Assembly (NCBI GenBank): GCA_003604975.1
Contig: QZIR01000027.1
Location: 1 to 64,000 of the forward strand
DNA length: 64,000 nucleotides
From: Desulforudis sp.
Lineage (GTDB): Bacteria > Bacillota > Desulfotomaculia > Desulfotomaculales > Desulforudaceae
Reading direction: 5' to 3'
Program-made: the position numbers and the translations under genes
Part shown: in pieces, positions 1 to 64,000 of the stretch
How positions within the stretch are numbered: the stretch's first letter is position 1
Layout of the letters: each line of letters starts with the position of its first letter
Notes under the pieces: generated by a model
Told to the model about the DNA's origin: nothing
The model's database searches: none
What the model saw: only the letters and a program-made list of their open reading frames with translations

Positions 1-197
1 AACTATTCGCAGGGGGAAATACAAGGCGAAAACCGCGATAAAGCAAGCTACTTCAAGGCTCTAAAGGCGCCCTAGTTATAATTGTTGCGGGAAGTGAGGT
101 TAGAAAAGCCGAAAAGGATGGCTGGTTCCACACTGGCGGCAATTGGCGGGTGAAATGCTGCCCGGATTATGATAAAATAGCAAAAGTTATAGCATGA
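1..197 (+). pseudogene. 3' end of an unrecognised gene, frameshifted
   Basis: Frame 1 is open from the window edge to a TAG at 73-75 and reads as ordinary protein (it ends SYFKALKAP). A second frame, open from 42 and ending with TGA at 195-197, continues as plausible protein (for example DGWFHTGGNWRVKCCPDYDK). Moving from frame 1 to that frame near 60-72 joins the two into one C-terminus, so a one-base deletion, a sequencing error or a programmed shift is likely. I do not recognise the family. The TGA lies inside the SD of azlC, so the gene may have been cotranscribed with it. The upstream part is outside the window. Confidence 0.4.
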
Positions 198-209
198 GGA
201 GTCATCTAC

Positions 210-938
210 TTGCGGACGGAAACACTCAGGGAAACCTCGGTCAATACTGCTGCTCCGGTCAATGAGTTTACAGCCGGCGTGGCCAAGGCGGCGCCGGTGA
301 TGATGGGTTATTTCCCGATCGCCGTCGCCTACGGGGTCTTGGCGCGTGAGGCGGGGTTAACCCTTTGGGAGACCATGGCCATGTCCCTCTTCCTCTACGC
401 GGGGGCGTCCCAGTTCATCGCCGTGGGCATGTTCGCGGCGGCCATGAGCCCGTTCACGATGATCTTCACCACTTTCCTGGTGAACCTGCGCCACCTGCTG
501 ATGAGCGCCTCGCTGGCCCCTTTCCTGAAGGGCCTTAGATTCCGCTCTCTCGCGCTCCTGGGCACCGGCGTCACCGACGAGACCTTCGCCGTGAACTGTA
601 CCGAGTTCGCCAATACACGACGCGGCCACTGTTTCATGTACGGCGTAAACCTGGCCAGCTATTCATCGTGGGTGACCGGCAGCCTGGTCGGGGCCATGGC
701 CGGAACCCTGATTCCCGGTCTGGACCAGTTACCCCTGGACTTCGCCCTGCCGGCGATGTTCATCTGCCTCCTGGTGATCATGCTTAAAGACAACGTCATG
801 CTGTGTACCGCGGTGCTGGCCGGTGGTTTGTCCATTCTGCTGGCGCTGCTGATCGAGGGAAACTGGAACATCATCCTGGCGACGGTCATCGCCGCCACGG
901 TGGCATCGGGGTGGGAAAAATGTCGGAAACGATCCTGA
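210..938 (+). CDS. azlC: AzlC family branched-chain amino-acid exporter, large subunit
   Basis: This is the multi-spanning integral membrane partner of AzlD; AzlCD pairs export branched-chain amino acids or analogues. The 242-aa product has the usual AzlC length. It shows the early glycine/proline-rich helix (residues about 26-50), a YAGASQFIAVGM-type segment near residue 65 and NLRHLLMSASL near 90, all typical of the family. The start is TTG at 210, eight bases after a GAGGAG at 196-201. The 3' end overlaps azlD by 19 bases, which implies translational coupling. Substrate specificity is inferred from the family only. Confidence 0.9.
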   Translation: MRTETLRETSVNTAAPVNEFTAGVAKAAPVMMGYFPIAVAYGVLAREAGLTLWETMAMSLFLYAGASQFIAVGMFAAAMSPFTMIFTTFLVNLRHLLMSASLAPFLKGLRFRSLALLGTGVTDETFAVNCTEFANTRRGHCFMYGVNLASYSSWVTGSLVGAMAGTLIPGLDQLPLDFALPAMFICLLVIMLKDNVMLCTAVLAGGLSILLALLIEGNWNIILATVIAATVASGWEKCRKRS

Positions 939-1237
939 TCATCCTGGGGATGGGTGTGGTCACTTATCTCCCGCGCATGGCCCCGCTGGTCCTGCTCGCC
1001 AACCGGACCATTCCAGAAGGGCTGATCCGCTGGCTGCGCTTCGTGCCGGCGGCGGTGCTGGCCGCCCTGCTGACCCCCGAGCTGCTGCTGCGCGGCGGCG
1101 CCTTTGACATCTCCCTGTCAAACCACTACCTGCTGGCCGCCCTGCCCTGCTTTGCCGTGGCCATCCGGACGAAGAACCTCTTCCTCACCGTCTTCGTGGG
1201 TATCGGCGCGGTGATGCTGATAAACACTTACGCCTAA
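920..1237 (+). CDS. azlD: AzlD family branched-chain amino-acid exporter, small subunit
   Basis: A 105-aa small membrane protein of the AzlD family with about three to four hydrophobic segments; it forms the exporter with AzlC. The ATG at 920 (MSETILIILGMG) is chosen because it overlaps the azlC 3' end and gives the normal length of about 105 aa. An upstream extension in the same frame to 803 is mostly azlC shadow sequence and is arginine/histidine-rich. The motif TYLPRMAPLVLL near residue 15 is characteristic. Transcription presumably ends before the IS remnant; I saw no clear terminator. Confidence 0.88.
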   Translation: MSETILIILGMGVVTYLPRMAPLVLLANRTIPEGLIRWLRFVPAAVLAALLTPELLLRGGAFDISLSNHYLLAALPCFAVAIRTKNLFLTVFVGIGAVMLINTYA

Positions 1238-1295
1238 CGTTTTGTCACCGACACCCCTGAACCCTAAAGCGAGGCCCCCTTATGTCTTACCCTGC

Positions 1296-1629
1296 ATACG
1301 CGCCAAGAAACTAACAACCATAAATCTGATCCAACTTGTAGCCGATGCCCAACTGGAGCAGCTCCGGGGATTACGCAATACCAGTGGGAGCCTCAATGAT
1401 GATCGGCTTAGCCAGGCGATTGAACTCGAATCAATCAGTCACGCACAGCTATCTCGGAGACTGAGGGATCTTGCACCAAAAGCCGTCCAGGCACTGTTCC
1501 GCAACCTGGTTCAGGAGTGCGCCAAAGCAAGTGGCTTCCATACAGTCGTGAAGAGATTGGGTCGTCTTTATCTAATCGATTCTAGCACTGTGAGCTTGTG
1601 TCTTTCCCGATATCCATGGGCGGACTTTA
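1296..1629 (+). pseudogene. IS4-type transposase, N-terminal remnant
   Basis: The reading frame (open 1242-1745) carries the N-terminal region of IS4-superfamily transposases: a KLTTINLIQLVADAQLEQ helix, then LESISHAQLSRRLRDL and the first catalytic-core strand YLIDSSTVSLCLSRYPWADF. Family resemblance stops right after that aspartate-bearing strand, at about 1626. The remaining frame is unrelated and runs into the acsV 3' end on the other strand. About two thirds of a transposase, including the other two acidic residues, is absent, so the copy cannot be active. I saw no terminal inverted repeats. Confidence 0.75.
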
Positions 1630-1729
1630 ATCACTTGGGAACAATTATATCATCTTATTATTCCATCTGCCATTCATCATCCGATGTCTTTTCCCCCGTA
1701 CGTCCTTTCCGGTTACGGCAATTCACAAC

Positions 1730-3625
1730 TCAGTCACCCCCCTGACCAACCACCGAAGGGAATAACCCCATATCGGTGTGCGGGATGAAGAGGGCCAACA
1801 TAAACTCATCCATAAAACTCGTCCCGGTGCTCAGATCGAGGTAAGTCAGGCTGTACGCCACTTCCTCCACCTTGTCCCGGACCTCCCGCGACAGCAGGGC
1901 AAGCCTTGCGCCCTTAAGGGAGGTATTGCCGAGAAAGCTGTAACGATCAACCGGAAGGTCGGGGAGAATACCGACGGCAACAGCCTGGGCCAGGTTAAGG
2001 TACCTGCCGAACCCCCCGGCGATAAGAACCCGCTGGATATCCGAAGCATCCAATCCGACGGCGTTCAGCATGACCCTTATGCCGGCAAAAACCGCCGCCT
2101 TGGCCCGCATCAGGTTATTAAGGTCCGCCTCCGAAAGCACGATGTCGCGCCCGTAACCCGACTCGCTGCCCCATGCCAGCACAAACTCGCGCCCTTCAAG
2201 TCCCGTGCGCAGGCGGGGCGTGTCCAGCCCGGCTACAAACCGGCCTCCCCGGTCAATCACCCCGGCTTCGCGCAGGGTGGCCAATGCGTCAATGAGACCG
2301 GTTCCGCAGATGCCGCGCGGCGGTACGGCCCCTATCGTGCGCCAAAAGACTTCGTATCCGCCGCTGCTGATGCCGACCATTTCAATGGCCCCGTCGACGG
2401 CCCGCATCCCATTCGTGATCCCGCTGCCTTCAAAGGAAGGGCCGGCCGAACAGGCGCATCCGACAAGCCAGTCCCTGTTCCCCAGCACCATCTCTCCATT
2501 GGTTCCGATGTCTACAAACAGGGTCAGTTCATCCGTTTCTGGCAGACCCGCGACAACGAGGCCGGCCGTGATATCGCCACCAAGATAACTCGCCACACCC
2601 GGAGCGCAGTGAATCCATGCCCGGGGATGAACGCGGACGCCTAACTCCCCCGCCTGTACAGGCGACCAGGAATTGACCGCCGGGACATAAGGCTCAAGCC
2701 TGAGATAGGCCGGGTCGACGCCCAGGAAAAGGTGCGTCATAATGGGATTCCCGGCGACATAGACGGCCCGGATGTCACCGTACCCGACTCCTGCCTCTTT
2801 AACCATCTCCTCGATGAGGCTGTTGACTGTCGCCACCGCTTCATGCCGAAGCCTCGCGAGACCACCGGGCTCTTCTGTGGCGTAGATGATCCGCGAGATA
2901 ACGTCGTCGCCGAAAGCGGCCTGACGGTTGTAGGTCCCGGACGAGGCCGCCGTCTTCCCGTCCGACAGGTTTACCAGCTGGCAAGCTACCGTGGTTGTCC
3001 CGAGGTCGACGGCCAAGCCGAACCTCGGGGAGGACACTCCCGCCGTACTGATGCCGGCCAGTTCGGTGAACGGCCCGGCATGGGCCAAATCCACCGCGAC
3101 GCGCCAGTTCCCCTTACGGGCAGCCTGCGGAAGGTCTCGGGCAAAGCCCAACGTCATTAAAGGGTTCATGCCAGGGGCTTTTTTCCGGAGTTCAGCCTGC
3201 AGCCTGCTCCAATCGTCCCTCGCGTCGTCCAAGGTGGGAGCCGTCATCGTAAGCTCTACCGACTCGTACAAAGGCGCCAGGGCAACCTTGCTGCTTACAG
3301 GCGCTTCATCCAGCTTTCCGCGGCCATGCTCCTCGATCAGCACGCGGTGGCTGCCCAGCCGCGCGCTATCGGGGATCTCGATAACGACGTCCGTCACGGG
3401 ACATGCCCGGCAGGCCAAAACCTCCACCGGGGAATGGACGTCCCCTTCCCCGCGGACAACCACACTTCCCGAGACCAATAAAACGCGACAGCGGCCGCAG
3501 GTACCGGCACCGCCGCAGGCCCCCCGCAGAAAGATGTCGCCCCGGGCCGCCAGGGTAACCAGGCTCTCGTGTTTGTCCGCCTCAACCGTAAGGTTGTCCG
3601 GGATGAAGGTAACCCTGCATGTCAA
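1730..3625 (-). CDS. acsV: Corrinoid protein reductive activator, RACo/AcsV type
   Basis: ATP-dependent reductive activator that rescues the corrinoid iron-sulfur protein when its Co(I) is oxidised to Co(II). The 631-aa product has an N-terminal [2Fe-2S] ferredoxin domain (C37, C43, C46 and a fourth Cys near 72), a linker and a C-terminal ASKHA ATPase domain with the nucleotide motifs LAVDLGTTTVACQ near 203 and FVDIGTNGEM further on. The TTG start at 3625 follows a run of G on the coding strand. It is the last gene of the Wood-Ljungdahl block, 130 bases after the CooC-like gene. Related DUF4445 activators serve other methyltransferases, but the neighbours point to CFeSP. Confidence 0.9.
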   Translation of the reverse strand: MTCRVTFIPDNLTVEADKHESLVTLAARGDIFLRGACGGAGTCGRCRVLLVSGSVVVRGEGDVHSPVEVLACRACPVTDVVIEIPDSARLGSHRVLIEEHGRGKLDEAPVSSKVALAPLYESVELTMTAPTLDDARDDWSRLQAELRKKAPGMNPLMTLGFARDLPQAARKGNWRVAVDLAHAGPFTELAGISTAGVSSPRFGLAVDLGTTTVACQLVNLSDGKTAASSGTYNRQAAFGDDVISRIIYATEEPGGLARLRHEAVATVNSLIEEMVKEAGVGYGDIRAVYVAGNPIMTHLFLGVDPAYLRLEPYVPAVNSWSPVQAGELGVRVHPRAWIHCAPGVASYLGGDITAGLVVAGLPETDELTLFVDIGTNGEMVLGNRDWLVGCACSAGPSFEGSGITNGMRAVDGAIEMVGISSGGYEVFWRTIGAVPPRGICGTGLIDALATLREAGVIDRGGRFVAGLDTPRLRTGLEGREFVLAWGSESGYGRDIVLSEADLNNLMRAKAAVFAGIRVMLNAVGLDASDIQRVLIAGGFGRYLNLAQAVAVGILPDLPVDRYSFLGNTSLKGARLALLSREVRDKVEEVAYSLTYLDLSTGTSFMDEFMLALFIPHTDMGLFPSVVGQGGD

Positions 3626-3755
3626 CGGTTTAACCCCCCCCCCCTTGGCTCATAACCACGTCTAGCCATATCTTCAGACATCACCCGGTTCAGATCCGTT
3701 GCTGCGCATGGTTTTCTTCCGAACTTTAACTAGCGGGGGAAACCAGTCCGACCTG

Positions 3756-4511
3756 CTATACTTGTAAAAGTATCTCCCTGACTTTCCCCAAGTCGCGCAT
3801 GAAACCCGTCGGCAGTTCCAACGCACATTCCTCTCTGGACATATCCCCGGCAAACTCCTCGTACCTGCCCACGTAACCCCACACTGGCAGTTCAGCGGCG
3901 GCTTGCTTGATGAACTTCTGTTCATCCACAGTCCGGACGCGATTGCCTACAAAACCCACCTTCTTGATGCCAAGATCGAAAGCCATCGCAGCGATGTTCC
4001 GCGCTGTCGCCGCCGCAGCCCGTGTCGGGTCACAGACGATTACCATTCTGTCCACACCCTTGGCGGCGCCCCGCGACAACTGCTCAATGCCAGCCGCCAG
4101 ATCAACTACGGTCACTTCCTCTTTATCTATGAGGACCGAGGTCAAGATAGCATTAAGGAAGGCGTTCTCCCGGCAATAGCAACCCGCCCCGCCTTTCTTG
4201 AGCGCGCCCATGCGCACGAAGCGCACGTTTCCCCGTACGAGCGCGTACCTGTTCAAAAGGTCTTCGACCTGCGGATTAAGCACCATGTATCCGCCGTCAC
4301 CCCCGACACGATCCCTGATCACCGCGCGCATCGCGGATAAAGGTTTTAACCCGGCGGCGGCGGACTCCGGTATCCCTAAAGCCGCGGCCAAACAGGCATC
4401 CGGGTCGGCGTCAATCGCCCAAATCGGGCCGTCCTCAGCCCAGAGTCTTATCAGCCCCGCGGCGATGCTTGTTTTTCCTACCCCGCCTTTCCCGGCGATC
4501 GCAATCTTCAA
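3756..4511 (-). CDS. acsF: CooC/AcsF-like nickel-insertion ATPase (second copy)
   Basis: A 251-aa MinD-superfamily ATPase for nickel insertion into CO dehydrogenase or acetyl-CoA synthase. Residues 1-20 hold the deviant Walker A loop GKGGVGKT, and DADPDACLAAALG follows near 39. A CYC metal-binding motif (GAGCYCREN) lies near residue 110, as in CooC proteins that bind metal at the dimer interface. The start is TTG at 4511, behind GGGGGAG; its bases overlap the TGA of the upstream ferredoxin gene, so the two are translationally coupled. A second CooC is encoded at 15062-15838. Which one serves AcsA and which AcsB cannot be told from sequence. Confidence 0.85.
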   Translation of the reverse strand: MKIAIAGKGGVGKTSIAAGLIRLWAEDGPIWAIDADPDACLAAALGIPESAAAGLKPLSAMRAVIRDRVGGDGGYMVLNPQVEDLLNRYALVRGNVRFVRMGALKKGGAGCYCRENAFLNAILTSVLIDKEEVTVVDLAAGIEQLSRGAAKGVDRMVIVCDPTRAAAATARNIAAMAFDLGIKKVGFVGNRVRTVDEQKFIKQAAAELPVWGYVGRYEEFAGDMSREECALELPTGFMRDLGKVREILLQV

Positions 4512-5131
4512 CGGGCTCTCCCCCTTTTGCTGCCTTCTGTTCTATACGAGACCCGCGATTTAAATAAGCTACCGGAATCCCGAACAGGGACGTCTGCAAG
4601 ACTATTTGGCGGGTGGATTTTCAGAAGCTGAAGCGTTAAAGAATGTGCGGTTTTTGAACGTCTACAGGCGGTACAAGTACTGAGAAAAGTGTCTGGCAGA
4701 AAAGTTGCCAGGTGGGCGATTGCGAACGCCGAAGCATAGTGGTTGCCACAACACGAACATTTTTGTAACGGAAAACTGGTTTCTTTGACCGCCTTGGACA
4801 GCGTCAATTCATCTGCGGGAGGAGTGATCGTTATAGCTCCTGTAGGGCAATAACGGCGAATTATTTGAAAATATTCATGTAAATGGCCGGGAGCAGTGAT
4901 TGTTATAGCTCCTGTAGGGCAATAACGGGCGCAGCGTCCGCACCCCGTACAGGCCTCGGGGACAAATCGCCAGATGACCCTGGCTTTTTCAAAATCCGGT
5001 TTTAGAGTCAGGGCGCCCGCCCGGCATGCTCCGACGCAGGCGCCGCAAGCAATACACAGGTCCTGGCGATAAACCGGCTGAGGCCGGGTCTGAAGATGGT
5101 TGATAACGGGCGGATTTTCGGCCATTGCCAC
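4508..5131 (-). CDS. Polyferredoxin-type electron-transfer protein with internal duplication
   Basis: A 207-aa protein with two N-terminal [4Fe-4S] ferredoxin motifs (CIACGACVGACRAGA near 26 and CTGCGRCARYCPTGA near 61). A repeated RYCPTGAITIT follows about 24 residues later, then a CSCCGNHY cysteine cluster near 124 and CTACRRS near 153. It probably passes electrons for the adjacent formate dehydrogenase module. The repeat comes from a 34-bp direct repeat in the DNA (see the repeat entry) and leaves an incomplete third cluster motif, with no CxxC ahead of the second copy. Start is GTG 5131 or ATG 5125 behind GGGAGGAGG. It lies 12 bases after the previous ferredoxin gene and overlaps the next gene. 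Confidence 0.7.
   Translation of the reverse strand: MAMAENPPVINHLQTRPQPVYRQDLCIACGACVGACRAGALTLKPDFEKARVIWRFVPEACTGCGRCARYCPTGAITITAPGHLHEYFQIIRRYCPTGAITITPPADELTLSKAVKETSFPLQKCSCCGNHYASAFAIAHLATFLPDTFLSTCTACRRSKTAHSLTLQLLKIHPPNSLADVPVRDSGSLFKSRVSYRTEGSKRGRAR
4823..4928. repeat. 34-bp direct repeat, 72 bp apart, inside a ferredoxin gene
   Basis: Positions 4823-4856 and 4895-4928 match at 33 of 34 bases, including the shared core TTATAGCTCCTGTAGGGCAA. The 72-bp period equals 24 codons, so the frame is preserved and the protein carries RYCPTGAITIT twice. The 38 bases between the copies encode a spacer (HLHEYFQII) with no second CxxCxxC, so this is either a partial tandem duplication that has diverged or an insertion flanked by duplicated sequence. 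Confidence 0.85.
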
Positions 5132-5143
5132 CAGGCCTCCTCC

Positions 5144-5713
5144 CTATTCGGCGGCTCCTTGAAATCCGATTGAACTTGCATAGGCCTGGCGGCGCTGCAA
5201 GTTCCAGAAGCGGATATCTTCCTCGTCCACCAGTCTTAAAGCTTCCGTCGGGCAAACTTTTACACAGGCCGGGCCCTCGGGCCGGAAATAGCACATGTCG
5301 CATTTCACAGCGATTTTCCTCATTTTCTTCTCGTCCTGCTCGCTACGCGTAAGAGGGAGAAGAATCGAGGTTGTCAGTGTTATGCCTGTGGCGGCTGTCT
5401 GGCGGGCGGCCTGGATTTCGATGCAGCCGATGGGACAGGCTAGAACGCAGATCCCGCAGCCCACACATTTCTTCTCGTTAAGTACAACAACCTCACCCTG
5501 AACTTCAAAGGCATGTACCGGGCAGACCTCCGCGCAGGGCGCCTGATCGCACTGGCGGCATTGCAGTGGAACGCTTCCCTGTGCTGTCGGAGTGAGAAAC
5601 AGGCGCGGGCACGGCACGGCACCCTCTTCTCTATGGGTCAACATACAGGCGGCAAGGCAGGTGCAACAGCCAAGACATTTTGCCTTGTCCGGAATGATGA
5701 ATTGCCTGGGCAC
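5144..5713 (-). CDS. Four-cluster ferredoxin subunit, FdhB/HydN/CooF type
   Basis: A 189-aa iron-sulfur protein of the DMSO-reductase beta-subunit/HycB family. Visible clusters are CLGCCTCLAAC near 14, CRQCDQAPCAEVCP near 52, CVGCGICVLACP near 84 and CDMCYFRPEGPACVKVCP near 140, the usual four-[4Fe-4S] arrangement. It should be the electron-transfer partner of the formate dehydrogenase catalytic subunit encoded 19 bases upstream. The GTG start at 5713 follows AAGGGGG. No signal peptide or Tat motif is seen, so a cytoplasmic complex is expected. The electron acceptor (ferredoxin, NADH module or hydrogenase) is not determined by sequence. Confidence 0.85.
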   Translation of the reverse strand: MPRQFIIPDKAKCLGCCTCLAACMLTHREEGAVPCPRLFLTPTAQGSVPLQCRQCDQAPCAEVCPVHAFEVQGEVVVLNEKKCVGCGICVLACPIGCIEIQAARQTAATGITLTTSILLPLTRSEQDEKKMRKIAVKCDMCYFRPEGPACVKVCPTEALRLVDEEDIRFWNLQRRQAYASSIGFQGAAE

Positions 5714-5732
5714 GAACTTTAATCCCCCTTCG

Positions 5733-7886
5733 TTACATTTGCCGGTTGACCGGCGCCTCGAGGCTGACCAGATACCGTTCTTTCTTTTGGCGGCGGATCA
5801 TCCGGGCATCCACGGAGGATATGCTTTTAATGTCGGCTGCGGACGCCTTGAGTTCGGGGATTCCACAAACCGGGTCTTGGACTCGGCCGGTCAATTCATT
5901 GACCGGCGCTTCCCAAAAATGAAACGTCATGAAAATAGTTCCGGGGGGGACCCGATCGGTTATCCAAGCTCTGGCGTTTATTAAGCCGCGGCGCGTGCAA
6001 ACATGGACCAGATCGCCGTTGCCAATCCCTTTACGGCGGCCGTCTTCAGGGTTGATTTCCACCAGTTCTTCGGGGCCCATTTGGCTTAAGACCCACTCCT
6101 TACGCGTAATGGTGCCGGTGTGATAGTGATAAACGCGCCGGCCGGTCGTCAGCACAAAGGGGTAGTTTTTATCCGGCTTTTCGACAATACCGACAGACGT
6201 TTGCTCCGGATCAATGGGAACGGGTTTTAACTGCGCCTTTCCTGAGGGCGTGAGAAAAACATTGTCGGAGTATAGGATGGGGGTTCCCGGGTGCGCCTCG
6301 TCAGGGCAGGGCCAAAGGATACCGGAGCCGTCATCGAGCCTCTTGTAAGCAACTCCGCCGAACCTTTCAGGGATTAAAAGACGTATCTCCCCCCAGATTT
6401 CCTCCGGTGAGCGATAGGGGAAAGCCGAGGACCCCATTTCCCGGGCAAGTTCACTGAAGATCCGCCAATCGGGCCGCGCATCACCCGGAGGCGGTACGGC
6501 CATCCGTACGCGTTGAATCCTGCGCTCGGTATTGGTAAAGGTACCGTCTTTTTCAGCGGCGCAGGCGGCGGGGAGCACAATCCCGGCAAGGCGGGCCGTT
6601 TCCGTCAGGAAGATGTCTTGCACGATCAAAAGATCAAGCCGCTCCAATGCCTTCATCAAGTATCCCGTGTCCGGCCCGCTTAAGACGGGATTTGCGCCAA
6701 AGACGTAGAGAACCCGGATTTTCCCTTGCATAATGCCTTCACTGATCTCGGTAGCTCTGATGCCGGGTTTCGATGGGGGTTTTACGCTCCAGGCCTGGCT
6801 AAAACGCGTTTGCTTTGGCGAGCTGCCGACGTGCACGTATCCAGGCAAAAAGTCCGGCAGGCAGCCCATGTCACACGTACCCTGGATGTTGTTCTGCCCG
6901 CGTAAAGGGAAGAGACCGGTTCCGGACCTGCCAAGGTGGCCGGTAATAATCGCCAGGTTGGCCAGGGCCAGCACATTGTCCGTTCCGTTGGCGAACTGGG
7001 TGACCCCCATCGCGTAAAGAATCGCCGCTGTTGATGCTTTTCCGTATAAGTGGGCGGCAGCCTGCAGGTCCGCCCGCGGAACACCGGTTATATTTTCTAC
7101 CCGCTCCGGTGTCCACTCGGCCAGGTTTGCGGCAAGGGCGTCGAAGCCGGCAGCCATCCGGTTGACGCGAATGGTATTAATCAGGCCGTCGCGCACGAGG
7201 ATGTGCATTATGCCGTTAATAAGAGGAATATTCCCCCCTACCGGCACCCGCAGCCAGATATCCGCCCGGGCGGCCATTTCGGTATGCCTTGGGTCGGCTA
7301 CAATCAGCTTGGCCCCTCGTTCTCGGGCCTTAATGACGTGTGCGGCTACTAACGGGTGGCACTCGGAAGTATTTGAACCAATGATGAAAATGGTCTCGGT
7401 GACGCTACCAATCTCTTCGATTGTATTGGTTGTCGCCGCGCTACCCAGCGTAGGCGCCAGACCGGCGACGGAGGGGGCGTGACAAAGGCGGGCGCAACAG
7501 TCGACATTGTTGGTGCCCATAACCACCCTGGCAAATTTCTGTGCCGCGAAGCTATCCTCATTAGTGCCCTTAGCCGAAGCGATAAGGGCAAAGGCGTCCG
7601 GATCCTGCCGGCGCACCCTGATCAAATGCTCCGCGATAAAATTCAAGGCCTCGTTCCATGTCGCAGGGACCAGCATCCCGTCTTTCCGGATAAGAGGGGT
7701 TTGAAGCCGACGCGGATCGCCGACATGGTTATACCCATAGTACCCTTTGAGGCAGAGTCCGCCCCGACTCACCGGGTGTTCCGGGTCTGCCTCCACCCCG
7801 ACAATACGTCCTTGCTCAACCAGGAGGTAAAGCCCGCAACCCACCCCGCAGTAGGGACATATGGTTCGCACTCGATGAACGGTCAA
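5733..7886 (-). CDS. fdhA: Formate dehydrogenase catalytic subunit (cysteine type)
   Basis: Molybdo- or tungsto-bis-pyranopterin formate dehydrogenase, about 717 aa, interconverting CO2 and formate at the head of the methyl branch. An N-terminal [4Fe-4S] site (CPYCGVGCG and GLCLKG, including the electron-relay Lys) precedes the molybdopterin domains. The active-site loop reads NNVDCCARLCHAPSVAGL, with Cys where selenoenzymes have Sec, followed by the conserved His. A C-terminal dinucleotide-binding domain (LTTGRRVYHYHTGT) is present. I choose TTG 7886, behind GGGAGGGATC, because the upstream extension to 8000 has no family character. No Tat signal, so cytoplasmic. Confidence 0.9.
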   Translation of the reverse strand: MTVHRVRTICPYCGVGCGLYLLVEQGRIVGVEADPEHPVSRGGLCLKGYYGYNHVGDPRRLQTPLIRKDGMLVPATWNEALNFIAEHLIRVRRQDPDAFALIASAKGTNEDSFAAQKFARVVMGTNNVDCCARLCHAPSVAGLAPTLGSAATTNTIEEIGSVTETIFIIGSNTSECHPLVAAHVIKARERGAKLIVADPRHTEMAARADIWLRVPVGGNIPLINGIMHILVRDGLINTIRVNRMAAGFDALAANLAEWTPERVENITGVPRADLQAAAHLYGKASTAAILYAMGVTQFANGTDNVLALANLAIITGHLGRSGTGLFPLRGQNNIQGTCDMGCLPDFLPGYVHVGSSPKQTRFSQAWSVKPPSKPGIRATEISEGIMQGKIRVLYVFGANPVLSGPDTGYLMKALERLDLLIVQDIFLTETARLAGIVLPAACAAEKDGTFTNTERRIQRVRMAVPPPGDARPDWRIFSELAREMGSSAFPYRSPEEIWGEIRLLIPERFGGVAYKRLDDGSGILWPCPDEAHPGTPILYSDNVFLTPSGKAQLKPVPIDPEQTSVGIVEKPDKNYPFVLTTGRRVYHYHTGTITRKEWVLSQMGPEELVEINPEDGRRKGIGNGDLVHVCTRRGLINARAWITDRVPPGTIFMTFHFWEAPVNELTGRVQDPVCGIPELKASAADIKSISSVDARMIRRQKKERYLVSLEAPVNRQM

Positions 7887-8100
7887 CGTCGATCCCTCCC
7901 ACCGAAACCGGTATATAAAAACAACGCCTGGAACAGGTAAAATATCCCTGCCCAGGGGGGTCCGCTCTTCTCCACAGTGCTCCCCGGTGGTTAATTCCAC
8001 CTCTTGCTGCCAGTAACACTGAGTGTCTTATTTGCTTGTATTGTATGGAGTAAACAACTTCGGCACAACGGCTTCGGGATGAAAAACCCGAGGACCTGGA
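7887..8100 (-). other. Leader region upstream of fdhA, structured but unidentified
   Basis: A non-coding gap of about 214 bases between the small ferredoxin gene and fdhA, larger than other gaps in the cluster. On the coding strand it has a GGTGG-AATTAA-CCACC hairpin, a GC-rich stretch and an AT-rich TTTTATATA near 7912-7920 that could be a -10. A CTAAC-GACA-GTTAG palindrome overlaps the upstream stop codon. I could not match it to a known riboswitch, including the molybdenum-cofactor motif. Confidence 0.35.
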
Positions 8101-8697
8101 CTAACGACAGTTAGACGTAGTGAATGGTATGCGGTCATTTTGTTCAATACCGCCATTCGACAACCCGGCAATTGCGTCTTCCGGGCACACGGGAACGCAC
8201 AGACCACAACCGGTACACCTGTGGGTGAGTATCTTATAGGGGCTGTTATCGGTTCGGTAGGCGACAAAGGGACGTCCCACAATGGCGTCTTCCGGACAGA
8301 CATCAGCACAGAGGTCGCACATCACACATCTCTCCGGGTCTATCCGAAAGAGCGACGGAGTACGACAGAGCCCTGGCGGACAATGTTTTCTTTCGACATA
8401 CTCACTAATGGCATCCCAAGCTTCTTCAAGCATGTTCGCCACCCCATCCCAGACGTTGCGGCCGAAACGGCAGCGAGCAATCATCGGCACCTGACTATAA
8501 CATTGCCGTAGAAAATCCTGATCGGCTTCGGTCGCACAGCCCTTGACAATGCGTTCCACAACATCCGCCGCCGGTTCCAGCGCCAGAGTGCAGGGCAGAC
8601 AGAAGAGCTTAACTTGCCGACCTTGACCGCAGGTACGTTCGTCGGCTAGCTTGCGTAAGCGCTCAGCGCAGTCGGTTACCGTATATCCCGTATCCAT
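8101..8697 (-). CDS. NuoF-C-terminus-like iron-sulfur protein with two ferredoxin clusters
   Basis: A 198-aa protein resembling the C-terminal part of NuoF/HydB-type subunits without the FMN/NADH domain. Residues about 20-115 look like the NADH-4Fe-4S helical domain (CGQGRQVKLFCLPC, then QCYSQVPMIARCRFGRN). Two [4Fe-4S] ferredoxin motifs follow (CVMCDLCADVCPEDA near 124 and CTGCGLCVPVCPEDA near 160). It may connect formate dehydrogenase to an NADH-oxidising partner such as the NuoEF module encoded at 25029-27402. It lies 5 bases after the response regulator gene. The domain call is by eye and the role is inferred. Confidence 0.7.
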   Translation of the reverse strand: MDTGYTVTDCAERLRKLADERTCGQGRQVKLFCLPCTLALEPAADVVERIVKGCATEADQDFLRQCYSQVPMIARCRFGRNVWDGVANMLEEAWDAISEYVERKHCPPGLCRTPSLFRIDPERCVMCDLCADVCPEDAIVGRPFVAYRTDNSPYKILTHRCTGCGLCVPVCPEDAIAGLSNGGIEQNDRIPFTTSNCR

Positions 8698-8702
8698 ATC
8701 GG

Positions 8703-9479
8703 CTACCCCTCTTCTCCTTGTTTCTTACGTGGATATGCACCGCCACTTGTACGCAGCCGTCCCCCCATCAGCCCCAGGCGCTCCTTCAGACTTTGAACGC
8801 GGCCCCGGCTAACGGAGACCACACTGTTGGCGACATCGTTCATCACTATAGAGTAAGCACCGTTGACGTCCGGCCGGATCTCCTTGATTTGATCGATGCT
8901 AATCAGGTATGCGCGATGCGAGCGGAAGAACCGGTCGCTGGGCAAGCGTTGTCCTAACTGCTCCAGGGTATACCTTACGCATACCCGGTCGGTACGGGTG
9001 CAGAGAAAGGTACGGTTTTTTGCGGCATAGGCATAAACGATATCTTCGACAGCAACTGGTACCGCCACTCCGTTCCGCCCGCCTATTAACCATTTCAGGG
9101 TACAGGACTCGTTTTCAAATACCTCTTGAATCCGGGCAACGGTGTCCCGCAACCGGCTATCGCTGATGGGCTTAAGAAGATAGTCAACGGTCTTTAAGCC
9201 AAACGCCTTGTATGCGTGTTCTTGGAATGCCGTAACAAACACCACGCGCGGCGCATTGGGCAACTGTCTCAGCCTGGCCGCCAGTTCCATTCCACTCATG
9301 CCCGGCAGTTCGATATCAAGAAACAACACGTCGTAATCAACCGCGTTGATCAATTTCCAAGCATCGATACTGTTGGTCGCTTCACCGATGACTTCAATAC
9401 ATTCATGTTTAGAAAGCAGATAGCGTAACTCCATCCTCGCAGGATGCTCGTCATCCACAATCAGCGCCTTTATCCGCAC
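8703..9479 (-). CDS. LytTR-family response regulator
   Basis: A two-component response regulator, about 258 aa. An N-terminal receiver domain has the acidic pair DDE near residue 10, phospho-acceptor Asp in DVLFLDIELPG near 55, the FVTAF Thr and the LLKPIS Lys. A C-terminal LytTR DNA-binding domain (about 145-245) has RSHRAYLISIDQIKEI. The reading frame extends to GTG 9488, but that codon overlaps the SD; GTG 9479 sits eight bases after GGAGG and is preferred. No sensor kinase is in the window. Its place between fhs and the formate dehydrogenase genes suggests it controls, or is coregulated with, the pathway; this is inference. Confidence 0.9.
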   Translation of the reverse strand: MRIKALIVDDEHPARMELRYLLSKHECIEVIGEATNSIDAWKLINAVDYDVLFLDIELPGMSGMELAARLRQLPNAPRVVFVTAFQEHAYKAFGLKTVDYLLKPISDSRLRDTVARIQEVFENESCTLKWLIGGRNGVAVPVAVEDIVYAYAAKNRTFLCTRTDRVCVRYTLEQLGQRLPSDRFFRSHRAYLISIDQIKEIRPDVNGAYSIVMNDVANSVVSVSRGRVQSLKERLGLMGGRLRTSGGAYPRKKQGEEG

Positions 9480-9515
9480 CGCCTTCACCTCCTTTCCCCA
9501 AATCGCAAGCGAACT

Positions 9516-11189
9516 CTAGAAAAGCCCCACTACGTTGCCAAGCGCGTCAATATCGACCTTTTCCGCCGCCGGCATCTTCGGCAGGCCGGGCATTGTCATG
9601 ACCTTTCCCGCCAATACCACCAGGAACCCCGCCCCGTTTGCGGGCCGCAATTCACGCACTGTCAGGTTCCAGCCTGTGGGACGGCCCAAGAGCTTGGGGT
9701 TATCGGAAATCGAGTTTTGCGTTTTGGCTATGCAAATCGGCAAACGATCCAAGCCGAGACGGACAAAGTCCTCTATTTGTCGTTCAGCGAGATCGGTGTA
9801 GGCGACGCCGTCGGCCCCGTAGACCTTGCGTGCCACAATTTCAATCTTTTGTTGAATTGGCAGGTCCCAATCATAGAGTTGATTATACGAAGCTTCATTG
9901 CGGTCGATGATCTCCAGTACCTTTGTCGCCAGTTCTTCGCCTCCGGCCCCGCCGCGTGCAACGACCTCGGAAACCGCTGCGGGAACCCCTGCTTCCAGGC
10001 AATGCTCTTTGATAAGCTCCAACTCGGACTGATCGTCAGTGGGGAACCTGTTGATGGCCACTACCACCGGCAGGCCGAAATTATGCCTGATATTGTGCAC
10101 GTGCCAGTCAAGGTTGGGCAACCCGCGCCTGAGGGCTTCGGGATCGGGGCGCCCGACATCGGCCAGCGCCACTCCGCCATGCAGCTTCAGTGCCCGGACG
10201 GTAGCTACAAGGGCTACCGCGTCAGGTTTGAAGCCTGCATAGGGGCACACGATATCAAAAAATTTCTCAGCCCCAAGATCGGAGCCGAAGCCCCCTTCGG
10301 TGACCACATAATCCGCCAGCCCAAGCGCCGTACGAGTCGCCATGATGGAGTTGTTGCCGTGCGCGATGTTCGCAAACGGGCCGCCGTGAATGAAAGCCGG
10401 CTGGCCTTCGATGGTCTGCACGAGGTTGGGCTTCAAGGCGTCCTTCATCAGGACCGCCAGTGCCCCGGCCACTTTAAGCTCCCGTGCGAACACGGGCGCC
10501 CCGCTCTGGGTATAGGCGACCAGGATTCTGCCCACGCGCTCCTTGAAGTCATCCAACCCTTCTGCCAGGCACATCAAGGCCATGATTTCCGAGGCCACGG
10601 TGATATCAAAGCGGGCCTCCCGCGGCACGCCATCGGTTTTTCCGCCCAAACCGCACACGATATTCCTCAATGCACGGTCATTCATATCCAGTACACGCGG
10701 CCAAACAATCCTTCTTGCATCGATCTGCAGCTCGTTGCCGTTATAAAGGTGGTTGTCTATCACCGCCGCCAGAAGATTGTGCGCTGCGGAGATGGCGTGA
10801 AGATCACCGGTAAAATGCAGGTTAATGTCCTCCATGGGAACGACCTGTGAATACCCCCCGCCGGCCGCTCCGCCCTTGATGCCAAAGGTGGGGCCCAGCG
10901 ACGGCTCCCTGAGGCAGAGCATGACCTTCTTACCCAAACGACCCAAAGCCTGGGTAAGACCGACCGCGGTGCATGTCTTCCCCTCTCCGGCAGGCGTCGG
11001 CGTAATGGCCGTTGTAAAGATCAACTTCCCCCGCGGGGCATCTTTCACTCGTTGGCAAACATCCATACTTACCTTGGCCTTATACTTTCCGTATAGCTCG
11101 ATGTCGTCCATTCCAAGACCCAGATCGGCAGCCACATCCACTATCGGCTTTAGCTTGGCGCTGCAGGCGATTTCGATGTCCGGTAACAT
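9516..11189 (-). CDS. fhs: Formate-tetrahydrofolate ligase
   Basis: ATP-dependent activation of formate to 10-formyl-tetrahydrofolate, the second methyl-branch step. The 557-aa length is normal. The P-loop TPAGEGKTCTAVGL lies near residue 64. Further family signatures are LREPSLGPTFGIKGGAAGGG near 90-110, GDLHAISAAHNLL near 130, and FATEGGFGSD-like VVTEGGFGSDLGAEKFFDI near 300. ATG 11189 follows GGGGGGAG. It is 48 bases downstream of metF in the same transcript direction. Confidence 0.97.
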   Translation of the reverse strand: MLPDIEIACSAKLKPIVDVAADLGLGMDDIELYGKYKAKVSMDVCQRVKDAPRGKLIFTTAITPTPAGEGKTCTAVGLTQALGRLGKKVMLCLREPSLGPTFGIKGGAAGGGYSQVVPMEDINLHFTGDLHAISAAHNLLAAVIDNHLYNGNELQIDARRIVWPRVLDMNDRALRNIVCGLGGKTDGVPREARFDITVASEIMALMCLAEGLDDFKERVGRILVAYTQSGAPVFARELKVAGALAVLMKDALKPNLVQTIEGQPAFIHGGPFANIAHGNNSIMATRTALGLADYVVTEGGFGSDLGAEKFFDIVCPYAGFKPDAVALVATVRALKLHGGVALADVGRPDPEALRRGLPNLDWHVHNIRHNFGLPVVVAINRFPTDDQSELELIKEHCLEAGVPAAVSEVVARGGAGGEELATKVLEIIDRNEASYNQLYDWDLPIQQKIEIVARKVYGADGVAYTDLAERQIEDFVRLGLDRLPICIAKTQNSISDNPKLLGRPTGWNLTVRELRPANGAGFLVVLAGKVMTMPGLPKMPAAEKVDIDALGNVVGLF

Positions 11190-11237
11190 AGTCTTTCTCT
11201 CCCCCCTACTGTAAAACTGTAAATAGGATTAACCGAG

Positions 11238-12179
11238 CTATGGCCGGGGATAAAGCCCTGCCATGCTAACAATCTCCGGCACGGCTTCTTCCCAGTTAAT
11301 AGCCATAATGTGTACGCCGCTGACTCCTGCTATGGCCCGGACCTGATTGATAATTTCCAAAGCGATGCGCTGACCTTCCCGGAGTTTGTCAGAGGCCTTC
11401 TCCATACGGCGGATCAGTTCTTCGGGCACTTTCATCCCTGGGATCCGGCTCATGTAACGCAAAGCGCCGGCCGACCTCGGCGGGGTAACCCCGGCCAGAA
11501 TGAAGGTCTTCTTGTGCCAACCCGCAGCGCATACAGTATCCATCCAACGAGCAAAGCCTTCAACATCGTAAACGACCTGTGTTTGAATAAATTCGGCACC
11601 AGCCATCACCTTTTTACCCAGGCGGAGCACGCGAAGCTCAACGGGACCGGCGAAGGGGTTTTCCACGGCCCCCACGAAAACCCGCGGGGGAGCCTTTATT
11701 TCTTCACCGCATATAAACAGCCGCTCTTCCCGCATTTGCCTCACTGTTGCGGTCAATTGCACGGAATCAAGATCAAACACGCCTTTGGCCTCCGGGTGGT
11801 TGCCAAAGCGCTGGTGGTCACCGCTTAAGCATAATACATTGCGAACGCCCAGGCTTGCCGCTCCAAGGAGGTCAGACTGTAGGGCAATCCTGTTACGGTC
11901 CCGCGTGGTCATCTGCAGTACCGGTTCCCCACCGCTGTTCAAAACGTGTACTGCGGCCGCAAGGCTGCAAAGTCGCACGACCGCCGTCTGGTTGTCGGTA
12001 AGGTTCTGCGCGTCGGAATAGTCCTTTACCAAAGCAGCCAGCTGTTGAATCCTGCGCCCGTCAGCACCCTTGGGCGGCCCGATCTCGGCAGTCACTGCAA
12101 AGTGACCCGCCCTAAGGACCTTCTCCAGCCTGCTTCCGGTGCGGGCCTCAATCACTTTAGCGGCAGGGCCGATAGACAT
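11238..12179 (-). CDS. metF: Methylenetetrahydrofolate reductase, MetF subunit
   Basis: TIM-barrel flavoprotein reducing methylene-THF to methyl-THF, 313 aa. The N-terminal strand VTAEIGPPKGAD and NLTDNQ near 60, the NVLCLSGDHQ strand near 114 and the C-terminal GVHIMAIN match the family. ATG 12179 follows GGGAGGAAG and lies inside the 3' end of metV (28-base overlap), so the two subunits are translationally coupled. With MetV and MvhD upstream this resembles the acetogen MetFV arrangement rather than the stand-alone enterobacterial enzyme. Confidence 0.95.
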   Translation of the reverse strand: MSIGPAAKVIEARTGSRLEKVLRAGHFAVTAEIGPPKGADGRRIQQLAALVKDYSDAQNLTDNQTAVVRLCSLAAAVHVLNSGGEPVLQMTTRDRNRIALQSDLLGAASLGVRNVLCLSGDHQRFGNHPEAKGVFDLDSVQLTATVRQMREERLFICGEEIKAPPRVFVGAVENPFAGPVELRVLRLGKKVMAGAEFIQTQVVYDVEGFARWMDTVCAAGWHKKTFILAGVTPPRSAGALRYMSRIPGMKVPEELIRRMEKASDKLREGQRIALEIINQVRAIAGVSGVHIMAINWEEAVPEIVSMAGLYPRP

Positions 12180-12844
12180 GGCATTACTTCCTCCCTAATC
12201 ACCTTGCGCATTGCTCCTGAACCGGAATGAGCCCAGTTCTTCGGCGGCCTTATCCTCCTCAGGCTATCGAGACGCCCCTGCTTCTTCAGGCGATGGTAAA
12301 TCATCTCCCAGGCGCAAGGCAGGTCCGTGCCGGCTTCGCACCTGCCGTCGACCGACCCGCCACACGGGCCGTTTAAGAGTCCCTTAGCACAACGGGTCAC
12401 GGGACAGATGCCGGTGGTCTCCGCGAGGATACACTCTCCGCACATGGCGCAGCGTTCCTCCCATACTCCAGACATCACCGTGCCCCCTCCGCCAACGGTG
12501 TCAACCCCAGGAATGACCATCACGGTCGGGTATCTTTCCGCGATAAACTGCACTCCAACCCCACAACCCAGAGAGATGCACGCATCTGCCTTCTCCATCA
12601 AAGCATCCAGCGGCACAAGGCACTCGTTGTCACATTGCCTGAAAACGGTAACCTGAGCGATTTCAAACGGAAAGCCCCTCTTCTTGCCGGCAATCTCAAG
12701 AAGCTGCGCGACACAGGAAACCTCTTTTCGCCCCCCCGATTGACATACCGTCACACACTCCTGGCACCCTGCCACCACCAGTGACTTCATTCCCCCAACC
12801 AGTGCCAGAATTGACGAAACGGTCTTAGGACGTGCGAGAATCAA
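12152..12844 (-). CDS. metV: MetV, zinc/iron-sulfur partner of methylenetetrahydrofolate reductase
   Basis: MetV-type protein of about 230 aa that supports MetF in acetogens. It is rich in cysteines: GCQECVTVCQSGG near 22, QCDNECLV, LGCGVGVQ, then a C-terminal zinc-finger-like region with CAMCGECI, CPVTRCAKGLLNGPCGGS and CEAG. The TTG at 12844 is chosen because GGGAGGGG lies eight bases upstream and the earlier frame to 12991 reads as mvhD shadow (Trp/Arg-rich). It overlaps the mvhD end by about 20 bases and metF by 28. Confidence 0.88.
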   Translation of the reverse strand: MILARPKTVSSILALVGGMKSLVVAGCQECVTVCQSGGRKEVSCVAQLLEIAGKKRGFPFEIAQVTVFRQCDNECLVPLDALMEKADACISLGCGVGVQFIAERYPTVMVIPGVDTVGGGGTVMSGVWEERCAMCGECILAETTGICPVTRCAKGLLNGPCGGSVDGRCEAGTDLPCAWEMIYHRLKKQGRLDSLRRIRPPKNWAHSGSGAMRKVIREEVMPCLSALPLK

Positions 12845-13271
12845 GCTGTTCCCCTCCCTCCCGCTCTTGACCGTTAAACGCCGGGCCAAGGTCGCGGATG
12901 GTCTCCACCAGTTCCGCCATAAAGCGGGCAAACGGTGCCCCCATGCCTGCCGAAACGTAAAACATGTGCAGCCGTTCAGGCTCGATACCAATGTCCGCCA
13001 GGCGGTTTTTCAGAATCTCGACCCTTTTTCCCGCTCGCAGGTTTCCGCTCTGGTAATGACAGTTGCCTTTAAGGCACCCGGCTACACAAACCCCGTCCGC
13101 GCCCTTGACAAAAGCGTCTAAGATGTGTTCTTCACTGATGCGGCCCGAACAAGGCACCCTGATAATCTGGATATTAACCGGGTACTGGAGGCGGAGCACG
13201 CCGCTGAGGTCCGCCGCGCCGTAGGCGCAGTGGTGACAGCAAAAGGCAAGAATCTTTGGTTCAAAACTCAA
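12825..13271 (-). CDS. mvhD: MvhD/HdrD-type iron-sulfur electron-transfer subunit
   Basis: A small (about 148 aa) [2Fe-2S] protein of the MvhD family, which normally hands electrons to HdrA in heterodisulfide-reductase complexes. Cysteines are CCHHCAYGAAD near 9-17, RVPCSGRI near 43 and GCLKGNCHYQSGN near 70. TTG 13271 is preferred because GGAGGGGG is seven bases upstream; the frame is open to GTG 13289. In acetogens the metFV-mvhD genes accompany hdrABC. Here mvhD sits directly between acsE and metV with no hdr gene anywhere in the window. Confidence 0.88.
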   Translation of the reverse strand: MSFEPKILAFCCHHCAYGAADLSGVLRLQYPVNIQIIRVPCSGRISEEHILDAFVKGADGVCVAGCLKGNCHYQSGNLRAGKRVEILKNRLADIGIEPERLHMFYVSAGMGAPFARFMAELVETIRDLGPAFNGQEREGGEQLDSRTS

Positions 13272-13295
13272 CTTCCAACCCCCCTCCACCTAGGT

Positions 13296-14096
13296 TTACT
13301 TAGGGGACATTTTTTTGACACTCTGGAGAAAGGCGTCGCTGTATATCTCCTTGTTAAGTAGGACACGCCCGGCGGCAACCGTTTCTACCAACTGGGTGTC
13401 AAACACGTCGGCAATGGCGGCGTCAAGCCCGGAGGCCATGGCCATGCTCGCAAAAGTCCGGTTAAGCAGCAAGCGGTGGGGACAGCCTTGCGAGACGTTG
13501 CTTAAACCGACCACCGTCCGCGGGGGTGGATCAGCCAGCGTTTTGATTTGCCGTATGGTCTCGAGAACCTCCACGGCATGCTCCTGGCCAACATTTACGG
13601 GAAGTACCAAAGGGTCAATAAACAGATCACTTACGGAAAAACCCAGTTCGTCGGCTGTTACTACAATTTCCATGGCCATCGCCAGACGGTCGGCCGCGTC
13701 CCTTGATACGCCTCGCCGGTTCATGGTTAGCGCAATCAGGTATGCCCCGTAGTCCCTGGCCATCGTAAGGTATTTCTCCAGCTGTTCGCGCTCGGCTATC
13801 GTTGAATTGATAATAGGCCGGCTCTTGGTGACTGCCTTAAGCCCGGCCTCGATCGCCGGGAGCTTGGCCGCGTCTATACACAGGGGGGTATCTACGACTT
13901 CTTCCACCGTTTTTACCAACCACGGCATTACAGCTGCAGGGTCAGCCACGGCCGGTCCGGTGTTTATGTCGAGATAGGTCGCGCCTGCTTCGGTCTGGGT
14001 CACGGCAAGCCGCTGGATTGGTTCAGGATTCTTCGCCTGAATAGCCTCGGCCACATCGCGGAAAAGCCCGTTGATTCGTTCCCCGATCAAAATCAT
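13296..14096 (-). CDS. acsE: Methyl-THF:corrinoid iron-sulfur protein methyltransferase
   Basis: TIM-barrel methyltransferase moving the methyl group from methyl-THF to Co(I) of CFeSP, 266 aa as usual for AcsE. Pterin-binding features include TYLDINTGPAV near 41-50, DTPLCIDAAKLPAI near 70-83, RPIINSTIAE near 93 and the GLSNVSQGCPHRLLLNR strand near 198. ATG 14096 follows AGGGGGAG and overlaps the acsD stop as ATGA. Downstream is mvhD after a 24-base gap. Confidence 0.97.
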   Translation of the reverse strand: MILIGERINGLFRDVAEAIQAKNPEPIQRLAVTQTEAGATYLDINTGPAVADPAAVMPWLVKTVEEVVDTPLCIDAAKLPAIEAGLKAVTKSRPIINSTIAEREQLEKYLTMARDYGAYLIALTMNRRGVSRDAADRLAMAMEIVVTADELGFSVSDLFIDPLVLPVNVGQEHAVEVLETIRQIKTLADPPPRTVVGLSNVSQGCPHRLLLNRTFASMAMASGLDAAIADVFDTQLVETVAAGRVLLNKEIYSDAFLQSVKKMSPK

Positions 14097-15046
14097 AAAG
14101 CCATCTCTCCCCCTGCTAACACCTTAACGTGCTCCCTTACCACACGGGTTGCTTCAGGATGAAGCATCACCACCATATCCGCCCCCGCTTGGAGAAGGGT
14201 CCCGGCCGTAAGAGCCTCCCAAGCCACACCCTGCACGACCCCGTCGGTCGGACCGGTCTTGGCTTCTTTGGCCCGCCATGCCTCAAAACCGCAAAAGACA
14301 ATCATCGGTAACGCCAGGCTTGATTCTCCCTGGAGCGCCGCCAGGCGCACCCGTTCCATCACGGAATAGGTGTATTCAAGGCCGTAACCCAGCCCTCCGG
14401 TTGTCGGGTCCATGACAATCTGCGTTTGCGGTACTCCTAAATCATTAAGCAAAACGCAGATTTGTTTTTGCATATTGACGTCTACCGGACTCTGGGCAAT
14501 AACCAGATGTCCGTTGACCATGGCGGCCGCTGCGATCGTGCGGTAGTTGTCGCTGGTGACGGGCCCGATCAGGCACCGCCGGCCAGCACAGGTTTCGCTG
14601 ACCTTCTGCAAAACGACGTTATCCTTGGCGTCGTTGCCGCACCCCAACACAACCAGCGGTACGCCTGTCGCATCGAGGACATCCCGGGCCAGCGTCGCAC
14701 AGGCTTCCGGAGAAGCGTCGCTGAGTTCGGGGTCGGCGCCGCGCAGCCGCAGGCAGATGAACTCCGCTCCCCACTCCCGGGCGCAGTGACGCGCCCACTC
14801 CACCGGATCGCCCGCCACCGGGCCGAAAATGTTTTCCAAAGGCGCCGGCCAGAGTTCCGGGACTACGTCCCACACTTCCATACCTATCACGGGCAGATGC
14901 CCGGACGGCCCGTCAAAACTTAGAAACGGCAGGGTGGACGCCCCGCCCACCTGAAGGAATCGCTGCCCGTTCCCCGCAACGCCGGCCCCGATTTCTACCT
15001 CACTGATCCTGCACGGAAACTTTTCGCGGTGAAGCTCAAAGGACAC
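14093..15046 (-). CDS. acsD: Corrinoid iron-sulfur protein, small subunit
   Basis: Small (beta) subunit of CFeSP, a TIM-barrel that packs over the corrinoid and helps present it to AcsE and AcsB. The 317-aa length is normal. Family segments are PFLSFDG near 42-48, HCAREWGAEFICLRLRGADP, VPLVVLGCGN, DPTTGGLGYGLEYTYSVMER near 220-240 and a C-terminal MVMLHPEA. GTG 15046 follows AAGGAGGGAG. It overlaps acsE by four bases and lies 15 bases after cooC. Confidence 0.95.
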   Translation of the reverse strand: MSFELHREKFPCRISEVEIGAGVAGNGQRFLQVGGASTLPFLSFDGPSGHLPVIGMEVWDVVPELWPAPLENIFGPVAGDPVEWARHCAREWGAEFICLRLRGADPELSDASPEACATLARDVLDATGVPLVVLGCGNDAKDNVVLQKVSETCAGRRCLIGPVTSDNYRTIAAAAMVNGHLVIAQSPVDVNMQKQICVLLNDLGVPQTQIVMDPTTGGLGYGLEYTYSVMERVRLAALQGESSLALPMIVFCGFEAWRAKEAKTGPTDGVVQGVAWEALTAGTLLQAGADMVVMLHPEATRVVREHVKVLAGGEMAL

Positions 15047-15061
15047 GGCAGTTCTCCCTCC

Positions 15062-15838
15062 TTACTGTAAATTCGTGCTTTGCTGAAGCAACTGATCCAT
15101 CACGGGCTCGAAGCAGCGTACTACCGGCGCATTTGCGGGAATATGCAAGAGCGGTTTGCCGCCGGCGTCATGCTCGGCAATAAGAGCGTCATATGGCAAC
15201 ACCCGCACATAATCAAGGTTGGTCGCGGCGATTTCCTCACGTAAAGCCGTACTGAGCTTGTTCTGTGCCTTGCAAACAAGGAGGCATTGGCGCTTGATCC
15301 GTAACCCAAGTTCCGCTGCCACCCGCGCCACCCGTCCGGCGGAACGCACCCCCCGCACGCTGTTGTCGCTAACAACGATGAGCAGGTCAACAAGATCGGT
15401 CGTCCGCCGGCTCAGGTGTTCGAGACCGGCCTCATTATCCAAAACAGTGTAACCGTAATTCTTATCCAGCCTCTCCATGACCCCGCGCAGCATGGCGTTG
15501 GCATAACAGTAGCAGCCGGAGCCCTCCGGGCGCCCCATAGCAACAAGATCCACCTCGGCGCCGTCGGCATCCATCAACGCCTCCCGTACACGGAAGTCCA
15601 GGTAGGAAACCTTATCAATCCCTCCCGATCCTTGGGAAGGGCCAATAATCTGACGCAGGATTTCCATCAAGTCCGCGCATGGGGCTACCCCCAGCGCTTC
15701 ACCGAGGTTGGCGTTCGGATCGGCATCCACTGCCAGGACCGGCCCCAGACCGCGACGGATAAGGTAACGAATGACAAGCGTGGCGACCGTCGTCTTGCCT
15801 GATCCACCCTTACCCGCTACCGCGATTCTAAATCCCAC
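15062..15838 (-). CDS. cooC: CooC-type nickel-insertion ATPase
   Basis: A 258-aa MinD-superfamily ATPase acting in nickel insertion into CO dehydrogenase/acetyl-CoA synthase. It has the deviant Walker A GKGGSGKTTVA at residues 9-19, DADPNANLGEALG near 41, a CYCYANAM metal site near 112 and LDNEAGLEHLSRR near 135, all of which match CooC closely. GTG 15838 is the start. It sits between acsC and acsD, as in several acetogens and sulfate reducers. The paralog at 3756-4511 differs most around the metal site. Confidence 0.92.
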   Translation of the reverse strand: MGFRIAVAGKGGSGKTTVATLVIRYLIRRGLGPVLAVDADPNANLGEALGVAPCADLMEILRQIIGPSQGSGGIDKVSYLDFRVREALMDADGAEVDLVAMGRPEGSGCYCYANAMLRGVMERLDKNYGYTVLDNEAGLEHLSRRTTDLVDLLIVVSDNSVRGVRSAGRVARVAAELGLRIKRQCLLVCKAQNKLSTALREEIAATNLDYVRVLPYDALIAEHDAGGKPLLHIPANAPVVRCFEPVMDQLLQQSTNLQ

Positions 15839-15946
15839 CTCATCGCGCCCCCTTCAGATTAGCCTGTAGCCCATTAATAATCGCTGAGAAACCGTGTCAT
15901 CTGGCCTTAGTAAACCCTGAAAAAACTGCCATCCAGCATCTGCCAT

Positions 15947-17290
15947 TTAGTTGGCAGTATAAGATCGCAGGAAACCTGGTAGCGCCGCCGCTTCACGCGG
16001 TCCGACTAGGACATCCCAGCCCGAAAGCTCTGCCAGCCGCCCGCTTAGCACCGCCACGTAGCCCGGAATGACTACCTTCCGGTGTTCCACCTTTTCCCCG
16101 ATGGCCGTCTTCTCGAGCGCCTCGGCTATCTGTTCGGGGCCGAACTTGCCGGAGGCCCAGGCCGTAAGGACGGAGGTACCGTCGGTGTCAACTGTCACAA
16201 GGTAGGCACCCACTCTGCTCGATTCGATCTCGTTGCCCACCGAGAAATAGGTAAGCGAAAAGTTGGTGGTTACCAGGACCGGGGCGTCCGGACCGGGATT
16301 GCCGATAGCGTAGCAGGCTGCCTGGACCTGGATCGGCTTTTGCGGATCGGTGTAGATGTCCTGGCGGAGGGTTAACAACGGCAGGACGACTGCCGGATCA
16401 ACGGTATCCAACACAATCATGCTCGCGTACTTGGCAATGCACGTTGCAGCCGTTAGGGCGGTGAGGTATGCGTCCCGGTTATCGCCAACCGAAGCGAGAA
16501 CGGGAAACCCAAAGGGACGGAACCGCTTTTTAATAGCCATCCGTCTTATTGCGGTTGCCGCGCGCAGGACATCTCCCGCAGCTTTCGCAGGCACGTGCAA
16601 TACAATGTCCTTATAGCCGTTGCCAGTCACCTGTTCGCTGAGCGAGGACAAGCCAGCGAGATCCCCCGCCGTGACGACCAGCGGGCAGCCGTACTCCTTG
16701 GCCAGAGCTGTCATCTCCCGCCAGTTCGCCTCGGCAGCACCCCAGAGAAGGGGACGCTTTGAACCCACAATGGCAAGGGCCGCGCGCATCGCCCCGGGAT
16801 CTTGGGTCACCAGGGTCAACGGCAGCGGGCTGTTCGCCTGGACCAATTCCACCGTCTTCACAAAAGAAGCCGAATCCGAACCGGTTTGGCGAATTGCAAT
16901 CGAGTTAATGCGCATGGTGATCCCCACCCGCTCGAATGAAAGGGCCTGAACGGCGCGCAACCGTTCCGTCAGTTCGGCCTCGGGCAAATCATCCCGGACC
17001 TCGATGGCCACCGCCGTCGGATGGTAAAATGTCTTTTCATGGCGAAAGAGGACAAGTTCGCCCCCCAGCTCGACGGCATACTCACCTTGGCCCACCGTCA
17101 CCAGGCGGATCGGGGGTTCAGCGGCCGCGCCCAAGGTCTCACGGGCCTCATCCGACGCCTGCGGGCAGTCGTCCAGAGAAGTCTTGCCGGCCGCGAGGGC
17201 CATCGCAAAAGCCAGACACGTTGCAAACCCGCATTCCCGGCAGTTTGTTTTCGGTAATAGCTTGAAAATCTGGAGTCCGGTTAACGCCAT
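15947..17290 (-). CDS. acsC: Corrinoid iron-sulfur protein, large subunit
   Basis: Large (gamma) subunit of CFeSP, 447 aa. An N-terminal [4Fe-4S] domain (TNCRECGFATCLAFAMAL, with a fourth Cys in DDCPQ near 42) feeds electrons to the corrinoid. A central TIM barrel and a C-terminal corrinoid-binding domain follow (TTNFSLTYFSVGNEIESS near 343-360). ATG 17290 follows AAGGAG at a nine-base spacing. It lies 20 bases after acsB and 108 bases before cooC; that gap shows nothing obvious. Confidence 0.96.
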   Translation of the reverse strand: MALTGLQIFKLLPKTNCRECGFATCLAFAMALAAGKTSLDDCPQASDEARETLGAAAEPPIRLVTVGQGEYAVELGGELVLFRHEKTFYHPTAVAIEVRDDLPEAELTERLRAVQALSFERVGITMRINSIAIRQTGSDSASFVKTVELVQANSPLPLTLVTQDPGAMRAALAIVGSKRPLLWGAAEANWREMTALAKEYGCPLVVTAGDLAGLSSLSEQVTGNGYKDIVLHVPAKAAGDVLRAATAIRRMAIKKRFRPFGFPVLASVGDNRDAYLTALTAATCIAKYASMIVLDTVDPAVVLPLLTLRQDIYTDPQKPIQVQAACYAIGNPGPDAPVLVTTNFSLTYFSVGNEIESSRVGAYLVTVDTDGTSVLTAWASGKFGPEQIAEALEKTAIGEKVEHRKVVIPGYVAVLSGRLAELSGWDVLVGPREAAALPGFLRSYTAN

Positions 17291-17310
17291 CGTACGCCAC
17301 TCCTTGGTGC

Positions 17311-19497
17311 CTACATAATTGGTTCCATGCTCAGGGCGGGATGTTGTGTCTCTTCCAGGAAGGGTAGAATCTCGTCCACCAAAGTGCCCACCGTTTCATC
17401 GGCGATGCGATCGATGAGATCGGGAACGCCGATTTCCGCCCCCCGGCGGATGAGGCCCTCCCGGAGGAACTCCTTAAGCTGGCGCGGCATCCAAACCACC
17501 CGCGCCAGACCGTCGTCGGCCTGAATAAACCTGCGGCTGATGACATATGCCCTTGCCAGCCCCATAAAGCCGGGAATCTGTTCTCCGCCGCCAACCATGC
17601 CGGCCAGGGTAGAAAACCGCATCCCCAGAGGTGTATCCCCCGTGTACTCACGGTTAACGATAAAGATCCCGTTAGCCTCCGGCAGAACGGCACCGATAGC
17701 TTCAAAGCATCCGCACGAAGTCATCGGGTCCTCCATCATCGAATAAAGGCTCAGGGACGTGATCTTGCCCTGGGTGTAGCGCTGCATGGCGGCGTTGACG
17801 CCGCTGTACTGCCCCCGCGTCTCGTCGATGCACGTTCCGATGGCGACAGGCTGATTGGGCCCGGTCTGCTTGAGTTCATATGACGCCCGGGCGTCGAGCC
17901 AGTTCACCGCCCCGCAGAGCCCCAAACGTTCAGGCGTTACAATGCAGATATGAGACGGGGCGAACGATTGACAGAGGCTGCAGGTGTAGAAGACGTCGAC
18001 CGCCTCATCGGTTAGCGCATCGAGGCGCTCATCACGCCGCCGGTAGACGGATCGAGCCTTTTCCTGCTCCGCGAGCGCCCTCTCGGGCGTAGTGTAGAGC
18101 GTGACCCGAACTTTGTCGACGAGCGAGCCGAACTCGGCCTTGACCCTGTTGGCCACCACCGCCCCGATATGTTGCAGGCGCAGGCCGGCGGCGAACGCTT
18201 TCTTGGACACCCTGATTCTGACGATGTCGCGTTGGCCGATGTGGACCACGCCTTCCAGGTAGTTGACGAAATAATGCAGACGCCTCTCGATAACCGGTTC
18301 GAACTCCTCTTTCATCTTTCGCCCGGCCACTTCAATGACCAGACCCAGGGGAAGAGTATCGCCCTCTTTCACCTCATCGAGATCGGGCCCGATGACCTGG
18401 ACATGGCCGTCCTCCACCTCGCCCATCGGCCGTGTCACGAGCAGTTCAAAAGCCGTGGACCGGCCGGCGCCGATCTCCACAAAGGTCTCATTCCGCCGGA
18501 TGATTTCTCCCTCGAAGGCCGGACCAAAGGCCACGGGCACTTCCACATCGGCTGCCGGCACCTTGAGTCCCCGCACCTCCACCGCCCTGGCCACAATACG
18601 ATCATGTGGCACACGGGCCACGACATGTTCATAGGTGCAAATACCGTAGGGCAGGATTTCGGGGATGTCGGTGTCGGCAACAACCGGAAAACCGAAGTTT
18701 ATCGCTCCCGCCGCATTGGCATACCATTCGTCGGTCACCGGACCCAGGGCCAGAAGAAAAGCAAAGACCCGGGTTTTGTTATAAGACAGCACCCGGCGGT
18801 AGTCGCCCGGCGTTACGCCACCGAAGGACAGGGCCACCCGCGTGGCGAATCCGAGGGAGTAAATGTGGGCGCAAACTTCTTCCCCGAAGGGAACCAGGCG
18901 CGTCGGCCAACCAAGTTGGACGTCGGCGCCGGCCAGTTGCTCCGCGAAACTGGTTCCGTCGGCTCGCCCCGCCATGAAAACGTAAAGGCTTTTCTGCTGC
19001 ATTTCGCGGGCTAGTTTTACCGCTGTAGGGACATCCGGGGCGGAACCCACCACGGCGGCAAACCCCGGCGCCCGTCCGTCCACGAACTCGATCCCGCGTT
19101 CCCTCAGGATTACGTCGTCAGCCGCACCCAGCCAGATACCCTCGACCGGGGAGGGCCCGGTTACATACCTGAGAGCCTCGATGATTTCCTCCGCAAACAG
19201 CGTGGCCATCCCGGCGTCAAGCACGGGTCCAAGGTATGGGGTCCAGCGGGCTTCCGCCGGCAACGGGGGAAGAAGTTCTTTCGCCAGGGCCAGGACCGGC
19301 CCTATCTCGGAAAGCCGGGTCACTTTCCGCCCGGTAATGCCATAAATGACCGGAAGGTAGTACCCGGTATTGGGCAGTTCCACGGGGTGAGTCGCACCCA
19401 GGATCTCCATGGCGCTTTTCAGCTTTTCTTCGGCCCGACGTATAATGCTGTGCGCTCCCCGAATAGCCGCCGTGGCAATTATCCTGGACAAGGTCAT
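17311..19497 (-). CDS. acsB: Acetyl-CoA synthase (CODH/ACS alpha subunit)
   Basis: Nickel enzyme assembling acetyl-CoA from CO, the CFeSP-bound methyl group and CoA; about 728 aa, as usual for bacterial AcsB. The A-cluster ligands are visible: CSLCQSFAPSHIC and LGLCG near 505-530 and the Ni-bridging CGC (DPMTSCGCFEAIG) near 595. The N-terminal CODH-contacting domain (TGYYLPVIYGITG near 47) and the middle domain are intact. ATG 19497 directly abuts AAGGGGGG, so TTG 19491 (six-base spacing) may be the true start. It is separated from folD by 172 bases without clear signals. Confidence 0.96.
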   Translation of the reverse strand: MTLSRIIATAAIRGAHSIIRRAEEKLKSAMEILGATHPVELPNTGYYLPVIYGITGRKVTRLSEIGPVLALAKELLPPLPAEARWTPYLGPVLDAGMATLFAEEIIEALRYVTGPSPVEGIWLGAADDVILRERGIEFVDGRAPGFAAVVGSAPDVPTAVKLAREMQQKSLYVFMAGRADGTSFAEQLAGADVQLGWPTRLVPFGEEVCAHIYSLGFATRVALSFGGVTPGDYRRVLSYNKTRVFAFLLALGPVTDEWYANAAGAINFGFPVVADTDIPEILPYGICTYEHVVARVPHDRIVARAVEVRGLKVPAADVEVPVAFGPAFEGEIIRRNETFVEIGAGRSTAFELLVTRPMGEVEDGHVQVIGPDLDEVKEGDTLPLGLVIEVAGRKMKEEFEPVIERRLHYFVNYLEGVVHIGQRDIVRIRVSKKAFAAGLRLQHIGAVVANRVKAEFGSLVDKVRVTLYTTPERALAEQEKARSVYRRRDERLDALTDEAVDVFYTCSLCQSFAPSHICIVTPERLGLCGAVNWLDARASYELKQTGPNQPVAIGTCIDETRGQYSGVNAAMQRYTQGKITSLSLYSMMEDPMTSCGCFEAIGAVLPEANGIFIVNREYTGDTPLGMRFSTLAGMVGGGEQIPGFMGLARAYVISRRFIQADDGLARVVWMPRQLKEFLREGLIRRGAEIGVPDLIDRIADETVGTLVDEILPFLEETQHPALSMEPIM

Positions 19498-19669
19498 CCC
19501 CCCCTTCGATGGTAGTAAATCGCGAGCAGGCCAAAGTTATTGGTGTAAGCATACCTTTAATACGTGTAAGGACCAACAACTTAGCCGTTAATCGCCGGTC
19601 TGATAAGCTGAAATACAGTTACGCCTGTTGAGGAAACAAAAAATCGTTCCGCCCGTGACCAGCCGCCAT

Positions 19670-20545
19670 TCAGGTCGCCAATATGCTGGTTGATGCGGCT
19701 ACCTGCGATTTCGCCGCGAGAATGGTGTTGGCCAGGAGCATGGTTACGGTCATCGGGCCGACTCCACCGGGAACAGGAGTGATGGCCACGGCACGCGGGG
19801 CGACGCTATCCCAGTCGACGTCTCCCACCAGGCGTCCGTCCACACGATTGATTCCCACATCCACCACCACCGCCCCCTCCTTAACCATCTCGCCGGTGAT
19901 CATCCCCGGACGACCAACGGCCACCACGAGAATATCCGCCTGCCGGGTCACGGATGAAGGATCCACGGTACGGGAATGACAAATGGTTACGGTGGCGTGA
20001 CGCTGCAACAACAACAAGGCGGTAGGTTTGCCTACGATGTTGCTGCGGCCGATCACAACGGCATGCCGCCCGGCGATATCGATACCCGACCGTTCGAGGA
20101 TGGCGATAACCCCGGACGGCGTGCACGGCGTCAGGCAAGGCTCGCCGATCTGCAGCTTCCCGACGTTCAGGGGATGAAAACCGTCTACGTCTTTTTCCGG
20201 TCTAATAGCCCGCGTTACCGCCCTGGCGTCCAGGTGGTCCGGAAGGGGCAGTTGGACAAGAACGCCGTGAATGCCTTCGTCTCCGTTAAGCTGATCAAGA
20301 AGCCGAAGCAGATCATCCATTTGGGTGTCAGCGGGCAGACGGTGTACCGTTGACCGGATACCCACCTCCTGGCAGGCGTGCTCCTTGTTGCGCACATATG
20401 TCTGTGACGCCGGATTGTCCCCGACCAGCACCACCGCCAGCCCCGGCGGCGCCCCCCGCTGCGCGGCGAAAGACCCTGCTTCCCGAACCAGTTCCGATCG
20501 TATTTGAGCTGCTATCGCCTTCCCATCCAAGATGTGTGCCGCCAT
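19670..20545 (-). CDS. folD: Bifunctional methylene-THF dehydrogenase/cyclohydrolase
   Basis: Converts formyl-THF via methenyl-THF to methylene-THF, 291 aa. Conserved features: [14 protein letters not shown] with the catalytic Lys near 55, [13 protein letters not shown] near 98, [16 protein letters not shown] near 118, [14 protein letters not shown] near 165 and the C-terminal [19 protein letters not shown] 20545 follows AGGAGG. No fchA is in the window, so FolD presumably does both steps. It is embedded between acsA and acsB, with a terminator-like hairpin between acsA and folD. Confidence 0.96.
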
Positions 20546-20600
20546 TTTGAACCTCCTCGCTACAGAATTGTTTGTTCCCTATCCATTCCACGGGCGTTTT

Positions 20601-20633
20601 AAGAAAGGCGCCGCCCGCTATCCGGACGGCGCC
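20601..20633 (-). terminator. Terminator-like hairpin between acsA and folD
   Basis: On the coding strand an 11-bp stem (arms 20623-20633 and 20607-20617, one G-T pair) closes a five-base GATAG loop and is followed by TTTCTT. It could attenuate read-through from the nuoEFG-acsA part into folD-acsB, allowing different expression levels of the two halves. Confidence 0.55.
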
Positions 20634-20665
20634 CCGGTGAAACCCCCATCCGGCGCTTCGACCGG

Positions 20666-22600
20666 CTAACCGGTTGCGATTTGCCGCCGCATCTCCATAT
20701 CAAACAAAACTCTTTCCCTTGCCTGCTCGATCCCAAGCGCCCGCCGGGCCGCATCGATGTACTCGATCAACCGGCGCGCCATCGCCATTGGATCGGGCTC
20801 GAAGAACCACTTACCCCCGGTGAGCGCACTGATACCCTCAAAAAGGAAACTGGAGAACTCCTTGCTTCCAAGGGTCGGGAATCCGACGCCAAAGCCGACG
20901 GTAATACCACTGGAAACGAAATACTGGCCGATGGCTATCGCCTTTTCGCTCATCCACTCAGGAGCGCACCCGACAACAGGCAGGTTGGCCAAATCGTCGC
21001 CAAGCCCGCCCTGGCGCACCATTTCGGTCGCCGCCACCAGCAGGCGGCTGTTATCGACGCAGGAACCGCAGTGCAACACCGGCGGCATGCCTACCGCTTC
21101 ACAAACCTCCCGCAGTCCTGAACCCGCCAGGTCGGAGGCCTCGGGCACCAGCAGTCCTTCCTTGGCGCAGCTGATAGCCGCACAACCGCTGGTCAACACC
21201 AGCACGTTATTGGCGATCAGCTCCCTCACCACGGTGGTATGCAGGTACCCATCACGTACCCGCGGGTTGGAACAGCCCACCAGGGCCGCAATCCCCCGGA
21301 TACGGCCGTTGATGATGTTTTCGTTAAGCGGGCCGTAGCCGGTACGGAATCTCCCGCCAAGCATGTAACGAATGGACTCGTGGGAAAACCCCGCCACCAT
21401 ATCCATTTCCTCCCGCGGAATCTCCACAATACCACGCCGAGAATAGTTATTGATCGCCCTGAGAATAAGTTCTCGCGCCGTCTCCTCGGCATGCTCCGGA
21501 TGAAACTCCACGTGGGTGACCCCCCGGATGCGCGCCCGCGACGAAGTGGTGACAAGCTCCGTGTGGTAACAGGCCGCAACATTGGCCAAACCCTGCATTG
21601 CACACTGGACGTCGACCATCATGAGGTCAACGGCGCCGGTAACGATGGCCAGTTCTTGCTGGAGGACGCTTCCCGCCACCGGAATGCCCTTACGGAGCAG
21701 GAGTTCGTTGGCGGTGCAACAAATACCGGCGATGTTGATCCCCTTTGCTCCGACACTTCGCGCCCTGGACAGGAGTTCTTCGTCCCGGGCCATGTCCACG
21801 ATAACCATAGGCAGCAGCGGCTCATGCCCATGAACCACGATATTGACGTGATCCTCCCGTAAGACACCCAGGTTAACCTTTCCACGTAAAGGGTAAGGTG
21901 TTCCGAAGAGGACGTCCTGCAGTTCGGTCGCGGCCATCGAGCCGCCCCAGCCGTCGGCCAGCGCAACCCTCATCCCCTGAAGCATTAAGTGCTCAAAATC
22001 CTGATCTACACCCACGCTGGTACGATGGAGCATCTCCACGATCTCCCGATCAATGCCGCGGGGGACAACCCCGAGACGGCGCCAGATCTCCTGCCGCTTG
22101 GCGGGAGCCCGGCTTGGGAAAATCAATTCCCCTTCCTGCTTGCCGAATTCGGCAAGCAGAGATTCCGCCACCTTACGTGCCAGTTCTTTGGTATCACCAT
22201 TCGAGGAAACTCCGAGAACTTCCGCAAGTTCCCGGAGTTTTGCCGGGTCACGTATGGTGTAACCGGTCGCTTCACCGTCGAGTATCTTAAGAAAAGTCAA
22301 CACGATCTCCCGGGCATGGTCACTGTGAGTGGCCGTTCCGGCGGCAATCATCCGGCCAAAGTTCCGTGCCGTGATGGTGGCGGGGGTGGCTCCACAAATG
22401 CCCGTGTCGGCCCCGGGACCTTCTTCCCTGACATGGCAGGGGCCCATATAGCAGATCCGGCAGCAACTGCCGTCCGCGCCAAATTTGCAAACCTTACGTT
22501 CCCGGATCTGGTCAAAGATAGTAACGGTACCATCACGGGACGCCTTGGCGATCATTTGCCGGCTTGCCTGGCAGTCGGTAAACTGGTCCTCCCTTTTCAC
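20666..22600 (-). CDS. acsA: Carbon monoxide dehydrogenase catalytic subunit
   Basis: Ni-Fe-S CO dehydrogenase (CooS/AcsA), 644 aa, reducing CO2 to CO for acetyl-CoA synthase. The D/B cluster Cys are in SCCRICYMGPC near 46-56 and GICGAT near 67. C-cluster ligands appear as the GHEP His, GICCTANE, GCAAISCAKEGL, HCGSCVDNS and VGCAPEWMSEKAIAIG, the last including the catalytic Lys. GTG 22600 has AAGGGGATG upstream. It is encoded 18 bases after the nuoG-like gene, so the CODH and the NADH-linked module are probably coexpressed. Named acsA for its setting; cooS is an equivalent name. Confidence 0.96.
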   Translation of the reverse strand: MKREDQFTDCQASRQMIAKASRDGTVTIFDQIRERKVCKFGADGSCCRICYMGPCHVREEGPGADTGICGATPATITARNFGRMIAAGTATHSDHAREIVLTFLKILDGEATGYTIRDPAKLRELAEVLGVSSNGDTKELARKVAESLLAEFGKQEGELIFPSRAPAKRQEIWRRLGVVPRGIDREIVEMLHRTSVGVDQDFEHLMLQGMRVALADGWGGSMAATELQDVLFGTPYPLRGKVNLGVLREDHVNIVVHGHEPLLPMVIVDMARDEELLSRARSVGAKGINIAGICCTANELLLRKGIPVAGSVLQQELAIVTGAVDLMMVDVQCAMQGLANVAACYHTELVTTSSRARIRGVTHVEFHPEHAEETARELILRAINNYSRRGIVEIPREEMDMVAGFSHESIRYMLGGRFRTGYGPLNENIINGRIRGIAALVGCSNPRVRDGYLHTTVVRELIANNVLVLTSGCAAISCAKEGLLVPEASDLAGSGLREVCEAVGMPPVLHCGSCVDNSRLLVAATEMVRQGGLGDDLANLPVVGCAPEWMSEKAIAIGQYFVSSGITVGFGVGFPTLGSKEFSSFLFEGISALTGGKWFFEPDPMAMARRLIEYIDAARRALGIEQARERVLFDMEMRRQIATG

Positions 22601-22618
22601 CGTTTTTCATCCCCTTCT

Positions 22619-25063
22619 TCAAGTCGTCGTAACGCTTAACTGGATTGGCACCGGACCCAGAGGCCAAGAACCGCCGAGTAAGGCTAACGCCACCGGGGCG
22701 TCCGGAGAAACAAGCGCGACGCCGGGCAACAGTCCGTTGTCAATCTTCACCCTGGCAGAGACCTGACTGTGAGGCGACAGAGCTACAACCTCCACTCCCT
22801 CCACAATCCCCAATGCCTCCGCATCTTCTGGCGATAAGGCAATGCCGTCCCCGTCATACGGTTCCAGCTCTGCGAAACCGCTACGCCGCAGCTTGGCATC
22901 ATGGACGGGATGGAAGCAGGAGGCATACCCCACAAGCGATATTCCGGGAGTATCCTCCACGACGAAATGGCTGACGGACGGCGCGAACAGTGCCGGCTTG
23001 GATCCCGGCGCCGTACAATTGGACGCGAGGCGCTCGATCTCCGCCGTCGGATCATTAACGTCGCGGAGCCGCGGGATCCCCAGGCGAGCGCCGATTTGCG
23101 CCAGGATCTCCGGATTACCCATTCCCACGGGTGGTATTACCCGATCAAAGCGTACCAGCTGGCCTGCCGCGCTGATAAAACTACCGCCTTCTTCTACATG
23201 GCTGGAAGCGGGTAGGACCACGTCAGCAAGCGCCGCGGTCGGGGTCAGGAACATATCTTGAACAACGAGGAAGTCCAGTTTTCCCATCATCTCCCGCCAC
23301 CGTTCCGAGTCCGGGAAGGTGGACAGGGGATCCTCCGCCAGTACGTAAAGACCCCGTACGAGGGTTTTGCCGGCAAACAGCGGCGTTCCGCGAGAGCCAG
23401 ATTCGGCGGGTGCTTTGCCGTTGCCCAATACGGTCAGAATCCCGGCCGCGTTGGCTGCCGAAACCGCAGGATAAACCGCCCGTTCGGTTCTTCCGGTAAG
23501 ATACGCGAGGTTGACAGCAGCGCTGGCCGTACCGCGGGTTATTCCGTCCACGGCAAAGATTACCACCGCTTTACGGCTCAAGTCGCCAAAAAAAGTACAG
23601 GCGGCAATAAGGTCGCTTTCATCCGGCCCCTCAGGATCCGGAACAGGCTTTGTCAAGGCTCTTTGGAGGGCTGTTCTATAGTTGCGGAAATCTCCATAAC
23701 GCCGGCCGGGTAGCCTGCCACCCTCATCAAGCCGCAGGAGCGTGGCCGCCATGTGATGCAGCACCGCTTCCGCCGCTTCCGGACGCGATCGCAGCCATAC
23801 AGATGCCGCCTTGGCCAACCGACCGTGATAGAAGCCCACATAAATCAGGCTTGCGCCGCTGGCGAGCGCCTGCTTAACCTTTGGCCAGATTGCCGGCGAG
23901 CGCCGGGCCGCGTCCCCGATCACGAGCAACACATCGGCGCCGGCGATGTCTTCCAAGGTAGCCCGCTTTCCGCTATAAATCTCATGTATGTCCCGTAGCA
24001 CATCCAATCCCTTGAAACCAAGGGAAGTATCCAGGTTATCGGTGCCTAACCCCGCGCGCATCAGACGTTGAAACGCGTGCGCAACCTCATTGGATACGCC
24101 GGTTCCGATGATCCCACCGACAGAACCCGGCCCCCATTGTCCCCGTACCGCGGTAAGCCCGTTGGCCGCGGCGTCCAGGGCCTCGGCCCAATCGGCCGTC
24201 ACCAACGTTCCGTTCTCCCTTACCAGCGGCATGGTCAACCGCTCCGGATGAGACAGATGCGCCCATCCGAACCGGCCCCGCGCACACAAGTAATCCACCT
24301 GTTGAGGGGTGCTGGTCCGTACGATCTCGTCGCCTTTCAGGTGCATATCAACGGCGCAGGCGGCGCCGCAGTAACCGCAGACGGACGTGGAACGGCGCAG
24401 TTCCCATTCCCTGCCCCGACCGCGCTGCTGCCGCTCTATCAAGGCTGCCGTGGGGCAGACTTCAACGCAACTGCCGCAAAAGTCGCAACCCGATTGATCC
24501 AGCGGGCGGTCCCACGGCGTCCCTACCTTTGTCTTCAGGCCGCGGTCGATAAAGTCAAGGATACCGGCGCCCTGCAGATGGCAGATCCGGACGCAGCGGC
24601 CGCACAAAACGCAGTAATTAGGGTCGCGCAGGATAAACGGGTTGCCGTCGTCAACAGGATGGTTCGGATATTCGACAAGAAAGTGGTCGGCCCGCGCCCC
24701 CAATTCATAGGCATACCTTTGCAACTGGCACGTGCCGCTCTTGTCGCAAGCAAGACATTCCCTTGGGTGCCGGGACAGCAGGAGTTCCACCACAAAACGG
24801 CGTGCCTCCCGGATTGTCGGACTGTCTGTATGCACGACAATTCCCGGCGTGGCTTTCCGCTTGCAGGCGACAACCGGGCTGCGAAGCCCCTCGATTTCAA
24901 CGATACACAGGCGACAGGATCCTGTGCTTTTTAGTCCCGGGCAGTAGCAAAGGTGGGGGATGTCGATTCCAACCGCGGCCGCGGCCTCAATAATCGTCGT
25001 TCCCGGCGTTACCGTGATTTCCCGGCCGTCAATGGTCAGGGTGATCGGCGCTGTTTCTTTCAT
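22619..25063 (-). CDS. nuoG: NuoG-like iron-sulfur subunit with degenerate molybdopterin domain
   Basis: An 814-aa protein with, in order, a [2Fe-2S] ferredoxin domain (CYCPGLKSTGSCRLC near 39), a His-type [4Fe-4S] domain (HPRECLACDKSGTC near 98), two [4Fe-4S] clusters (CVLCGRCVRIC and CDFCGSCVEVC) and a MopB-like region starting CGYCGAACAVD near 230. Unlike true formate dehydrogenases it has no Cys/Sec at the active loop (AGLGTDNLDTSLGFKG), and the relay Lys after the last cluster Cys is replaced (LCARGRFGW). It is therefore more likely an electron-transfer NuoG-type subunit than an active enzyme. It overlaps nuoF by 35 bases. Confidence 0.85.
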   Translation of the reverse strand: MKETAPITLTIDGREITVTPGTTIIEAAAAVGIDIPHLCYCPGLKSTGSCRLCIVEIEGLRSPVVACKRKATPGIVVHTDSPTIREARRFVVELLLSRHPRECLACDKSGTCQLQRYAYELGARADHFLVEYPNHPVDDGNPFILRDPNYCVLCGRCVRICHLQGAGILDFIDRGLKTKVGTPWDRPLDQSGCDFCGSCVEVCPTAALIERQQRGRGREWELRRSTSVCGYCGAACAVDMHLKGDEIVRTSTPQQVDYLCARGRFGWAHLSHPERLTMPLVRENGTLVTADWAEALDAAANGLTAVRGQWGPGSVGGIIGTGVSNEVAHAFQRLMRAGLGTDNLDTSLGFKGLDVLRDIHEIYSGKRATLEDIAGADVLLVIGDAARRSPAIWPKVKQALASGASLIYVGFYHGRLAKAASVWLRSRPEAAEAVLHHMAATLLRLDEGGRLPGRRYGDFRNYRTALQRALTKPVPDPEGPDESDLIAACTFFGDLSRKAVVIFAVDGITRGTASAAVNLAYLTGRTERAVYPAVSAANAAGILTVLGNGKAPAESGSRGTPLFAGKTLVRGLYVLAEDPLSTFPDSERWREMMGKLDFLVVQDMFLTPTAALADVVLPASSHVEEGGSFISAAGQLVRFDRVIPPVGMGNPEILAQIGARLGIPRLRDVNDPTAEIERLASNCTAPGSKPALFAPSVSHFVVEDTPGISLVGYASCFHPVHDAKLRRSGFAELEPYDGDGIALSPEDAEALGIVEGVEVVALSPHSQVSARVKIDNGLLPGVALVSPDAPVALALLGGSWPLGPVPIQLSVTTT

Positions 25064-26924
25064 TCGGTTCTCCCTCCCCGGTATCTTCTAAGATGCATTC
25101 CATCGGGCAAGCCGTTACACACGCCGCGCAGTTGACGCAGATCACCTGGTCGATGGTGAAGCCATCCTGTTTCTCGATAACAGCGTGCTGTGGGCACACC
25201 TCCACGCAAAGACCGCACTGGCTACAATCGGGCCCGATCACGAGACGTTTCAACGCCGAACAACTCCCTGCCGGACAGTGCTTTTTAAAAATGTGGGACA
25301 TGTACTCGCTCCGGAAGAACCGGAGCGTGGAGAGCACGGGCCGGGGAGCGACCTTACCGAGTCCGCAGAGGGATGTCTCGCTGATGAGACGGCCCAGATC
25401 TTCAAGCCGCTCAAGGTCTCCTTCATTCCCCTTGCCTTCCACGATGCGCTCCAGAATACGCAGCATCTGGTAGGTCCCGATGCGGCACGGCGGGCATTGT
25501 CCGCACGATTCCTGCTGGGTAAACTGCAAAAAGTAACGGGCGAAATCCACCATGCAGACAGTCTCATCCACAACAACCAAAGCGCCTGAGCCCATGGCCG
25601 ATCCGATAGCGTCCAACGATTCAAAATCAATCGGCAGGTCGAGGTGTTCCTCCGGTACGCACCCGCCGCCGGGACCCCCGATCTGAGCCGCCTTGAACCG
25701 TTTTCCTCCTTCGATCCCTCCACCGATATCGAATACCACCTGACGGGTGCTGATCCCCATCGACACCTCAATCAGGCCGGTATACCTCACCTTGCCTGAA
25801 AGGGCAAAGACTTTTGTGCCCTTGGACCCGCTGGTGCCGTACGTTACGTACCAGTCGGCGCCCCGGTTGATGATTAAGGGGATGTTGGCGAAGGTCTCCA
25901 CGTTGTTTAAGCAGGTAGGACAACCCCATAATCCCGACTCGACGGAGCGGGGCGGTGTAACACGGGGCATACCGCGTTTTCCTTCGATAGAAAACATCAA
26001 CGCCGTCGATTCCCCGCAAATGAAAGCTCCCGCGCCGCGCCGGACTTCGATATCAAAATCCAGGCCGCTGCCGAGGATATTCTCGCCGAGCAGCCCCATT
26101 GCACGAGCCTGTTCGATCGCCGTGCCGACGGTTTGGACCGCCAGAGGGTACTCCTCGCGGACGTATACAAAGCCCTCGCGGCAGTTGCCCACCGCATACG
26201 CGCAGATGATCATCCCCTCCAGGACGGCGTGCGGATCCCCTTCCAGCAGGGCGCGGTCCATGAAGGCGCCGGGGTCGCCCTCGTCGGCGTTGCAAATGAC
26301 GAACTTGCGCCCACCCTTAGCCTTTCGCGCTCCTTCCCATTTCTGTCCTGTCGGAAAGCCGGCGCCGCCGCGTCCACGCAGCCCGGACCGTTTAACGCCT
26401 GCAATAACGTCCTTGGGCGACATTTCCTGCAGCACCCGGGCCAGCGCCTCGTAGCCTCCTACCTCAATGTAGTCCTCAATCCGCATTGGGTCGATCATGC
26501 CGCAATAGCGAAGCACCAACCGCGTTTGGCTGCTGTAAAACGGCAGGTCGTCGGCGGATCGGACCGGCCGCCCGGTTTCAGGGTGCGGGCATGCAAGGTG
26601 GCTGACAAACTGGCCGCGCTTTACGGCAAGGTCCACGATCTTCGGCGCATCAAAGGGTACAACGTGTCCATAAAACGTCCCTTCCGGTTGCACGGTTACC
26701 AGCGGGCCGAGTTGACAAAGGCCCTGGCAACCGGTATGTTCGACGGCTACCGGGAGTTCCGCCTGCGCGAGTTCCCGCGACAACGCTTGTGCTACCTCAA
26801 GCGCGTCAGCCGAACGACAGGCGGAACCGGTACATACCTTAACCGTCTTGCAGCCGGGTTGGCGCTCCGCCATCAGACGAGCGCGCAGCGCGGCCAGGTC
26901 CGCCGCACTTGCCAGTTTATTCAT
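25029..26924 (-). CDS. nuoF: NADH-oxidoreductase NuoF/HydB-type subunit
   Basis: Flavoprotein that exchanges electrons with NAD(H), about 631 aa. It has an N-terminal thioredoxin-like [2Fe-2S] domain (VCTGSACRS and HTGCQGLCQLGP), the FMN/NADH domain (RSGLRGRGGAGFPTGQKW, CNADEGDPGAFMDR), an SLBB domain, an NADH-4Fe-4S domain (ESCGQCPPCRIGT) and two C-terminal ferredoxin clusters (CSQCGLCVEVCP and CVNCAACVTACP). ATG 26924 is preferred to the upstream frame to 26972; it overlaps the nuoE stop. This architecture occurs in NAD-linked hydrogenases and formate dehydrogenases. No hydrogenase gene is in the window. Confidence 0.92.
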   Translation of the reverse strand: MNKLASAADLAALRARLMAERQPGCKTVKVCTGSACRSADALEVAQALSRELAQAELPVAVEHTGCQGLCQLGPLVTVQPEGTFYGHVVPFDAPKIVDLAVKRGQFVSHLACPHPETGRPVRSADDLPFYSSQTRLVLRYCGMIDPMRIEDYIEVGGYEALARVLQEMSPKDVIAGVKRSGLRGRGGAGFPTGQKWEGARKAKGGRKFVICNADEGDPGAFMDRALLEGDPHAVLEGMIICAYAVGNCREGFVYVREEYPLAVQTVGTAIEQARAMGLLGENILGSGLDFDIEVRRGAGAFICGESTALMFSIEGKRGMPRVTPPRSVESGLWGCPTCLNNVETFANIPLIINRGADWYVTYGTSGSKGTKVFALSGKVRYTGLIEVSMGISTRQVVFDIGGGIEGGKRFKAAQIGGPGGGCVPEEHLDLPIDFESLDAIGSAMGSGALVVVDETVCMVDFARYFLQFTQQESCGQCPPCRIGTYQMLRILERIVEGKGNEGDLERLEDLGRLISETSLCGLGKVAPRPVLSTLRFFRSEYMSHIFKKHCPAGSCSALKRLVIGPDCSQCGLCVEVCPQHAVIEKQDGFTIDQVICVNCAACVTACPMECILEDTGEGEPNERNSADHPDH

Positions 26925-27402
26925 CACCCTCGTTCCCCTTCGGCAGGTCTCCGATAACCCGCTCCACGTCACGGTTTGGAACCACCTTCTTGTTTATGAC
27001 GACCACCGGCGCCAGCCCGCAACAGCCCACGCAGTTTACGGTTTCCAGGGTAAAGGCCCGGTCGGCGCTTGTTTCACCGTTCTTAAGGTCCATAACACTC
27101 TCCAGCCGCTGCAACACAGCCTGACTTCCCCGAACCTGGCACGCCGTTCCGGTACAGACACGGACAATGTTTCGACCCCGTGGCACCGAGTAAAATTGGT
27201 CATAGAAGGAAGCAACCCCCCAGACCTGGGACAGCGGTAGCTTTAGCTCGTCCGCCAACACCCGCAACGCTTGCTCAGGCAGGTAACCGAAAGCCTGCTG
27301 CACATCATGCAGAGCGTCCACAAAGGCGCCCTGCCGCCCGATGTGGGGAACGAGAATTGATCGAGTATGTTCATCAACCGAAGTATGGCGCTCACTACCC
27401 AA
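26917..27402 (-). CDS. nuoE: NADH-oxidoreductase NuoE-type subunit
   Basis: A 161-aa thioredoxin-fold [2Fe-2S] protein, partner of NuoF. Ligands are in VCTGTACQVRGS near 83-90 and NCVGCCGLAPVVVINKK near 124-128. The helical N-terminus with YLPEQALRVLADEL is typical. TTG 27402 lies downstream of GGAGGGAAG. It is the first gene of the 26-kb Wood-Ljungdahl block; a candidate promoter is 54-82 bases upstream. It overlaps nuoF by eight bases. Confidence 0.92.
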   Translation of the reverse strand: MGSERHTSVDEHTRSILVPHIGRQGAFVDALHDVQQAFGYLPEQALRVLADELKLPLSQVWGVASFYDQFYSVPRGRNIVRVCTGTACQVRGSQAVLQRLESVMDLKNGETSADRAFTLETVNCVGCCGLAPVVVINKKVVPNRDVERVIGDLPKGNEGDE

Positions 27403-27455
27403 TTTTGCTTCCCTCCCGCCTTGCCTACGCCCAACAGCCAGAAGTTGTGGTAGTT

Positions 27456-27484
27456 ATGATAACCGCATACCAATCCGGGGACAA
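27456..27484 (-). promoter_or_regulatory. Candidate promoter of the Wood-Ljungdahl operon
   Basis: On the coding strand TTGTCC (27484-27479) and TATCAT (27461-27456) are separated by 17 bases, upstream of nuoE. Both boxes are imperfect matches to sigma-A consensus. The flanking gap (27403-27637) holds no other gene that I can support. Confidence 0.4.
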
Positions 27485-27637
27485 TAAAAAAACGGCCAAC
27501 AGCCTGTGTAGAAGTGTGTAGTGTTTCTTAAGACGGGTGGAACTAAATTTTACTGCTTGACCGTCGCTTATCATCAAAGTGGTACCGATTAACTTCATAA
27601 ACTGCTGCTTGAACTTTGCATAAGGCGTATTGGCCTT

Positions 27638-27730
27638 TCACCCGCCGATGAATACTAATTCTTTATCGGCATCCATGAGCTTTCCCGCCGCCGGCAATAT
27701 CTCCCTGTTGATGCACGCTAAAGTCTCCAC
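27638..27730 (-). pseudogene. Possible pabC (aminodeoxychorismate lyase) N-terminal remnant
   Basis: A 30-codon frame starting GTG at 27730 and overlapping the pabB-remnant stop reads LACINREILPAAGKLMD. This resembles the first strand of PabC/IlvE-fold proteins (an ING..VPAAEA-type start), which often follow pabB. It ends at TGA 27638, far short of a normal length near 270 aa. The match is short and could be chance. Confidence 0.3.
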
Positions 27731-28116
27731 CCGTCCACCTCCAGTCGCGAAACTCCCAGTGCCCGTAAGAGAGCCCTCGCCTTGTCGAGTGTTTCGTGAT
27801 ACTCGGCTTGTGGATCAGAATCGATGGTTATGCCTCCCCCGACGTGGAAGTGTACCTCACCTTTATGGCAAACCATGCTCCGGATCACGATACTCAAATC
27901 GGCATTGCCGTCAAAGCCCAGGTAGCCTATAGCCCCGGTGTACACACCACGCCTGACCGGTTCCAGTTCCTCGATAATCTCCATCGACCTGACCTTGGGC
28001 GCCCCCGTAACAGAGCCTCCCGGAAAACATGCGCGCAGCAAGTCAACCGCATCGCGGTCCGGTTCCAAGCGCCCCTCCACCGTCGATACGAGTTGAAAAA
28101 CCGTGGCATGGCTTTC
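27718..28116 (-). pseudogene. pabB: pabB/trpE-type chorismate-binding enzyme, C-terminal remnant
   Basis: The frame encodes the last third or so of an aminodeoxychorismate/anthranilate synthase component I. It has TVFQLVSTVEGRL, then FPGGSVTGAPKVRSMEIIEE, GVYTGAIGYLGFDGNADLSI and VGGGITIDSDPQAEYHET, all active-site or core motifs. A normal protein is about 450-500 aa. Upstream of 28116 the frame (open to 28203) has no family resemblance, so the 5' two thirds is deleted. The preserved C-terminal motifs suggest a recent break. PabB would supply p-aminobenzoate for folate. Confidence 0.8.
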
Positions 28117-28317
28117 AAGACGATAGAGAAAGCAGTAGCGTTGCAAATATGCCATGTGTTTGTCAATCAACTGATGGCGAAAAACAGCGTAATTCAGCGA
28201 CAAGACAAAGAGAAATCCCTTATAATAGAGATTGAAGGTAGTCCTTACCTAAATCTCTAAGATAATCAACTACTAAGGTCGACGAAGGATAGACCACGAA
28301 GCGAAATAAACCGCGTA
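28117..28317. other. Junction region between pabB remnant and bzaB, no gene seen
   Basis: About 200 AT-richer bases. The frame from 28203 into the pabB remnant has no recognisable domain. I see no clear hairpin-plus-T terminator for the bza genes and no RNA gene. This is the likely deletion breakpoint of pabB. Confidence 0.5.
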
Positions 28318-29601
28318 TCAGGCAATGCCGAAATATCTGGCGGCAATCTGTGCGGCACAGTCGTTCCCGCAAACGGCGCACAGGCGTTCTTCTTCCCCGT
28401 TTTCTCCCAGGGCTGCCCGTGATCTGTGCGGGTCTATTGACAGGCTGATCTGCCTGTCAAGATCAAGGGCTACCTTGGCGCGGGCCATTTGCAGATCCCT
28501 TTCCCAGGCCCTCCTGTCACCCCTGGCGAGATCCGCGGCATGAGCGGCAATTCTCGCTGCCATAACACCATCTCTTACGTCTTCTTCCGTGGGCAGGCCC
28601 AGGTGTTCCGCCGGTGTCACGTAGCAGAGGAAGTCGGCGCCGGCGGCTCCTGCAATTGCCCCGCCAATGGCAGACGTGATGTGGTCGTATCCCGGCGCGA
28701 CGTCGGTGGCCAGCGTTCCCAGGATAAAGTAAGGCGCGCCGTCGCACAGGCGCTTTTGCAAAAGCATCGTCGCTTCAATATGGTGCATGGGAACGTGCCC
28801 GGGACCTTCAACCATCACCTGGACACCGGCGGCCTGGGCTCTGGCCACAAGTTCGCCGGCGATAATCAGGCCCTGGAGCTGGGCTCCGTCCAGGGAGTCG
28901 GCGGTGGATCCCGGACGAATGGCGTCGCCGAGGCTCAGGGTCACGTCATATTCTTTTAAAATGGCCAGCAGTCGGTCAAACTGCTCATACAGGGGATTTT
29001 CCTTTTGGTTGTGAAGCATCCATCCCGTCAGGAAAGCCCCACCTCTGCTGACCACGTCGGTAACCCGGCCCCTTGCCTGAAGGCGCTTAATAACATCAAC
29101 GTTCAAGGCGCAGTGGATGGCCATGAAATCCACACCTGCCGCCGCCTGCTTTTCAACGGCATCGAACATGTCTTCAGCGGTCATGCCCACGATGGCGCCC
29201 CGTTTTTCAATGGCTTCAATGGCAGCCTGGTAAATGGGCACGCTCCCCACAGGCACACCGGCCTTCTCCAGGGTTTGTCTCCGCATGCCGTCAATGTCCC
29301 CGCCGGTGCTCAAATCCATAACGGCATCACAGCCGGCAGCCTCCGCAATGGCAAGCTTTCTTTCTTCCACCTCAATCCGATCGCGGTCGCTGGACGTGCC
29401 GATAAGTGCATTTACTTTCACCCGCAGCCCCTGCCCGATTCCGCACGCCTTGATCTGCTTACGGTTGATATTCCTGGGAATAACAATTCTCCCCGCGGCA
29501 ACTCCCGCCTGAATCAGGTTGACGTCCAGGCCTTCACCGGCGGCCACCATTTCCATTTCAGGGGTAACTTTACCCGCGCGGGCTGCTAAAACCTGTGTCA
29601 T
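28318..29601 (-). CDS. bzaB: ThiC paralog, probable 5-hydroxybenzimidazole synthase subunit BzaB
   Basis: A radical-SAM ThiC-family protein of about 427 aa. It matches ThiC throughout: RIVIPRNINR near 38, NALIGTSSD near 64, DAVMDLSTGGDIDGMRR near 91, EGPGHVPMHH near 258 and TPAEHLGLP near 325. The C-terminal cluster motif is CAVCGNDC, with three residues before the last Cys, whereas canonical ThiC has CX2CX4C. It is one of two tandem paralogs behind a cobalamin riboswitch, which points to lower-ligand (benzimidazole) synthesis from AIR. ATG 29601 is favoured over GTG 29610. A true ThiC role cannot be excluded. Confidence 0.75.
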   Translation of the reverse strand: MTQVLAARAGKVTPEMEMVAAGEGLDVNLIQAGVAAGRIVIPRNINRKQIKACGIGQGLRVKVNALIGTSSDRDRIEVEERKLAIAEAAGCDAVMDLSTGGDIDGMRRQTLEKAGVPVGSVPIYQAAIEAIEKRGAIVGMTAEDMFDAVEKQAAAGVDFMAIHCALNVDVIKRLQARGRVTDVVSRGGAFLTGWMLHNQKENPLYEQFDRLLAILKEYDVTLSLGDAIRPGSTADSLDGAQLQGLIIAGELVARAQAAGVQVMVEGPGHVPMHHIEATMLLQKRLCDGAPYFILGTLATDVAPGYDHITSAIGGAIAGAAGADFLCYVTPAEHLGLPTEEDVRDGVMAARIAAHAADLARGDRRAWERDLQMARAKVALDLDRQISLSIDPHRSRAALGENGEEERLCAVCGNDCAAQIAARYFGIA

Positions 29602-29616
29602 ATCTATCACCCTTTC

Positions 29617-30915
29617 TCAACAAGTTTGCCGGGCGGTGCCCAGATATTCCGAAACCACTTTCATGGCGCAGTACTTCCCGCACATGGCGCAGCCTTCCGA
29701 TGCGTCATCGCTTCTCTCTCTTCGGAGCCTTCGTGCCCGCTCCGGGTCCAGGGCAAGGTCAATCTGTTTCTTCCAGTCCAAAACCTTTCTGGCCTGTGAA
29801 ATTTTAAGATCCCATTCCGCGGCCCCCGGCAGCCCCCTGGCCAGGTCTGCGGCGTGGGCAGCAATCCGCGCCGCCACCACTCCTTCCCGCACCTGGTCGA
29901 CATCGGGCAGACCGAGGTGCTCGGAAGCAGTAACGTAGCATAAAAACTCGGCGCCCGCCCAGGCGCTGATGGCGCCTCCAATGGCCGCGCTGATGTGGTC
30001 GTAACCCGCCGCTACATCCGTAACCACCGGGCCGAAAACAAAATACGGCGCCCCCTTGCACAGGCTCTTTTGCAGTGTGACCGTTGCTTTGAGCTGGTTC
30101 AACGGCACGTGGCCCGGACCCTTGACCATGATCTGCACCCCGGCTTCCCTGGCCCGCCTGACCAGTTCGCCCAGGACCACCAGTTCCTGCACCTGAGCGC
30201 CGTCCAGGGAATCGGCAAGGCAGCCCGGCCTCATGCCATCCGCAAGGCTGACCGTTACGTCGTACCTGCGGGCAATCTCAAGGACTCTGTCGTAGTATGT
30301 GTACAGCGGGTTTTCCGCCTGATGATACAGCATCCAGCCGATAAGATGCGACCCTCCGTAGCTTACCAGGGGGTCAATCCTTCCTTCTTTCTTTGCCCGC
30401 TCCACAATATCCATTGTCGTGCCGCAGTGCAGGGCCAGGAAGTCTATTCCGTCTGCGGCATGACGCTCAATCACTTCGAAAAGTTCTTCCACTTTCATCT
30501 TCGCTGAGGAGCCGTATTTTTCGCCGGCTTCGGCCATGGCCTGGTACAGAGGGAGCGTTCCCACCGGCCTGGGGGTTAAAGCAAGCGCCTCCCGGCGCAT
30601 GGCGTCAATATCCCCGCTTACGCTTAAGTCCATGATTGCGTCTGTTCCGGCTTCAACCGCAGCCCTGATTTTAGCCAACTCGGACGAAAATGTTGCTTTC
30701 CTTCCGTACAGGCCGACGCTTGCGCTTACCTTGGTTCTTAAACCCGTGCCTATGCCCACCGGGGCAATGTTATTACGGCGAATATTGCGGGGTATGACAA
30801 TGGTGCCTCCGGCAACCCCGTCCCGCACAAATTCAGGAGAAACACCCTCCATCGAGGCCACCTTGTTCATCTCAGGCGTTATTTCTCCCTTTAAAGCTCT
30901 GCCTAACCGCGTCAA
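29617..30915 (-). CDS. bzaA: ThiC paralog, probable 5-hydroxybenzimidazole synthase subunit BzaA
   Basis: A 432-aa ThiC-family radical-SAM protein, first gene after the cobalamin riboswitch. Core motifs are TIVIPRNIRRNN near 39, DAIMDLSVSGDIDAMRR near 94, VKGPGHVPLNQ near 257 and VTASEHLGLPD near 325. The C-terminal cluster is CAMCGKYC (CX2CX3C). It differs from its neighbour in places where ThiC is normally invariant, for example SASVGLYG in place of N.NIGTS. In anaerobes BzaA and BzaB together convert AIR to 5-hydroxybenzimidazole for cobamides. TTG 30915 follows AAGGGAGGGA. Confidence 0.75.
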   Translation of the reverse strand: MTRLGRALKGEITPEMNKVASMEGVSPEFVRDGVAGGTIVIPRNIRRNNIAPVGIGTGLRTKVSASVGLYGRKATFSSELAKIRAAVEAGTDAIMDLSVSGDIDAMRREALALTPRPVGTLPLYQAMAEAGEKYGSSAKMKVEELFEVIERHAADGIDFLALHCGTTMDIVERAKKEGRIDPLVSYGGSHLIGWMLYHQAENPLYTYYDRVLEIARRYDVTVSLADGMRPGCLADSLDGAQVQELVVLGELVRRAREAGVQIMVKGPGHVPLNQLKATVTLQKSLCKGAPYFVFGPVVTDVAAGYDHISAAIGGAISAWAGAEFLCYVTASEHLGLPDVDQVREGVVAARIAAHAADLARGLPGAAEWDLKISQARKVLDWKKQIDLALDPERARRLRRERSDDASEGCAMCGKYCAMKVVSEYLGTARQTC

Positions 30916-30946
30916 TCTTGTCCCTCCCTTTTCATTAAAACAATAA

Positions 30947-30970
30947 TCCTCAACCTTTAAAGGTTGAGGA
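30947..30970 (-). terminator. Terminator hairpin of the cobalamin riboswitch
   Basis: A 24-bp perfect palindrome built on CCTCAACCTTT/AAAGGTTGAGG, followed on the coding strand by ATTATTGTTTT. It lies between the aptamer and the bzaA start, where a B12-dependent expression platform would sit, so cobalamin binding probably favours premature termination. Confidence 0.75.
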
Positions 30971-30997
30971 CTTTTCCATCATCCCCAAGCAAGAGTA

Positions 30998-31172
30998 AAA
31001 AGGCAGGTCTCCTGGCTAACGGTTCATCGCTTCACTCAAGCCTTCCCGGGCAAAGCCCAGTGGCAACACTGAGAAAACTCACCGACTACAGTGGCGGGTC
31101 CGCGCCGTTTCAGAACCCTGCTGCGAGGCATTCCGTCCGGACTTCCCTATTCTCCCCGAAGGGCACCTTTTC
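30998..31172 (-). promoter_or_regulatory. Cobalamin (B12) riboswitch
   Basis: On the minus strand the conserved blocks of the B12 aptamer appear in order: GGTGCC near the 5' end, a GGGAA, CCCGCCACTGT, then GCCACTG with GGGAAGGC, and finally the B12 box AGCCAGGAGACCTGCCT near 31015-31000. It precedes the two ThiC paralogs by about 85 bases, with a terminator between, so it should repress them when adenosylcobalamin or a related cobamide is abundant. The region 31173-31239 shows no further feature. Confidence 0.92.
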
Positions 31173-31239
31173 ACCGTAAACTTGGTAAATATTTAATTGT
31201 ATTTATTAATACTCGAAAGATTTGTTACTTCCTTCTATC

Positions 31240-31307
31240 AAAAAAATAAATAAAACCACGGCTGCATCCCCCCCCCCGCTACTTAACGGGCGAAACCTCC
31301 GTGGTTT
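31240..31307 (-). terminator. Terminator at the end of the arginine operon
   Basis: On the minus strand AAACCACGG (31307-31299) pairs with CCGTGGTTT (31261-31253), followed by TTATTTATTTTTTT. The interior holds a second small stem (CCCG...CGGG) and a run of ten G. It lies about 125 bases after the argH stop; the bases between (31308-31430) hold only a short GTGAC...GTCAC hairpin. Confidence 0.65.
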
Positions 31308-31430
31308 CAGTCCATTTGTAATTCTGTCACAGAGGCAATAGATTCGAGTGACTTCTTGTCACCGGCACGTTAACGTTCGGCACAACGTCAGTAATTCCTT
31401 CTTCATTCAGGCCATTTCGAGCAAGAGTTT

Positions 31431-32810
31431 TTATTCCTCGGCCAACGTGCGGCGGGCACGGGCGATGGCCTGGCGGACAGCTTCGGGTGCCGGGCCGCCG
31501 TAGACTCTCCGCACGGCGAGGGAGTTCTCGATGCTGATTGCGGCGTAGACGTCTTCTCTGATAGCCGGGGAAAAGCCGTGGAATTCATCCAGGGTCAGCG
31601 CTTCCAGGTCTTTATCGTTTTCAATACAGTAGATTACCGCCCTACCGACGATCTCGTGGGCCTCGCGGAAGGGCATATCCTTGCGTACCAGGTAGTCGGC
31701 GAGGTCAGTGGCGTTGGTGAAGCCGCCGCGGACAGCGCGGGCCATACGGTCCGGCCGCACGCGGATGGTGCGGACCATGGGCTCGAAGACCAGAAGGCAC
31801 TTCTTAACCGTGTCCACGGCGTCGAAGAGGGCCTCCTTATCCTCCTGCATGTCCTTGTTGTAGGCCAAGGGCAGGCCCTTCATCAGGGTGAGCAGGGCCT
31901 GCAGGTCGCCGAAGACCCGCCCGGCCTTGCCCCGGGTGAGCTCGGCCATGTCCGGGTTTTTCTTCTGGGGCATGATGCTCGATCCGGTGGCGTAGGCGTC
32001 GTCGACCTCAATGAAGGCGAACTCCGCGGTCGACCAGAGGATGATCTCCTCGCAGAACCGGCTGAGGTGCATCATGATAATCGAGGCCGCAGCGCAGAAT
32101 TCGATGGCAAAGTCGCGGCTCGCGACGGCGTCCATGCTGTTCTCGCTGATCCGGGCGAAGCCCAGCTCGCGGGCGACGGACTCCCTGTCCAGGGGAAAGA
32201 CGGTGCCGGCCAGCGCTCCGGCGCCGAGCGGCATGATATCGGTACGGCGGTAGCAGTCCTCGAGCCGCTCCCGGTCACGGCCAAACATCTCGAAGTAGGC
32301 GAGCAGGTGGTGGGCATAGGTGACCGGCTGAGCCCGCTGCAGGTGGGTGTAACCCGGCATCACCGTGTCCACGTGTTGCTCAGCCAGGTCCAGAAGCGTA
32401 AGCCGTAACTCCTGCAGCAGGTCCTGGACCTTGCGAATCTCTTCTTTCAGGTACATCCGTACGTCCAGGGCGACCTGGTCGTTGCGGCTGCGTCCGGTGT
32501 GCAGCTTCTTGCCCAGGATCCCGATCTTCTTGATCAGTTCCTGTTCCACCAGGCTGTGGATGTCTTCCACCTCCGGGGAAAACTCTACCCGCCCGGTCTT
32601 TATATCGGCCAGGATCACGGCGAGGCCGGCGATAATTTGGCCGGCTTCCTCTTCAGTAATCACGCCGACCCGCCCGAGCATCCGGGCGTGGGCGATGCTG
32701 CCACGGATGTCCTGCCGGTAGAGCCGGCGGTCAAAGGACAGTGAGGAGTGGAACTCTTCCACCAGGCGGTCGTTGCCCTTGGCGAACCGCCCGCCCCAGA
32801 GCTGTGCCAT
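31431..32810 (-). CDS. argH: Argininosuccinate lyase
   Basis: Cleaves argininosuccinate to arginine and fumarate, the last pathway step; 459 aa, normal length. It has the superfamily signature GSSIMPQKKNPD near 283, HTGRSRNDQVALDVRMYL near 106 and TVMPGYTHLQRAQPVT near 152 with the catalytic His. ATG 32810 overlaps the argG stop as TAATG. It is the final gene of argCJBDFGH. Confidence 0.97.
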   Translation of the reverse strand: MAQLWGGRFAKGNDRLVEEFHSSLSFDRRLYRQDIRGSIAHARMLGRVGVITEEEAGQIIAGLAVILADIKTGRVEFSPEVEDIHSLVEQELIKKIGILGKKLHTGRSRNDQVALDVRMYLKEEIRKVQDLLQELRLTLLDLAEQHVDTVMPGYTHLQRAQPVTYAHHLLAYFEMFGRDRERLEDCYRRTDIMPLGAGALAGTVFPLDRESVARELGFARISENSMDAVASRDFAIEFCAAASIIMMHLSRFCEEIILWSTAEFAFIEVDDAYATGSSIMPQKKNPDMAELTRGKAGRVFGDLQALLTLMKGLPLAYNKDMQEDKEALFDAVDTVKKCLLVFEPMVRTIRVRPDRMARAVRGGFTNATDLADYLVRKDMPFREAHEIVGRAVIYCIENDKDLEALTLDEFHGFSPAIREDVYAAISIENSLAVRRVYGGPAPEAVRQAIARARRTLAEE

Positions 32811-34015
32811 TACTTCAATCCCGCTTTCTTACGCATCAGGGCCTGGATCTTGAGCGGCAGCCCAAAGAGGTTGATAAAGCCCTCCGCGTCTTTCTGGTTG
32901 TAGATCTCGTCTTCCTCAAAGGTGGCCAGGTCCTGGTTGTACAGGGAGTACGGCGACCAGGCTCCGGCGGGAACACAATTACCCTTGTAGAGTTTCAGGC
33001 GCACCCGGCCGGTGACGGTCTTCTGCGTGACGTTGATGAAGGCATCCAGGGCCTCGCGCAGCGGGGCAAACCACATGCCGTCGTAGACCAGCTCGGCGTA
33101 GCGCAGGGCCATCTGGTCCTTGTAGTGCAGGGTGGCCCGATCCAGGGTGAGCAGTTCCAACTCGCGGTGGGCGGCCACCAGGATGGTGCCGCCGGGGGTC
33201 TCGTAGACGCCGCGGGACTTCATCCCGACTAGGCGGTTCTCGACCATGTCCACGATGCCGACGCCGTTCGCACCACCGATTTCATTCAGTCTCTCCAGCA
33301 GTTCCACCGGGCCGACGGCCTGGCCGTCAAGTCTGACCGGCGTGCCTTCTTCGAACTCCAGTTCCACGTAGGTGGGCTTATCCGGTGCTTGCTCGGGCGT
33401 GACGCCCATCAGGTAGAGGTCGTCCGGCGGGGCGTTACCCGGGTCTTCCAGGTCACCGCCCTCGTGGCTCAGGTGCCAGATGTTGCGGTCCATGCTGTAG
33501 GGGCGGTCCTTGGTCACCGGCACGGGGATACCGCGCTCCTTCGCGTAGTCGATAGCCTGTTCGCGGGAGCGGATGTCCCATTCCCGCCAGGGAGCAATGA
33601 TTTTCAGGTCGGGGTTTAGGGCCTTGACGGTGAGTTCAAAACGCACCTGGTCGTTGCCCTTACCGGTCGCGCCGTGAGCCACCGCGACGGCGCCCTCGGC
33701 TTCAGCCACGGCGACCAGGCGCTTGGCGATCAGCGGGCGGGCCACGGATGTGCCGAGGAGGTATTTCCCCTCGTAAATGGCGCCGGATTTAAGATAAGGG
33801 AAGATGTATTCCCGGATGAACTCTTCCTTGACGTCTTCAATATAGACGCCGGCGGCCCCGCTCGCGAAGGCCTTCTCGCGAACAGGCTCAAGTTCCTCAC
33901 CTTGGCCGAGGTCGGCCGCCATGGCGATTACATCGTAGCCGTAGTTCTCCTTGAGCCAGGGGATGATGATGGAGGTGTCCAGTCCGCCGGAGTAGGCCAG
34001 TACCACTTTGGGCAT
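32810..34015 (-). CDS. argG: Argininosuccinate synthase
   Basis: ATP-dependent condensation of citrulline and aspartate, 401 aa. The N-terminal PP-loop [18 protein letters not shown] (residues 6-23) and [15 protein letters not shown] near 113 are diagnostic. ATG 34015 follows AAAGGAG. There is an 86-base gap from argF. The 3' end shares one base with argH. Confidence 0.97.
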
Positions 34016-34101
34016 CTTTTCGGTGTGCTCCTTTCACGAATTGCATATCGTTGTCGTGCACTTACCATCGGTAATACCTCGTAGTGCACCTCGTTATTCC
34101 T

Positions 34102-35043
34102 TTATATTTCAGCACCCAGAATTAAAGCCAGCAGCGCCTTCTGCACATGTAGCCGGTTCTCGGCCTCGTCCCAGACCACGCTGTGCGGCCCGTCCATGAT
34201 CTCGTCCACCACTTCCTCCCCCCGGTGGGCCGGGAGGCAGTGCATAAAGACGTAGTCCTGGTCGGCCAGGGCCACCAGGGCCTCGTTTACCTGGTACTGC
34301 TGAAAGGCCTTGATCCGCTGGTCGTACTCACCCTCCTGCCCCATCGACGCCCAGGTATCGGTCACGACCACGTCGGCGCCGGTCATCGCGACAGCCGGAT
34401 CCCTGGTCAGGACGACGGAAGCACCGGTGGGAGCCGCGTATTCCTGAGCAGCACGCACGATTTCCGGGTCGGGGTCGTACCCCTCGGGGGTGGCCAGGGT
34501 GATGTTCATACCGAGCCTGGCACAGGCCAGCATCATTGAATTGGCCATGTTATTGCCGTCTCCGACCCAGGCCACCTTCAGTCCGGCCAGGCGTACCTTG
34601 CGCTCCTGGATGGTGAGGAGGTCGGCCAGGATCTGGCAGGGATGCTCCAGGTCGGTCAGGCCGTTGATGACCGGAACCGAACCGAACTGGGCCAGTTCCT
34701 CCACGTCGGATTGCTTAAAAGTACGGATCATTATCGCGTCGACGTAGCGCGAGAGCACCCGTGCCGTGTCGGCGATGGTCTCGCCCCGGCCCAGTTGGAT
34801 GTCCCCGGCGTTCAGGTACAGCGCGTGTCCGCCGAGCTGGAACATGGCCAGCTCAAAAGAAATACGGGTACGCGTAGAGGGCTTTTGAAAGATCATGGCC
34901 AGGGATTTGCCGGGCAACAGCGCGTGGGGTTGTCCGGACTTCTGCAAGTGTTTCAGTTTCGCCGCGGTAACCAGGACATTCCCAATCTCTTCGGCCGTCA
35001 GATCCCGCATGGAGATGAGATCGCGGTTCCGTAAATTCGCCAT
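34102..35043 (-). CDS. argF: Ornithine carbamoyltransferase
   Basis: Makes citrulline from ornithine and carbamoyl phosphate, 313 aa. Carbamoyl-phosphate loop KPSTRTRISFE near 52-62, HPCQILADLLT near 133 and the ornithine-side HCLPAHRGEEV near 268 are present, with DTWASMGQE near 228. ATG 35043 sits two bases beyond the argD stop. No carAB genes are in the window, so carbamoyl phosphate must come from elsewhere. Confidence 0.96.
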   Translation of the reverse strand: MANLRNRDLISMRDLTAEEIGNVLVTAAKLKHLQKSGQPHALLPGKSLAMIFQKPSTRTRISFELAMFQLGGHALYLNAGDIQLGRGETIADTARVLSRYVDAIMIRTFKQSDVEELAQFGSVPVINGLTDLEHPCQILADLLTIQERKVRLAGLKVAWVGDGNNMANSMMLACARLGMNITLATPEGYDPDPEIVRAAQEYAAPTGASVVLTRDPAVAMTGADVVVTDTWASMGQEGEYDQRIKAFQQYQVNEALVALADQDYVFMHCLPAHRGEEVVDEIMDGPHSVVWDEAENRLHVQKALLALILGAEI

Positions 35044-35045
35044 GA

Positions 35046-36248
35046 CTATCCCTCGCTTTCCTCATCCAGCGCCGCCCGGAGAACGTCCAGCGCGGCGTCC
35101 ACATCCGCTTCGGTCACAATCAGGGGGGGAATGAAGCGCAGGGTATAGTCGCCGATACAGTTGATCAAAAGTCCCCGCTCGCGGCAGCGTGTCACAATCC
35201 CGCCGGCCTTGATGGTCAATTCCATCCCAAGGAGCAGCCCCTTGCCCCGAACCTCCTTGATGAAACCGTACCGGTCCTGCATCTCCCGTAACCGCCTCAG
35301 GAAATAGGTTCCCACCCGCTCACATTGCCGCACCAGGTTGATTTCGATGATGGTCTGCACCGCAGCCAGTCCGGCGGCGCAGGCCAGCGGGTTCCCGCCG
35401 AAGGTGGAGGCGTGATCACCGGGGGCGAAACCCGACGCAACTTCCTCCGTTGCCAGCATCGCCCCGATCGGGAAGCCCCCGCCGAGGGCCTTGGCCAGCG
35501 TCATGATGTCGGGGGTCACCCCGAAGTGTTCGTAAGCGAACAGACGTCCGGTACGGCCCAGGCCGCACTGTACCTCGTCCAGGATGAGCAACAGTCCGTG
35601 CTCGTCACAGAGGCGGCGCACCCCCTGCAGGTACTTCTGGTCCGCCACGTTGACCCCGCCTTCGCCCTGAATTGGTTCCAGTAGGATACCGGCCGTATGC
35701 GGACCGATCGCGGACCGGAGGGAATCCAGGTCGTTGAAGAAGACGTATCGGAATCCTTCGGGCAGCGGTTCCAGACCTTGCTGATACTTGGTCTGTCCGG
35801 TGGCGGTGATGGCCGCTAGGGTCCGCCCGTGAAAGGAATTGTAAGCGGAGATGATTTCGTACCGTTCGGGGCCGTGCTTCTTCTTGGCGTACTTGCGAGC
35901 CAGCTTGATGGCGGCCTCGATCGCCTCGGCCCCGCTGTTACAGAAGAATACCCGGTCCAGAGCTGAATTCTCGACCAGCAGTCGGGCCAGGCGGGCCTGC
36001 GGCTCAATGTGGTACAGGTTTGAACAGTGCATAAACTGTGAGGCCTGGTTTTGGATCGCCGCCACCACCCGTGGGTGGCAGTGTCCCAGGGAGTCGACGG
36101 CCAGGCCGGAGACAAAGTCCAGATAGCGCTTGCCGTCTGCATCCCAGACATTGAGGCCCTGTCCTCTGACCAATGCCAGTGGCAGGCGCCCGTAAGTGCG
36201 CATTAGATACTGATCGCTCAGCGCGATGATCTCTTTCTGATTTCCCAT
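35046..36248 (-). CDS. argD: Acetylornithine aminotransferase
   Basis: PLP-dependent class III aminotransferase, 400 aa. It has NSGAEAIEAAIKLARKY near 105, the cofactor Asp in LILDEVQCGLGRTG near 223 and the Schiff-base Lys in TLAKALGGGFPIGAM near 252. ATG 36248 follows GGGGGGAAGGG. The position between argB and argF supports acetylornithine as substrate rather than other omega-amino acids. Confidence 0.95.
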   Translation of the reverse strand: MGNQKEIIALSDQYLMRTYGRLPLALVRGQGLNVWDADGKRYLDFVSGLAVDSLGHCHPRVVAAIQNQASQFMHCSNLYHIEPQARLARLLVENSALDRVFFCNSGAEAIEAAIKLARKYAKKKHGPERYEIISAYNSFHGRTLAAITATGQTKYQQGLEPLPEGFRYVFFNDLDSLRSAIGPHTAGILLEPIQGEGGVNVADQKYLQGVRRLCDEHGLLLILDEVQCGLGRTGRLFAYEHFGVTPDIMTLAKALGGGFPIGAMLATEEVASGFAPGDHASTFGGNPLACAAGLAAVQTIIEINLVRQCERVGTYFLRRLREMQDRYGFIKEVRGKGLLLGMELTIKAGGIVTRCRERGLLINCIGDYTLRFIPPLIVTEADVDAALDVLRAALDEESEG

Positions 36249-36294
36249 CGGTTTACCCTTCCCCCCAATGAACCCAGTGGGTCTCCTCTGGCGC

Positions 36295-37185
36295 CTACTT
36301 GACCACCATGGTGCCGACCCCTTCGTCCGTAAACACCTCGAGCAGGATCGCGTGGGACACGCGGCCGTCCAGGATGTGGGTGCGGTTTACCCCGGCGCGC
36401 AGGGCGTCCAGACAGGCGTCGACCTTCGGGATCATCCCGCCGGCAATTACCCCGGCGTTCTTCAAGGCCTCAACCTTGCTCATCTTCAGTACCGAGATCA
36501 GGGAGTCTTTATCGTCCCTGCGGGTCAGGATACCCTCAACGTCGGTAAGCAGCACCAGCTTATCCGCCCCCAGCGCCCCGGCCAGCTTTCCGGCCACGTA
36601 GTCGGCGTTAATGTTGTAGCTTTCCCCGTCGGTTCCGACTGCGGTCGGAGCGATCACGGGGATGTACCCTTCCTTGAAAGCGGTGACCACAATATCCGGA
36701 TTCACGGCGGAGACCTCTCCGACGTAGCCGATATCAAGCTCCTCCCGCGTACCGTTCGCCCGCCGCATCTCGGCAACCTTCTTCCGGGCCTCGAAAAGAT
36801 TGGCGTCCTTGCCGCAAAGCCCGATCGCGCGGCCGCCCAGCCGGTTGATCCGGGCGACGATCTCCTTGTTCACCTTGCCCACCAGCACCATCTCGACGAT
36901 CTCCATGGTCTCCTTGTCGGTGACCCTGAGGCCGTTGACGAATTCGGTGGTTTTGCCGAGTCTCCTCATCATGTCGTTGATGTCCGGTCCACCCCCGTGG
37001 ACGATGACGGGATGCATGCCGACGTACTTCATCAGCACGATGTCGGTCATCACGGCCTGTTTGAGCTTGTCATTAACCATGGCGTGACCGCCGTATTTGA
37101 TGACCACGATCTTACCGTGGAACTTCTCAATGTACGGCAGCGCCTCGACCAGGATGTTGGCCTTTTCAATAGCTGTCAGTGTCAT
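36295..37185 (-). CDS. argB: Acetylglutamate kinase
   Basis: Phosphorylates N-acetylglutamate; about 296 aa. Glycine-rich KYGGHAM near 32, VIVHGGGPDIN near 60, LRVTDKETMEIVEMVL near 90 and the C-terminal GMIPKVDACLDALRAGV are conserved. The N-terminal helix typical of arginine-sensitive hexameric kinases (ALPYIEKFHGK) is present, so feedback inhibition is plausible. ATG 37185 is favoured by its nine-base spacing from GGAGG; the frame extends to 37191. Confidence 0.96.
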   Translation of the reverse strand: MTLTAIEKANILVEALPYIEKFHGKIVVIKYGGHAMVNDKLKQAVMTDIVLMKYVGMHPVIVHGGGPDINDMMRRLGKTTEFVNGLRVTDKETMEIVEMVLVGKVNKEIVARINRLGGRAIGLCGKDANLFEARKKVAEMRRANGTREELDIGYVGEVSAVNPDIVVTAFKEGYIPVIAPTAVGTDGESYNINADYVAGKLAGALGADKLVLLTDVEGILTRRDDKDSLISVLKMSKVEALKNAGVIAGGMIPKVDACLDALRAGVNRTHILDGRVSHAILLEVFTDEGVGTMVVK

Positions 37186-37328
37186 ATGCAACTACCTCCA
37201 ACCAGGGGGATTTGTCCCCTATTCTCACTTCTAACCTCTCTCTTCCGGCTCTCTCTCTTCTGCCATCCCACTTCCAACCTACACTTCCCACTTCTCTCCC
37301 TTTCTCTTCCGGTTCCCTTCTCTGTCTC

Positions 37329-37356
37329 ACCTCTAACCTCTCACATCTCACTTCTC
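37329..37356. repeat. Pyrimidine-rich dispersed intergenic repeat, copy 1
   Basis: The argB-argJ gap (37186-37356) is a pyrimidine-rich tract with several variants of ACCTCTAACCTC and CACTTCTC. Its last 28 bases match the exact repeat shared by copies at 43514 and 45702, with small insertions. It abuts the argJ stop codon. Confidence 0.6.
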
Positions 37357-38574
37357 TTAAGTGCGGTACGCGGCGTTAATTTTCACGTAGTCGTAGGACA
37401 GGTCGCAGCCCCAGGCTACGGCCCCGGCCCCGCCGGAGTGTAGGTCCACGGTCACGACTACGGGGTCTTGCTCCAGAATGGCAGTGGCCCACTGCTCGTC
37501 AAAGCTGAGCCCGCGCCCCGCCAGGGCAACCGGCAGATCGCCCAGGTAGACGTCAAAGGAGTTCGGATTGAAGTCCGCCCCGGAATACCCGGCCGCACAG
37601 ATCACGCGGCCCCAGTTGGCATCCCGGCCGAACACGGCCGCCTTCACCAGGCTTGAAGCGCAGATCGCCCGGGCCGCCTTACGGGCATCTTCTTCAGTGG
37701 GGGCACCTTTGACCCGCACCTCCAGGAGACAGGTGGCGCCCTCCCCGTCACGGGCCACCTTTTTCGCCAGTTCAATGCAAACCGTGGTCAGGGCCTCCCG
37801 GAACAGCTCGAACTCCGGCGTATCCGGTTCCACCGGATCGTTGGCGGCCAGCCCGTTGGCCAGGACCAGGAGCATATCGTTAGTGCTGGTATCCCCGTCC
37901 ACACTGATCAGGTTGAAGGAACGCTCGCTGGCGTAACGAAGTGCCTCCTGCAGGTGCTGCGGACGGATCACAATATCAGTAGTAATAAAACCAAGCATGG
38001 TGGCCATGTTCGGGTGGATCATCCCCGACCCCTTGGCCATTCCGCCTACGGTTATTCTGTGGGTGCCGAGGGTGAAAGATACGGCTGCCTGCTTGAGTAC
38101 GGTATCGGTGGTCATAATCGCGCAGGCGGCGTCGGAACCACCGTCCCTGCTCAACCCGGCCACCGCCGACGGCAACGCGGCCCCGATCCGGTTGACCGGC
38201 AGACGCACCCCGATCACGCCGGTCGAAGCCACCAGCACCCGGTCCTCAGGCAGATCCAGAAGGTTCGCGGTCAGCCGGCCCATTTCGTGGGCGTCCTCGA
38301 GCCCTTCCTCGCCGGTACAGGCGTTGGCGTTACCACTGTTCACAACCAGAGCTTGGGCGACGCCGCCAGCTACGCGGGGCATGGTCACCAGCAGGGGCGC
38401 GGCCTTGACCCGGTTCGTGGTAAAGACTCCGGCCACGGCAAACCCAACCTCGGAATAAAGGACCGCCAGATCCATATCCTTTTTCTTCAGGCCGGCGTGA
38501 ACACCGCTGGCGGTGAAGCCTTGCGGTGAGGTTACCCCCCCACCCTCGATGTATGTAAATGGTGAACTGTTCAA
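37357..38574 (-). CDS. argJ: Ornithine acetyltransferase (glutamate N-acetyltransferase)
   Basis: Recycles the acetyl group from acetylornithine to glutamate, and in many thermophiles also makes acetylglutamate from acetyl-CoA; 405 aa. The self-cleavage site is visible in KGSGMIHPNMATMLGFITTD near 180-199, with the ATML Thr as new N-terminal nucleophile. VNSGNANACTGEEG near 80 is also conserved. No argA or argE is in the window, consistent with a bifunctional enzyme. TTG 38574 follows GAGGAGG. Confidence 0.96.
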   Translation of the reverse strand: MNSSPFTYIEGGGVTSPQGFTASGVHAGLKKKDMDLAVLYSEVGFAVAGVFTTNRVKAAPLLVTMPRVAGGVAQALVVNSGNANACTGEEGLEDAHEMGRLTANLLDLPEDRVLVASTGVIGVRLPVNRIGAALPSAVAGLSRDGGSDAACAIMTTDTVLKQAAVSFTLGTHRITVGGMAKGSGMIHPNMATMLGFITTDIVIRPQHLQEALRYASERSFNLISVDGDTSTNDMLLVLANGLAANDPVEPDTPEFELFREALTTVCIELAKKVARDGEGATCLLEVRVKGAPTEEDARKAARAICASSLVKAAVFGRDANWGRVICAAGYSGADFNPNSFDVYLGDLPVALAGRGLSFDEQWATAILEQDPVVVTVDLHSGGAGAVAWGCDLSYDYVKINAAYRT

Positions 38575-38626
38575 AACATGGCCTCCTCGATCACACTTTC
38601 CTATTGGTGCGCTTTCCTTTTTGCTA

Positions 38627-39667
38627 CTACGGATAAAGGCCGGGATACATCAGGCCGGTGGTCTCGTCCAGCCCGAATAAAAGATTCATATTCTGAATCG
38701 CCTGCCCCGAAGCCCCCTTTACCAGGTTGTCGATGGCAGACAGAATGATTGCCCGATTGGTTCGCGAATCCGAAACGATCCCGATGTCGCAGTGGTTTGA
38801 GCCAGCCACCGCTTTGGTCTGGGGCAGCACCCCCGGCGGCAGCACCCGGACAAAGGGTTCGTCACGGTAGAACTCCGCAAAGACGGTGTAAAGTTCTTCC
38901 CGGTCAAAGTAGTTCTTCAGGTTCACGTAAACGGTAGCCAGGATCCCCCTGGTCATCGGTACCAGGTGCGGTGTGAAGTTGATCAGCAGTTCCGCACCGG
39001 CCAGCAGGCTCAGTTCCTGCTCAATCTCCGGGGTGTGCCGGTGGGCGGCCACGTTGTACGCCTGGAAGTTCTCGTTGGTCTCCGCGAAGTGACCTTTGAG
39101 GGAGAACTGCCGACCTGCGCCGGAGACACCCGACTTGGCGTCCACAATGATGCTGTTCTGGTACACCAGTCCCTTGCATAGCAAGGGGGCCAGGGCCAGG
39201 ATGGATGCCGTCGGGTAACAGCCCGGGTTGGCCACCAGGCGGGCCTCCGTGATGCTCTCGCGGTAGAGCTCCGGCAAACCATAGACGGCCTCATTCAGCA
39301 GCTCGGTAGCGGTGTGCGTAACACCGTACCACTGCTCGTAGACACGCGACTGTCTGAGCCGGAAGTCTGCGCCCAGGTCTACCAGCTTCTTGCCCTGCCT
39401 GAGCACTTCACGGGCCACGTCCATGGAATGGCCGTGCGGTAAAGCAGTGAAAACCACGTCAGTCCGGCTAACTAGCTGGACAAGATCAAGTTCCTCACAG
39501 TCTAAATCCACATAATCATTCAAGTGCGGGTAAACCCGCCAGTAGGGTTCACCGCGGTACGTACGGGAGGTGAGCCCTACCAGTTTGGCCTGCGGGTGGC
39601 GTCCCAGCAGCCGCACCAGCTCGGCCCCGGTATATCCGGTAGCGCCGATAATTCCGACATTGATCAC
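38627..39667 (-). CDS. argC: N-acetyl-gamma-glutamyl-phosphate reductase
   Basis: NADPH-dependent reductase, about 346 aa. It begins with the Rossmann motif VGIIGATGYTGAELVRLL and has the catalytic Cys in VANPGCYPTASILALAPL near 147, plus TPHLVPMTRGI near 235. GTG 39667 is chosen: GGGGGGA is just upstream and the frame to 39733 crosses the promoter. It is the first gene of the arginine operon. Confidence 0.96.
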   Translation of the reverse strand: MINVGIIGATGYTGAELVRLLGRHPQAKLVGLTSRTYRGEPYWRVYPHLNDYVDLDCEELDLVQLVSRTDVVFTALPHGHSMDVAREVLRQGKKLVDLGADFRLRQSRVYEQWYGVTHTATELLNEAVYGLPELYRESITEARLVANPGCYPTASILALAPLLCKGLVYQNSIIVDAKSGVSGAGRQFSLKGHFAETNENFQAYNVAAHRHTPEIEQELSLLAGAELLINFTPHLVPMTRGILATVYVNLKNYFDREELYTVFAEFYRDEPFVRVLPPGVLPQTKAVAGSNHCDIGIVSDSRTNRAIILSAIDNLVKGASGQAIQNMNLLFGLDETTGLMYPGLYP

Positions 39668-39697
39668 GTCGATCCCCCCGTAAAACCAATGTTTATA

Positions 39698-39726
39698 ATT
39701 ATACAAACCACTGTATAATAATGCAA
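39698..39726 (-). promoter_or_regulatory. Promoter and palindromic operator candidate of argCJBDFGH
   Basis: On the coding strand TTGCAT (39726-39721), a 17-base spacer and a perfect TATAAT (39703-39698) lie about 30 bases before the argC GTG. The palindrome TTATACA-GTGGTT-TGTATAA (39718-39699) covers the spacer and overlaps the -10, as a repressor site would. It does not match the usual ARG-box (TGAAT...ATTCA) well, so ArgR binding is only a suggestion. Confidence 0.7.
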
Positions 39727-39754
39727 TAACCAACCGGTGAACAGAAACGGTAAA

Positions 39755-39773
39755 CGGGGGAGATACTCCCCCG
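39755..39773 (-). terminator. Terminator-like hairpin after amrS
   Basis: A perfect 8-bp stem CGGGGGAG/CTCCCCCG with a three-base loop lies between the amrS stop and the arginine promoter. The T-rich stretch on the coding strand after it (TTTACCGTTTCT) is weak. It would insulate the amr genes from argC. Confidence 0.55.
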
Positions 39774-39847
39774 CTTCATCATTTTCGAGGTAAATTGTCG
39801 TATTCCTGCTAACTGATTAGATACTTGCCGTCCTCACCGACGGCTGC

Positions 39848-40873
39848 TTACCCCCGTAGGGGATCGGAACTCCGGGCCTCGCCCACGATGTTCAGCTGGA
39901 ATCCGCAGTATGTGCAACGGTTTTCGGCGTCCAGGGCCAGGCTCCGGACCAAGAACTCGGTACGGTCAATGACCTTCTTGTGGCACTGCGGGCAGAAGGT
40001 ATCCCCCGCTTCGTCATCCCACACGTTACCAAGGTAGACGTAGGAAAGCTTCTCCAAGGTAATCTCCCGCGCCCGGCGCATCGTCTCCATGGGCGTCGGC
40101 GGCCGGTCCGTCATCTTGTACTTGGGCGAATAGCGCGAGAGGTGCAGGGGAACGGAGCGGTCCACCGAGGCGATCCAGTCGCGCAGGGCGGTTATTTCCT
40201 CCGGCTCGTCGTTCAGCCCGGTGACCAGCAGGGTGGTCAGCTCCACGTGACAGCGGGGCACGGCCAGTTCAACGGTGCGCAGGACGGCCTTGAGGCCGCC
40301 TTTACAGACCTTTCGGTAAAAGTTATCCGTAAAGGCCTTGACATCGATATTCATAGCGTCTATGTAGGGCAGGATGGCCTCCAGCGGCTCCGACTCGATA
40401 AACCCGTTGGTGACAAGGACATTGGCGAGGCCGGCCTCGTGCGCCAAAACCGTACAGTCGTATACAAACTCGTACCAGACGGACGGCTCCGAGTAAGTGT
40501 ACGCAATGCCTACACAGTCCCGGTCTTTCTGGGAAAGGGCCAGGTCAACCACCTGCCGCGCGGTTACGCCGACGGTCGACGGGCTGCCGTGGGCGATCTC
40601 CCAGTTCTGGCAGAACTGGCAGTGCAGGTTGCAGCCCACCGTGCCCACGGACAGGATCTCGTGCCCGGGATAAAAATGGTACAGCGGCTTCTTCTCGATC
40701 GGGTCCATCCCATAGGAGGTGATTTGCCCGTAGTTTGTGGCAAACAGCTCACCCCCGATGTTCTTCCGGACTCGGCAGATGCCGGTCTGGTCATCCCTGA
40801 TTACGCACTGGTTGGGACAGAGCTGGCAGTGGACCTTGCCGTCTTCGGTCTTATAGAAACGTGCTTTTCGCAT
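39848..40873 (-). CDS. amrS: AmmeMemoRadiSam radical SAM protein
   Basis: A PflA-like radical SAM protein, about 341 aa. It has an N-terminal metal-site region (CQLCPNQCVIRDDQTGICRV near 16-35), the radical-SAM motif CNLHCQFCQNWE near 80, a SAM-binding AYTYSEPSVWYEF near 125 and a C-terminal CPQCHKKV...CTYCGF zinc-ribbon-like pair. ATG 40873 is chosen because GAAGGA precedes it at six bases. It is encoded with the AmrB-AmrA fusion, the classic three-part system. The reaction is not established. Confidence 0.92.
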   Translation of the reverse strand: MRKARFYKTEDGKVHCQLCPNQCVIRDDQTGICRVRKNIGGELFATNYGQITSYGMDPIEKKPLYHFYPGHEILSVGTVGCNLHCQFCQNWEIAHGSPSTVGVTARQVVDLALSQKDRDCVGIAYTYSEPSVWYEFVYDCTVLAHEAGLANVLVTNGFIESEPLEAILPYIDAMNIDVKAFTDNFYRKVCKGGLKAVLRTVELAVPRCHVELTTLLVTGLNDEPEEITALRDWIASVDRSVPLHLSRYSPKYKMTDRPPTPMETMRRAREITLEKLSYVYLGNVWDDEAGDTFCPQCHKKVIDRTEFLVRSLALDAENRCTYCGFQLNIVGEARSSDPLRG

Positions 40874-40944
40874 CTTTAATCCTTCAATTATCATTTTAAT
40901 ATCCCGTTGTCGCACGCCTTGTTTCCCTGCAGCGTACTGCCGAT

Positions 40945-42354
40945 TTACTTGTAGCGAGTGACCAGGAACCGTTCCAGTTCAACCTCGGCATCCGGCGGGA
41001 TACCAGCCTTCTGCCGCGCAATCTCGACCTGTTCCTCGGCCGTGTCGATGCCCTCCAGGTCCGGTAGCAGTAGCCCCACCTGCCGGCCGCGCGAAACGAT
41101 GACCCCGTACTTCTTAGGATCAAGCTCATCCAATCCGCTGATCGGCTCGGGCTCGCCAAGCACGTCCACCGAGTAGTCAAGCTCGTTTAGTTCCTCCGGC
41201 CTCACCGGAAAGAAACGCGGGTCACGGGTGCCGGCCGATATCGCGTTCTCCAGCACTTCCTCGACTACGGAATCCTTTGTGGGCATTATCGTCCCGATAC
41301 AGCCGCGGAGCATGTCGTCCTTCTTGATCGATACAAACACGCCGCCCGGCCTCTGAAACTCCGAGGGTACCTCGCCCAGGTCGGGCATCTTGCGAATGCC
41401 CCGGACGTAGTTCTCCAGGCGCTGCCGGGCAAGGCGCACCAGGTAGCTCTCCTGCTTCCGGTAGTCTGACTGCGCCTGGTGGTACTCCTCCTGCAAGGTC
41501 TCGTTCAGGGCGGCTTCATCCGCTTTTTCCTTTGGCCGCAATTCCGCGACCAGGTAACCGACGCCAAAGGGGGCCTCGTAGGAGAGCACCTCACCCTCCC
41601 AGGCGTATCCCTCAAGGGCGCCCAACATCATTATTATCGGGCGCAGACCGCACTCTCCCGCATCCTCGGCCAAATCACGGTCAATGTCGATTACTCCACG
41701 GGAGTCTGCCCGCTTGATCAGCTCCACCATCTCGGCGTCGAATTCCGCTCCCCGCGGGCTGTAACCGCCGGGGGCATCTGGGGTGATCCGGTGGGAAAGG
41801 TCGCCGCTGGCCAACAGGGCCACCTTGCGCCCCAGTTCGTCTACCGCCTCCCGCACCACCTGGCCGAAGGTGTACAGTTTCTTACGCGGCAGGAAACTCA
41901 TCCCCGCCTCCACGATCCGGGCGTCAACACCAGCCTTCCGAAGCCAGTAAAGCGGTGCCGTGACGCCATGGTCGAGCCTGAGAAGTTCTGCATCCCCGTA
42001 CCGACGGGCGCTCTGCTCCTCCAGGTTGGCAATCAGAAGATCGCGGGCCCGGCTGAGCATGGCGATCGTGGCCGCCAGCTCCTGGTCGGTCTCCAGGTCG
42101 AACTCCACTTCCGGGGCCCGGAAATGACCTAGGTTACCCTTTGCGCGCACCGCCACGTTCAGGCCGACCGCATCCCGGAAGACCGGACCGTGCGGTGAAA
42201 TGACCACCAGCGTCTCCGCTCCGCTGGCCACAATCCGGCGTCCCAGCTCCAGCAGGGCGTCCTGCGTGTCCTTCACCCTGCGGGCCTCAGGCCCACCGAC
42301 CTCGGGCACCATTATCGGCGGATGCGGGACAATCCCGTAGCAGACGATAGGCAT
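40945..42354 (-). CDS. AmmeMemoRadiSam fused AmrB-AmrA protein
   Basis: A 469-aa fusion. Residues 1 to about 265 form an AmrB (MEMO1-like, class III extradiol-dioxygenase fold) domain starting YGIVPHPPIMVPEVGG, with LVVISPHGPVFRD near 48 and ALLASGDLSHRI near 175. Residues about 290-469 form an AMMECR1 (AmrA) domain with GGVFVSIKKDDMLRGCIGTI near 337 and ISAGTRDPRFFPV near 370. In many genomes the two domains are separate genes. ATG 42354 follows GGGGAGGTG. The biochemical role is unknown; MEMO1-like proteins bind metal through the His/Asp residues. Confidence 0.93.
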   Translation of the reverse strand: MPIVCYGIVPHPPIMVPEVGGPEARRVKDTQDALLELGRRIVASGAETLVVISPHGPVFRDAVGLNVAVRAKGNLGHFRAPEVEFDLETDQELAATIAMLSRARDLLIANLEEQSARRYGDAELLRLDHGVTAPLYWLRKAGVDARIVEAGMSFLPRKKLYTFGQVVREAVDELGRKVALLASGDLSHRITPDAPGGYSPRGAEFDAEMVELIKRADSRGVIDIDRDLAEDAGECGLRPIIMMLGALEGYAWEGEVLSYEAPFGVGYLVAELRPKEKADEAALNETLQEEYHQAQSDYRKQESYLVRLARQRLENYVRGIRKMPDLGEVPSEFQRPGGVFVSIKKDDMLRGCIGTIMPTKDSVVEEVLENAISAGTRDPRFFPVRPEELNELDYSVDVLGEPEPISGLDELDPKKYGVIVSRGRQVGLLLPDLEGIDTAEEQVEIARQKAGIPPDAEVELERFLVTRYK

Positions 42355-42448
42355 ATCTGTACACCTCCCCTGACCAAAATCGCAGTTATATTTTACCCTA
42401 GGAATAAGGTATTTACCACCGGATCGGAGATCCCTTCTTCCAGGCCTC

Positions 42449-42649
42449 TTGCGGGGTCTAACCCCACCTGTCGAAATAAGTCAGACGATTTTCTGGCAAA
42501 CGGTACGGGGCGACCCAGCCAACCCCTCCGTACAGCCGCTGCTAATCTCGGGCCGCGTGCTGCTTCCGCTGCGCTTCGTCAGCGAAAACCTGGACACCCG
42601 GGTTGACTGGGATCCTTCAACCCGAACGGTAACGGTGACCCAGAACTAA
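42449..42649 (+). pseudogene. Copper-amine-oxidase-N (stalk) domain remnant
   Basis: A 66-codon plus-strand frame whose last 35 residues match the second half of the stalk domain common in clostridial surface proteins (LLPLRFVSENLDTRVDWDPS, then TRTVTVTQN). There is no signal peptide and the first 25 residues are unrelated, so it is probably the tail of a lost surface protein. A strong hairpin follows at 42687. The remaining parts of 42355-42752 are non-coding. Confidence 0.6.
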
Positions 42650-42686
42650 CCTTAGAAAGAACCGTATACGTAAGGCACCAACGGAT

Positions 42687-42725
42687 AGCAAACGGCCGGA
42701 ACCTACCCGGTTCCGGCCGTTTGCT
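42687..42725. terminator. Strong bidirectional terminator
   Basis: A perfect 17-bp stem (arms 42687-42703 and 42709-42725, starting AGCAAACGGCCGGAACC) with loop TACCC. It lies between the stalk-domain remnant on the plus strand and the lysE-type gene on the minus strand and could end transcription from both sides. The plus side continues ATTCTAGT and the minus side ATCCGTTGG, so the T-tracts are short. Confidence 0.75.
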
Positions 42726-42752
42726 ATTCTAGTCTATGACTTCAACTTCAGA

Positions 42753-43427
42753 TCAAATCAGGCCAAAGCGGATCATCCCATTGTGAATAAAGTAGCCGCC
42801 CAGACCGACCAGGAAAACACCGCAAACAATAAGCACACCGCGGTAGATCCCCGGGGTAAAGAACCGCCGCCCGCCCACGATGGCTGCCGCGATCAGTCCG
42901 TACCAGAAGATGTCGGCCAGGATGTGTCCGGTAAAAAAGGCGGTTAATCCCACCGTGCCCCGCTCCAGCGACAGGGTGATGTAACCCAGGCCGATGGTGG
43001 CCCACCAGAGGGACCAATATGGATTGGAGACGCTGGTCAGGATGCCCAGCCCGATAAGCCTTGGCGCCCCCATCGGCACCCGCGTGATCTTGTCTAGCGC
43101 CGCCGTCGCTTCCTCGGTGGAAGCGAGGCTGATCCGGTTCTTTATGGCATCGCGGGCGATGGTATAACCCATCCAGACCAGGAATGCCCCGCCCAACAAA
43201 GCAATAGCACCCGTTACCTCATTCAGAACCAGATAAGCAGCCAACCCCAGCGTCAGGGCAATGATCAGCGCCCCCTCCAGGATAGCGTGACCGACCATTA
43301 ACAGGGGGGCCGCCCAGAAACCGCGCCTGGCCACTTCAGCCACCGTCAGCGTCAGCAACGGCCCCGGGGCCATCGCACCGGTCAAACCCACGACGAAAGC
43401 GGTAATAAACAGGAGTTCCAGACTCAT
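42753..43427 (-). CDS. LysE/RhtB family amino-acid exporter
   Basis: A 224-aa membrane protein with about six hydrophobic segments. The N-terminal FVVGLTGAMAPGPLLTLTVA (residues 12-31) is the family signature, and GGAFLVWMGYTIARDAI near 78 and SNPYWSLWW near 133 fit. It exports amino acids or related metabolites; the substrate is not predictable. ATG 43427 follows GAGG. It is monocistronic between the strong hairpin and an unrelated gene. Confidence 0.85.
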   Translation of the reverse strand: MSLELLFITAFVVGLTGAMAPGPLLTLTVAEVARRGFWAAPLLMVGHAILEGALIIALTLGLAAYLVLNEVTGAIALLGGAFLVWMGYTIARDAIKNRISLASTEEATAALDKITRVPMGAPRLIGLGILTSVSNPYWSLWWATIGLGYITLSLERGTVGLTAFFTGHILADIFWYGLIAAAIVGGRRFFTPGIYRGVLIVCGVFLVGLGGYFIHNGMIRFGLI

Positions 43428-43513
43428 CCGTCTACCTCACCCGAATAATACTCATCTAAGACCGTTGTCCTCGCAGAGGGCTCAGAAACAAGCCTGGATT
43501 AAACAGTCGTCCC

Positions 43514-43535
43514 ACCTCTAACCTCACACTTCTCA
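43514..43535. repeat. Pyrimidine-rich dispersed repeat, copy 2
   Basis: A 22-base sequence (beginning ACCTCTAACCTC and ending ACTTCTCA) identical to positions 45702-45723 and similar to 37329-37356. It lies in the gap downstream of the cysteine-cluster gene. Confidence 0.7.
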
Positions 43536-43556
43536 CGTCACTTTAGACAGCGGCCG

Positions 43557-44297
43557 CTAGAATTTGAAACGTTCAGTGCGATCCAGGAACTTTTCGAGGA
43601 GTGGGCTCTCACCCTTCTCCAGGTATTCCTTCATCACTTCCGGACGCTTGGCCCGGATACCGTCGGCCAGGGCCGTCATCGCCATATGATAGGCCAGCGG
43701 AATCAGCGTGGCCTGTTCATACACAATCTGAGCGGGGACGATCTTGGCGTCCTGCTCCAGCAGGTAAACCAGTCCGGCATCGACCAGCTCGCCGTCCACC
43801 TTGCCCTCCGGGTTTTGCACATCCGGACAGTAGGGGAGCTTGAAGTCCAGGACCTCCTGCGGCAGGCTGAAGCCAAACTCCTTCCAGTAGTGTTCGGAAA
43901 TCTCACCAAGCATCCGGGTTGTGTTGCGCTTGTTGAATTCATCCTCGGTCAACTGACCGTATGCGCGGCAGCTGAACGGCCGCACCTCGTAGACCAGACA
44001 CCGGTTGTCCTCCTCATTCAAGAAGGGGCAGCGCATCTCCACCTTGACCAGGTCCAGGAAAAAGAACTCGGCCGACTTCCGTACCAGTTCCTTGTGGCGC
44101 TCCGGAAGGTTGTCCCGCACGTAGCGATAGACATTCAGAAACTCGACGATCGTAGCCGGAGGCGGATCGGAACAGCAAGTCCCACACCTCTTACAGGTAG
44201 TCATGGGGAGTTTGGCATAGACCTTGTCTAACTGATCAAACAGCCGGTTGGTTTCCGCAAAGGCCTGTGCTGAGTACAGTTTGGAAATGGGCAACAT
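43557..44297 (-). CDS. YkgJ family cysteine-cluster protein
   Basis: About 246 aa with the zinc/iron-chelating cysteine cluster of the YkgJ/UPF0153 family: MTTCKRCGTCCSDPPPATI near 32-50, then CPFLNEEDNRCLVYEVRP and FSCRAYGQ near 95-115, and a late YCPD near 160. The family may bind Fe-S or zinc; its function is unknown here. TTG 44309 is too close to its SD, so ATG 44297 is preferred. It is divergent from the ClpP-fold gene at 44415. Confidence 0.8.
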   Translation of the reverse strand: MLPISKLYSAQAFAETNRLFDQLDKVYAKLPMTTCKRCGTCCSDPPPATIVEFLNVYRYVRDNLPERHKELVRKSAEFFFLDLVKVEMRCPFLNEEDNRCLVYEVRPFSCRAYGQLTEDEFNKRNTTRMLGEISEHYWKEFGFSLPQEVLDFKLPYCPDVQNPEGKVDGELVDAGLVYLLEQDAKIVPAQIVYEQATLIPLAYHMAMTALADGIRAKRPEVMKEYLEKGESPLLEKFLDRTERFKF

Positions 44298-44414
44298 CTG
44301 GGGCAACACTCCTTCCTGGAATAAACTCGGGAAAAATCTTTATTTTTAATAATAGGCCAGGATACACAAGAAACAGTTGACGACGGCAAAGACTAGAAAC
44401 GGGAGGCGATCAGT

Positions 44415-45257
44415 TTGACCTTTTCCTTTTTTGAAGTCTTCTGGATCCTGTTCATCCTGATCACCCTGGTGCCGATGTTTCGGCAACGTAACATCAATGC
44501 CGCCAGACTCCGGCTGATCCGAGAAATCGAAAAAAAACGCGGTTCTCGCGTAATCACCCTGATCCACCGGCAGGAACTGATCAGCCTCTTCGGCATTCCG
44601 CTTACACGCTACATCAACGTTGAAGACTCCGAACAGATCCTGCGCGCGATCCGCCTGACTCCGCCCGAGTTGCAGATCGATTTGGTACTGCATACCCCGG
44701 GCGGATTGGTCCTGGCATCAGAACAGATCTCACGGGCTCTTCTGAAGCACCCGGCCAAGGTCACCGTGCACGTGCCGCACTTCGCAATGTCGGGCGGCAC
44801 AATGATCTCCCTGGCCGCCGACGAAATCATCATGGATGAAAACGCCGTTTTAGGGCCCGTAGATCCCCAACTCGGTAATTATCCCGCAGCTTCTATTCTA
44901 GAGGCCGTGCGCCAAAAAGGCAAGGAACGAGTCCGTGACCAGACCCTGATCCTTGCCGATATTGCCTCGAAGGCGTTACTCCAGGTAGAAGCCTTCGTGT
45001 TCTACCTAATCGCGGGCAAGATGGACGTCGACAACGCCCGGGAAGTCACCCGGACCCTGACCAGCGGCCAGTGGACACACGACTTCCCGATCACCTCCGA
45101 AAGACTGCAAGACTTGGGTCTGCCAGTGACCACAGGTCTGATGCGGGAAATCTATCGCCTGATGGAACTATATCCCCAGCCGGGTCAACGTCGGCCCTCG
45201 GTTCAGTTTATTCCGGTCCCCTACCACAATCGGGAGGAAGACCAGCCTGAGAAGTAA
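44415..45257 (+). CDS. Membrane-anchored ClpP/crotonase-fold serine protease (SDH family)
   Basis: A 280-aa protein with one N-terminal membrane helix (residues 3-20) and a Clp-fold protease domain related to SppA. The oxyanion/active loop VLHTPGGLVLASEQI near 95 and the nucleophile motif HFAMSGGTMISLAADEI near 118-134 (Ser in SGG) are clear, followed by DENAVLGPVDPQLG. Such proteins are thought to degrade signal peptides or membrane proteins. TTG 44415 follows GGGAGG. It is one of the few plus-strand genes and converges with the small gene at 45267. Confidence 0.85.
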   Translation: MTFSFFEVFWILFILITLVPMFRQRNINAARLRLIREIEKKRGSRVITLIHRQELISLFGIPLTRYINVEDSEQILRAIRLTPPELQIDLVLHTPGGLVLASEQISRALLKHPAKVTVHVPHFAMSGGTMISLAADEIIMDENAVLGPVDPQLGNYPAASILEAVRQKGKERVRDQTLILADIASKALLQVEAFVFYLIAGKMDVDNAREVTRTLTSGQWTHDFPITSERLQDLGLPVTTGLMREIYRLMELYPQPGQRRPSVQFIPVPYHNREEDQPEK

Positions 45258-45266
45258 CTGACGTCT

Positions 45267-45605
45267 TTACAGGTCGTCGCGTAGAATCTCGGCCCGCTCT
45301 TCAAAGGGAACTTCACCTTCGTTCTTGATTACGGAAACCCCTACCTTGGCGCGGTGCGGAATGTAATGCCAGACCAGGGCGCTGAAGTGCTCTGCCGTAC
45401 CAGGTACAGCGGTGTGAACCTGTTTCACTTCCTTACCGTCTACCCAGTCACTGCTCTTGTACTCCAGGTCGCGCTCGAGGTACGGCTGCACCCTGGATGT
45501 GATCACCTCTACAGCGTCCTCCAAAAACACCCGCTTACCGTCACAACACAGGCGGCAATGCAAATCACCCATTTCCAAACGGGCTACCAAAATCGACATC
45601 GACAT
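45267..45605 (-). CDS. Small uncharacterised protein
   Basis: About 112 aa and not recognised. The N-terminus holds GDLHCRLCCDGKRV (three Cys) and is followed by an amphipathic stretch, an Asp/Lys-rich middle and a mixed-charge C-terminus. There is no membrane segment and no signal peptide. ATG 45605 lies nine bases after GGAGG; TTG 45608 is an alternative. It is convergent with the protease gene, nine bases away, and stands alone. Confidence 0.55.
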   Translation of the reverse strand: MSMSILVARLEMGDLHCRLCCDGKRVFLEDAVEVITSRVQPYLERDLEYKSSDWVDGKEVKQVHTAVPGTAEHFSALVWHYIPHRAKVGVSVIKNEGEVPFEERAEILRDDL

Positions 45606-45701
45606 CAATCAACGCCTCCTACAACCAGAAGTCGGGGCAGTTCGTCCCTTCCCCCAGTATACCGCCTATCCGGACATTATCAAAGTGAAGTGAAAAGCTT
45701 A

Positions 45702-45723
45702 ACCTCTAACCTCACACTTCTCA
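45702..45723. repeat. Pyrimidine-rich dispersed repeat, copy 3
   Basis: Identical over 22 bases to 43514-43535. It lies in the gap between cwlD and the small unknown gene, upstream of the latter on its strand. Confidence 0.7.
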
Positions 45724-45776
45724 TATTCTCATTCGCCTGACAAAGCCACGTGCCGCTTATCAGCCCTCTCCTCTAA

Positions 45777-46571
45777 TTAGGGTGTTTCTATCGTCTGGCC
45801 TTCATTCTGCCTAAACGTCTCGATGATCTTCTCATCCACCCATTCGGTAGTCGGCATCGCCAGTTCGGCAAAATACTTGACCACCCCGGAATAAATCGCG
45901 TAAGCCATCTTCTCCTGGTAGCCCGGATCCTGCAGGAGCTTTACTTCCTTGGGGTTGGACAGAAAACCGACTTCGACAAGCACCACCGGCATATCCGCGG
46001 TCCGGGCCAGGCGGTAGTCAGACTGGCAGGGTGTGCGGTCGGTATTGCCGAGAAGCCGGACAATCTCGGCCTGGATCGCTTCGCTAAGCTTCTTGCTCTG
46101 TTCCTCGCCGACCTGGGTGAACGTCTGTGCTCCCTGCTGACTGCGGTCGGCGGGGAAGCTGTTGGTATGGATACTGATCACGGCATCGGCATCGTGCTCG
46201 TTGGCGAGTTCGCCGCGCAGGATCAGGTCCTGACGCTGGCGGGTGCCGAGCCGGAAATCGCCGTCCCGGGTCATAACCACCTTGGCGCCCGATGCCCGAA
46301 ACAGGTTGGCCAGTTTTTCGGCAATCTCAAGCGTAATATCCTTCTCCCAGACCACTTGGTTACGTGCGCCCGAATCCTTACCGCCGTGACCGGCATCCAC
46401 CACGATCACCTTGCCCGACATGATCCAGGACAGCGCGGAAATGGTACGCTCCTGCAGGTAGTTGTCGGTGTAGCTGAAAATCCGGATCAGGCCGACCACC
46501 AGCAGCAGAACAGCGCCCGCCGCCACCAGGTGCTTGAAGCCAAGGCGGTAGTATCCGATCCAGACAGGCAT
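45777..46571 (-). CDS. cwlD: N-acetylmuramoyl-L-alanine amidase (CwlD type)
   Basis: A zinc amidase (Amidase_3) of about 264 aa with an N-terminal membrane helix (LVAAGAVLLLVVGLIRIFSY near 15-34). The zinc motif VVDAGHGGKDSGARN near 56, Glu in KDITLEIAEKL near 75, the VISIHTNSFPADRS His near 125 and the final Glu in VVLVEVGFLSNPKE near 208 are all present. In spore formers CwlD makes muramic-delta-lactam in cortex peptidoglycan. ATG 46571 follows AAGGGGGG; the frame extends upstream to 46619. Confidence 0.92.
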   Translation of the reverse strand: MPVWIGYYRLGFKHLVAAGAVLLLVVGLIRIFSYTDNYLQERTISALSWIMSGKVIVVDAGHGGKDSGARNQVVWEKDITLEIAEKLANLFRASGAKVVMTRDGDFRLGTRQRQDLILRGELANEHDADAVISIHTNSFPADRSQQGAQTFTQVGEEQSKKLSEAIQAEIVRLLGNTDRTPCQSDYRLARTADMPVVLVEVGFLSNPKEVKLLQDPGYQEKMAYAIYSGVVKYFAELAMPTTEWVDEKIIETFRQNEGQTIETP

Positions 46572-46650
46572 AACAAAACCCCCCTTAATCCACATTCTTC
46601 TAATGAATATGCGGTCCAAGGAGGGTCTATGTATTTCGGCAGGACTTGTT

Positions 46651-47043
46651 TTAACGCTTGGAGAACTGGGGCGCGCGCCGGGCCTTCTTCAGTCCGTACT
46701 TCTTGCGCTCCGTCATCCGCGGGTCGCGGGTCAGGAAACCAGCCTTTTTCAGAACGGGGCGCAGGTTAGGGTCAGCCTGGATCAGGGCCCGAGCGATACC
46801 AAGTCGTACCGCACCAGCCTGTCCGCTGATTCCGCCGCCACAAACCGTAGCCCTCAGATCGAACCGGCCAATTGCACCGGTGACCTCAAGCGGCTGCTTG
46901 ACGATCATCTCCAGTGTCCGGCGACCGAAATAGTCAGGTACGGCTTTATCGTTTACAACCAGGTTGCCCTGACCAGGCATTAAGAACACCCTGGCGATGG
47001 CGTTCTTTCTCCGACCAGTACCGTAAAAGTGAACCTTAGCCAT
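46651..47043 (-). CDS. rpsI: 30S ribosomal protein S9
   Basis: 130 aa, the usual S9 length. It begins [13 protein letters not shown], has [19 protein letters not shown] near 68-86, and ends with the conserved basic tail [17 protein letters not shown] that reaches the ribosomal P site. ATG 47043 follows GGAGGG. It is cotranscribed with rplM 17 bases upstream. Confidence 0.98.
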
Positions 47044-47060
47044 TCGCGTCTATCCCTCCT

Positions 47061-47492
47061 TTACTTATCCCACAATTCTGGTTTCTGGGCTTCGTGCGGA
47101 TGATCCGCTCCACTGTAAACCTTAAGCTTTTTGGCAATCGCGGCGCCAAGCTTCGTCTGCGGGAGCATGCCGACCACGGCCTTGCGCACCGCTTCTTCGG
47201 GCTTCTTCGCCATAAGCTGACGGTAGGTCATCTCTTTCAGCCCGCCGGGGTAGCCCGAGTGACGGTAATAAATCTTCTGATCCAGCTTATTGCCGGTCAG
47301 TACGACTTTTTCCGCATTGATGATGATCACGTTGTCCCCCGTATCGACGTGGGGCGTAAAGGTGGGTCTGTGCTTACCGCGCAGAATCACAGCGGCTTCT
47401 GTCGCCAGCCTGCCAAGCGGTTTCCCGGCAGCATCGAGAATATACCATTTATGCTCGACGTCTTCTTTTCTGGCCATAAACGTGGTATTCAA
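47061..47492 (-). CDS. rplM: 50S ribosomal protein L13
   Basis: 143 aa and full length. Signature segments are [16 protein letters not shown] near 16-31, [16 protein letters not shown] near 52 and the terminal Ala-x-KPxLW type (AQKPELWDK). The start is TTG 47492 behind AGGAGGT, and the N-terminus [16 protein letters not shown] fits clostridial L13. It is driven by the sigma-A promoter 64-92 bases upstream. The rest of the ribosomal cluster (rplQ, truA) is not adjacent. Confidence 0.98.
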
Positions 47493-47555
47493 GCTATTAC
47501 CTCCTGAGTTATGACACTATCCCAAAGTATTTCCAGATTGAAGTGACACAAAACT

Positions 47556-47584
47556 ATTCTAATAGAGAGGCTTACTGCTGTCAA
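47556..47584 (-). promoter_or_regulatory. Promoter of rplM-rpsI
   Basis: On the coding strand a perfect TTGACA (47584-47579), a 17-base spacer and TAGAAT (47561-47556). The untranslated leader of about 55 bases ends with an AGGAGGT ribosome site. Confidence 0.8.
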
Positions 47585-47629
47585 GGAAAAATCAGTTTGT
47601 TACATGGACGCCCTAATGCTGTGAAAAAA

Positions 47630-48832
47630 TCAGGAAGCGGTGTTGGCCTGTTCCGTTAACCGGGCGGGTGACTTTTCCCCGGTTACCGGCAACAGCCAGG
47701 TTAGGATGAAGGCGGGAACGGGCAGCAGGCCGATGATGGTCAGGGCCAGCGGTAGACCCCAGTGGTCGGCCACCAGCCCGAGCAGGATCGCACCAATGCC
47801 ACCCATTCCGATCGCAAAACCAAAGGCCAGGCCTGAGGCCAGGCCCACGGCGCCCGGAGCCAGTTCCTGGGCCATCACGGCGGTGGGCGCAAAGCTGGAG
47901 ATGATGGTATAACCCGCAATGTATACGGCCACGAGCATCCAGATTCCGGTGAGGTGCGGGAAAACCAAAAGGGGGACAAAGGCGGCGGCAAAGGACGCCA
48001 GGATCAGGTTCTTGCAGCCCCAGCGGTCGGCCAGCGGCCCGCCGGTCAAAGTGCCCAAGGCGCCGGCCAGCAGAAAGACGGACAGGAGCTGGCCGGCCTG
48101 GGTGATGCTGCCCCCGATGTAGTTCATGTAATAGAGTGGGATGAAGGTGGTCATTCCGGCGTGGATGAAGGAACGCAGCGAAATCACGGCTACCAGGTTG
48201 GTCAGGGGCGCCCAGCGTACCTCCCGCGGTCCCCCGTCCGCCCCCACCCGTTGACGGACCGCCGATTGGACAGAGGCCGACTCACGCCCAATGGCGGGCA
48301 GGGCCATACTCAAAACCACGGCCATCAGGACGCCGGGGACCAGCAACCCGGCCGCGAACCCCTCGCGGCCCCAGGTGGCGATCAGGAAAGCAGCCGCCAG
48401 CGGCCCCAACCCGAAACCCACGTTGCCGCCGAAGGAATAGAAGGACATCATCGTCGCCCGGAGCCTCCGGGTGATGAAGAAGGTCGCCCGGGCCCCCTCG
48501 GGATGGTAAGCCGCACAGCCAAGCCCACCGATAAAGATCGCCAGCAGTACCATCCAGAAAGTCGACGCCACGCTGGCCGCACCAAAGCCGAGACAGGTCA
48601 GGAAACAACCCAGGGGCAGGAGCCAGCGAAAGGAAAAGCGGTCGCTGAAGATGCCGAAGAGCGGCTGGACAATGGAGGAACTGAAGCTGGCAATTAAAAC
48701 AACTGCCCCCACCGCGGTGTAGGACAGCTGAAAGGTCTCTTTTAGGATCGGGAGCAGGAGGGGCAGCGCACCCTGGCACAAGTCGACCACCAGGTGTCCC
48801 ACCGCCAGAACGGCAATCAACCCTGCGGGCAT
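47630..48832 (-). CDS. MFS exporter, fosmidomycin-resistance (Fsr) type
   Basis: A 400-aa major facilitator with about twelve membrane segments. Family marks are the N-terminal HLVVDLCQGALPLLLPILKE (residues 8-27), GIFSDRF near 60 and AAYHPEGARATFF near 108, the HPEG motif being typical of Fsr-like transporters. Substrate unknown. ATG 48832 is preceded by GGGAAG. No resistance context is visible. Confidence 0.88.
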   Translation of the reverse strand: MPAGLIAVLAVGHLVVDLCQGALPLLLPILKETFQLSYTAVGAVVLIASFSSSIVQPLFGIFSDRFSFRWLLPLGCFLTCLGFGAASVASTFWMVLLAIFIGGLGCAAYHPEGARATFFITRRLRATMMSFYSFGGNVGFGLGPLAAAFLIATWGREGFAAGLLVPGVLMAVVLSMALPAIGRESASVQSAVRQRVGADGGPREVRWAPLTNLVAVISLRSFIHAGMTTFIPLYYMNYIGGSITQAGQLLSVFLLAGALGTLTGGPLADRWGCKNLILASFAAAFVPLLVFPHLTGIWMLVAVYIAGYTIISSFAPTAVMAQELAPGAVGLASGLAFGFAIGMGGIGAILLGLVADHWGLPLALTIIGLLPVPAFILTWLLPVTGEKSPARLTEQANTAS

Positions 48833-48937
48833 GCTTCATCTTCCCAAATGCAAGATGGGGTTCCACCACCCAGCATACTCCGGCCGAAGCCAGGCGTCAA
48901 CACCTGCCAGGTTTTACCGGTTTCACCTCCAATTCTA

Positions 48938-51226
48938 TCAACGTTCACCTCTCTTCCGGCGGTCGCGCTGCTTCGTTTCTTGGCGAGACTTTGGCGTGGT
49001 ACGTGATTTGCTCTTTGCCCGCCGTCCGGTCTCTTTCTTGCGCGGCGTTACGGCTTCCTGGCGCTGTACCGTTCTCCGCTGAGCTCCTGGAGTGATGACC
49101 TCGGCGCCGTTTACCGGTACGAACTCCACCTTCCGGTCCTCGGTGTTGGCCCGGGCCACCTTGATCCGGATCGGATCACCCAGGCGGAAGATGCGGCGTG
49201 TGCGCTGCCCGACCAGCCGGTAGTTCTTCTCTTCGTACTCGTAATAGTCGTCGGTCAGGTTGGTCATTGTGATTAACCCCTCGACCGTGTTCTCCAGCTC
49301 CACGAAGATGCCGAACGAGGTCACCCCACTGATAAAGCCGTTGAACTCCTCGCCCAGCTTGTCCTGCATGAACTGCACTTTCTTGATGTCCACGGCCTCA
49401 CGCTCGGCCTCCATGGCCAGACGTTCCTGCTCCGACGAGTGCTTGGCGGTCTCCGGCAGCCCGGCCTGCAGCTGTTGGACACGCTGGGGGTCGAGGGCAC
49501 CCGTGGTGAGCACCTCGCGGATAATCCGGTGGATCATCAGGTCGGGGTAGCGCCTGATCGGCGAGGTAAAGTGGCTGTAGTCCTTGGCGGCCAGCCCATA
49601 GTGGCCGGCGTGATCGGGACTGTAGCGGGCCTGCTTCATCGAACGCAGGGTTACGGCATTGATCATCCGTTCCTCGGTCCGCCCGACCACCTGCGCCAGC
49701 ACGCTTTGCAGGGCGCCGGGGCGCACCTTCGGGAAACCGGGGATCGCATAGCCCATCGTCTGCAGGAGGGCCTGCAGGGAGGCCAGTTTCTCTTCATCCG
49801 GCTTCTCGTGAACCCGGTACAGGAAGGGCACCTCCAGCCGGAAGAAGTGACGCGCCACCGTCTCGTTGGTAATGAGCATGAACTCTTCGATCATCTGCTC
49901 CGCGATGCTCCGTTCCACCCGGCGGATCTCGCTCACCCGCCCCTCGTCATCCAGGATCACCTTGGCCTCGGGCAGGTTGAAGTCGATGGCCCCGCGTCTG
50001 AAGCGCCGCTCCCGCAGGATCAGGGCCAACTCCTCCATGTCCTTTAAGGTCGGTACCATCGCCTTATAGCGTCGGATCAACTCCTCATCCTCGTCCCGGA
50101 GGATCCGCCGCACGTTGGTATAGGTCATCCGCTCCACCGTACGGATCACGGAGGGGAAAACGCGGTAGTCCACGATCTCTCCGTTCCCGTTGATGTCCAT
50201 GGTCACCGACATCGTCAGCCTGTCAACCCGCGGGTGAAGACTGCAGATTCCGTTCGACAGGCGCTGGGGCAGCATAGGGATCACGCGGTCGGGCAAATAG
50301 AAACTGGTGCCGCGTTGGGCCGCCTCACGGTCTAAGAAACTGCCCTCGCGGACGTAGTAGCTGACGTCGGCGATATGCACCCCAAGACGGAAGAGGTGCG
50401 GTCTGACCCGGATCAGGCTGACGGCGTCGTCCAAGTCCTTGGCGTCGTCTCCGTCGATGGTGAAAATGGTCCAGTCACGCAGGTCTTCCCGCCCGTCAAG
50501 ATTAGCCGGCGAAATTTCGGCGGGGACGGCCTCGGCTTCTTGCTGCACCTTGGGCGGAAATTCGTCGGGCAGGCCGTAACGCCGGCACAGGGCCAGGATG
50601 TCTACGCCGGGATCGCCCTCGCGCCCCAGCACCTCGACCACATTCCCGCTCGGACCCCTTCTCGCGGAAGGCCAGTCGGTAATCTCCACGATCACCTTGT
50701 CGCCGTTCTTCGCCGCGCCGAGCTTGCCGCTGTTCACCACGACGTCGTAGGGCACGCGCTTTTCGTCGAGGACGACGTACCCGGCGCCCTTTGTACGGTG
50801 CAGGGTGCCGCTCAGAGTCGGGTTGCCCCGCTGGAGTACCTTGACGACCTCTCCCTCTCGCCGCCGGGCGCTGCCGATCCTTCCGGGCACCAGGCGCACC
50901 ACCACGCGGTCGTTGTGCATGGCTCCGTTCATGTTCGCGGCGCTGACGTAGACGTCGGAAAGATCCGGCTTTTCCGCGATCACGAAGCCGAATCCCTTGG
51001 CGTTTCCCTGAAGGCGGCCGACCTCCAGATTCATCTTCTCGGGCAGACCGTATCGGGCCGCACGCGTGACGTAGACCAGGCCCTCGAGTTCCATTTCCCG
51101 GAGGAGAGCCTGGAACTTGCGCAGGCCGCGGGTCTTGATCGCAAAGACATCCAGCAGTTCTTCCTCAGTTAGCGGCCGGTAGGCCGCCTTACGCATATAG
51201 TCTAATATCTCATTTTTGGTGGTCAT
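48938..51226 (-). CDS. rnr: Ribonuclease R
   Basis: A 762-aa 3'-5' exoribonuclease of the RNB family. Order: N-terminal winged-helix (EILDYMRKAAYRPLTEEELL), cold-shock domains around 70-220, the RNB catalytic domain with TIFTIDGDDAKDLDDAVSLI near 257 (Mg-binding Asp) and HIADVSYYVREGS, an S1 domain near 620-710 (GFISGVTSFGIFVELENTVE), and a strongly basic Lys/Arg tail. ATG 51226. No smpB or ssrA follows in this window, although they often accompany rnr. Confidence 0.96.
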   Translation of the reverse strand: MTTKNEILDYMRKAAYRPLTEEELLDVFAIKTRGLRKFQALLREMELEGLVYVTRAARYGLPEKMNLEVGRLQGNAKGFGFVIAEKPDLSDVYVSAANMNGAMHNDRVVVRLVPGRIGSARRREGEVVKVLQRGNPTLSGTLHRTKGAGYVVLDEKRVPYDVVVNSGKLGAAKNGDKVIVEITDWPSARRGPSGNVVEVLGREGDPGVDILALCRRYGLPDEFPPKVQQEAEAVPAEISPANLDGREDLRDWTIFTIDGDDAKDLDDAVSLIRVRPHLFRLGVHIADVSYYVREGSFLDREAAQRGTSFYLPDRVIPMLPQRLSNGICSLHPRVDRLTMSVTMDINGNGEIVDYRVFPSVIRTVERMTYTNVRRILRDEDEELIRRYKAMVPTLKDMEELALILRERRFRRGAIDFNLPEAKVILDDEGRVSEIRRVERSIAEQMIEEFMLITNETVARHFFRLEVPFLYRVHEKPDEEKLASLQALLQTMGYAIPGFPKVRPGALQSVLAQVVGRTEERMINAVTLRSMKQARYSPDHAGHYGLAAKDYSHFTSPIRRYPDLMIHRIIREVLTTGALDPQRVQQLQAGLPETAKHSSEQERLAMEAEREAVDIKKVQFMQDKLGEEFNGFISGVTSFGIFVELENTVEGLITMTNLTDDYYEYEEKNYRLVGQRTRRIFRLGDPIRIKVARANTEDRKVEFVPVNGAEVITPGAQRRTVQRQEAVTPRKKETGRRAKSKSRTTPKSRQETKQRDRRKRGER

Positions 51227-51231
51227 CTGTT

Positions 51232-51783
51232 TTACAGTCCAATCTCCTTTGCTTTTCCTTGCATTGCTTCCAGACCCAAACCCAGGAACTCCTCAAATGA
51301 GAGTCCGATCTCGGTGCAGGTCATCATGGTCTCCCGGTTTGCCCCGCGGGCAAAGGCCTTCTCCTTGAACCGCTTCGCCAGAAACGGCACGTCAACGGCG
51401 TCCAGGCTCTTCTCCGGGCGGATCAGCGCCCCGGCCACGATAAACCCGGTCAGCGGGTCAACGGCGTAGAGGGCCTTGTCCATCAGGGAAACGCGCGGAT
51501 CCCCGTGGATGTGGTTGTGTACCTTTACCGCGTAAACCACGTCATCCGGCAGCCCGAGCTCGGCCAGCATCTCGGCGCCCTCCAGGCTGTGCCGGTACGG
51601 GTCGTCCTTGGTACGGTCGTAGTCGATGTCGTGCAGCAGGCCGGCCAGGCCCCACTTCTCGACGTCCTCGCCAAAATGCTCGGCCAGCCGGCGCATCACC
51701 GCCTCCACGGCCAGCGAGTGGTTGCGCAGGTTCTTGTTCGTTAGGTTCTTTTTCAGCAGTTTCAAGGCTTCTTCCCTGTTCAA
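51232..51783 (-). CDS. HD-domain phosphohydrolase
   Basis: About 183 aa with an HDIG-type metal phosphohydrolase fold: RNHSLAVEAVMRRLAEHFG near 18, LAGLLHDIDYDRTK near 45 (the HD pair), HSLEGAEML and AVKVHNHI near 92, DKALYAVDPLTGFI near 105. The TTG at 51783 is preferred because GGGAGG is eight bases upstream; the frame continues to 51849. It lies six bases from rnr, which may mean joint expression. The substrate is unknown; nucleotides are typical of the family. Confidence 0.85.
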   Translation of the reverse strand: MNREEALKLLKKNLTNKNLRNHSLAVEAVMRRLAEHFGEDVEKWGLAGLLHDIDYDRTKDDPYRHSLEGAEMLAELGLPDDVVYAVKVHNHIHGDPRVSLMDKALYAVDPLTGFIVAGALIRPEKSLDAVDVPFLAKRFKEKAFARGANRETMMTCTEIGLSFEEFLGLGLEAMQGKAKEIGL

Positions 51784-51873
51784 AAACGATACCTCCCATT
51801 GATATTGTGCCCAGATCAGGTGATCATCAACTGCAAAGGCCATAGGCATTAGGTTAATATCCCAGGTCGGGGT

Positions 51874-52290
51874 TTACCCCCGGGCAACGGTCTCCCGGGT
51901 CACGATCATGAACTTGGCCTTCGCTTGGGCGATCACCGTTCCATCGTCCAGCTTGCCTTCCGCCTCCAGCTCCAGCAGGCACCCCCGGGCACTCACCCGC
52001 CGCGCCTCCACCCGGAGCGTCTCCCCGAGGGGGAGACCGTGGCGGAAACGGATGCTGAGGTCGGCCGTCATCGCCGTGATCTCGCGCCGCCAGACCCACT
52101 GGGCCATGGCCTCGTCCAGCACGGTGGTCACCAGCCCTCCATGCGTCCAGCCCGGCCAGCCCTGGTGTTCCTCACGGGGCGTGAAGCTGGTCCTCAATGT
52201 GTCTCCAACGTCTTCAAACTGCAGTTTCAGGCCAATCGGGTTGTTGGGGCTGCAGGCAAAACACATATGTGGTGGAACTCTTTCCGCCAT
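51874..52290 (-). CDS. PaaI-type hot-dog thioesterase
   Basis: A 138-aa single hot-dog-fold acyl-CoA thioesterase. The active-site region WPGWTHGGLVTTVLDEAMAQ near 45-64 carries HGG and the downstream Asp/Glu typical of PaaI-like enzymes. The strand TADLSIRFRHGLPLGETLRV follows. An N-terminal CFACSPNNPIGLKLQF also recurs in this group. The substrate is not predictable. ATG 52290. Confidence 0.88.
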   Translation of the reverse strand: MAERVPPHMCFACSPNNPIGLKLQFEDVGDTLRTSFTPREEHQGWPGWTHGGLVTTVLDEAMAQWVWRREITAMTADLSIRFRHGLPLGETLRVEARRVSARGCLLELEAEGKLDDGTVIAQAKAKFMIVTRETVARG

Positions 52291-52446
52291 TTGATTACAC
52301 CTACCCCTGTAACACGTTCGATACTCCCGGACAGGTTTCCCAATTTAGGGCACTTGTCCGGTGTTCCAACTCTATCCTACCAGATATTCTTCCCTGTTTC
52401 AGCAATTTCTGCTATTCGGTCCGATGGAGGGGTGCAGTAGACAAAG

Positions 52447-52488
52447 ATACGGGAGTACCTTTGGGCCGAAACCAAAGGACTCCCGTAT
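52447..52488 (-). terminator. Terminator hairpin downstream of the MinD pair
   Basis: A long imperfect stem (ATACGGGAGT and ACTCCCGTAT as outer arms, CCTTTGG and CCAAAGG as inner arms) with a short loop lies about 30 bases after the stop of the 52520 gene. The T-tract on the coding strand (ATCTTTGTC) is weak. The other bases of 52291-52519 show nothing clear. Confidence 0.65.
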
Positions 52489-52519
52489 AACCAGGGGGGT
52501 GAACCAGCGGATTATGGAA

Positions 52520-53377
52520 TCAGGCGTCCAACCGCTTGAGGATGTTCTTCCAGATCTTTGTAAACTGGCCCCGGAGTAGGGCGTTCTCATCCCCGGGCAC
52601 CCGTCCTTCCAGCTGGGCACTAACCACTTCCGGTGAAAAACGGATTCGTCCCACCAGGGGAACCCCCTTTTCATGGCAGAAGTGCTCAACCTCAGCCGCT
52701 TTCTTGGGATCAAGGTCGTACTTATTAAGACAGACCACGGCCGGTACCTCGAAGTGTGCCGCCAGGTCGAGGACACGTTCCAGGTCGTGCAGTCCCGCCG
52801 CCGTCGGCTCGGTCACGATTACCGTGAGGTCGGCCCCGGAAATCGAGGCGATGACCGGACAGCCGATCCCCGGCGGTCCGTCTACAATCATGAAGTCGTA
52901 GTCCCCATCCTGCGCGATCTCACGGGCTTTTTTCTTAAGAGAACTCACCAGCTTGCCGGAGTTCTCCTGGGCGACGCCGAGCCGGGCGTGCACAAAGGGA
53001 CCTGTCCTAGTCCCGGAGACATTAATGTGGCCCGAAAGGGCTTCCTCCAGCCTAATCGCCTGCTCCGGACAGGCGTGGTAACAAAACTCGCACCCTTCAC
53101 AACGATGCTCGTCAACCTTACCGTTTACAATCGCCCCGTACCGACAGAGACTGGTGCACAGCCCACATCCAGTACATCTTTCGAGATCGGAGACGGGCTT
53201 GCGGGAACCGTAGAAGGGAGTCTCCTCGATAAGTTTGGTCTCCAACAGAAGGTGCAGGTTGGGGGCGTCGACGTCCGCATCGGCAAAGACCAGACGGTCA
53301 ATGTAACTCCCAATGGAGGCCGCTAAGGTGGTTTTACCAGTGCCGCCCTTACCGCTAAGCACTACCAGCTCGTGCAC
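52520..53377 (-). CDS. MinD-superfamily ATPase with inserted ferredoxin domain (A)
   Basis: About 285 aa. The N-terminal deviant Walker A LSGKGGTGKTTLAASIG (residues 6-22) is followed near 59-100 by two [4Fe-4S] motifs (CTGCGLCTSLCRYGA and CEGCEFCYHACPEQA). The ATPase core then resumes with MIVDGPPGIGCPVIAS near 170 and NKYDLD. The family is found in anaerobes beside NifX-like proteins and is thought to act in Fe-S or metal-cofactor handling. GTG 53377 lies 22 bases inside the 3' end of its paralog. Confidence 0.88.
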   Translation of the reverse strand: MHELVVLSGKGGTGKTTLAASIGSYIDRLVFADADVDAPNLHLLLETKLIEETPFYGSRKPVSDLERCTGCGLCTSLCRYGAIVNGKVDEHRCEGCEFCYHACPEQAIRLEEALSGHINVSGTRTGPFVHARLGVAQENSGKLVSSLKKKAREIAQDGDYDFMIVDGPPGIGCPVIASISGADLTVIVTEPTAAGLHDLERVLDLAAHFEVPAVVCLNKYDLDPKKAAEVEHFCHEKGVPLVGRIRFSPEVVSAQLEGRVPGDENALLRGQFTKIWKNILKRLDA

Positions 53378-54212
53378 CGGACACCATCCCTTCCACTTCA
53401 CTCCAGACACGGCGCATCTTCTCACGCCATTCGGGTATCTCCGCCGTAAACAGGCGCCCCCTCCCGGTCAGACGGGCGATCTGCCGGTCGAACGGGACGC
53501 TCTCCAACACCTTTACTCCCTCCTGGCGGCAAAACCGTAGCACCCGACCGTCGCCCAGGCCCGCCCGGTTCACAATGACCCCGAACGGCACGTGCATCAC
53601 CCGAAGGACCTCCATCAGGGCCTGCATGTCGTGCAAGCCGAAGGCGGAGTCCTCGGCGACAATGAGACAGAAGTCCACCTGGTCCAGGGCAGCGATTACA
53701 GGGCAGGAGGTGCCGGGGGGGCAGTCAATGATCACCCTGGAGGCGCCCCCGGACTCCCGCTTGACCGCTTTGATGACGGTCGGAGCCAGGACCTCGCCCA
53801 GGTTTAGCAACCCTTGGACCACCTGGATCCGACCGGACCGCCCGCACTGGACACTGCCAATTTCACGGGCATCCTCACTCAGCGACCCGGTCGTACAGAA
53901 GTAAACACATGCTCCGCACCCGTGACAGAGCTGGTTAAAAACCATAATCCAGTCACCGATTTTAGCCAGAGCGTTGTAGGTGCACACCGAGACGCACTCC
54001 CCGCACTGGGTACAACAGTCCGCCTGGTACACCGGAACCGGGGTATGTACCGGGTAGCGATCCTCCCACTCAGGATGGAGCAGGAGAGCGGCGTTTGGTT
54101 CCTCCACGTCGCAGTCCAGCAGCGTCACTTCCTGCTCCAGCGAGTCCGCCAACGCGGCGGACAGGGTGGTTTTCCCGGTGCCGCCCTTGCCGCTCGCGAC
54201 CGCTACGATCAT
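53355..54212 (-). CDS. MinD-superfamily ATPase with inserted ferredoxin domain (B)
   Basis: About 285 aa, a diverged paralog of the next gene. Walker A is VASGKGGTGKTTLSAAL near 4-20; the ferredoxin insert has CTQCGECVSVCTYNA near 66 and CHGCGACVYFCTTGS near 91; the switch region is VIIDCPPGTSCPVIAA near 160. ATG 54212 is chosen over the frame to 54257. The stop of the NifX-like gene is only a few bases upstream. The two ATPases may form a heterodimer; this is inference. Confidence 0.88.
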   Translation of the reverse strand: MIVAVASGKGGTGKTTLSAALADSLEQEVTLLDCDVEEPNAALLLHPEWEDRYPVHTPVPVYQADCCTQCGECVSVCTYNALAKIGDWIMVFNQLCHGCGACVYFCTTGSLSEDAREIGSVQCGRSGRIQVVQGLLNLGEVLAPTVIKAVKRESGGASRVIIDCPPGTSCPVIAALDQVDFCLIVAEDSAFGLHDMQALMEVLRVMHVPFGVIVNRAGLGDGRVLRFCRQEGVKVLESVPFDRQIARLTGRGRLFTAEIPEWREKMRRVWSEVEGMVSGARAGSA

Positions 54213-54214
54213 CG

Positions 54215-54577
54215 TTAATGGCCCCCGCAGCTGTGCCCTTCTGTCCCGTGTGAGCACATCGAAGGGCCGGATTTGAGACCACCATCGCGCAGGAACATCT
54301 CGATCACATCATCAACCCGTCCCTGTACTCCGATGGTCACCTCGATATCCCGTTCCTTAAACAGGTTCACCGCGGCCGGTCCCATCCCGCCGGCGATGAT
54401 ATGGTTGACCCCAAGGTCGCCAAGGAAGCGCGGCAAAAAACCGGGCTGATGGCCGGGATTGGGGATGACCTTCCGCTCCTTGATGCGTTTCTCTTCCACG
54501 TCGAAAATGGTAAACTCCGGACAATGACCAAAGTGCCCAGCCACACTGCCGTTATCGGATGCAAATGCGATTTTCAA
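54215..54577 (-). CDS. NifX/NifB-family dinitrogenase-cofactor-like protein (A)
   Basis: About 121 aa of the NifX/NafY-like fold: KIAFASDNGSVAGHFGHCPE (the GHFG His is a conserved cofactor-binding feature), EEKRIKERKVIPNPGHQPG, then LGVNHIIAGGMGPAAVNLF. The C-terminus is Cys/His-rich (SMCSHGTEGHSCGGH), a possible metal site. TTG 54577 follows GGAGG; the long upstream frame to 54949 is a shadow of the neighbour. The family is not limited to nitrogen fixers; no nif genes are seen here. Confidence 0.85.
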   Translation of the reverse strand: MKIAFASDNGSVAGHFGHCPEFTIFDVEEKRIKERKVIPNPGHQPGFLPRFLGDLGVNHIIAGGMGPAAVNLFKERDIEVTIGVQGRVDDVIEMFLRDGGLKSGPSMCSHGTEGHSCGGH

Positions 54578-54614
54578 GTCACAATCCTCCTGCGATGTTT
54601 TGTATTTGAGTACG

Positions 54615-55007
54615 TTATCTGCCCCTGCCGCCCCGGCCTGCGCCACGCATCCCGCCGTGCTGCCCGGTCGTGGGGGCTGCGATCTCCCGCAAACGCCCTG
54701 CCTTAAAAGCATCCACCAGTTCTTCAACCCTGCCGTGCTCCGCGACAAAGCTCCGTAAACCAGCCTGCTGCAGCACCTCGAGCGCATTGGGTCCAATGTT
54801 GCCGGTAACCACCGCCCCGGCGCCCGTTTCCACCACAATCTGCGCGGCCTTGATCCCGGCCCCGCCCCCGGCTTCGCCAGCCTCGTTGCGTACCGCCTGC
54901 ACCTCTCCGGTTTCCGTATCGCAAACCACAAAATAGGCGCAGCGGCCAAACCAGCTGTCCAGTGCGGCCTGTCGGTCGGTTCCCGCCGCCGATATTGCCA
55001 GTTTCAA
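54615..55007 (-). CDS. NifX-family dinitrogenase-cofactor-like protein (B)
   Basis: A 130-aa paralog of the next gene: KLAISAAGTDRQAALDSWFG, FVVCDTETGEV, IVVETGAGAVVTGNIGPNA and a late LVDAFKAGRL. Its C-terminus is glycine/arginine-rich (QHGGMRGAGRGGRGR) rather than Cys/His-rich. TTG 55007 follows GGAGGG. It is the first gene of the four-gene nifX-nifX-minD-minD set, with a sigma-A promoter and a palindrome just upstream. Confidence 0.85.
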   Translation of the reverse strand: MKLAISAAGTDRQAALDSWFGRCAYFVVCDTETGEVQAVRNEAGEAGGGAGIKAAQIVVETGAGAVVTGNIGPNALEVLQQAGLRSFVAEHGRVEELVDAFKAGRLREIAAPTTGQHGGMRGAGRGGRGR

Positions 55008-55030
55008 TAGCGCATCCCTCCTAGATTTGT

Positions 55031-55050
55031 TTATGATCTAATGCTCATAA
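55031..55050. promoter_or_regulatory. Palindromic operator candidate before the nifX-minD genes
   Basis: TTATGA-TCTAATGC-TCATAA is a perfect inverted repeat located between the -10 and the start codon of the NifX-like gene, where a repressor would block transcription. I do not recognise the binding protein. Confidence 0.45.
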
Positions 55051-55053
55051 CTA

Positions 55054-55082
55054 AGTCTACCCCGAATCTGGGCATATGTCAA
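55054..55082 (-). promoter_or_regulatory. Promoter of the nifX-nifX-minD-minD operon
   Basis: On the coding strand a perfect TTGACA (55082-55077), 17 bases, and TAGACT (55059-55054), about 47 bases upstream of the first start codon. Confidence 0.6.
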
Positions 55083-55137
55083 TAAGCAATTTGCCCTAAA
55101 AGGGGAGAGGTACGCTGCAAAACTCAATGCCACATAA

Positions 55138-55335
55138 AATCGAGTAGAGTAACGCCGCAGCAATTGCCTGCGGCGTTATCCCTCTCACACCACCGTACGT
55201 ACCGTTCGGTATACGGCGGTTCACGATGTGGAACGAAGTTGCTCATATCGCTCGGTTAGACTCTTGAGCCCTTTGTCTCGCCAGAAGGCGAGGCCGAGGG
55301 CTTTGTTTACCTGTGGAGTGTTAGCCAATCGTCAG
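55138..55335 (-). mobile_element. Group II intron 3'-terminal fragment (RT tail, domains V and VI)
   Basis: On the minus strand the last 35 or so codons of an intron-encoded reverse transcriptase/maturase are readable (VNKALGLAFWRDKGLKSLTE, then RYEQLRSTS and a stop at 55221). Next comes a domain-V-like hairpin (55180-55222, ACCGCCGTATACCGAACGG pairing with TACGTACGGTGGTGT, then GAGAGGG), a domain-VI-like stem (55149-55179, AACGCCGCAG/CTGCGGCGTT) and an intron-type 3' end CTACTCGAT (55147-55139). Everything upstream of the RT tail is missing; at about 55335 it gives way to IS110 sequence. Confidence 0.75.
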
Positions 55336-55336
55336 T

Positions 55337-55543
55337 AACCTTCGTTATTACCTCGTCGAGGCGGCCAACTCCGTCCGGGTGCGGGAACCGGAGTACGCCG
55401 CCTTCTATCAACGCAAGTATACGGAAGCCCGGCATCATCACCACAAACGTGCCTTGGTCCTGACGGCCAGGAAGCTCATTCGTCTGGTCTTCGCCTTGCT
55501 GAACGAAGGCCAAATCTACCAACCAGGGAGGTCGATTCGCTAA
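55337..55543 (+). pseudogene. IS110-family transposase, C-terminal remnant
   Basis: In the plus frame from 55337 to TAA 55541-55543, 68 codons match the C-terminus of IS110/IS116/IS902 transposases: LRYYLVEAANSVRVREPEYA, FYQRKYTEARHHHHKRALVL, then TARKLIRLVFALLNEGQIYQ. The N-terminal DEDD domain and most of the transposase are gone; an in-frame TAG lies at 55322. It abuts the group II intron fragment head to head. The following 55544-55707 has no supported feature. Confidence 0.8.
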
Positions 55544-55707
55544 CCCCGGGTCAAGTCATTTTTCAAGGATCATGGCGGTGGTTAACTGCTCTACCACCGA
55601 CCGGGCATTCTTATTGCCTGAACACGTTATCCACAGCCAAGCATTCTATAATTTACCTATTGACATCACACCCCGGGTCTATAGACAACACCCATGCCGG
55701 GCGTACT

Positions 55708-55741
55708 AAGAACCCCTACCGCGGACGCGGTAGGGGTTCTT
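55708..55741 (-). terminator. Terminator of hppA
   Basis: A perfect 15-bp stem AAGAACCCCTACCGC/GCGGTAGGGGTTCTT with a four-base loop, about 30 bases downstream of the hppA stop. It also faces the decayed IS/intron region and could act from both sides. Confidence 0.8.
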
Positions 55742-55771
55742 GATTGGTTCTAATTAGTGAATTCGTCGATC

Positions 55772-57772
55772 TTAGAGGGCGATCAGGGAGACGATCAGCA
55801 GGGCCACAACGTTCACGACCTTGATAACCGGGTTGATCGCCGGGCCAGCGGTGTCCTTCAGCGGGTCGCCGACGGTGTCACCGGTAACCGCCGCTGCGTG
55901 GGCGGGGCTGCCCTTGCCGCCATACATACCCTCTTCAATGTACTTCTTGGCATTGTCCCAGGCGCCGCCGCCGTTGTTCTGGAAGCAGGCCATAAAGATA
56001 CCGACCACGATCACGCCGATCAGCACTCCGCCCAGGGCCAGGGGGCCGAGGAAGAAGCCGACCAGAAGCGTGGTAGCCACCGGCAGAATGCCCGGAATAA
56101 CCATTTCCTTCAGGGCGCGCTTGGTCACGATGTCTACGCACTTGCCGTATTCAGGCTTGCCGGTACCTTCCATAATGCCGGGGATTTCACGGAACTGACG
56201 GCGTACTTCTTCCACGACAGAATGGGCCGCACGGCCCACAGCGCCGTTCGCCAGGGCAGAGAACAGGAAGACGATACATCCGCCGATGAACAGACCGGCC
56301 AGAACCATCGGGTCATTCAGCAGGAACACAATCTCGGCGCCCTGCTCTACCAGAGCGTGGGTGTAGTCCGCAAAGAGCACGATCGCCGCGAGGGCCGCGG
56401 AGCCGATCGCGTAACCCTTGGTGACCGCTTTGGTGGTGTTACCAACAGCGTCCAGAGCGTCAGTGATTTCACGGACGTTGGCCGGCAGTTCGGCCATTTC
56501 AGCGATACCGCCGCCGTTGTCAGTAACCGGACCGTAGGAGTCGAGGGCCACGATCATACCGGTCATGGAGAGCATCGCCATGGAGGCGATACCGATCGCG
56601 TACAGACCATGGTCGCCACCGCCACCGATGGTGTAGGCCGCCAGGATGCCGCCAACGATAGTCAGGGTCGGGGCAACGGTGGACTCCATACCAACCGACA
56701 GACCGGTGATCACGTTCGTGCCGTGACCAGTCTGGGAGGCGTAGGCAATCGACTTGACGGGACGGAACTTGGTCGAGGTGTAGAAGTCAGTGATATACAT
56801 AAGTAATACGGTAGCCGCGACACCAACCAGGGCTGCATAGAAGTAAGTGGCGTCACCAAGCAGGGCGGTGGTGGCGGGGTAAAAGCCGATCAGGGCCAGA
56901 ACCGCCGAAACCCACACGCCTCTGTACAGGGCACCCATGATGTCCTGGTTGCCGGGAAGGCGAACAAAGAAGACACCGACGATGCAAGCAAGAATCGCAA
57001 TGGCGCCCAGCAACACCGGGTACAGGATGTGCTGTGCATCACCAAAGATCAGGTAGCCAAGCAGCATCGAACCGATAGCCGTCACGGCGTAAGTCTCAAA
57101 CAGGTCCGCCGCCATACCGGCGCAGTCACCGACGTTGTCACCGACGTTGTCAGCGATGGTTGCCGGGTTACGCGGGTCGTCTTCGGGGATACCGGCTTCA
57201 ACCTTACCAACGAGGTCGGCGCCCACGTCAGCGCTCTTGGTGAAGATACCGCCGCCGATTCGGGCGAAGAGCGCGATTAGGCTGCCGCCGAAACCGAGAC
57301 CAACCAGTGCGTGAATGTCGCCGAAAATCATGTACACACCGGCAACACCCAGGAGGGCGAGACCGACGCACATCATACCGGTCACGGCGCCGGACTTGAA
57401 GGCCACGCTCAGGCCCTTAGCCAGTCCGGTTCTCGCAGCTTCAGCCACGCGGCAGTTCGCGCGGGTGGACACGCCCATGCCGATGTAGCCGCAGAGACCG
57501 GAGAAGAAAGCACCGATCACGAACGAGACTGCAGTTTGCCAACCGAGGAAAAGACCCAAAGCAATCGCTACGGGCACACCCACCATCGCGATGGTGGTGT
57601 ACTGACGGTTCAGGTAAGCCATTGCGCCTTCCTGAACGGCCTTGGAGATCGACTGCATCTTTTCGTTGCCAGGCGACTGGCTCATAATCGAGCTAATCAG
57701 GAAGGCCGCGAAGAGAATGCTCAGGCCGGCACTACCGATGCCTGCCCACAATACCCAACCAAACTCACCCAA
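55772..57772 (-). CDS. hppA: Membrane-bound ion-translocating pyrophosphatase, K+-independent type
   Basis: A 666-aa integral membrane enzyme of about 16 helices that couples PPi hydrolysis to H+ (or Na+) pumping. The PPi-binding [20 protein letters not shown] near 190-209 and [19 protein letters not shown] near 215 are intact, as are [16 protein letters not shown] near 420 and the late [16 protein letters not shown]. The residue pair that decides potassium dependence reads GNTTKAVT (Lys and Thr), the K+-independent form. TTG 57772 follows GGAGGTG. Anaerobes on low energy budgets use it to salvage PPi. Confidence 0.96.
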
Positions 57773-57914
57773 AGAAGTTCACCTCCGAATAAATTTAGAT
57801 AACTCCAGATGAAACCAGGAATCCAGGTACTCCACCGTTATTAAGGAGTCGCCTGAAACCACCACCTCCTTAACTTAAAACAAGGTTTTATCACCAGTAA
57901 GTTGAAGTTAGTGG

Positions 57915-57962
57915 ATAAAAAAGAAAAAGAACCACTAGACTTCAATATCCGGTTTTCTAGTT
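57915..57962 (-). terminator. Possible terminator after secG
   Basis: On the coding strand an imperfect GAACTAG...CTAGTGGTTC stem overlapping the secG stop is followed by TTCTTTTTCTTTTTTTATCC, a clear T-rich tract. The stem has a two-base bulge. Confidence 0.5.
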
Positions 57963-58184
57963 CCATACCGCCAGCACAAGTGACATCAGGCCGAAGATAA
58001 CGGCAAGGACGATCGTGATCTTGGCAAACAGCTGGTCAAGACCTTTCTTCTTACCGAAAAAGCTCTCGGCCCCGCCGGCAATGGCTCCCGACAACCCGGC
58101 GCTCTTACCGGACTGAAGCAGGATGCTGGCAATCAAGGCAATGGCAATAAGGGCTTGAAAGCCCATTACAATACTTTTGAGCAA
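57957..58184 (-). CDS. secG: Protein translocase subunit SecG
   Basis: About 75 aa with two membrane helices ([16 protein letters not shown] near 7-22 and [18 protein letters not shown] at the end) and the SecG signature [20 protein letters not shown] between them. The frame runs to TTG 58205, but AAAAAAGGAG lies inside that part, so TTG 58184 (or GTG 58187) is the likely start. Part of the eno-secG neighbourhood common in Firmicutes, though it has its own promoter here. Confidence 0.92.
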
Positions 58185-58218
58185 CACAAAAACTCCTTTT
58201 TTCAAAATCCTGAGGATT

Positions 58219-58248
58219 ATTATAGCACGTCTTAAGACAACCTGACAA
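58219..58248 (-). promoter_or_regulatory. Promoter of secG
   Basis: On the coding strand TTGTCA (58248-58243), an 18-base spacer and a perfect TATAAT (58224-58219), located between the eno stop and secG. Confidence 0.7.
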
Positions 58249-58301
58249 CGACTTCAACAGGTTTTTCACAATCTCCGACAATTCTTGAAAATCGGGCATT
58301 T

Positions 58302-59603
<1,302 letters not shown>

Positions 59604-59641
59604 CTATTCTCTTTTTCTCTTTTTGGCACGTTTTCAGTAGT

Positions 59642-61213
59642 TTAACCCCGGCGGGTTCCGCTGAAACCGATTGAACCTGCGGCACCGGTGTGGATTATTA
59701 GGGTCCGTCCCGTCATTTCCCCGGGGACGGGAAGGCCCAGAATTTCCAGCATGGTTGGCGCAACGTCTTCCAACCGGCCTTCGCGCAAGAAGACTCCCCG
59801 GGTCTCGCCGGACACCAGTAAGAAGGGCACCGGGTTACAGGTATGCGCCGTATACACGCACCCGTGGTCGTCCCGAACCATCTCGGCATTGCCGTGGTCC
59901 CCGGTGATCAGGGCTACCGCTCCCGCGTCGAGTACGGCTTCAACAACCCGCCCCAGGCATTCGTCAACGACTTCCACTGCCCTGATGGTTGCTTCCAGGT
60001 TGCCGGTGTGACCGACCATGTCCGGGTTGGCGTAGTTCATTATGACCACATCGTAGTCCCCGAACTTCTCAATGAAGATATCCGTGACCTCACGGGCACT
60101 CATCTCGGGACGGTGATCGTAGGTGGCCACCTGCGGCGAGGGAACCAGGATCCGGTCCTCACCGGGGTTGGGCTGTTCAATACCACCATTAAAGAAGAAC
60201 GTGACGTGGGCATATTTTTCCGTTTCGGCCAGGCGCAGCTGCCTGAGGCCATGCCCACTAAGAATCTCGCCCAGGGTATTGGTAAGCCTCTCTGGGGCGA
60301 AGGCCACCGGTGCGTCGATCGTCCTTTCGTATTCCGTAAAGCAGGTGAAATGGATCAGCGGGGGATCCGGTCCCCGGTCAAACCCCGCGAAATCACCGTC
60401 GATAAAGCTGTGCGTAATCTGGCGCGCCCGGTCGGGACGGAAATTAAAGAAGATGATCCCGTCCCCTTCCTCGATCTGTGCCACCGGTTCTCCGTTACGG
60501 ACGATGATGGTCGGCTGGACAAATTCATCGGTCTCCTCCCGCCGGTAGGCCTTCTCCACTGCTTCCCGTGCTGAATCAGCCGGGATGCCGTCACTGTAGA
60601 CCATGGCCTTGAAGGCCCGGGCGGTCCGCTCCCAGCGCTTGTCCCGGTCCATACCGTAGTAACGGCCCATTACCGTGGCCACGGCGCCTGTCTCCAGTGA
60701 TTCGAGCTTATCCTCCAGGGCGTCAACATACTCCAGGGCGTTCGCGGGCGGTACATCCCGGCCGTCCAGGAAGGGGTGGACGTACACGCGTTCCAGACCC
60801 AGGCCCTTGGCCATCTCCAGCAGGGCGAACAGGTGCTGGATGTGGCTGTGCACCCCCCCGTCCGAGAGGAGGCCCATCAGATGTAATGCCTTTCCGTGCT
60901 CGCGCACACCGGTCATCGCGCGTACCAGCACCGGATTTTGAAAAAAGGATCCGTTACGGATGTCACGTGAAATCCTGGTCAGTTCCTGGTAGACGACCCG
61001 TCCGGCGCCCAGGTTCAGATGCCCCACTTCGGAGTTCCCCATCTGGCCGGGCGGAAGCCCAACCTCTTCGCCCGAGGTGATCAGCGTCGTCCGCGGATAC
61101 TGTTCCCAGAGCCGGTCCCAGTTCGGTGTCCGGGCGCTGGCGATAGCATTCCCTTCACAGCCGCAGGCCAGGCCCCATCCGTCGAGTAAGACCAAAACCA
61201 ACCGGATCCTCAT
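59642..61213 (-). CDS. gpmI: Phosphoglycerate mutase, cofactor-independent
   Basis: Mn-dependent 2,3-bisphosphoglycerate-independent mutase, 523 aa. The nucleophile Ser is in GQMGNSEVGHLNLGAGRVVY near 57-76, metal ligands are seen in LVLLDGWG, NYANPDMVGHTGN near 405 and ITGDHGNAEMV near 445. ATG 61213 follows GGGAGG. It sits directly beyond the 69-bp tandem repeat at the tpiA 3' end. Confidence 0.97.
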   Translation of the reverse strand: MRIRLVLVLLDGWGLACGCEGNAIASARTPNWDRLWEQYPRTTLITSGEEVGLPPGQMGNSEVGHLNLGAGRVVYQELTRISRDIRNGSFFQNPVLVRAMTGVREHGKALHLMGLLSDGGVHSHIQHLFALLEMAKGLGLERVYVHPFLDGRDVPPANALEYVDALEDKLESLETGAVATVMGRYYGMDRDKRWERTARAFKAMVYSDGIPADSAREAVEKAYRREETDEFVQPTIIVRNGEPVAQIEEGDGIIFFNFRPDRARQITHSFIDGDFAGFDRGPDPPLIHFTCFTEYERTIDAPVAFAPERLTNTLGEILSGHGLRQLRLAETEKYAHVTFFFNGGIEQPNPGEDRILVPSPQVATYDHRPEMSAREVTDIFIEKFGDYDVVIMNYANPDMVGHTGNLEATIRAVEVVDECLGRVVEAVLDAGAVALITGDHGNAEMVRDDHGCVYTAHTCNPVPFLLVSGETRGVFLREGRLEDVAPTMLEILGLPVPGEMTGRTLIIHTGAAGSIGFSGTRRG

Positions 61214-61234
61214 AGGACCTCCCGGTGCCAGGCA

Positions 61235-61441
61235 CCTAAGTTATTAACTTATGACCACGGCTTTAGGGTTTCAACTGTGGCCTTAATGATGCGGGTAAAA
61301 TCGCCTAAGTTATTAACTTATGACCACGGCTTTAGGGTTTCAACCGTGGCCTTAATGATGCGGGTAAAATCGCCTAAGTTATTAACTTATGACCACGGCT
61401 TTAGGGTTTCAACCGTGGCCTTAATGATGCGGGTAAAATCG
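61235..61441. repeat. Three tandem 69-bp copies of the tpiA 3' end
   Basis: Units begin at 61235, 61304 and 61373 with CCTAAG and are nearly identical (the first has CAACTGTGG where the others have CAACCGTGG). Each contains the last codons of tpiA ([17 protein letters not shown]), a TAA stop and a linker with the palindrome TAAGTTATTAACTTA. The period is 23 codons, so all copies stay in the tpiA frame; the two copies beyond the first stop are normally untranslated. Confidence 0.95.
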
Positions 61442-62163
61442 GCCACTTTCAAACTGGCCCCGCCGACCAGGGCCCCGTCGATGTCCGGTTGGGACATCAG
61501 GGTCGCCGCATTGCCAGGCTTGACACTGCCGCCATACTGGATACGCACGGATGCCGCCGTCGCGCGATCATAGAGTTCTCCGATCAGATGGCGAATCAGG
61601 GCGTTGACCTCCTGGGCATCCCCGGGGCTGGCGGTTAATCCGGTACCGATCGCCCAAACCGGCTCGTAGGCCATAACCAGGCCCGCTACCTCGCCGGCCC
61701 TTAGACCGTTCAGGCAGCCGCGTACCTGGCGTTGGATAACGGTCTGGGTCTCGCCGGCCTTTCTTTCATCGATCGTTTCCCCTACACAGATAATCGGCAC
61801 CAGGCCGTCGTCAAGGGCCGACCGGGCCTTTTTGCTGACCTTCGTGTCGGTCTCACCGAAGTACTGGCGCCGTTCGGAATGGCCTAGGATGACGTAAGTA
61901 CAGCCAATCTCCCTGAGCATCTCCGCGGAGACCTCGCCGGTGTAAGCGCCCTCAGGTTCCCAGTGCATGTTCTGGGCGCCCAGCTTGATGTTGGTGTCGG
62001 CGAGCACCACGGATAAAGGGAGCAACGCCGGAAAGGCCGGACAGACGAGGATCTCCACATCCTGTACACCGGCGACCGCCGTTTTCAGTTCCTGAACGAA
62101 AGACACCGCTTCGCGTGGTGTCTTGTACATTTTCCAGTTTCCCGCGATGATCGGAGTGCGCAT
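61387..62163 (-). CDS. tpiA: Triosephosphate isomerase
   Basis: 258 aa, normal length. [11 protein letters not shown] near 5-15 (Asn/Lys), [15 protein letters not shown] near 91 with catalytic His, [17 protein letters not shown] near 163 with catalytic Glu and loop 6, and [10 protein letters not shown] near 210. ATG 62163 follows GGAGGAAGG. The stop lies inside the third unit of the 69-bp tandem repeat. Read-through of the stop would append one or two further copies of the C-terminal helix. Confidence 0.97.
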
Positions 62164-62223
62164 CGATCCTTCCTCCTCTACCTCGCAAATAACTTTGGAA
62201 CGAGCCCGCGTTTGTCCGTTCTC

Positions 62224-63408
62224 CTACTTATCTCTGAGGGCTTCGACGCCTGGTAGTTTCTTCCCTTCCACCATTTTAAGCGAGGCGCCCCCGCCTGTAG
62301 AGAGATGCGTCATACGGTCGGCTAGCCCAGCCTGGTTTACGGCCCGGACGGTATCACCGCCACCGATGATACGGATGCCATCGCTGTTGGCGACAGCCGT
62401 CGCAACCCCCAGGGTACCCGTGTCAAAACCGGCCACCTCAAACAGCCCCATCGGACCATTCCAGAAGATGGTCTTCGCTTTGCTGATCCGCTTGCCGAAG
62501 AGCTCAACCGAACGTGAACCGATGTCCAGGGCCATCCAGCCCTCCGGTACACTGTCGGGATCGACCGTTTGCCGGCGGTCGGGGACGTCCGTAGCGGGCG
62601 CGACCACTAGGTCCAAGGGGAGCAGCAGGTCCACCTGTTCCCGGGCGGCCTTCTCCAGCAGCCCGCGGGCCACGTCCAACCGGTCGCTCTCGACCAGGGA
62701 GTTCGCGAGGTCTTTACCCTGGGCCGCTAAAAGGGTGTTCGCCATCCCCCCGCCGATGATCAGGCAGTCGGCCCTACTCATCAATCGTTCCAAAACCCCG
62801 ATCTTGTCCGAAATTTTGGCGCCTCCGACGATGGCCATGAAAGGGCGTTCCGGGTTGACGACCAGCATTCCGAGAGAGGCGAGCTCCTTTTCCAGCAAAA
62901 AGCCGGCCACGGCTGGGATGTAGGCCGCGATACCGGCGGTGGAGGCGTGGGCCCGGTGGGCGGTACCAAAAGCATCATTTACATAAACATCGGCCAGGGA
63001 GGCCATCTCTCCAGCAAACTCCGGATCATTGGCCTCTTCCTCGGGGTAAAAGCGGACGTTCTCAAGCAGTGTTACGTCCCCGTCCGACATCGCGCCAACG
63101 GACTCACGTGCCGCGGGTCCGACACAATCCCCGGCGAAACGAACCTCCCGCCCGAGGAGGGCGGACAGTCTGCCTGCGACCGGTCGGAGCGAGAAGCGTA
63201 GGTCCGGTTTGCCCTTGGGCCGTCCGAGGTGTGAGGCCAGGATCACGCGCGCGCCGTGCTCGGTAAGAAAACTGATGGTGGGGAGAGCGGCACGGATACG
63301 CGTGTCGTCGGCTACTTCTCCGTCTTCATTAAGGGGGACATTGAAGTCGACGCGTACGAAGACCCGTTTGCCCCGGACATCAATGTCTCGCAATGTCATC
63401 TTCTCCAC
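62224..63408 (-). CDS. pgk: Phosphoglycerate kinase
   Basis: About 394 aa. The signature RVFVRVDFNVPLNEDGEV near 14-31, ILASHLGRPKGKPD near 58, GGAKISDKIGVLE near 203 and the nucleotide loop IIGGGDTVRAV near 370 are present. The frame reaches ATG 63423, but GGGGGA seven bases before GTG 63408 makes the latter the likelier start. Downstream is tpiA after a 60-base gap; upstream is gap. Confidence 0.97.
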   Translation of the reverse strand: MEKMTLRDIDVRGKRVFVRVDFNVPLNEDGEVADDTRIRAALPTISFLTEHGARVILASHLGRPKGKPDLRFSLRPVAGRLSALLGREVRFAGDCVGPAARESVGAMSDGDVTLLENVRFYPEEEANDPEFAGEMASLADVYVNDAFGTAHRAHASTAGIAAYIPAVAGFLLEKELASLGMLVVNPERPFMAIVGGAKISDKIGVLERLMSRADCLIIGGGMANTLLAAQGKDLANSLVESDRLDVARGLLEKAAREQVDLLLPLDLVVAPATDVPDRRQTVDPDSVPEGWMALDIGSRSVELFGKRISKAKTIFWNGPMGLFEVAGFDTGTLGVATAVANSDGIRIIGGGDTVRAVNQAGLADRMTHLSTGGGASLKMVEGKKLPGVEALRDK

Positions 63409-63627
63409 AAGTTCTTCCCCCATCTTTAGTTGTCAGCATAAGATTAGCATTCTCTACGACGCTTACAAAAATGCTCCAGGCTCCAAAGAACGGTCATAAC
63501 AGACGTAGTACCGGAAAGCCTGGTCTGTAATACTCTGACGACCAACTTCCGCTAATCTCTCGGGAATTGACGCAGGCGATTCCATCCTCTGCTCCGACTT
63601 CCGACCTCTGACGACAGACCTCCGTAT

Positions 63628-64000
63628 TTAGTAGCCCCTGGAAGCCATGTACAGGGCCAGGTCCACTACCCGGTTCGAATAACCCCACTCGTTGTCATAC
63701 CAGGCCAGGACCTTGGCCATGGTGTCCTGGATGACCGCCGTCGAAAGCCCGTCAACCGTGGCCGAGTGAGGGTTGGAGTTGTAGTCCGTGGAGACCAGTG
63801 GCAGTTCACTGTAGTCGAGAACCCCCCTGAACTCGTCGCTGGACGCCGCTTCCTTAAAGTCCTCGTTTAGTTGGGTGGGTGTTACTTTCTGTTCCAGGTC
63901 GACGACCAGGTCGATGAGGGAGACGTTCGGTACCGGTACCCGTACGCAGAAACCGGTCAGGCGACCGGTCAGCTCCGGCAGCACCCGGCCCACCGCGGCG
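63628..64000 (-). CDS. gap: Glyceraldehyde-3-phosphate dehydrogenase, C-terminal part (runs off the window)
   Basis: The last 120 or so residues of GAPDH. It holds the catalytic-domain strand RVPVPNVSLIDLVVDL, the DYSELPLVSTDYNSNPHSAT loop and the terminal WYDNEWGYSNRVVDLALYMA. The catalytic Cys and the NAD domain lie beyond position 64000. It begins the operon gap-pgk-tpiA-gpmI-eno on the minus strand. The 220-base gap to pgk (63409-63627) has no gene and contains CTCCGACTTCCGACCTCTG pyrimidine-rich tracts. Confidence 0.97.
   Translation of the reverse strand, partial: AAVGRVLPELTGRLTGFCVRVPVPNVSLIDLVVDLEQKVTPTQLNEDFKEAASSDEFRGVLDYSELPLVSTDYNSNPHSATVDGLSTAVIQDTMAKVLAWYDNEWGYSNRVVDLALYMASRGY

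Follow-up and report, generated by a model that had tools for sequence, protein, structure and literature searches.

An mvhD-metV-metF operon without hdrA, headed by nuoEFG and conserved among Desulforudis relatives: a candidate variant of the Hdr-type methylene-THF reductase

Introduction

For both acetogenesis and the reverse pathway, it is an open question which electron donor serves methylene-tetrahydrofolate (methylene-THF) reductase and whether energy is conserved at this step (PMC8760232, PMC9430772). One arrangement, known from Moorella thermoacetica and Sporomusa ovata, is the Hdr-type (type IV, 6S) reductase HdrCBA-MvhD-MetVF (PMC9430772, PMC8760232). Here we ask what MvhD does in a locus where it is encoded with MetV and MetF and no Hdr subunit lies alongside. 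The locus is in the window, by which we mean the whole 64,000-nt stretch of Desulforudis sp. DNA that was analysed. Among the members of this lineage are autotrophs that dominate certain deep-subsurface waters (PMC11480212). In such waters, the methylene-THF step runs near the energy limit. Two MetVF systems in one organism, both with MvhD and only one with HdrA, form a natural comparison that separates the roles of HdrA and MvhD; if MvhD works without HdrA, it would be a general connector of redox modules and not a subunit of HdrA.

Results

A compact mvhD-metV-metF block without hdr genes

The initial annotation had placed mvhD directly between acsE and metV, overlapping metV, and the sequence bears this out. 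The mvhD gene (12825-13271; like all window genes below, on the minus strand) is separated from acsE by 24 bp of unbroken sequence and overlaps metV by 20 bp. It encodes a 148-aa [2Fe-2S] electron-transfer subunit whose likely start is the TTG at 13271, with an alternative GTG at 13289; a GGAGGGGGG-type ribosome site precedes the TTG, and the MvhD ortholog of a related genome (G012) starts at the same residue. The protein matches FlpD (PF02662) at 166 bits over 123 of 123 model positions and has the conserved cysteines, as expected for the MvhD/FlpD family, and its closest solved chains are the MvhD subunits of methanogen hydrogenases.

Directly 5′ of mvhD, acsE (13296-14096) encodes the methyl-THF:corrinoid protein methyltransferase (NF005719, 303 bits, above the cut-off). 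On the other side, metV (12152-12844; 230 aa, TTG start; PF12225, DUF5981, MTHFR C-terminal, 117 bits) overlaps by 28 bp with metF (11238-12179; methylene-THF reductase, PF02219, 129 bits), which is followed by fhs (9516-11189; formate-THF ligase, PF01268, 858 bits) and a gene for a LytTR-type response regulator (8703-9488; PF00072 and PF04397). A sequence search for a solved relative of MetV returned none. We noticed no gene for a sensor kinase next to that of the regulator.

MetV and MetF encoded together, and with MvhD, are two defining characteristics of the Hdr-type (type IV) reductase that are present here; HdrA (plus HdrBC) in the same cluster was not found in the parts of the contig searched. 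The window lies on a 100.6-kb contig (C6) of a genome (G000) of 3.14 Mb in 75 contigs that is 99.4% complete. Searching the whole genome with an HdrA protein gave no homolog on C6, a genome search for the CCG/HdrB domain gave none there, and when the genome's own HdrA, HdrB and HdrC were run by tblastn on the window plus most of the remaining C6, there were no matches. These searches confirm, for the window, the earlier statement that MvhD is encoded with MetVF and no Hdr subunit alongside. Because acsE and mvhD are joined by an unbroken 24 bp, and because relatives repeat the gene order, the absence of hdrA is not due to an assembly gap or a contig end.

HdrA is encoded elsewhere in the same genome

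The description of the system as lacking HdrABC stands for the window and fails for the genome, in which hdrA-mvhD-metV-metF is found on contig C17 and additional HdrA or HdrCBA sets on C2, C4, C11 and C46 (hdrCBA on C2 and C46). MvhD itself is encoded at seven places. One of these places, on contig C17, belongs to a second and complete CODH/ACS operon that is distantly related to the window set and has the order cooS, acsB, acsC, RACo-type activator, cooC, acsD, acsE, hdrA, mvhD, metV, metF. Its hdrA, for a 993-aa protein, occupies the acsE-mvhD junction, exactly where the window operon has none. The window and C17 proteins compared are 42-60% identical (MvhD 53%, MetV 45%, MetF 60%). Contamination as the origin of the C17 operon was ruled out, since a second genome of the same genus (G001) has both operons; its C17-type proteins are 85-94% identical to those of the window genome. 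The initial annotation had named, as a finding that would overturn its reading, an hdrABC operon elsewhere whose HdrA binds the window MvhD. Of the two halves of that finding, the genome supplies the first, the genes.

The hdrA-less operon is a conserved unit

We compared 108 loci in which mvhD lies next to metV. In 97 of these, hdrA is directly 5′. The other 11 comprise seven with mvhD-metV-metF-fhs-lytTR and no hdrA (two of the seven being one contig), two contig starts, L143 and L147. The hdrA-less block is found in G000, G001, G012, G002, G004 and G006, and MetV of the window type is present in exactly 6 of the 113 genomes of the host's class that were scanned, spread over three genera and two families; the MetV of the closest named relative, 'Desulforudis sp. 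J_13', is 97% identical. In every hdrA-less operon fhs lies directly 3′ of metF, and the LytTR regulator is kept 3′ of fhs. The corresponding MetVF proteins group together in a single clade with SH-aLRT 100, clearly separated from the C17 type; this rules out that the window operon arose as a damaged C17 copy. An HdrA-containing operon is also present in each of the five near-complete genomes that carry the hdrA-less one.

The block is constant even where its surroundings are not. In the hdrA-less operon of G002 and G004 (genus g2; L197, L198, L141, L144), mvhD-metV-metF-fhs-lytTR is unchanged despite a different acsB-acsC-acsD-acsE set, 36-43% identical to that of the window, with a short AcsB, a 765-aa CODH-like protein and AcsE before AcsD. 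The pattern looks like an exchange of the CODH/ACS core, with the mvhD-metVF-fhs-lytTR block staying in place. We conclude that the hdrA-less operon is well supported as a conserved unit.

Some further loci were considered as hdrA-less and rejected: L085 and L087 are at contig starts, and L143 has hdrA-mvhD several kb 5′. Separately, L147/L202 (G052:C212, 35-7171) contains a possible independent acsE-mvhD-metV-metF run without hdrA, with hdrCBA directly 3′ on the opposite strand, converging; its mvhD probably encodes a selenoprotein.

MvhD of the hdrA-less operons keeps its cysteines and differs at two positions

The window MvhD retains Cys 17, 18, 21, 47, 72 and 77, and the conserved cysteines are kept in all HdrA-less MvhDs. 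Most other residues conserved among HdrA-linked MvhDs are likewise unchanged. Two positions stand out. Arg or Lys occupies position 119 in 86 of 97 HdrA-linked metV-type MvhDs, in 15 of 18 other HdrA-linked ones and in the two methanogen chains compared; all HdrA-less MvhDs have Pro, Leu, Ala or Ser there. At position 61, 93 of the 97 have Glu, and all HdrA-less proteins have Val or Ala. The HdrA-less MvhDs have also diverged faster than their own MetF: pairwise identity between distant genomes is 56-62% for MvhD versus 68-69% for MetF, and between G012 and the window genus 72-74% versus 79%. When the same genomes are compared by their HdrA-linked copies, the values are 63-67% for MvhD versus 60-64% for MetF. 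Both the residue changes and the divergence fit the loss of one binding surface, as judged from about four independent sequences. The residue changes could have arisen once in an ancestor and have no functional meaning.

These data bear on the possibility that HdrA is supplied in trans, with the window MvhD docking on the C17 HdrA, or on the HdrA of the C46 or C11 sets, to form a normal Hdr-type reductase. Because an HdrA is always encoded elsewhere in the genome, this is a serious rival. C17 supplies HdrA together with its own MvhD, MetV and MetF, each near-complete genome with the hdrA-less operon has a counterpart of this kind, and the residues typical of HdrA-linked MvhDs are mostly intact in the window type. 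However, positions 61 and 119 are altered in all HdrA-less MvhDs, MvhD outpaces its MetF in divergence in the window type and does not in the C17 type, and the C17 HdrA already has a cognate MvhD. On balance we consider supply in trans unlikely, although far from negligible.

Several observations on MvhD stand apart from this comparison. In 52 of the 97 HdrA-linked, metV-linked MvhDs (L041-L173), the codon at position 21, for the last Cys of the first motif, is replaced by a stop codon, apparently TGA, and the residue is therefore probably selenocysteine; all HdrA-less MvhDs have Cys and no stop codon at this position. The MvhD of G002, a closed genome (L141, G002:C1, 5′ of metV at 9957), has an in-frame internal duplication, VDEEFILRAFAGG, between its CSGR and ADGV motifs. 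On contig C22 of the window genome (L022:8463-9287), one gene joins an MvhD to an NADH_4Fe-4S domain of NuoF type, and this fusion gene is followed by genes for two [FeFe] hydrogenase large subunits of the group A6 type. This natural fusion indicates that MvhD can be wired to an iron-sulfur domain of the Nuo/Hyd type.

A nuoEFG module heads the gene run

The mvhD-metV-metF block lies toward the end of a minus-strand gene run of ~18 kb that has nuoE-nuoF-nuoG at its head. The upstream end is nuoE (26917-27402; NuoE/HydC-like, PF01257, 149 bits), followed by nuoF (25029-26972; NuoF/HydB-like, PF01512 and PF10589) and nuoG (22619-25063; NuoG-like with a molybdopterin-family domain, NuoG 325 bits versus Fdh-alpha 186 bits). 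Between this module and acsE are cooS/acsA (20666-22600; CO dehydrogenase, PF03063, 548 bits), folD (19670-20545; PF02882 and PF00763), acsB (17311-19497; acetyl-CoA synthase, PF19436, PF03598 and PF18537), acsC (15947-17290; PF03599 and PF04060), cooC (15062-15838; its product shares 42% identity with the C17 CooC) and acsD (14093-15046; PF03599, 133 bits). All in one direction, nuoEFG and the mvhD-metVF block stand some 10-14 kb apart in this run, with seven genes lying in between. A terminator and promoter scan of the run performed near chance and was given no weight.

Genes nuoE-nuoF-nuoG head the hdrA-less operon in G000, G001, G012, G002 and G004, that is, wherever the operon end is readable; the G006 contig ends before the nuoEFG position. 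In the stretches read around the HdrA-containing copies of G000, G001, G002, G004 and G012, there are no nuo genes. The initial annotation offered a NuoEF module as an alternative electron partner; this alternative is favoured by the gene neighbourhood, and it is incomplete in that HdrA is also encoded elsewhere.

The window NuoF has an N-terminal [2Fe-2S] domain, an FMN domain, an NADH_4Fe-4S domain and a C-terminal 2x[4Fe-4S] domain, and among solved structures it matches best the HydB subunits of bifurcating hydrogenases, with about residues 44-627 of its 647 aligned. Judged by sequence, NuoF is HydB-like as expected of an electron-bifurcating HydBC-type core, and the core may bifurcate electrons. 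In a small tree (bootstrap 81, SH-aLRT 97 for the grouping), the window NuoF joins those of two delta-proteobacterial loci that have nuoEF beside metVF, while the NuoF paralogs encoded on C49 and C4 of its own genome fall elsewhere. The NuoF of G002 and G004 falls outside this group and is not the sister of the window NuoF, which suggests that nuoEFG has been inherited less strictly than metVF.

The NuoG proteins of the window and G012 lack, in the alignment, the formate dehydrogenase active-site Cys/Sec (GFKGLDVL in the window versus RLCHAPSV in true FdhA), and lack a GltD domain; the one NCBIfam glutamate-synthase match to the window NuoG covers only residues 6-109, the N-terminal ferredoxin part. 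The NuoG of G002 is longer, with the ferredoxin part doubled, and the active-site Cys is likewise absent. Its active site rules out NuoG as a formate dehydrogenase. By sequence, NuoEFG is not of that type, lacking the active-site Cys, and is not an Stn transhydrogenase, lacking GltD.

Beyond the LytTR regulator gene, the run continues with a gene (8101-8697) for an Fe-S protein with NADH_4Fe-4S and 2x[4Fe-4S] domains (PF10589 and Fer4), which aligns to residues 491-627 of HydB, its C-terminal part, and with fdhA (5733-8000; TIGR01591, 769 bits, above the cut-off), for a formate dehydrogenase with an active-site Cys (RLCH). The small Fe-S protein, a possible extra electron wire, is present in G000, G001 and G012; we looked for it in G002 and G004 (the D. 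audaxviator-like genus) and did not find it. Given that these two have no detectable copy, it is not an obligatory partner.

MvhD might alternatively be fed by ferredoxin, or by FdhA through the 8101-8697 protein, with neither NuoEFG nor HdrA. The positions of the 8101-8697 gene and fdhA 3′ of fhs-lytTR are consistent with such an input, as is fdhA after lytTR in G004 and G006, and purified two-subunit MetVF accepts electrons from ferredoxin in vitro (PMC8760232, PMC8515935). However, G002 and G004 lack a detectable 8101-8697 protein, and since purified MetVF takes ferredoxin electrons without MvhD, the retention of MvhD suggests a different donor. We regard this input as improbable. It is more improbable still that the arrangement is degenerate, with hdrA deleted and mvhD a non-functional remnant: hdrA is missing precisely at the junction it occupies on C17, and the G002 MvhD carries an internal in-frame duplication, but the frames are open, all cysteines are kept, distant members from two families remain 56-62% identical, and the MetVF clade is separate and well supported.

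Discussion

The structure of the operon, its conservation, the absence of HdrA, the second operon with HdrA, the cysteines of MvhD and the type of the Nuo subunits are direct observations. The reading we favour, to which we give slightly less than an even chance, is that the operon encodes a conserved variant of the Hdr-type methylene-THF reductase in which NuoEFG replaces HdrA and MvhD is the adaptor to MetVF. NADH, possibly together with ferredoxin (by bifurcation or confurcation at the HydB/HydC-type core), would deliver electrons to NuoF/NuoE, from which they would pass through the Fe-S chain of a non-catalytic NuoG acting as an electron conduit to the [2Fe-2S] cluster of MvhD, then to the Fe-S clusters of MetV, and finally through the MetF flavin to methylene-THF. 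During acetate oxidation the route may be reversed. NuoEFG would thereby take on the role that HdrA plays in the Moorella-type complex and in the system of the C17 operon. Contact between NuoEFG and MvhD, the direction of electron flow and any bifurcation are what we infer.

A counterpoint to the replacement of HdrA by NuoEFG is that all near-complete genomes with the hdrA-less operon have HdrA beside another mvhD-metV-metF. NuoEFG, separated from mvhD by seven genes, might also have another function: Sporomusa encodes a NuoEF/GltD-NuoG complex beside metVF, and this was purified as a transhydrogenase in its own right, Stn (PMC7483475). A more specific version of the proposal, which we put forward tentatively and think doubtful as a whole, is that a bifurcating or confurcating HydB/HydC-type NuoEFG acts with MvhD-MetVF, the docking of MvhD having switched from HdrA to a Nuo Fe-S subunit, and that this enzyme operates beside the classical HdrA-MvhD-MetVF enzyme, perhaps with the two running the pathway in opposite directions.

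Comparison with known systems

A limited search of the literature found no description of an mvhD-metV-metF set without HdrA. One of the closest published clusters is of the kind present on C17: Ca. Desulforudis audaxviator and Ca. Acetocimmeria pyornia have an acs cluster with HdrA-MvhD-MetV-MetF (PMC8671834), the only kind described in the available part of that report. The window shares the order acsE-(hdrA)-mvhD-metV-metF with this cluster but, unlike the HdrA-containing one described in that part, has no hdrA between acsE and mvhD. Carboxydocella thermautotrophica has two metVF sets, one with hdrCBA-mvhD (PMC6085454), and so resembles the window genome in having two MetVF systems, one of them Hdr-linked; in the excerpt available, mvhD is mentioned only with the Hdr-linked set, whereas the Hdr-free set of the window keeps mvhD.

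An X-type NuoEFG-MetFV reductase has been proposed from gene order in other bacteria (PMC8515935). The window operon is similar in that NuoEFG is encoded 5′ of MetV-MetF and in that its NuoF groups with two such delta-proteobacterial loci. It differs in its MetVF, which falls on the HdrA-linked branch, the NuoEF-linked MetVFs being a separate branch, and in having MvhD, which is not beside metV in the NuoEF-metVF loci compared. A further difference is the distance of some 10-14 kb between nuoEFG and metVF in the window. As a side observation, L171-L173 (three genera, one family) have a run fdhA-nuoE-nuoF-metV-metF, with no MvhD or HdrA and a distant MetVF branch, that resembles the proposed X type. 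Like the StnABC transhydrogenase (PMC7483475), the window has NuoE/NuoF and a NuoG-like large subunit near metVF. StnC combines GltD and NuoG in one protein with an NADP(H) site, whereas no pyridine-nucleotide/GltD domain came up when the window NuoG was scanned with Pfam.

The Hdr-type reductase of Moorella and Sporomusa is matched by mvhD directly 5′ of metV and metF inside a CODH/ACS cluster, and in the tree the window MetVF lies among HdrA-linked MetVFs, outside the NuoEF-linked branch. The window block departs from this type in lacking HdrA, HdrB and HdrC, in positions 61 and 119 of MvhD, and in the nuoEFG genes at the head of the run. Because the defining HdrA is absent from the cluster, the system is not, by gene content, a full member of the Hdr type (type IV). 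Nevertheless, the phylogeny of MetVF and the presence of MvhD indicate that it derives from the Hdr-type kind.

Follow-up and report, generated by a model that had tools for sequence, protein, structure and literature searches.

On the minus strand of the window, by which we mean the whole stretch of 64,000 nucleotides of Desulforudis sp. DNA that was analysed, we identified a tandem bzaA-bzaB pair downstream of a cobalamin riboswitch. Judged from its gene content, this two-gene operon would very probably yield 5-hydroxybenzimidazole, with 5-hydroxybenzimidazolyl cobamide (Factor III) as most likely the organism's own cobamide. The bzaAB system is already known, and the window adds a new member with a reduced, 5-hydroxybenzimidazole-only gene set. 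From the lower-ligand genes of a microbe one can predict the B12-like cofactor that it produces and is able to share. Relatives of Desulforudis are dominant in some deep-subsurface waters, and two lineage members seem to have the capacity to provide Factor III.

Identification of bzaA and bzaB

Both open reading frames matched the ThiC radical-SAM family (ThiC_Rad_SAM, PF01964) with more than 600 bits. The first gene, bzaA (29617 to 30915, minus strand, 432 aa, 602 bits), starts with a TTG codon, and the second, bzaB (28318 to 29601, minus strand, 427 aa), begins with ATG 15 nt past the bzaA stop codon, an alternative GTG start 9 nt upstream giving a product of 430 aa. The BzaB model TIGR04386 scored 759.1 bits for 28318 to 29610, with a curated cut-off of 700. 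As NCBIfam returned no BzaA model, the identity of BzaA was addressed with a tree of 115 proteins (LG+C20 PMSF in quick mode, SH-aLRT support), a set holding no BzaF sequence, and 16 BzaB proteins served to retrieve 80 named loci for comparison. TIGR04385 was considered as a BzaF model and rejected; it is B12_rSAM_cofa1 and was employed solely as a test for BzaD.

BzaA (41 rows), BzaB (39) and ThiC (16) each fell on one side of a branch with an SH-aLRT support of 100. The first window protein was placed inside the BzaA clade, together with the BzaA proteins of Moorella thermoacetica (78% identical) and Eubacterium, and the second inside the BzaB clade, whereas neither was placed within ThiC. 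The nearest neighbours of both were their sisters from Desulforudis sp. J_13, with 98% identity. The genome's own ThiC grouped with the ThiCs of its family; it is encoded by a single gene, split across two contigs, that lies behind a TPP riboswitch and separate from bzaAB. A ThiC fragment on contig C15 was considered as a fourth paralogue and rejected, as it is the end of the thiC on contig C32, continued over the contig break with an exact overlap of 99 bp. The other searched genomes of the same family had at most one ThiC-type match at the applied threshold.

The initial annotation had described two tandem ThiC-family genes under a cobalamin riboswitch at this place and had read them as bzaA and bzaB. 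The arrangement is confirmed by the PF01964 matches and a match to the riboswitch model RF00174, and the bzaAB interpretation is supported by the two separate clades with 100% support, the TIGR04386 score above the cut-off and the location of the genome's own ThiC elsewhere. The phylogeny that was proposed as a check likewise turned out in its favour, with neither protein clustering within true ThiC and a separate TPP-controlled thiC in the genome.

At the base of BzaA and BzaB the tree also contained tandem ThiC-like pairs from seven loci, mostly of Desulfosporosinus, which lie behind cobalamin riboswitches and mostly before bzaC, bzaD or bzaE. Their A-like proteins mostly have Ser228, Arg343, Lys422 and Lys572, and the B-like proteins often have the ThiC-like residues Asn228, Glu422 and Tyr449. 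These pairs appear to represent a divergent or ancestral version of the synthase.

Active-site residues

The residues were mapped to the numbering of Arabidopsis ThiC, with roles taken from PMC4389238 and PMC11117688. Conserved throughout were the phosphate ligands Tyr286, His322, Ser342 and Arg386, the metal ligands His426 and His490, and Asp383, Glu489 and Cys483; both window proteins keep the ligands of the aminoimidazole ribotide (AIR) phosphate, the metal and the SAM ribose as well as Asp383 and the catalytic Cys. Residues 228, 422, 448, 449 and others differ consistently between the Bza proteins and ThiC. Position 228 is a fixed Asn in ThiC, Ser in 41/41 BzaA and Leu in 39/39 BzaB, and position 422 is Glu in ThiC and in 39/39 BzaB and Lys in 41/41 BzaA. 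The window bzaA product carries the BzaA signature Ser226/Ser228/Tyr343/Lys422/Phe449, and the bzaB product the BzaB signature Leu228/Arg343/Glu422/Val572. In ThiC, Asn228 contacts the ribose 3'-OH and Glu422 the ribose 2'-OH (PMC4389238, PMC11117688). Because both residues have been proposed for a diol-dehydratase-like step toward HMP-P (PMC11117688), their replacement is consistent with another outcome of the reaction on the same substrate. The signature provides a simple sequence rule that separates BzaA, BzaB and ThiC, which the general ThiC models do not separate.

It is very improbable that the pair represents additional thiC copies, serving thiamin synthesis, that came under B12 control by chance, as both proteins lie outside ThiC with 100% support and a TPP-controlled thiC is already present in the genome. 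Most of the AIR-binding residues are conserved, and both proteins pass the cut-offs of TIGR00190 and NF009895, the general ThiC models, so that automatic annotation may call them ThiC. However, neither protein combines Asn228 with Glu422, since Asn228 is replaced by Ser in BzaA and by Leu in BzaB, and Glu422 by Lys in BzaA; the E413Q variant of CcThiC, which changes the equivalent of Glu422, yields no HMP-P (PMC11117688).

The initial annotation had also taken the C-terminal motif CX2CX3C, in place of the CX2CX4C of ThiC, as a mark against ThiC. Both window proteins do end in this motif (CAMCGKYC and CAVCGNDC), but it is found in every short ThiC examined and was rejected as a Bza marker. The genome's own ThiC shows it (CTMCGDFC), as do other plain single-copy ThiCs, and it was present in 36/36 proteins with a readable motif that scored closest to M. 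thermoacetica ThiC, a set that includes some deep-branching Bza-like proteins. It occurred in 70/70 BzaA and 63/67 BzaB; the remaining four BzaB have CX2CX4C, the motif of long ThiC such as that of E. coli.

SAM contacts and a possible heterodimer

The Bza proteins can be aligned with the ThiC crystal structures over almost their entire length. A ThiC subunit has its cluster domain inserted in the barrel of its partner, and two residues hold the SAM adenine, Arg343 from the barrel and Met572 from the inserted cluster domain. BzaB has Arg at position 343, where BzaA proteins have Tyr, Phe, His or Cys; at position 572, in the cluster loop, BzaA has Met and BzaB mostly Val or Ala. This complementary pattern was seen in nearly all classical pairs, the BzaB of one pair keeping Met. 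An obligate heterodimer with a single intact composite SAM pocket would be expected to show just such a loss of Arg343 in BzaA and of Met572 in BzaB, and we tentatively suggest, while holding it somewhat less probable than the opposite, that BzaA and BzaB form such a heterodimer with composite active sites. One SAM pocket, made of the BzaB barrel and the BzaA cluster domain, would then be complete, and the other would lack both contacts, whereas either homodimer would miss one SAM contact at both sites. The degenerate half may have a different step or a structural role.

In the deep-branching Desulfosporosinus-type pairs the arrangement is mirrored, with Arg343 in both proteins, Lys572 in the A-like and Met572 in the B-like protein, and the intact site would be in the A barrel. 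The idea of one intact site therefore stands, but a claim on which barrel does the chemistry is weakened. In the literature searched, which covered few subscription journals, we found no paper on the complementary loss of SAM contacts. If true, the heterodimer would account for the need for two genes where BzaF can act alone, and it is a concrete and testable proposal.

Riboswitch and terminator

A cobalamin riboswitch aptamer was found at 30985 to 31185 on the minus strand (RF00174, cmscan 102.7 bits, E 1.4e-24, gathering score 31.5), and the match is full-length, covering all 189 positions of the covariance model. The initial annotation had named this search as a check of the aptamer that it saw on the minus strand, and the strong match bears it out. 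The 24-bp terminator palindrome that it had placed before the first gene was confirmed as well. This palindrome, TCCTCAACCTTTAAAGGTTGAGGA, occupies 30947 to 30970 of the minus-strand leader and is followed by TTATTGTTTT. It forms the 12-pair stem and TTAA loop of an intrinsic terminator hairpin with a T-rich tail (30945 to 30972, minus strand), which belongs to the expression platform of the riboswitch and lies approximately 30 nt 5' of bzaA. A hairpin was present at the equivalent position in the seven other bza leaders inspected, and the different stem sequence at the same place supports a conserved terminator.

When cobamide is plentiful, the leader RNA would bind it and the terminator hairpin would form, halting transcription before bzaA; when cobamide is scarce, an alternative pairing would let the polymerase read through. 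A possible antiterminator would pair aptamer sequence with the 5' arm of the terminator, a duplex with a computed energy of -12.2 kcal/mol. The minimum free energy of the whole leader was unexceptional compared to shuffled sequences (z = -0.63), and the covariance model and the hairpin are therefore the basis of the structure claims for the leader. A cobalamin riboswitch was detected upstream in 17 of the 18 other classical bza loci scanned; among these 18, locus L068 has just 129 nt before bzaA.

A second cobalamin riboswitch was observed on the same contig outside the window (L015:13808-14003, corresponding to C6:77808-78003). It is located upstream of two membrane-protein genes and a gene for a CobN-like chelatase (1316 aa, L015:8072-12022), which together are a possible cobalt or corrinoid uptake operon.

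Predicted pathway and product

BzaA and BzaB, as radical-SAM paralogues of ThiC, would jointly turn AIR into 5-hydroxybenzimidazole, the base of the cobamide lower ligand; bzaA plus bzaB, or bzaF, has been used as the criterion for this first step (PMC6461909). The corrin-ring genes are present elsewhere in the genome, and a single cobT (PF02277, 436 bits) is located within a cob/cbi cluster on contig C23. No homologue of cobT, bzaC, bzaD or bzaE was found in the window, in agreement with the initial annotation. No orthologue was found in the genome for bzaC (best match 27% identity, without the DUF2284 domain), bzaD (best 24 bits vs 450) or bzaE (best match 29% identity), and the complete anaerobic DMB pathway (bzaABCDE) was thus not found in the genome, its best matches being generic. 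With a single cobT and no bzaC, bzaD or bzaE orthologues in a genome that is 99% complete, the ligand is predicted to be 5-hydroxybenzimidazole. This narrows the choice of final ligand, which the initial annotation had left open. The genome is a draft of 75 contigs (99.4% complete) and a bza gene could sit in a gap; the generic O-methyltransferases and B12-binding radical SAM proteins of the genome could act on the ring, or CobT could use an imported base instead.

The best match to BzaC in the genome is a PF00891 O-methyltransferase (contig C41, 360 aa, residues 20-309), and through such an unrelated enzyme 5-hydroxybenzimidazole might be converted to 5-methoxybenzimidazole, making Factor IIIm the final cobamide. 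We regard this as improbable, since the protein is 27% identical to BzaC, is without the DUF2284 part that is seen in BzaC proteins or their split halves, and is encoded behind ABC-transporter genes and not with cobamide genes. In Desulfofundulus and relatives (four loci), BzaC is apparently split into an O-methyltransferase and a DUF2284 protein.

Homologous operons continue after bzaAB with cobT-bzaC-bzaD-bzaE, which matches the operons characterised in M. thermoacetica and Eubacterium limosum (PMC8123684) and supports the bzaAB reading. The pair in the window might be a decaying, unused remnant of a bzaAB-cobT-bzaCDE operon, with the lower ligand being salvaged. We find this hard to accept, as two species have kept both frames and the riboswitch intact, and at least nine further loci carry bzaAB and no other recognised bza gene, although approximately 8 kb of downstream sequence was available. 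What speaks for decay is the full operon in a relative of the same small clade, together with an IS-related fragment and a truncated pabB remnant that lie downstream of the pair in the window, and a transposase seen in the sister species. The dN/dS values between the window and J_13, however, were 0.127 for bzaA and 0.231 for bzaB, within the range of most neighbouring Wood-Ljungdahl genes, and this purifying selection suggests that the pair works. A working two-gene operon for 5-hydroxybenzimidazole is the reading we prefer.

Genomic setting

The segment from approximately 1.8 to 31.2 kb encodes a formate dehydrogenase, Fhs, AcsE/D/C/B, CooS and bzaAB, and the likely users of the cobamide would include the corrinoid iron-sulfur protein of this adjoining Wood-Ljungdahl cluster. 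In none of the other bza loci examined did the 8 kb fetched on either side contain CODH/ACS genes, and the adjacency is therefore a feature of the lineage and not a rule. A functional link between bzaAB and the Wood-Ljungdahl cluster is inferred.

Positions 1800 to 31245 are approximately 98% identical to Desulforudis sp. J_13, whereas identity drops to 88% for argG and 82% for argH, just outside this block, and to 75-81% for the cob cluster. The dS values were 0.01-0.07 inside the block compared to 0.65-0.83 outside, with the jump, of about tenfold or more, located between 31245 and 31434, from the riboswitch to argH. A block of approximately 30 kb with the Wood-Ljungdahl genes and bzaAB was probably exchanged recently within the genus. 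A binning error is less likely as the cause, since argH and bzaAB are on one contig in both genomes. The differing flanks in the sister species suggested that bzaAB might be a free mobile cassette; this was rejected, because argH is upstream on the same sister contig and the gene order is shared.

Some further traces were observed around the block. Adjoining bzaB, at 27718 to 28203, there is a C-terminal remnant (161 aa) of a chorismate-binding enzyme of the pabB/trpE type, which is 52% identical over 125 aa to the product of a complete pabB-like gene at L011:3413-4798. Fragments at 1302 to 1627 and 28133 to 28265, near both ends of the Wood-Ljungdahl block, are 79-82% identical to a DDE-transposase element of J_13. 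Approximately 6.2 kb between argH and the bza riboswitch in J_13 (L145:2820-9064), including a DUF3160 protein, are largely missing from the window's genome.

Comparison with known systems

Compared to ThiC, the phosphomethylpyrimidine synthase (PDB 4S25-4S29, 3EPM), the window proteins are alike in fold family, C-terminal cluster motif and phosphate and metal ligands, but differ at residues 228, 422, 448, 449 and others, and in being under B12 instead of TPP control. In M. thermoacetica, bzaAB-cobT-bzaC leads to 5-methoxybenzimidazolyl cobamide (PMC8123684). The B12 riboswitch and the tandem bzaA and bzaB are shared with that operon, with 78% protein identity, whereas in the window neither cobT nor bzaC is beside the pair, cobT being elsewhere and bzaC not found. 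The E. callanderi locus (L103) has the first two genes and the riboswitch in common with the window, but bzaCDE were not found in the Desulforudis genome, so DMB is not predicted. Geobacter sulfurreducens makes 5-hydroxybenzimidazolyl cobamide with bzaF and cobT (PMC8123684). The final ligand predicted for Desulforudis is the same, with one ThiC-like enzyme (BzaF) in G. sulfurreducens and two paralogues in Desulforudis.
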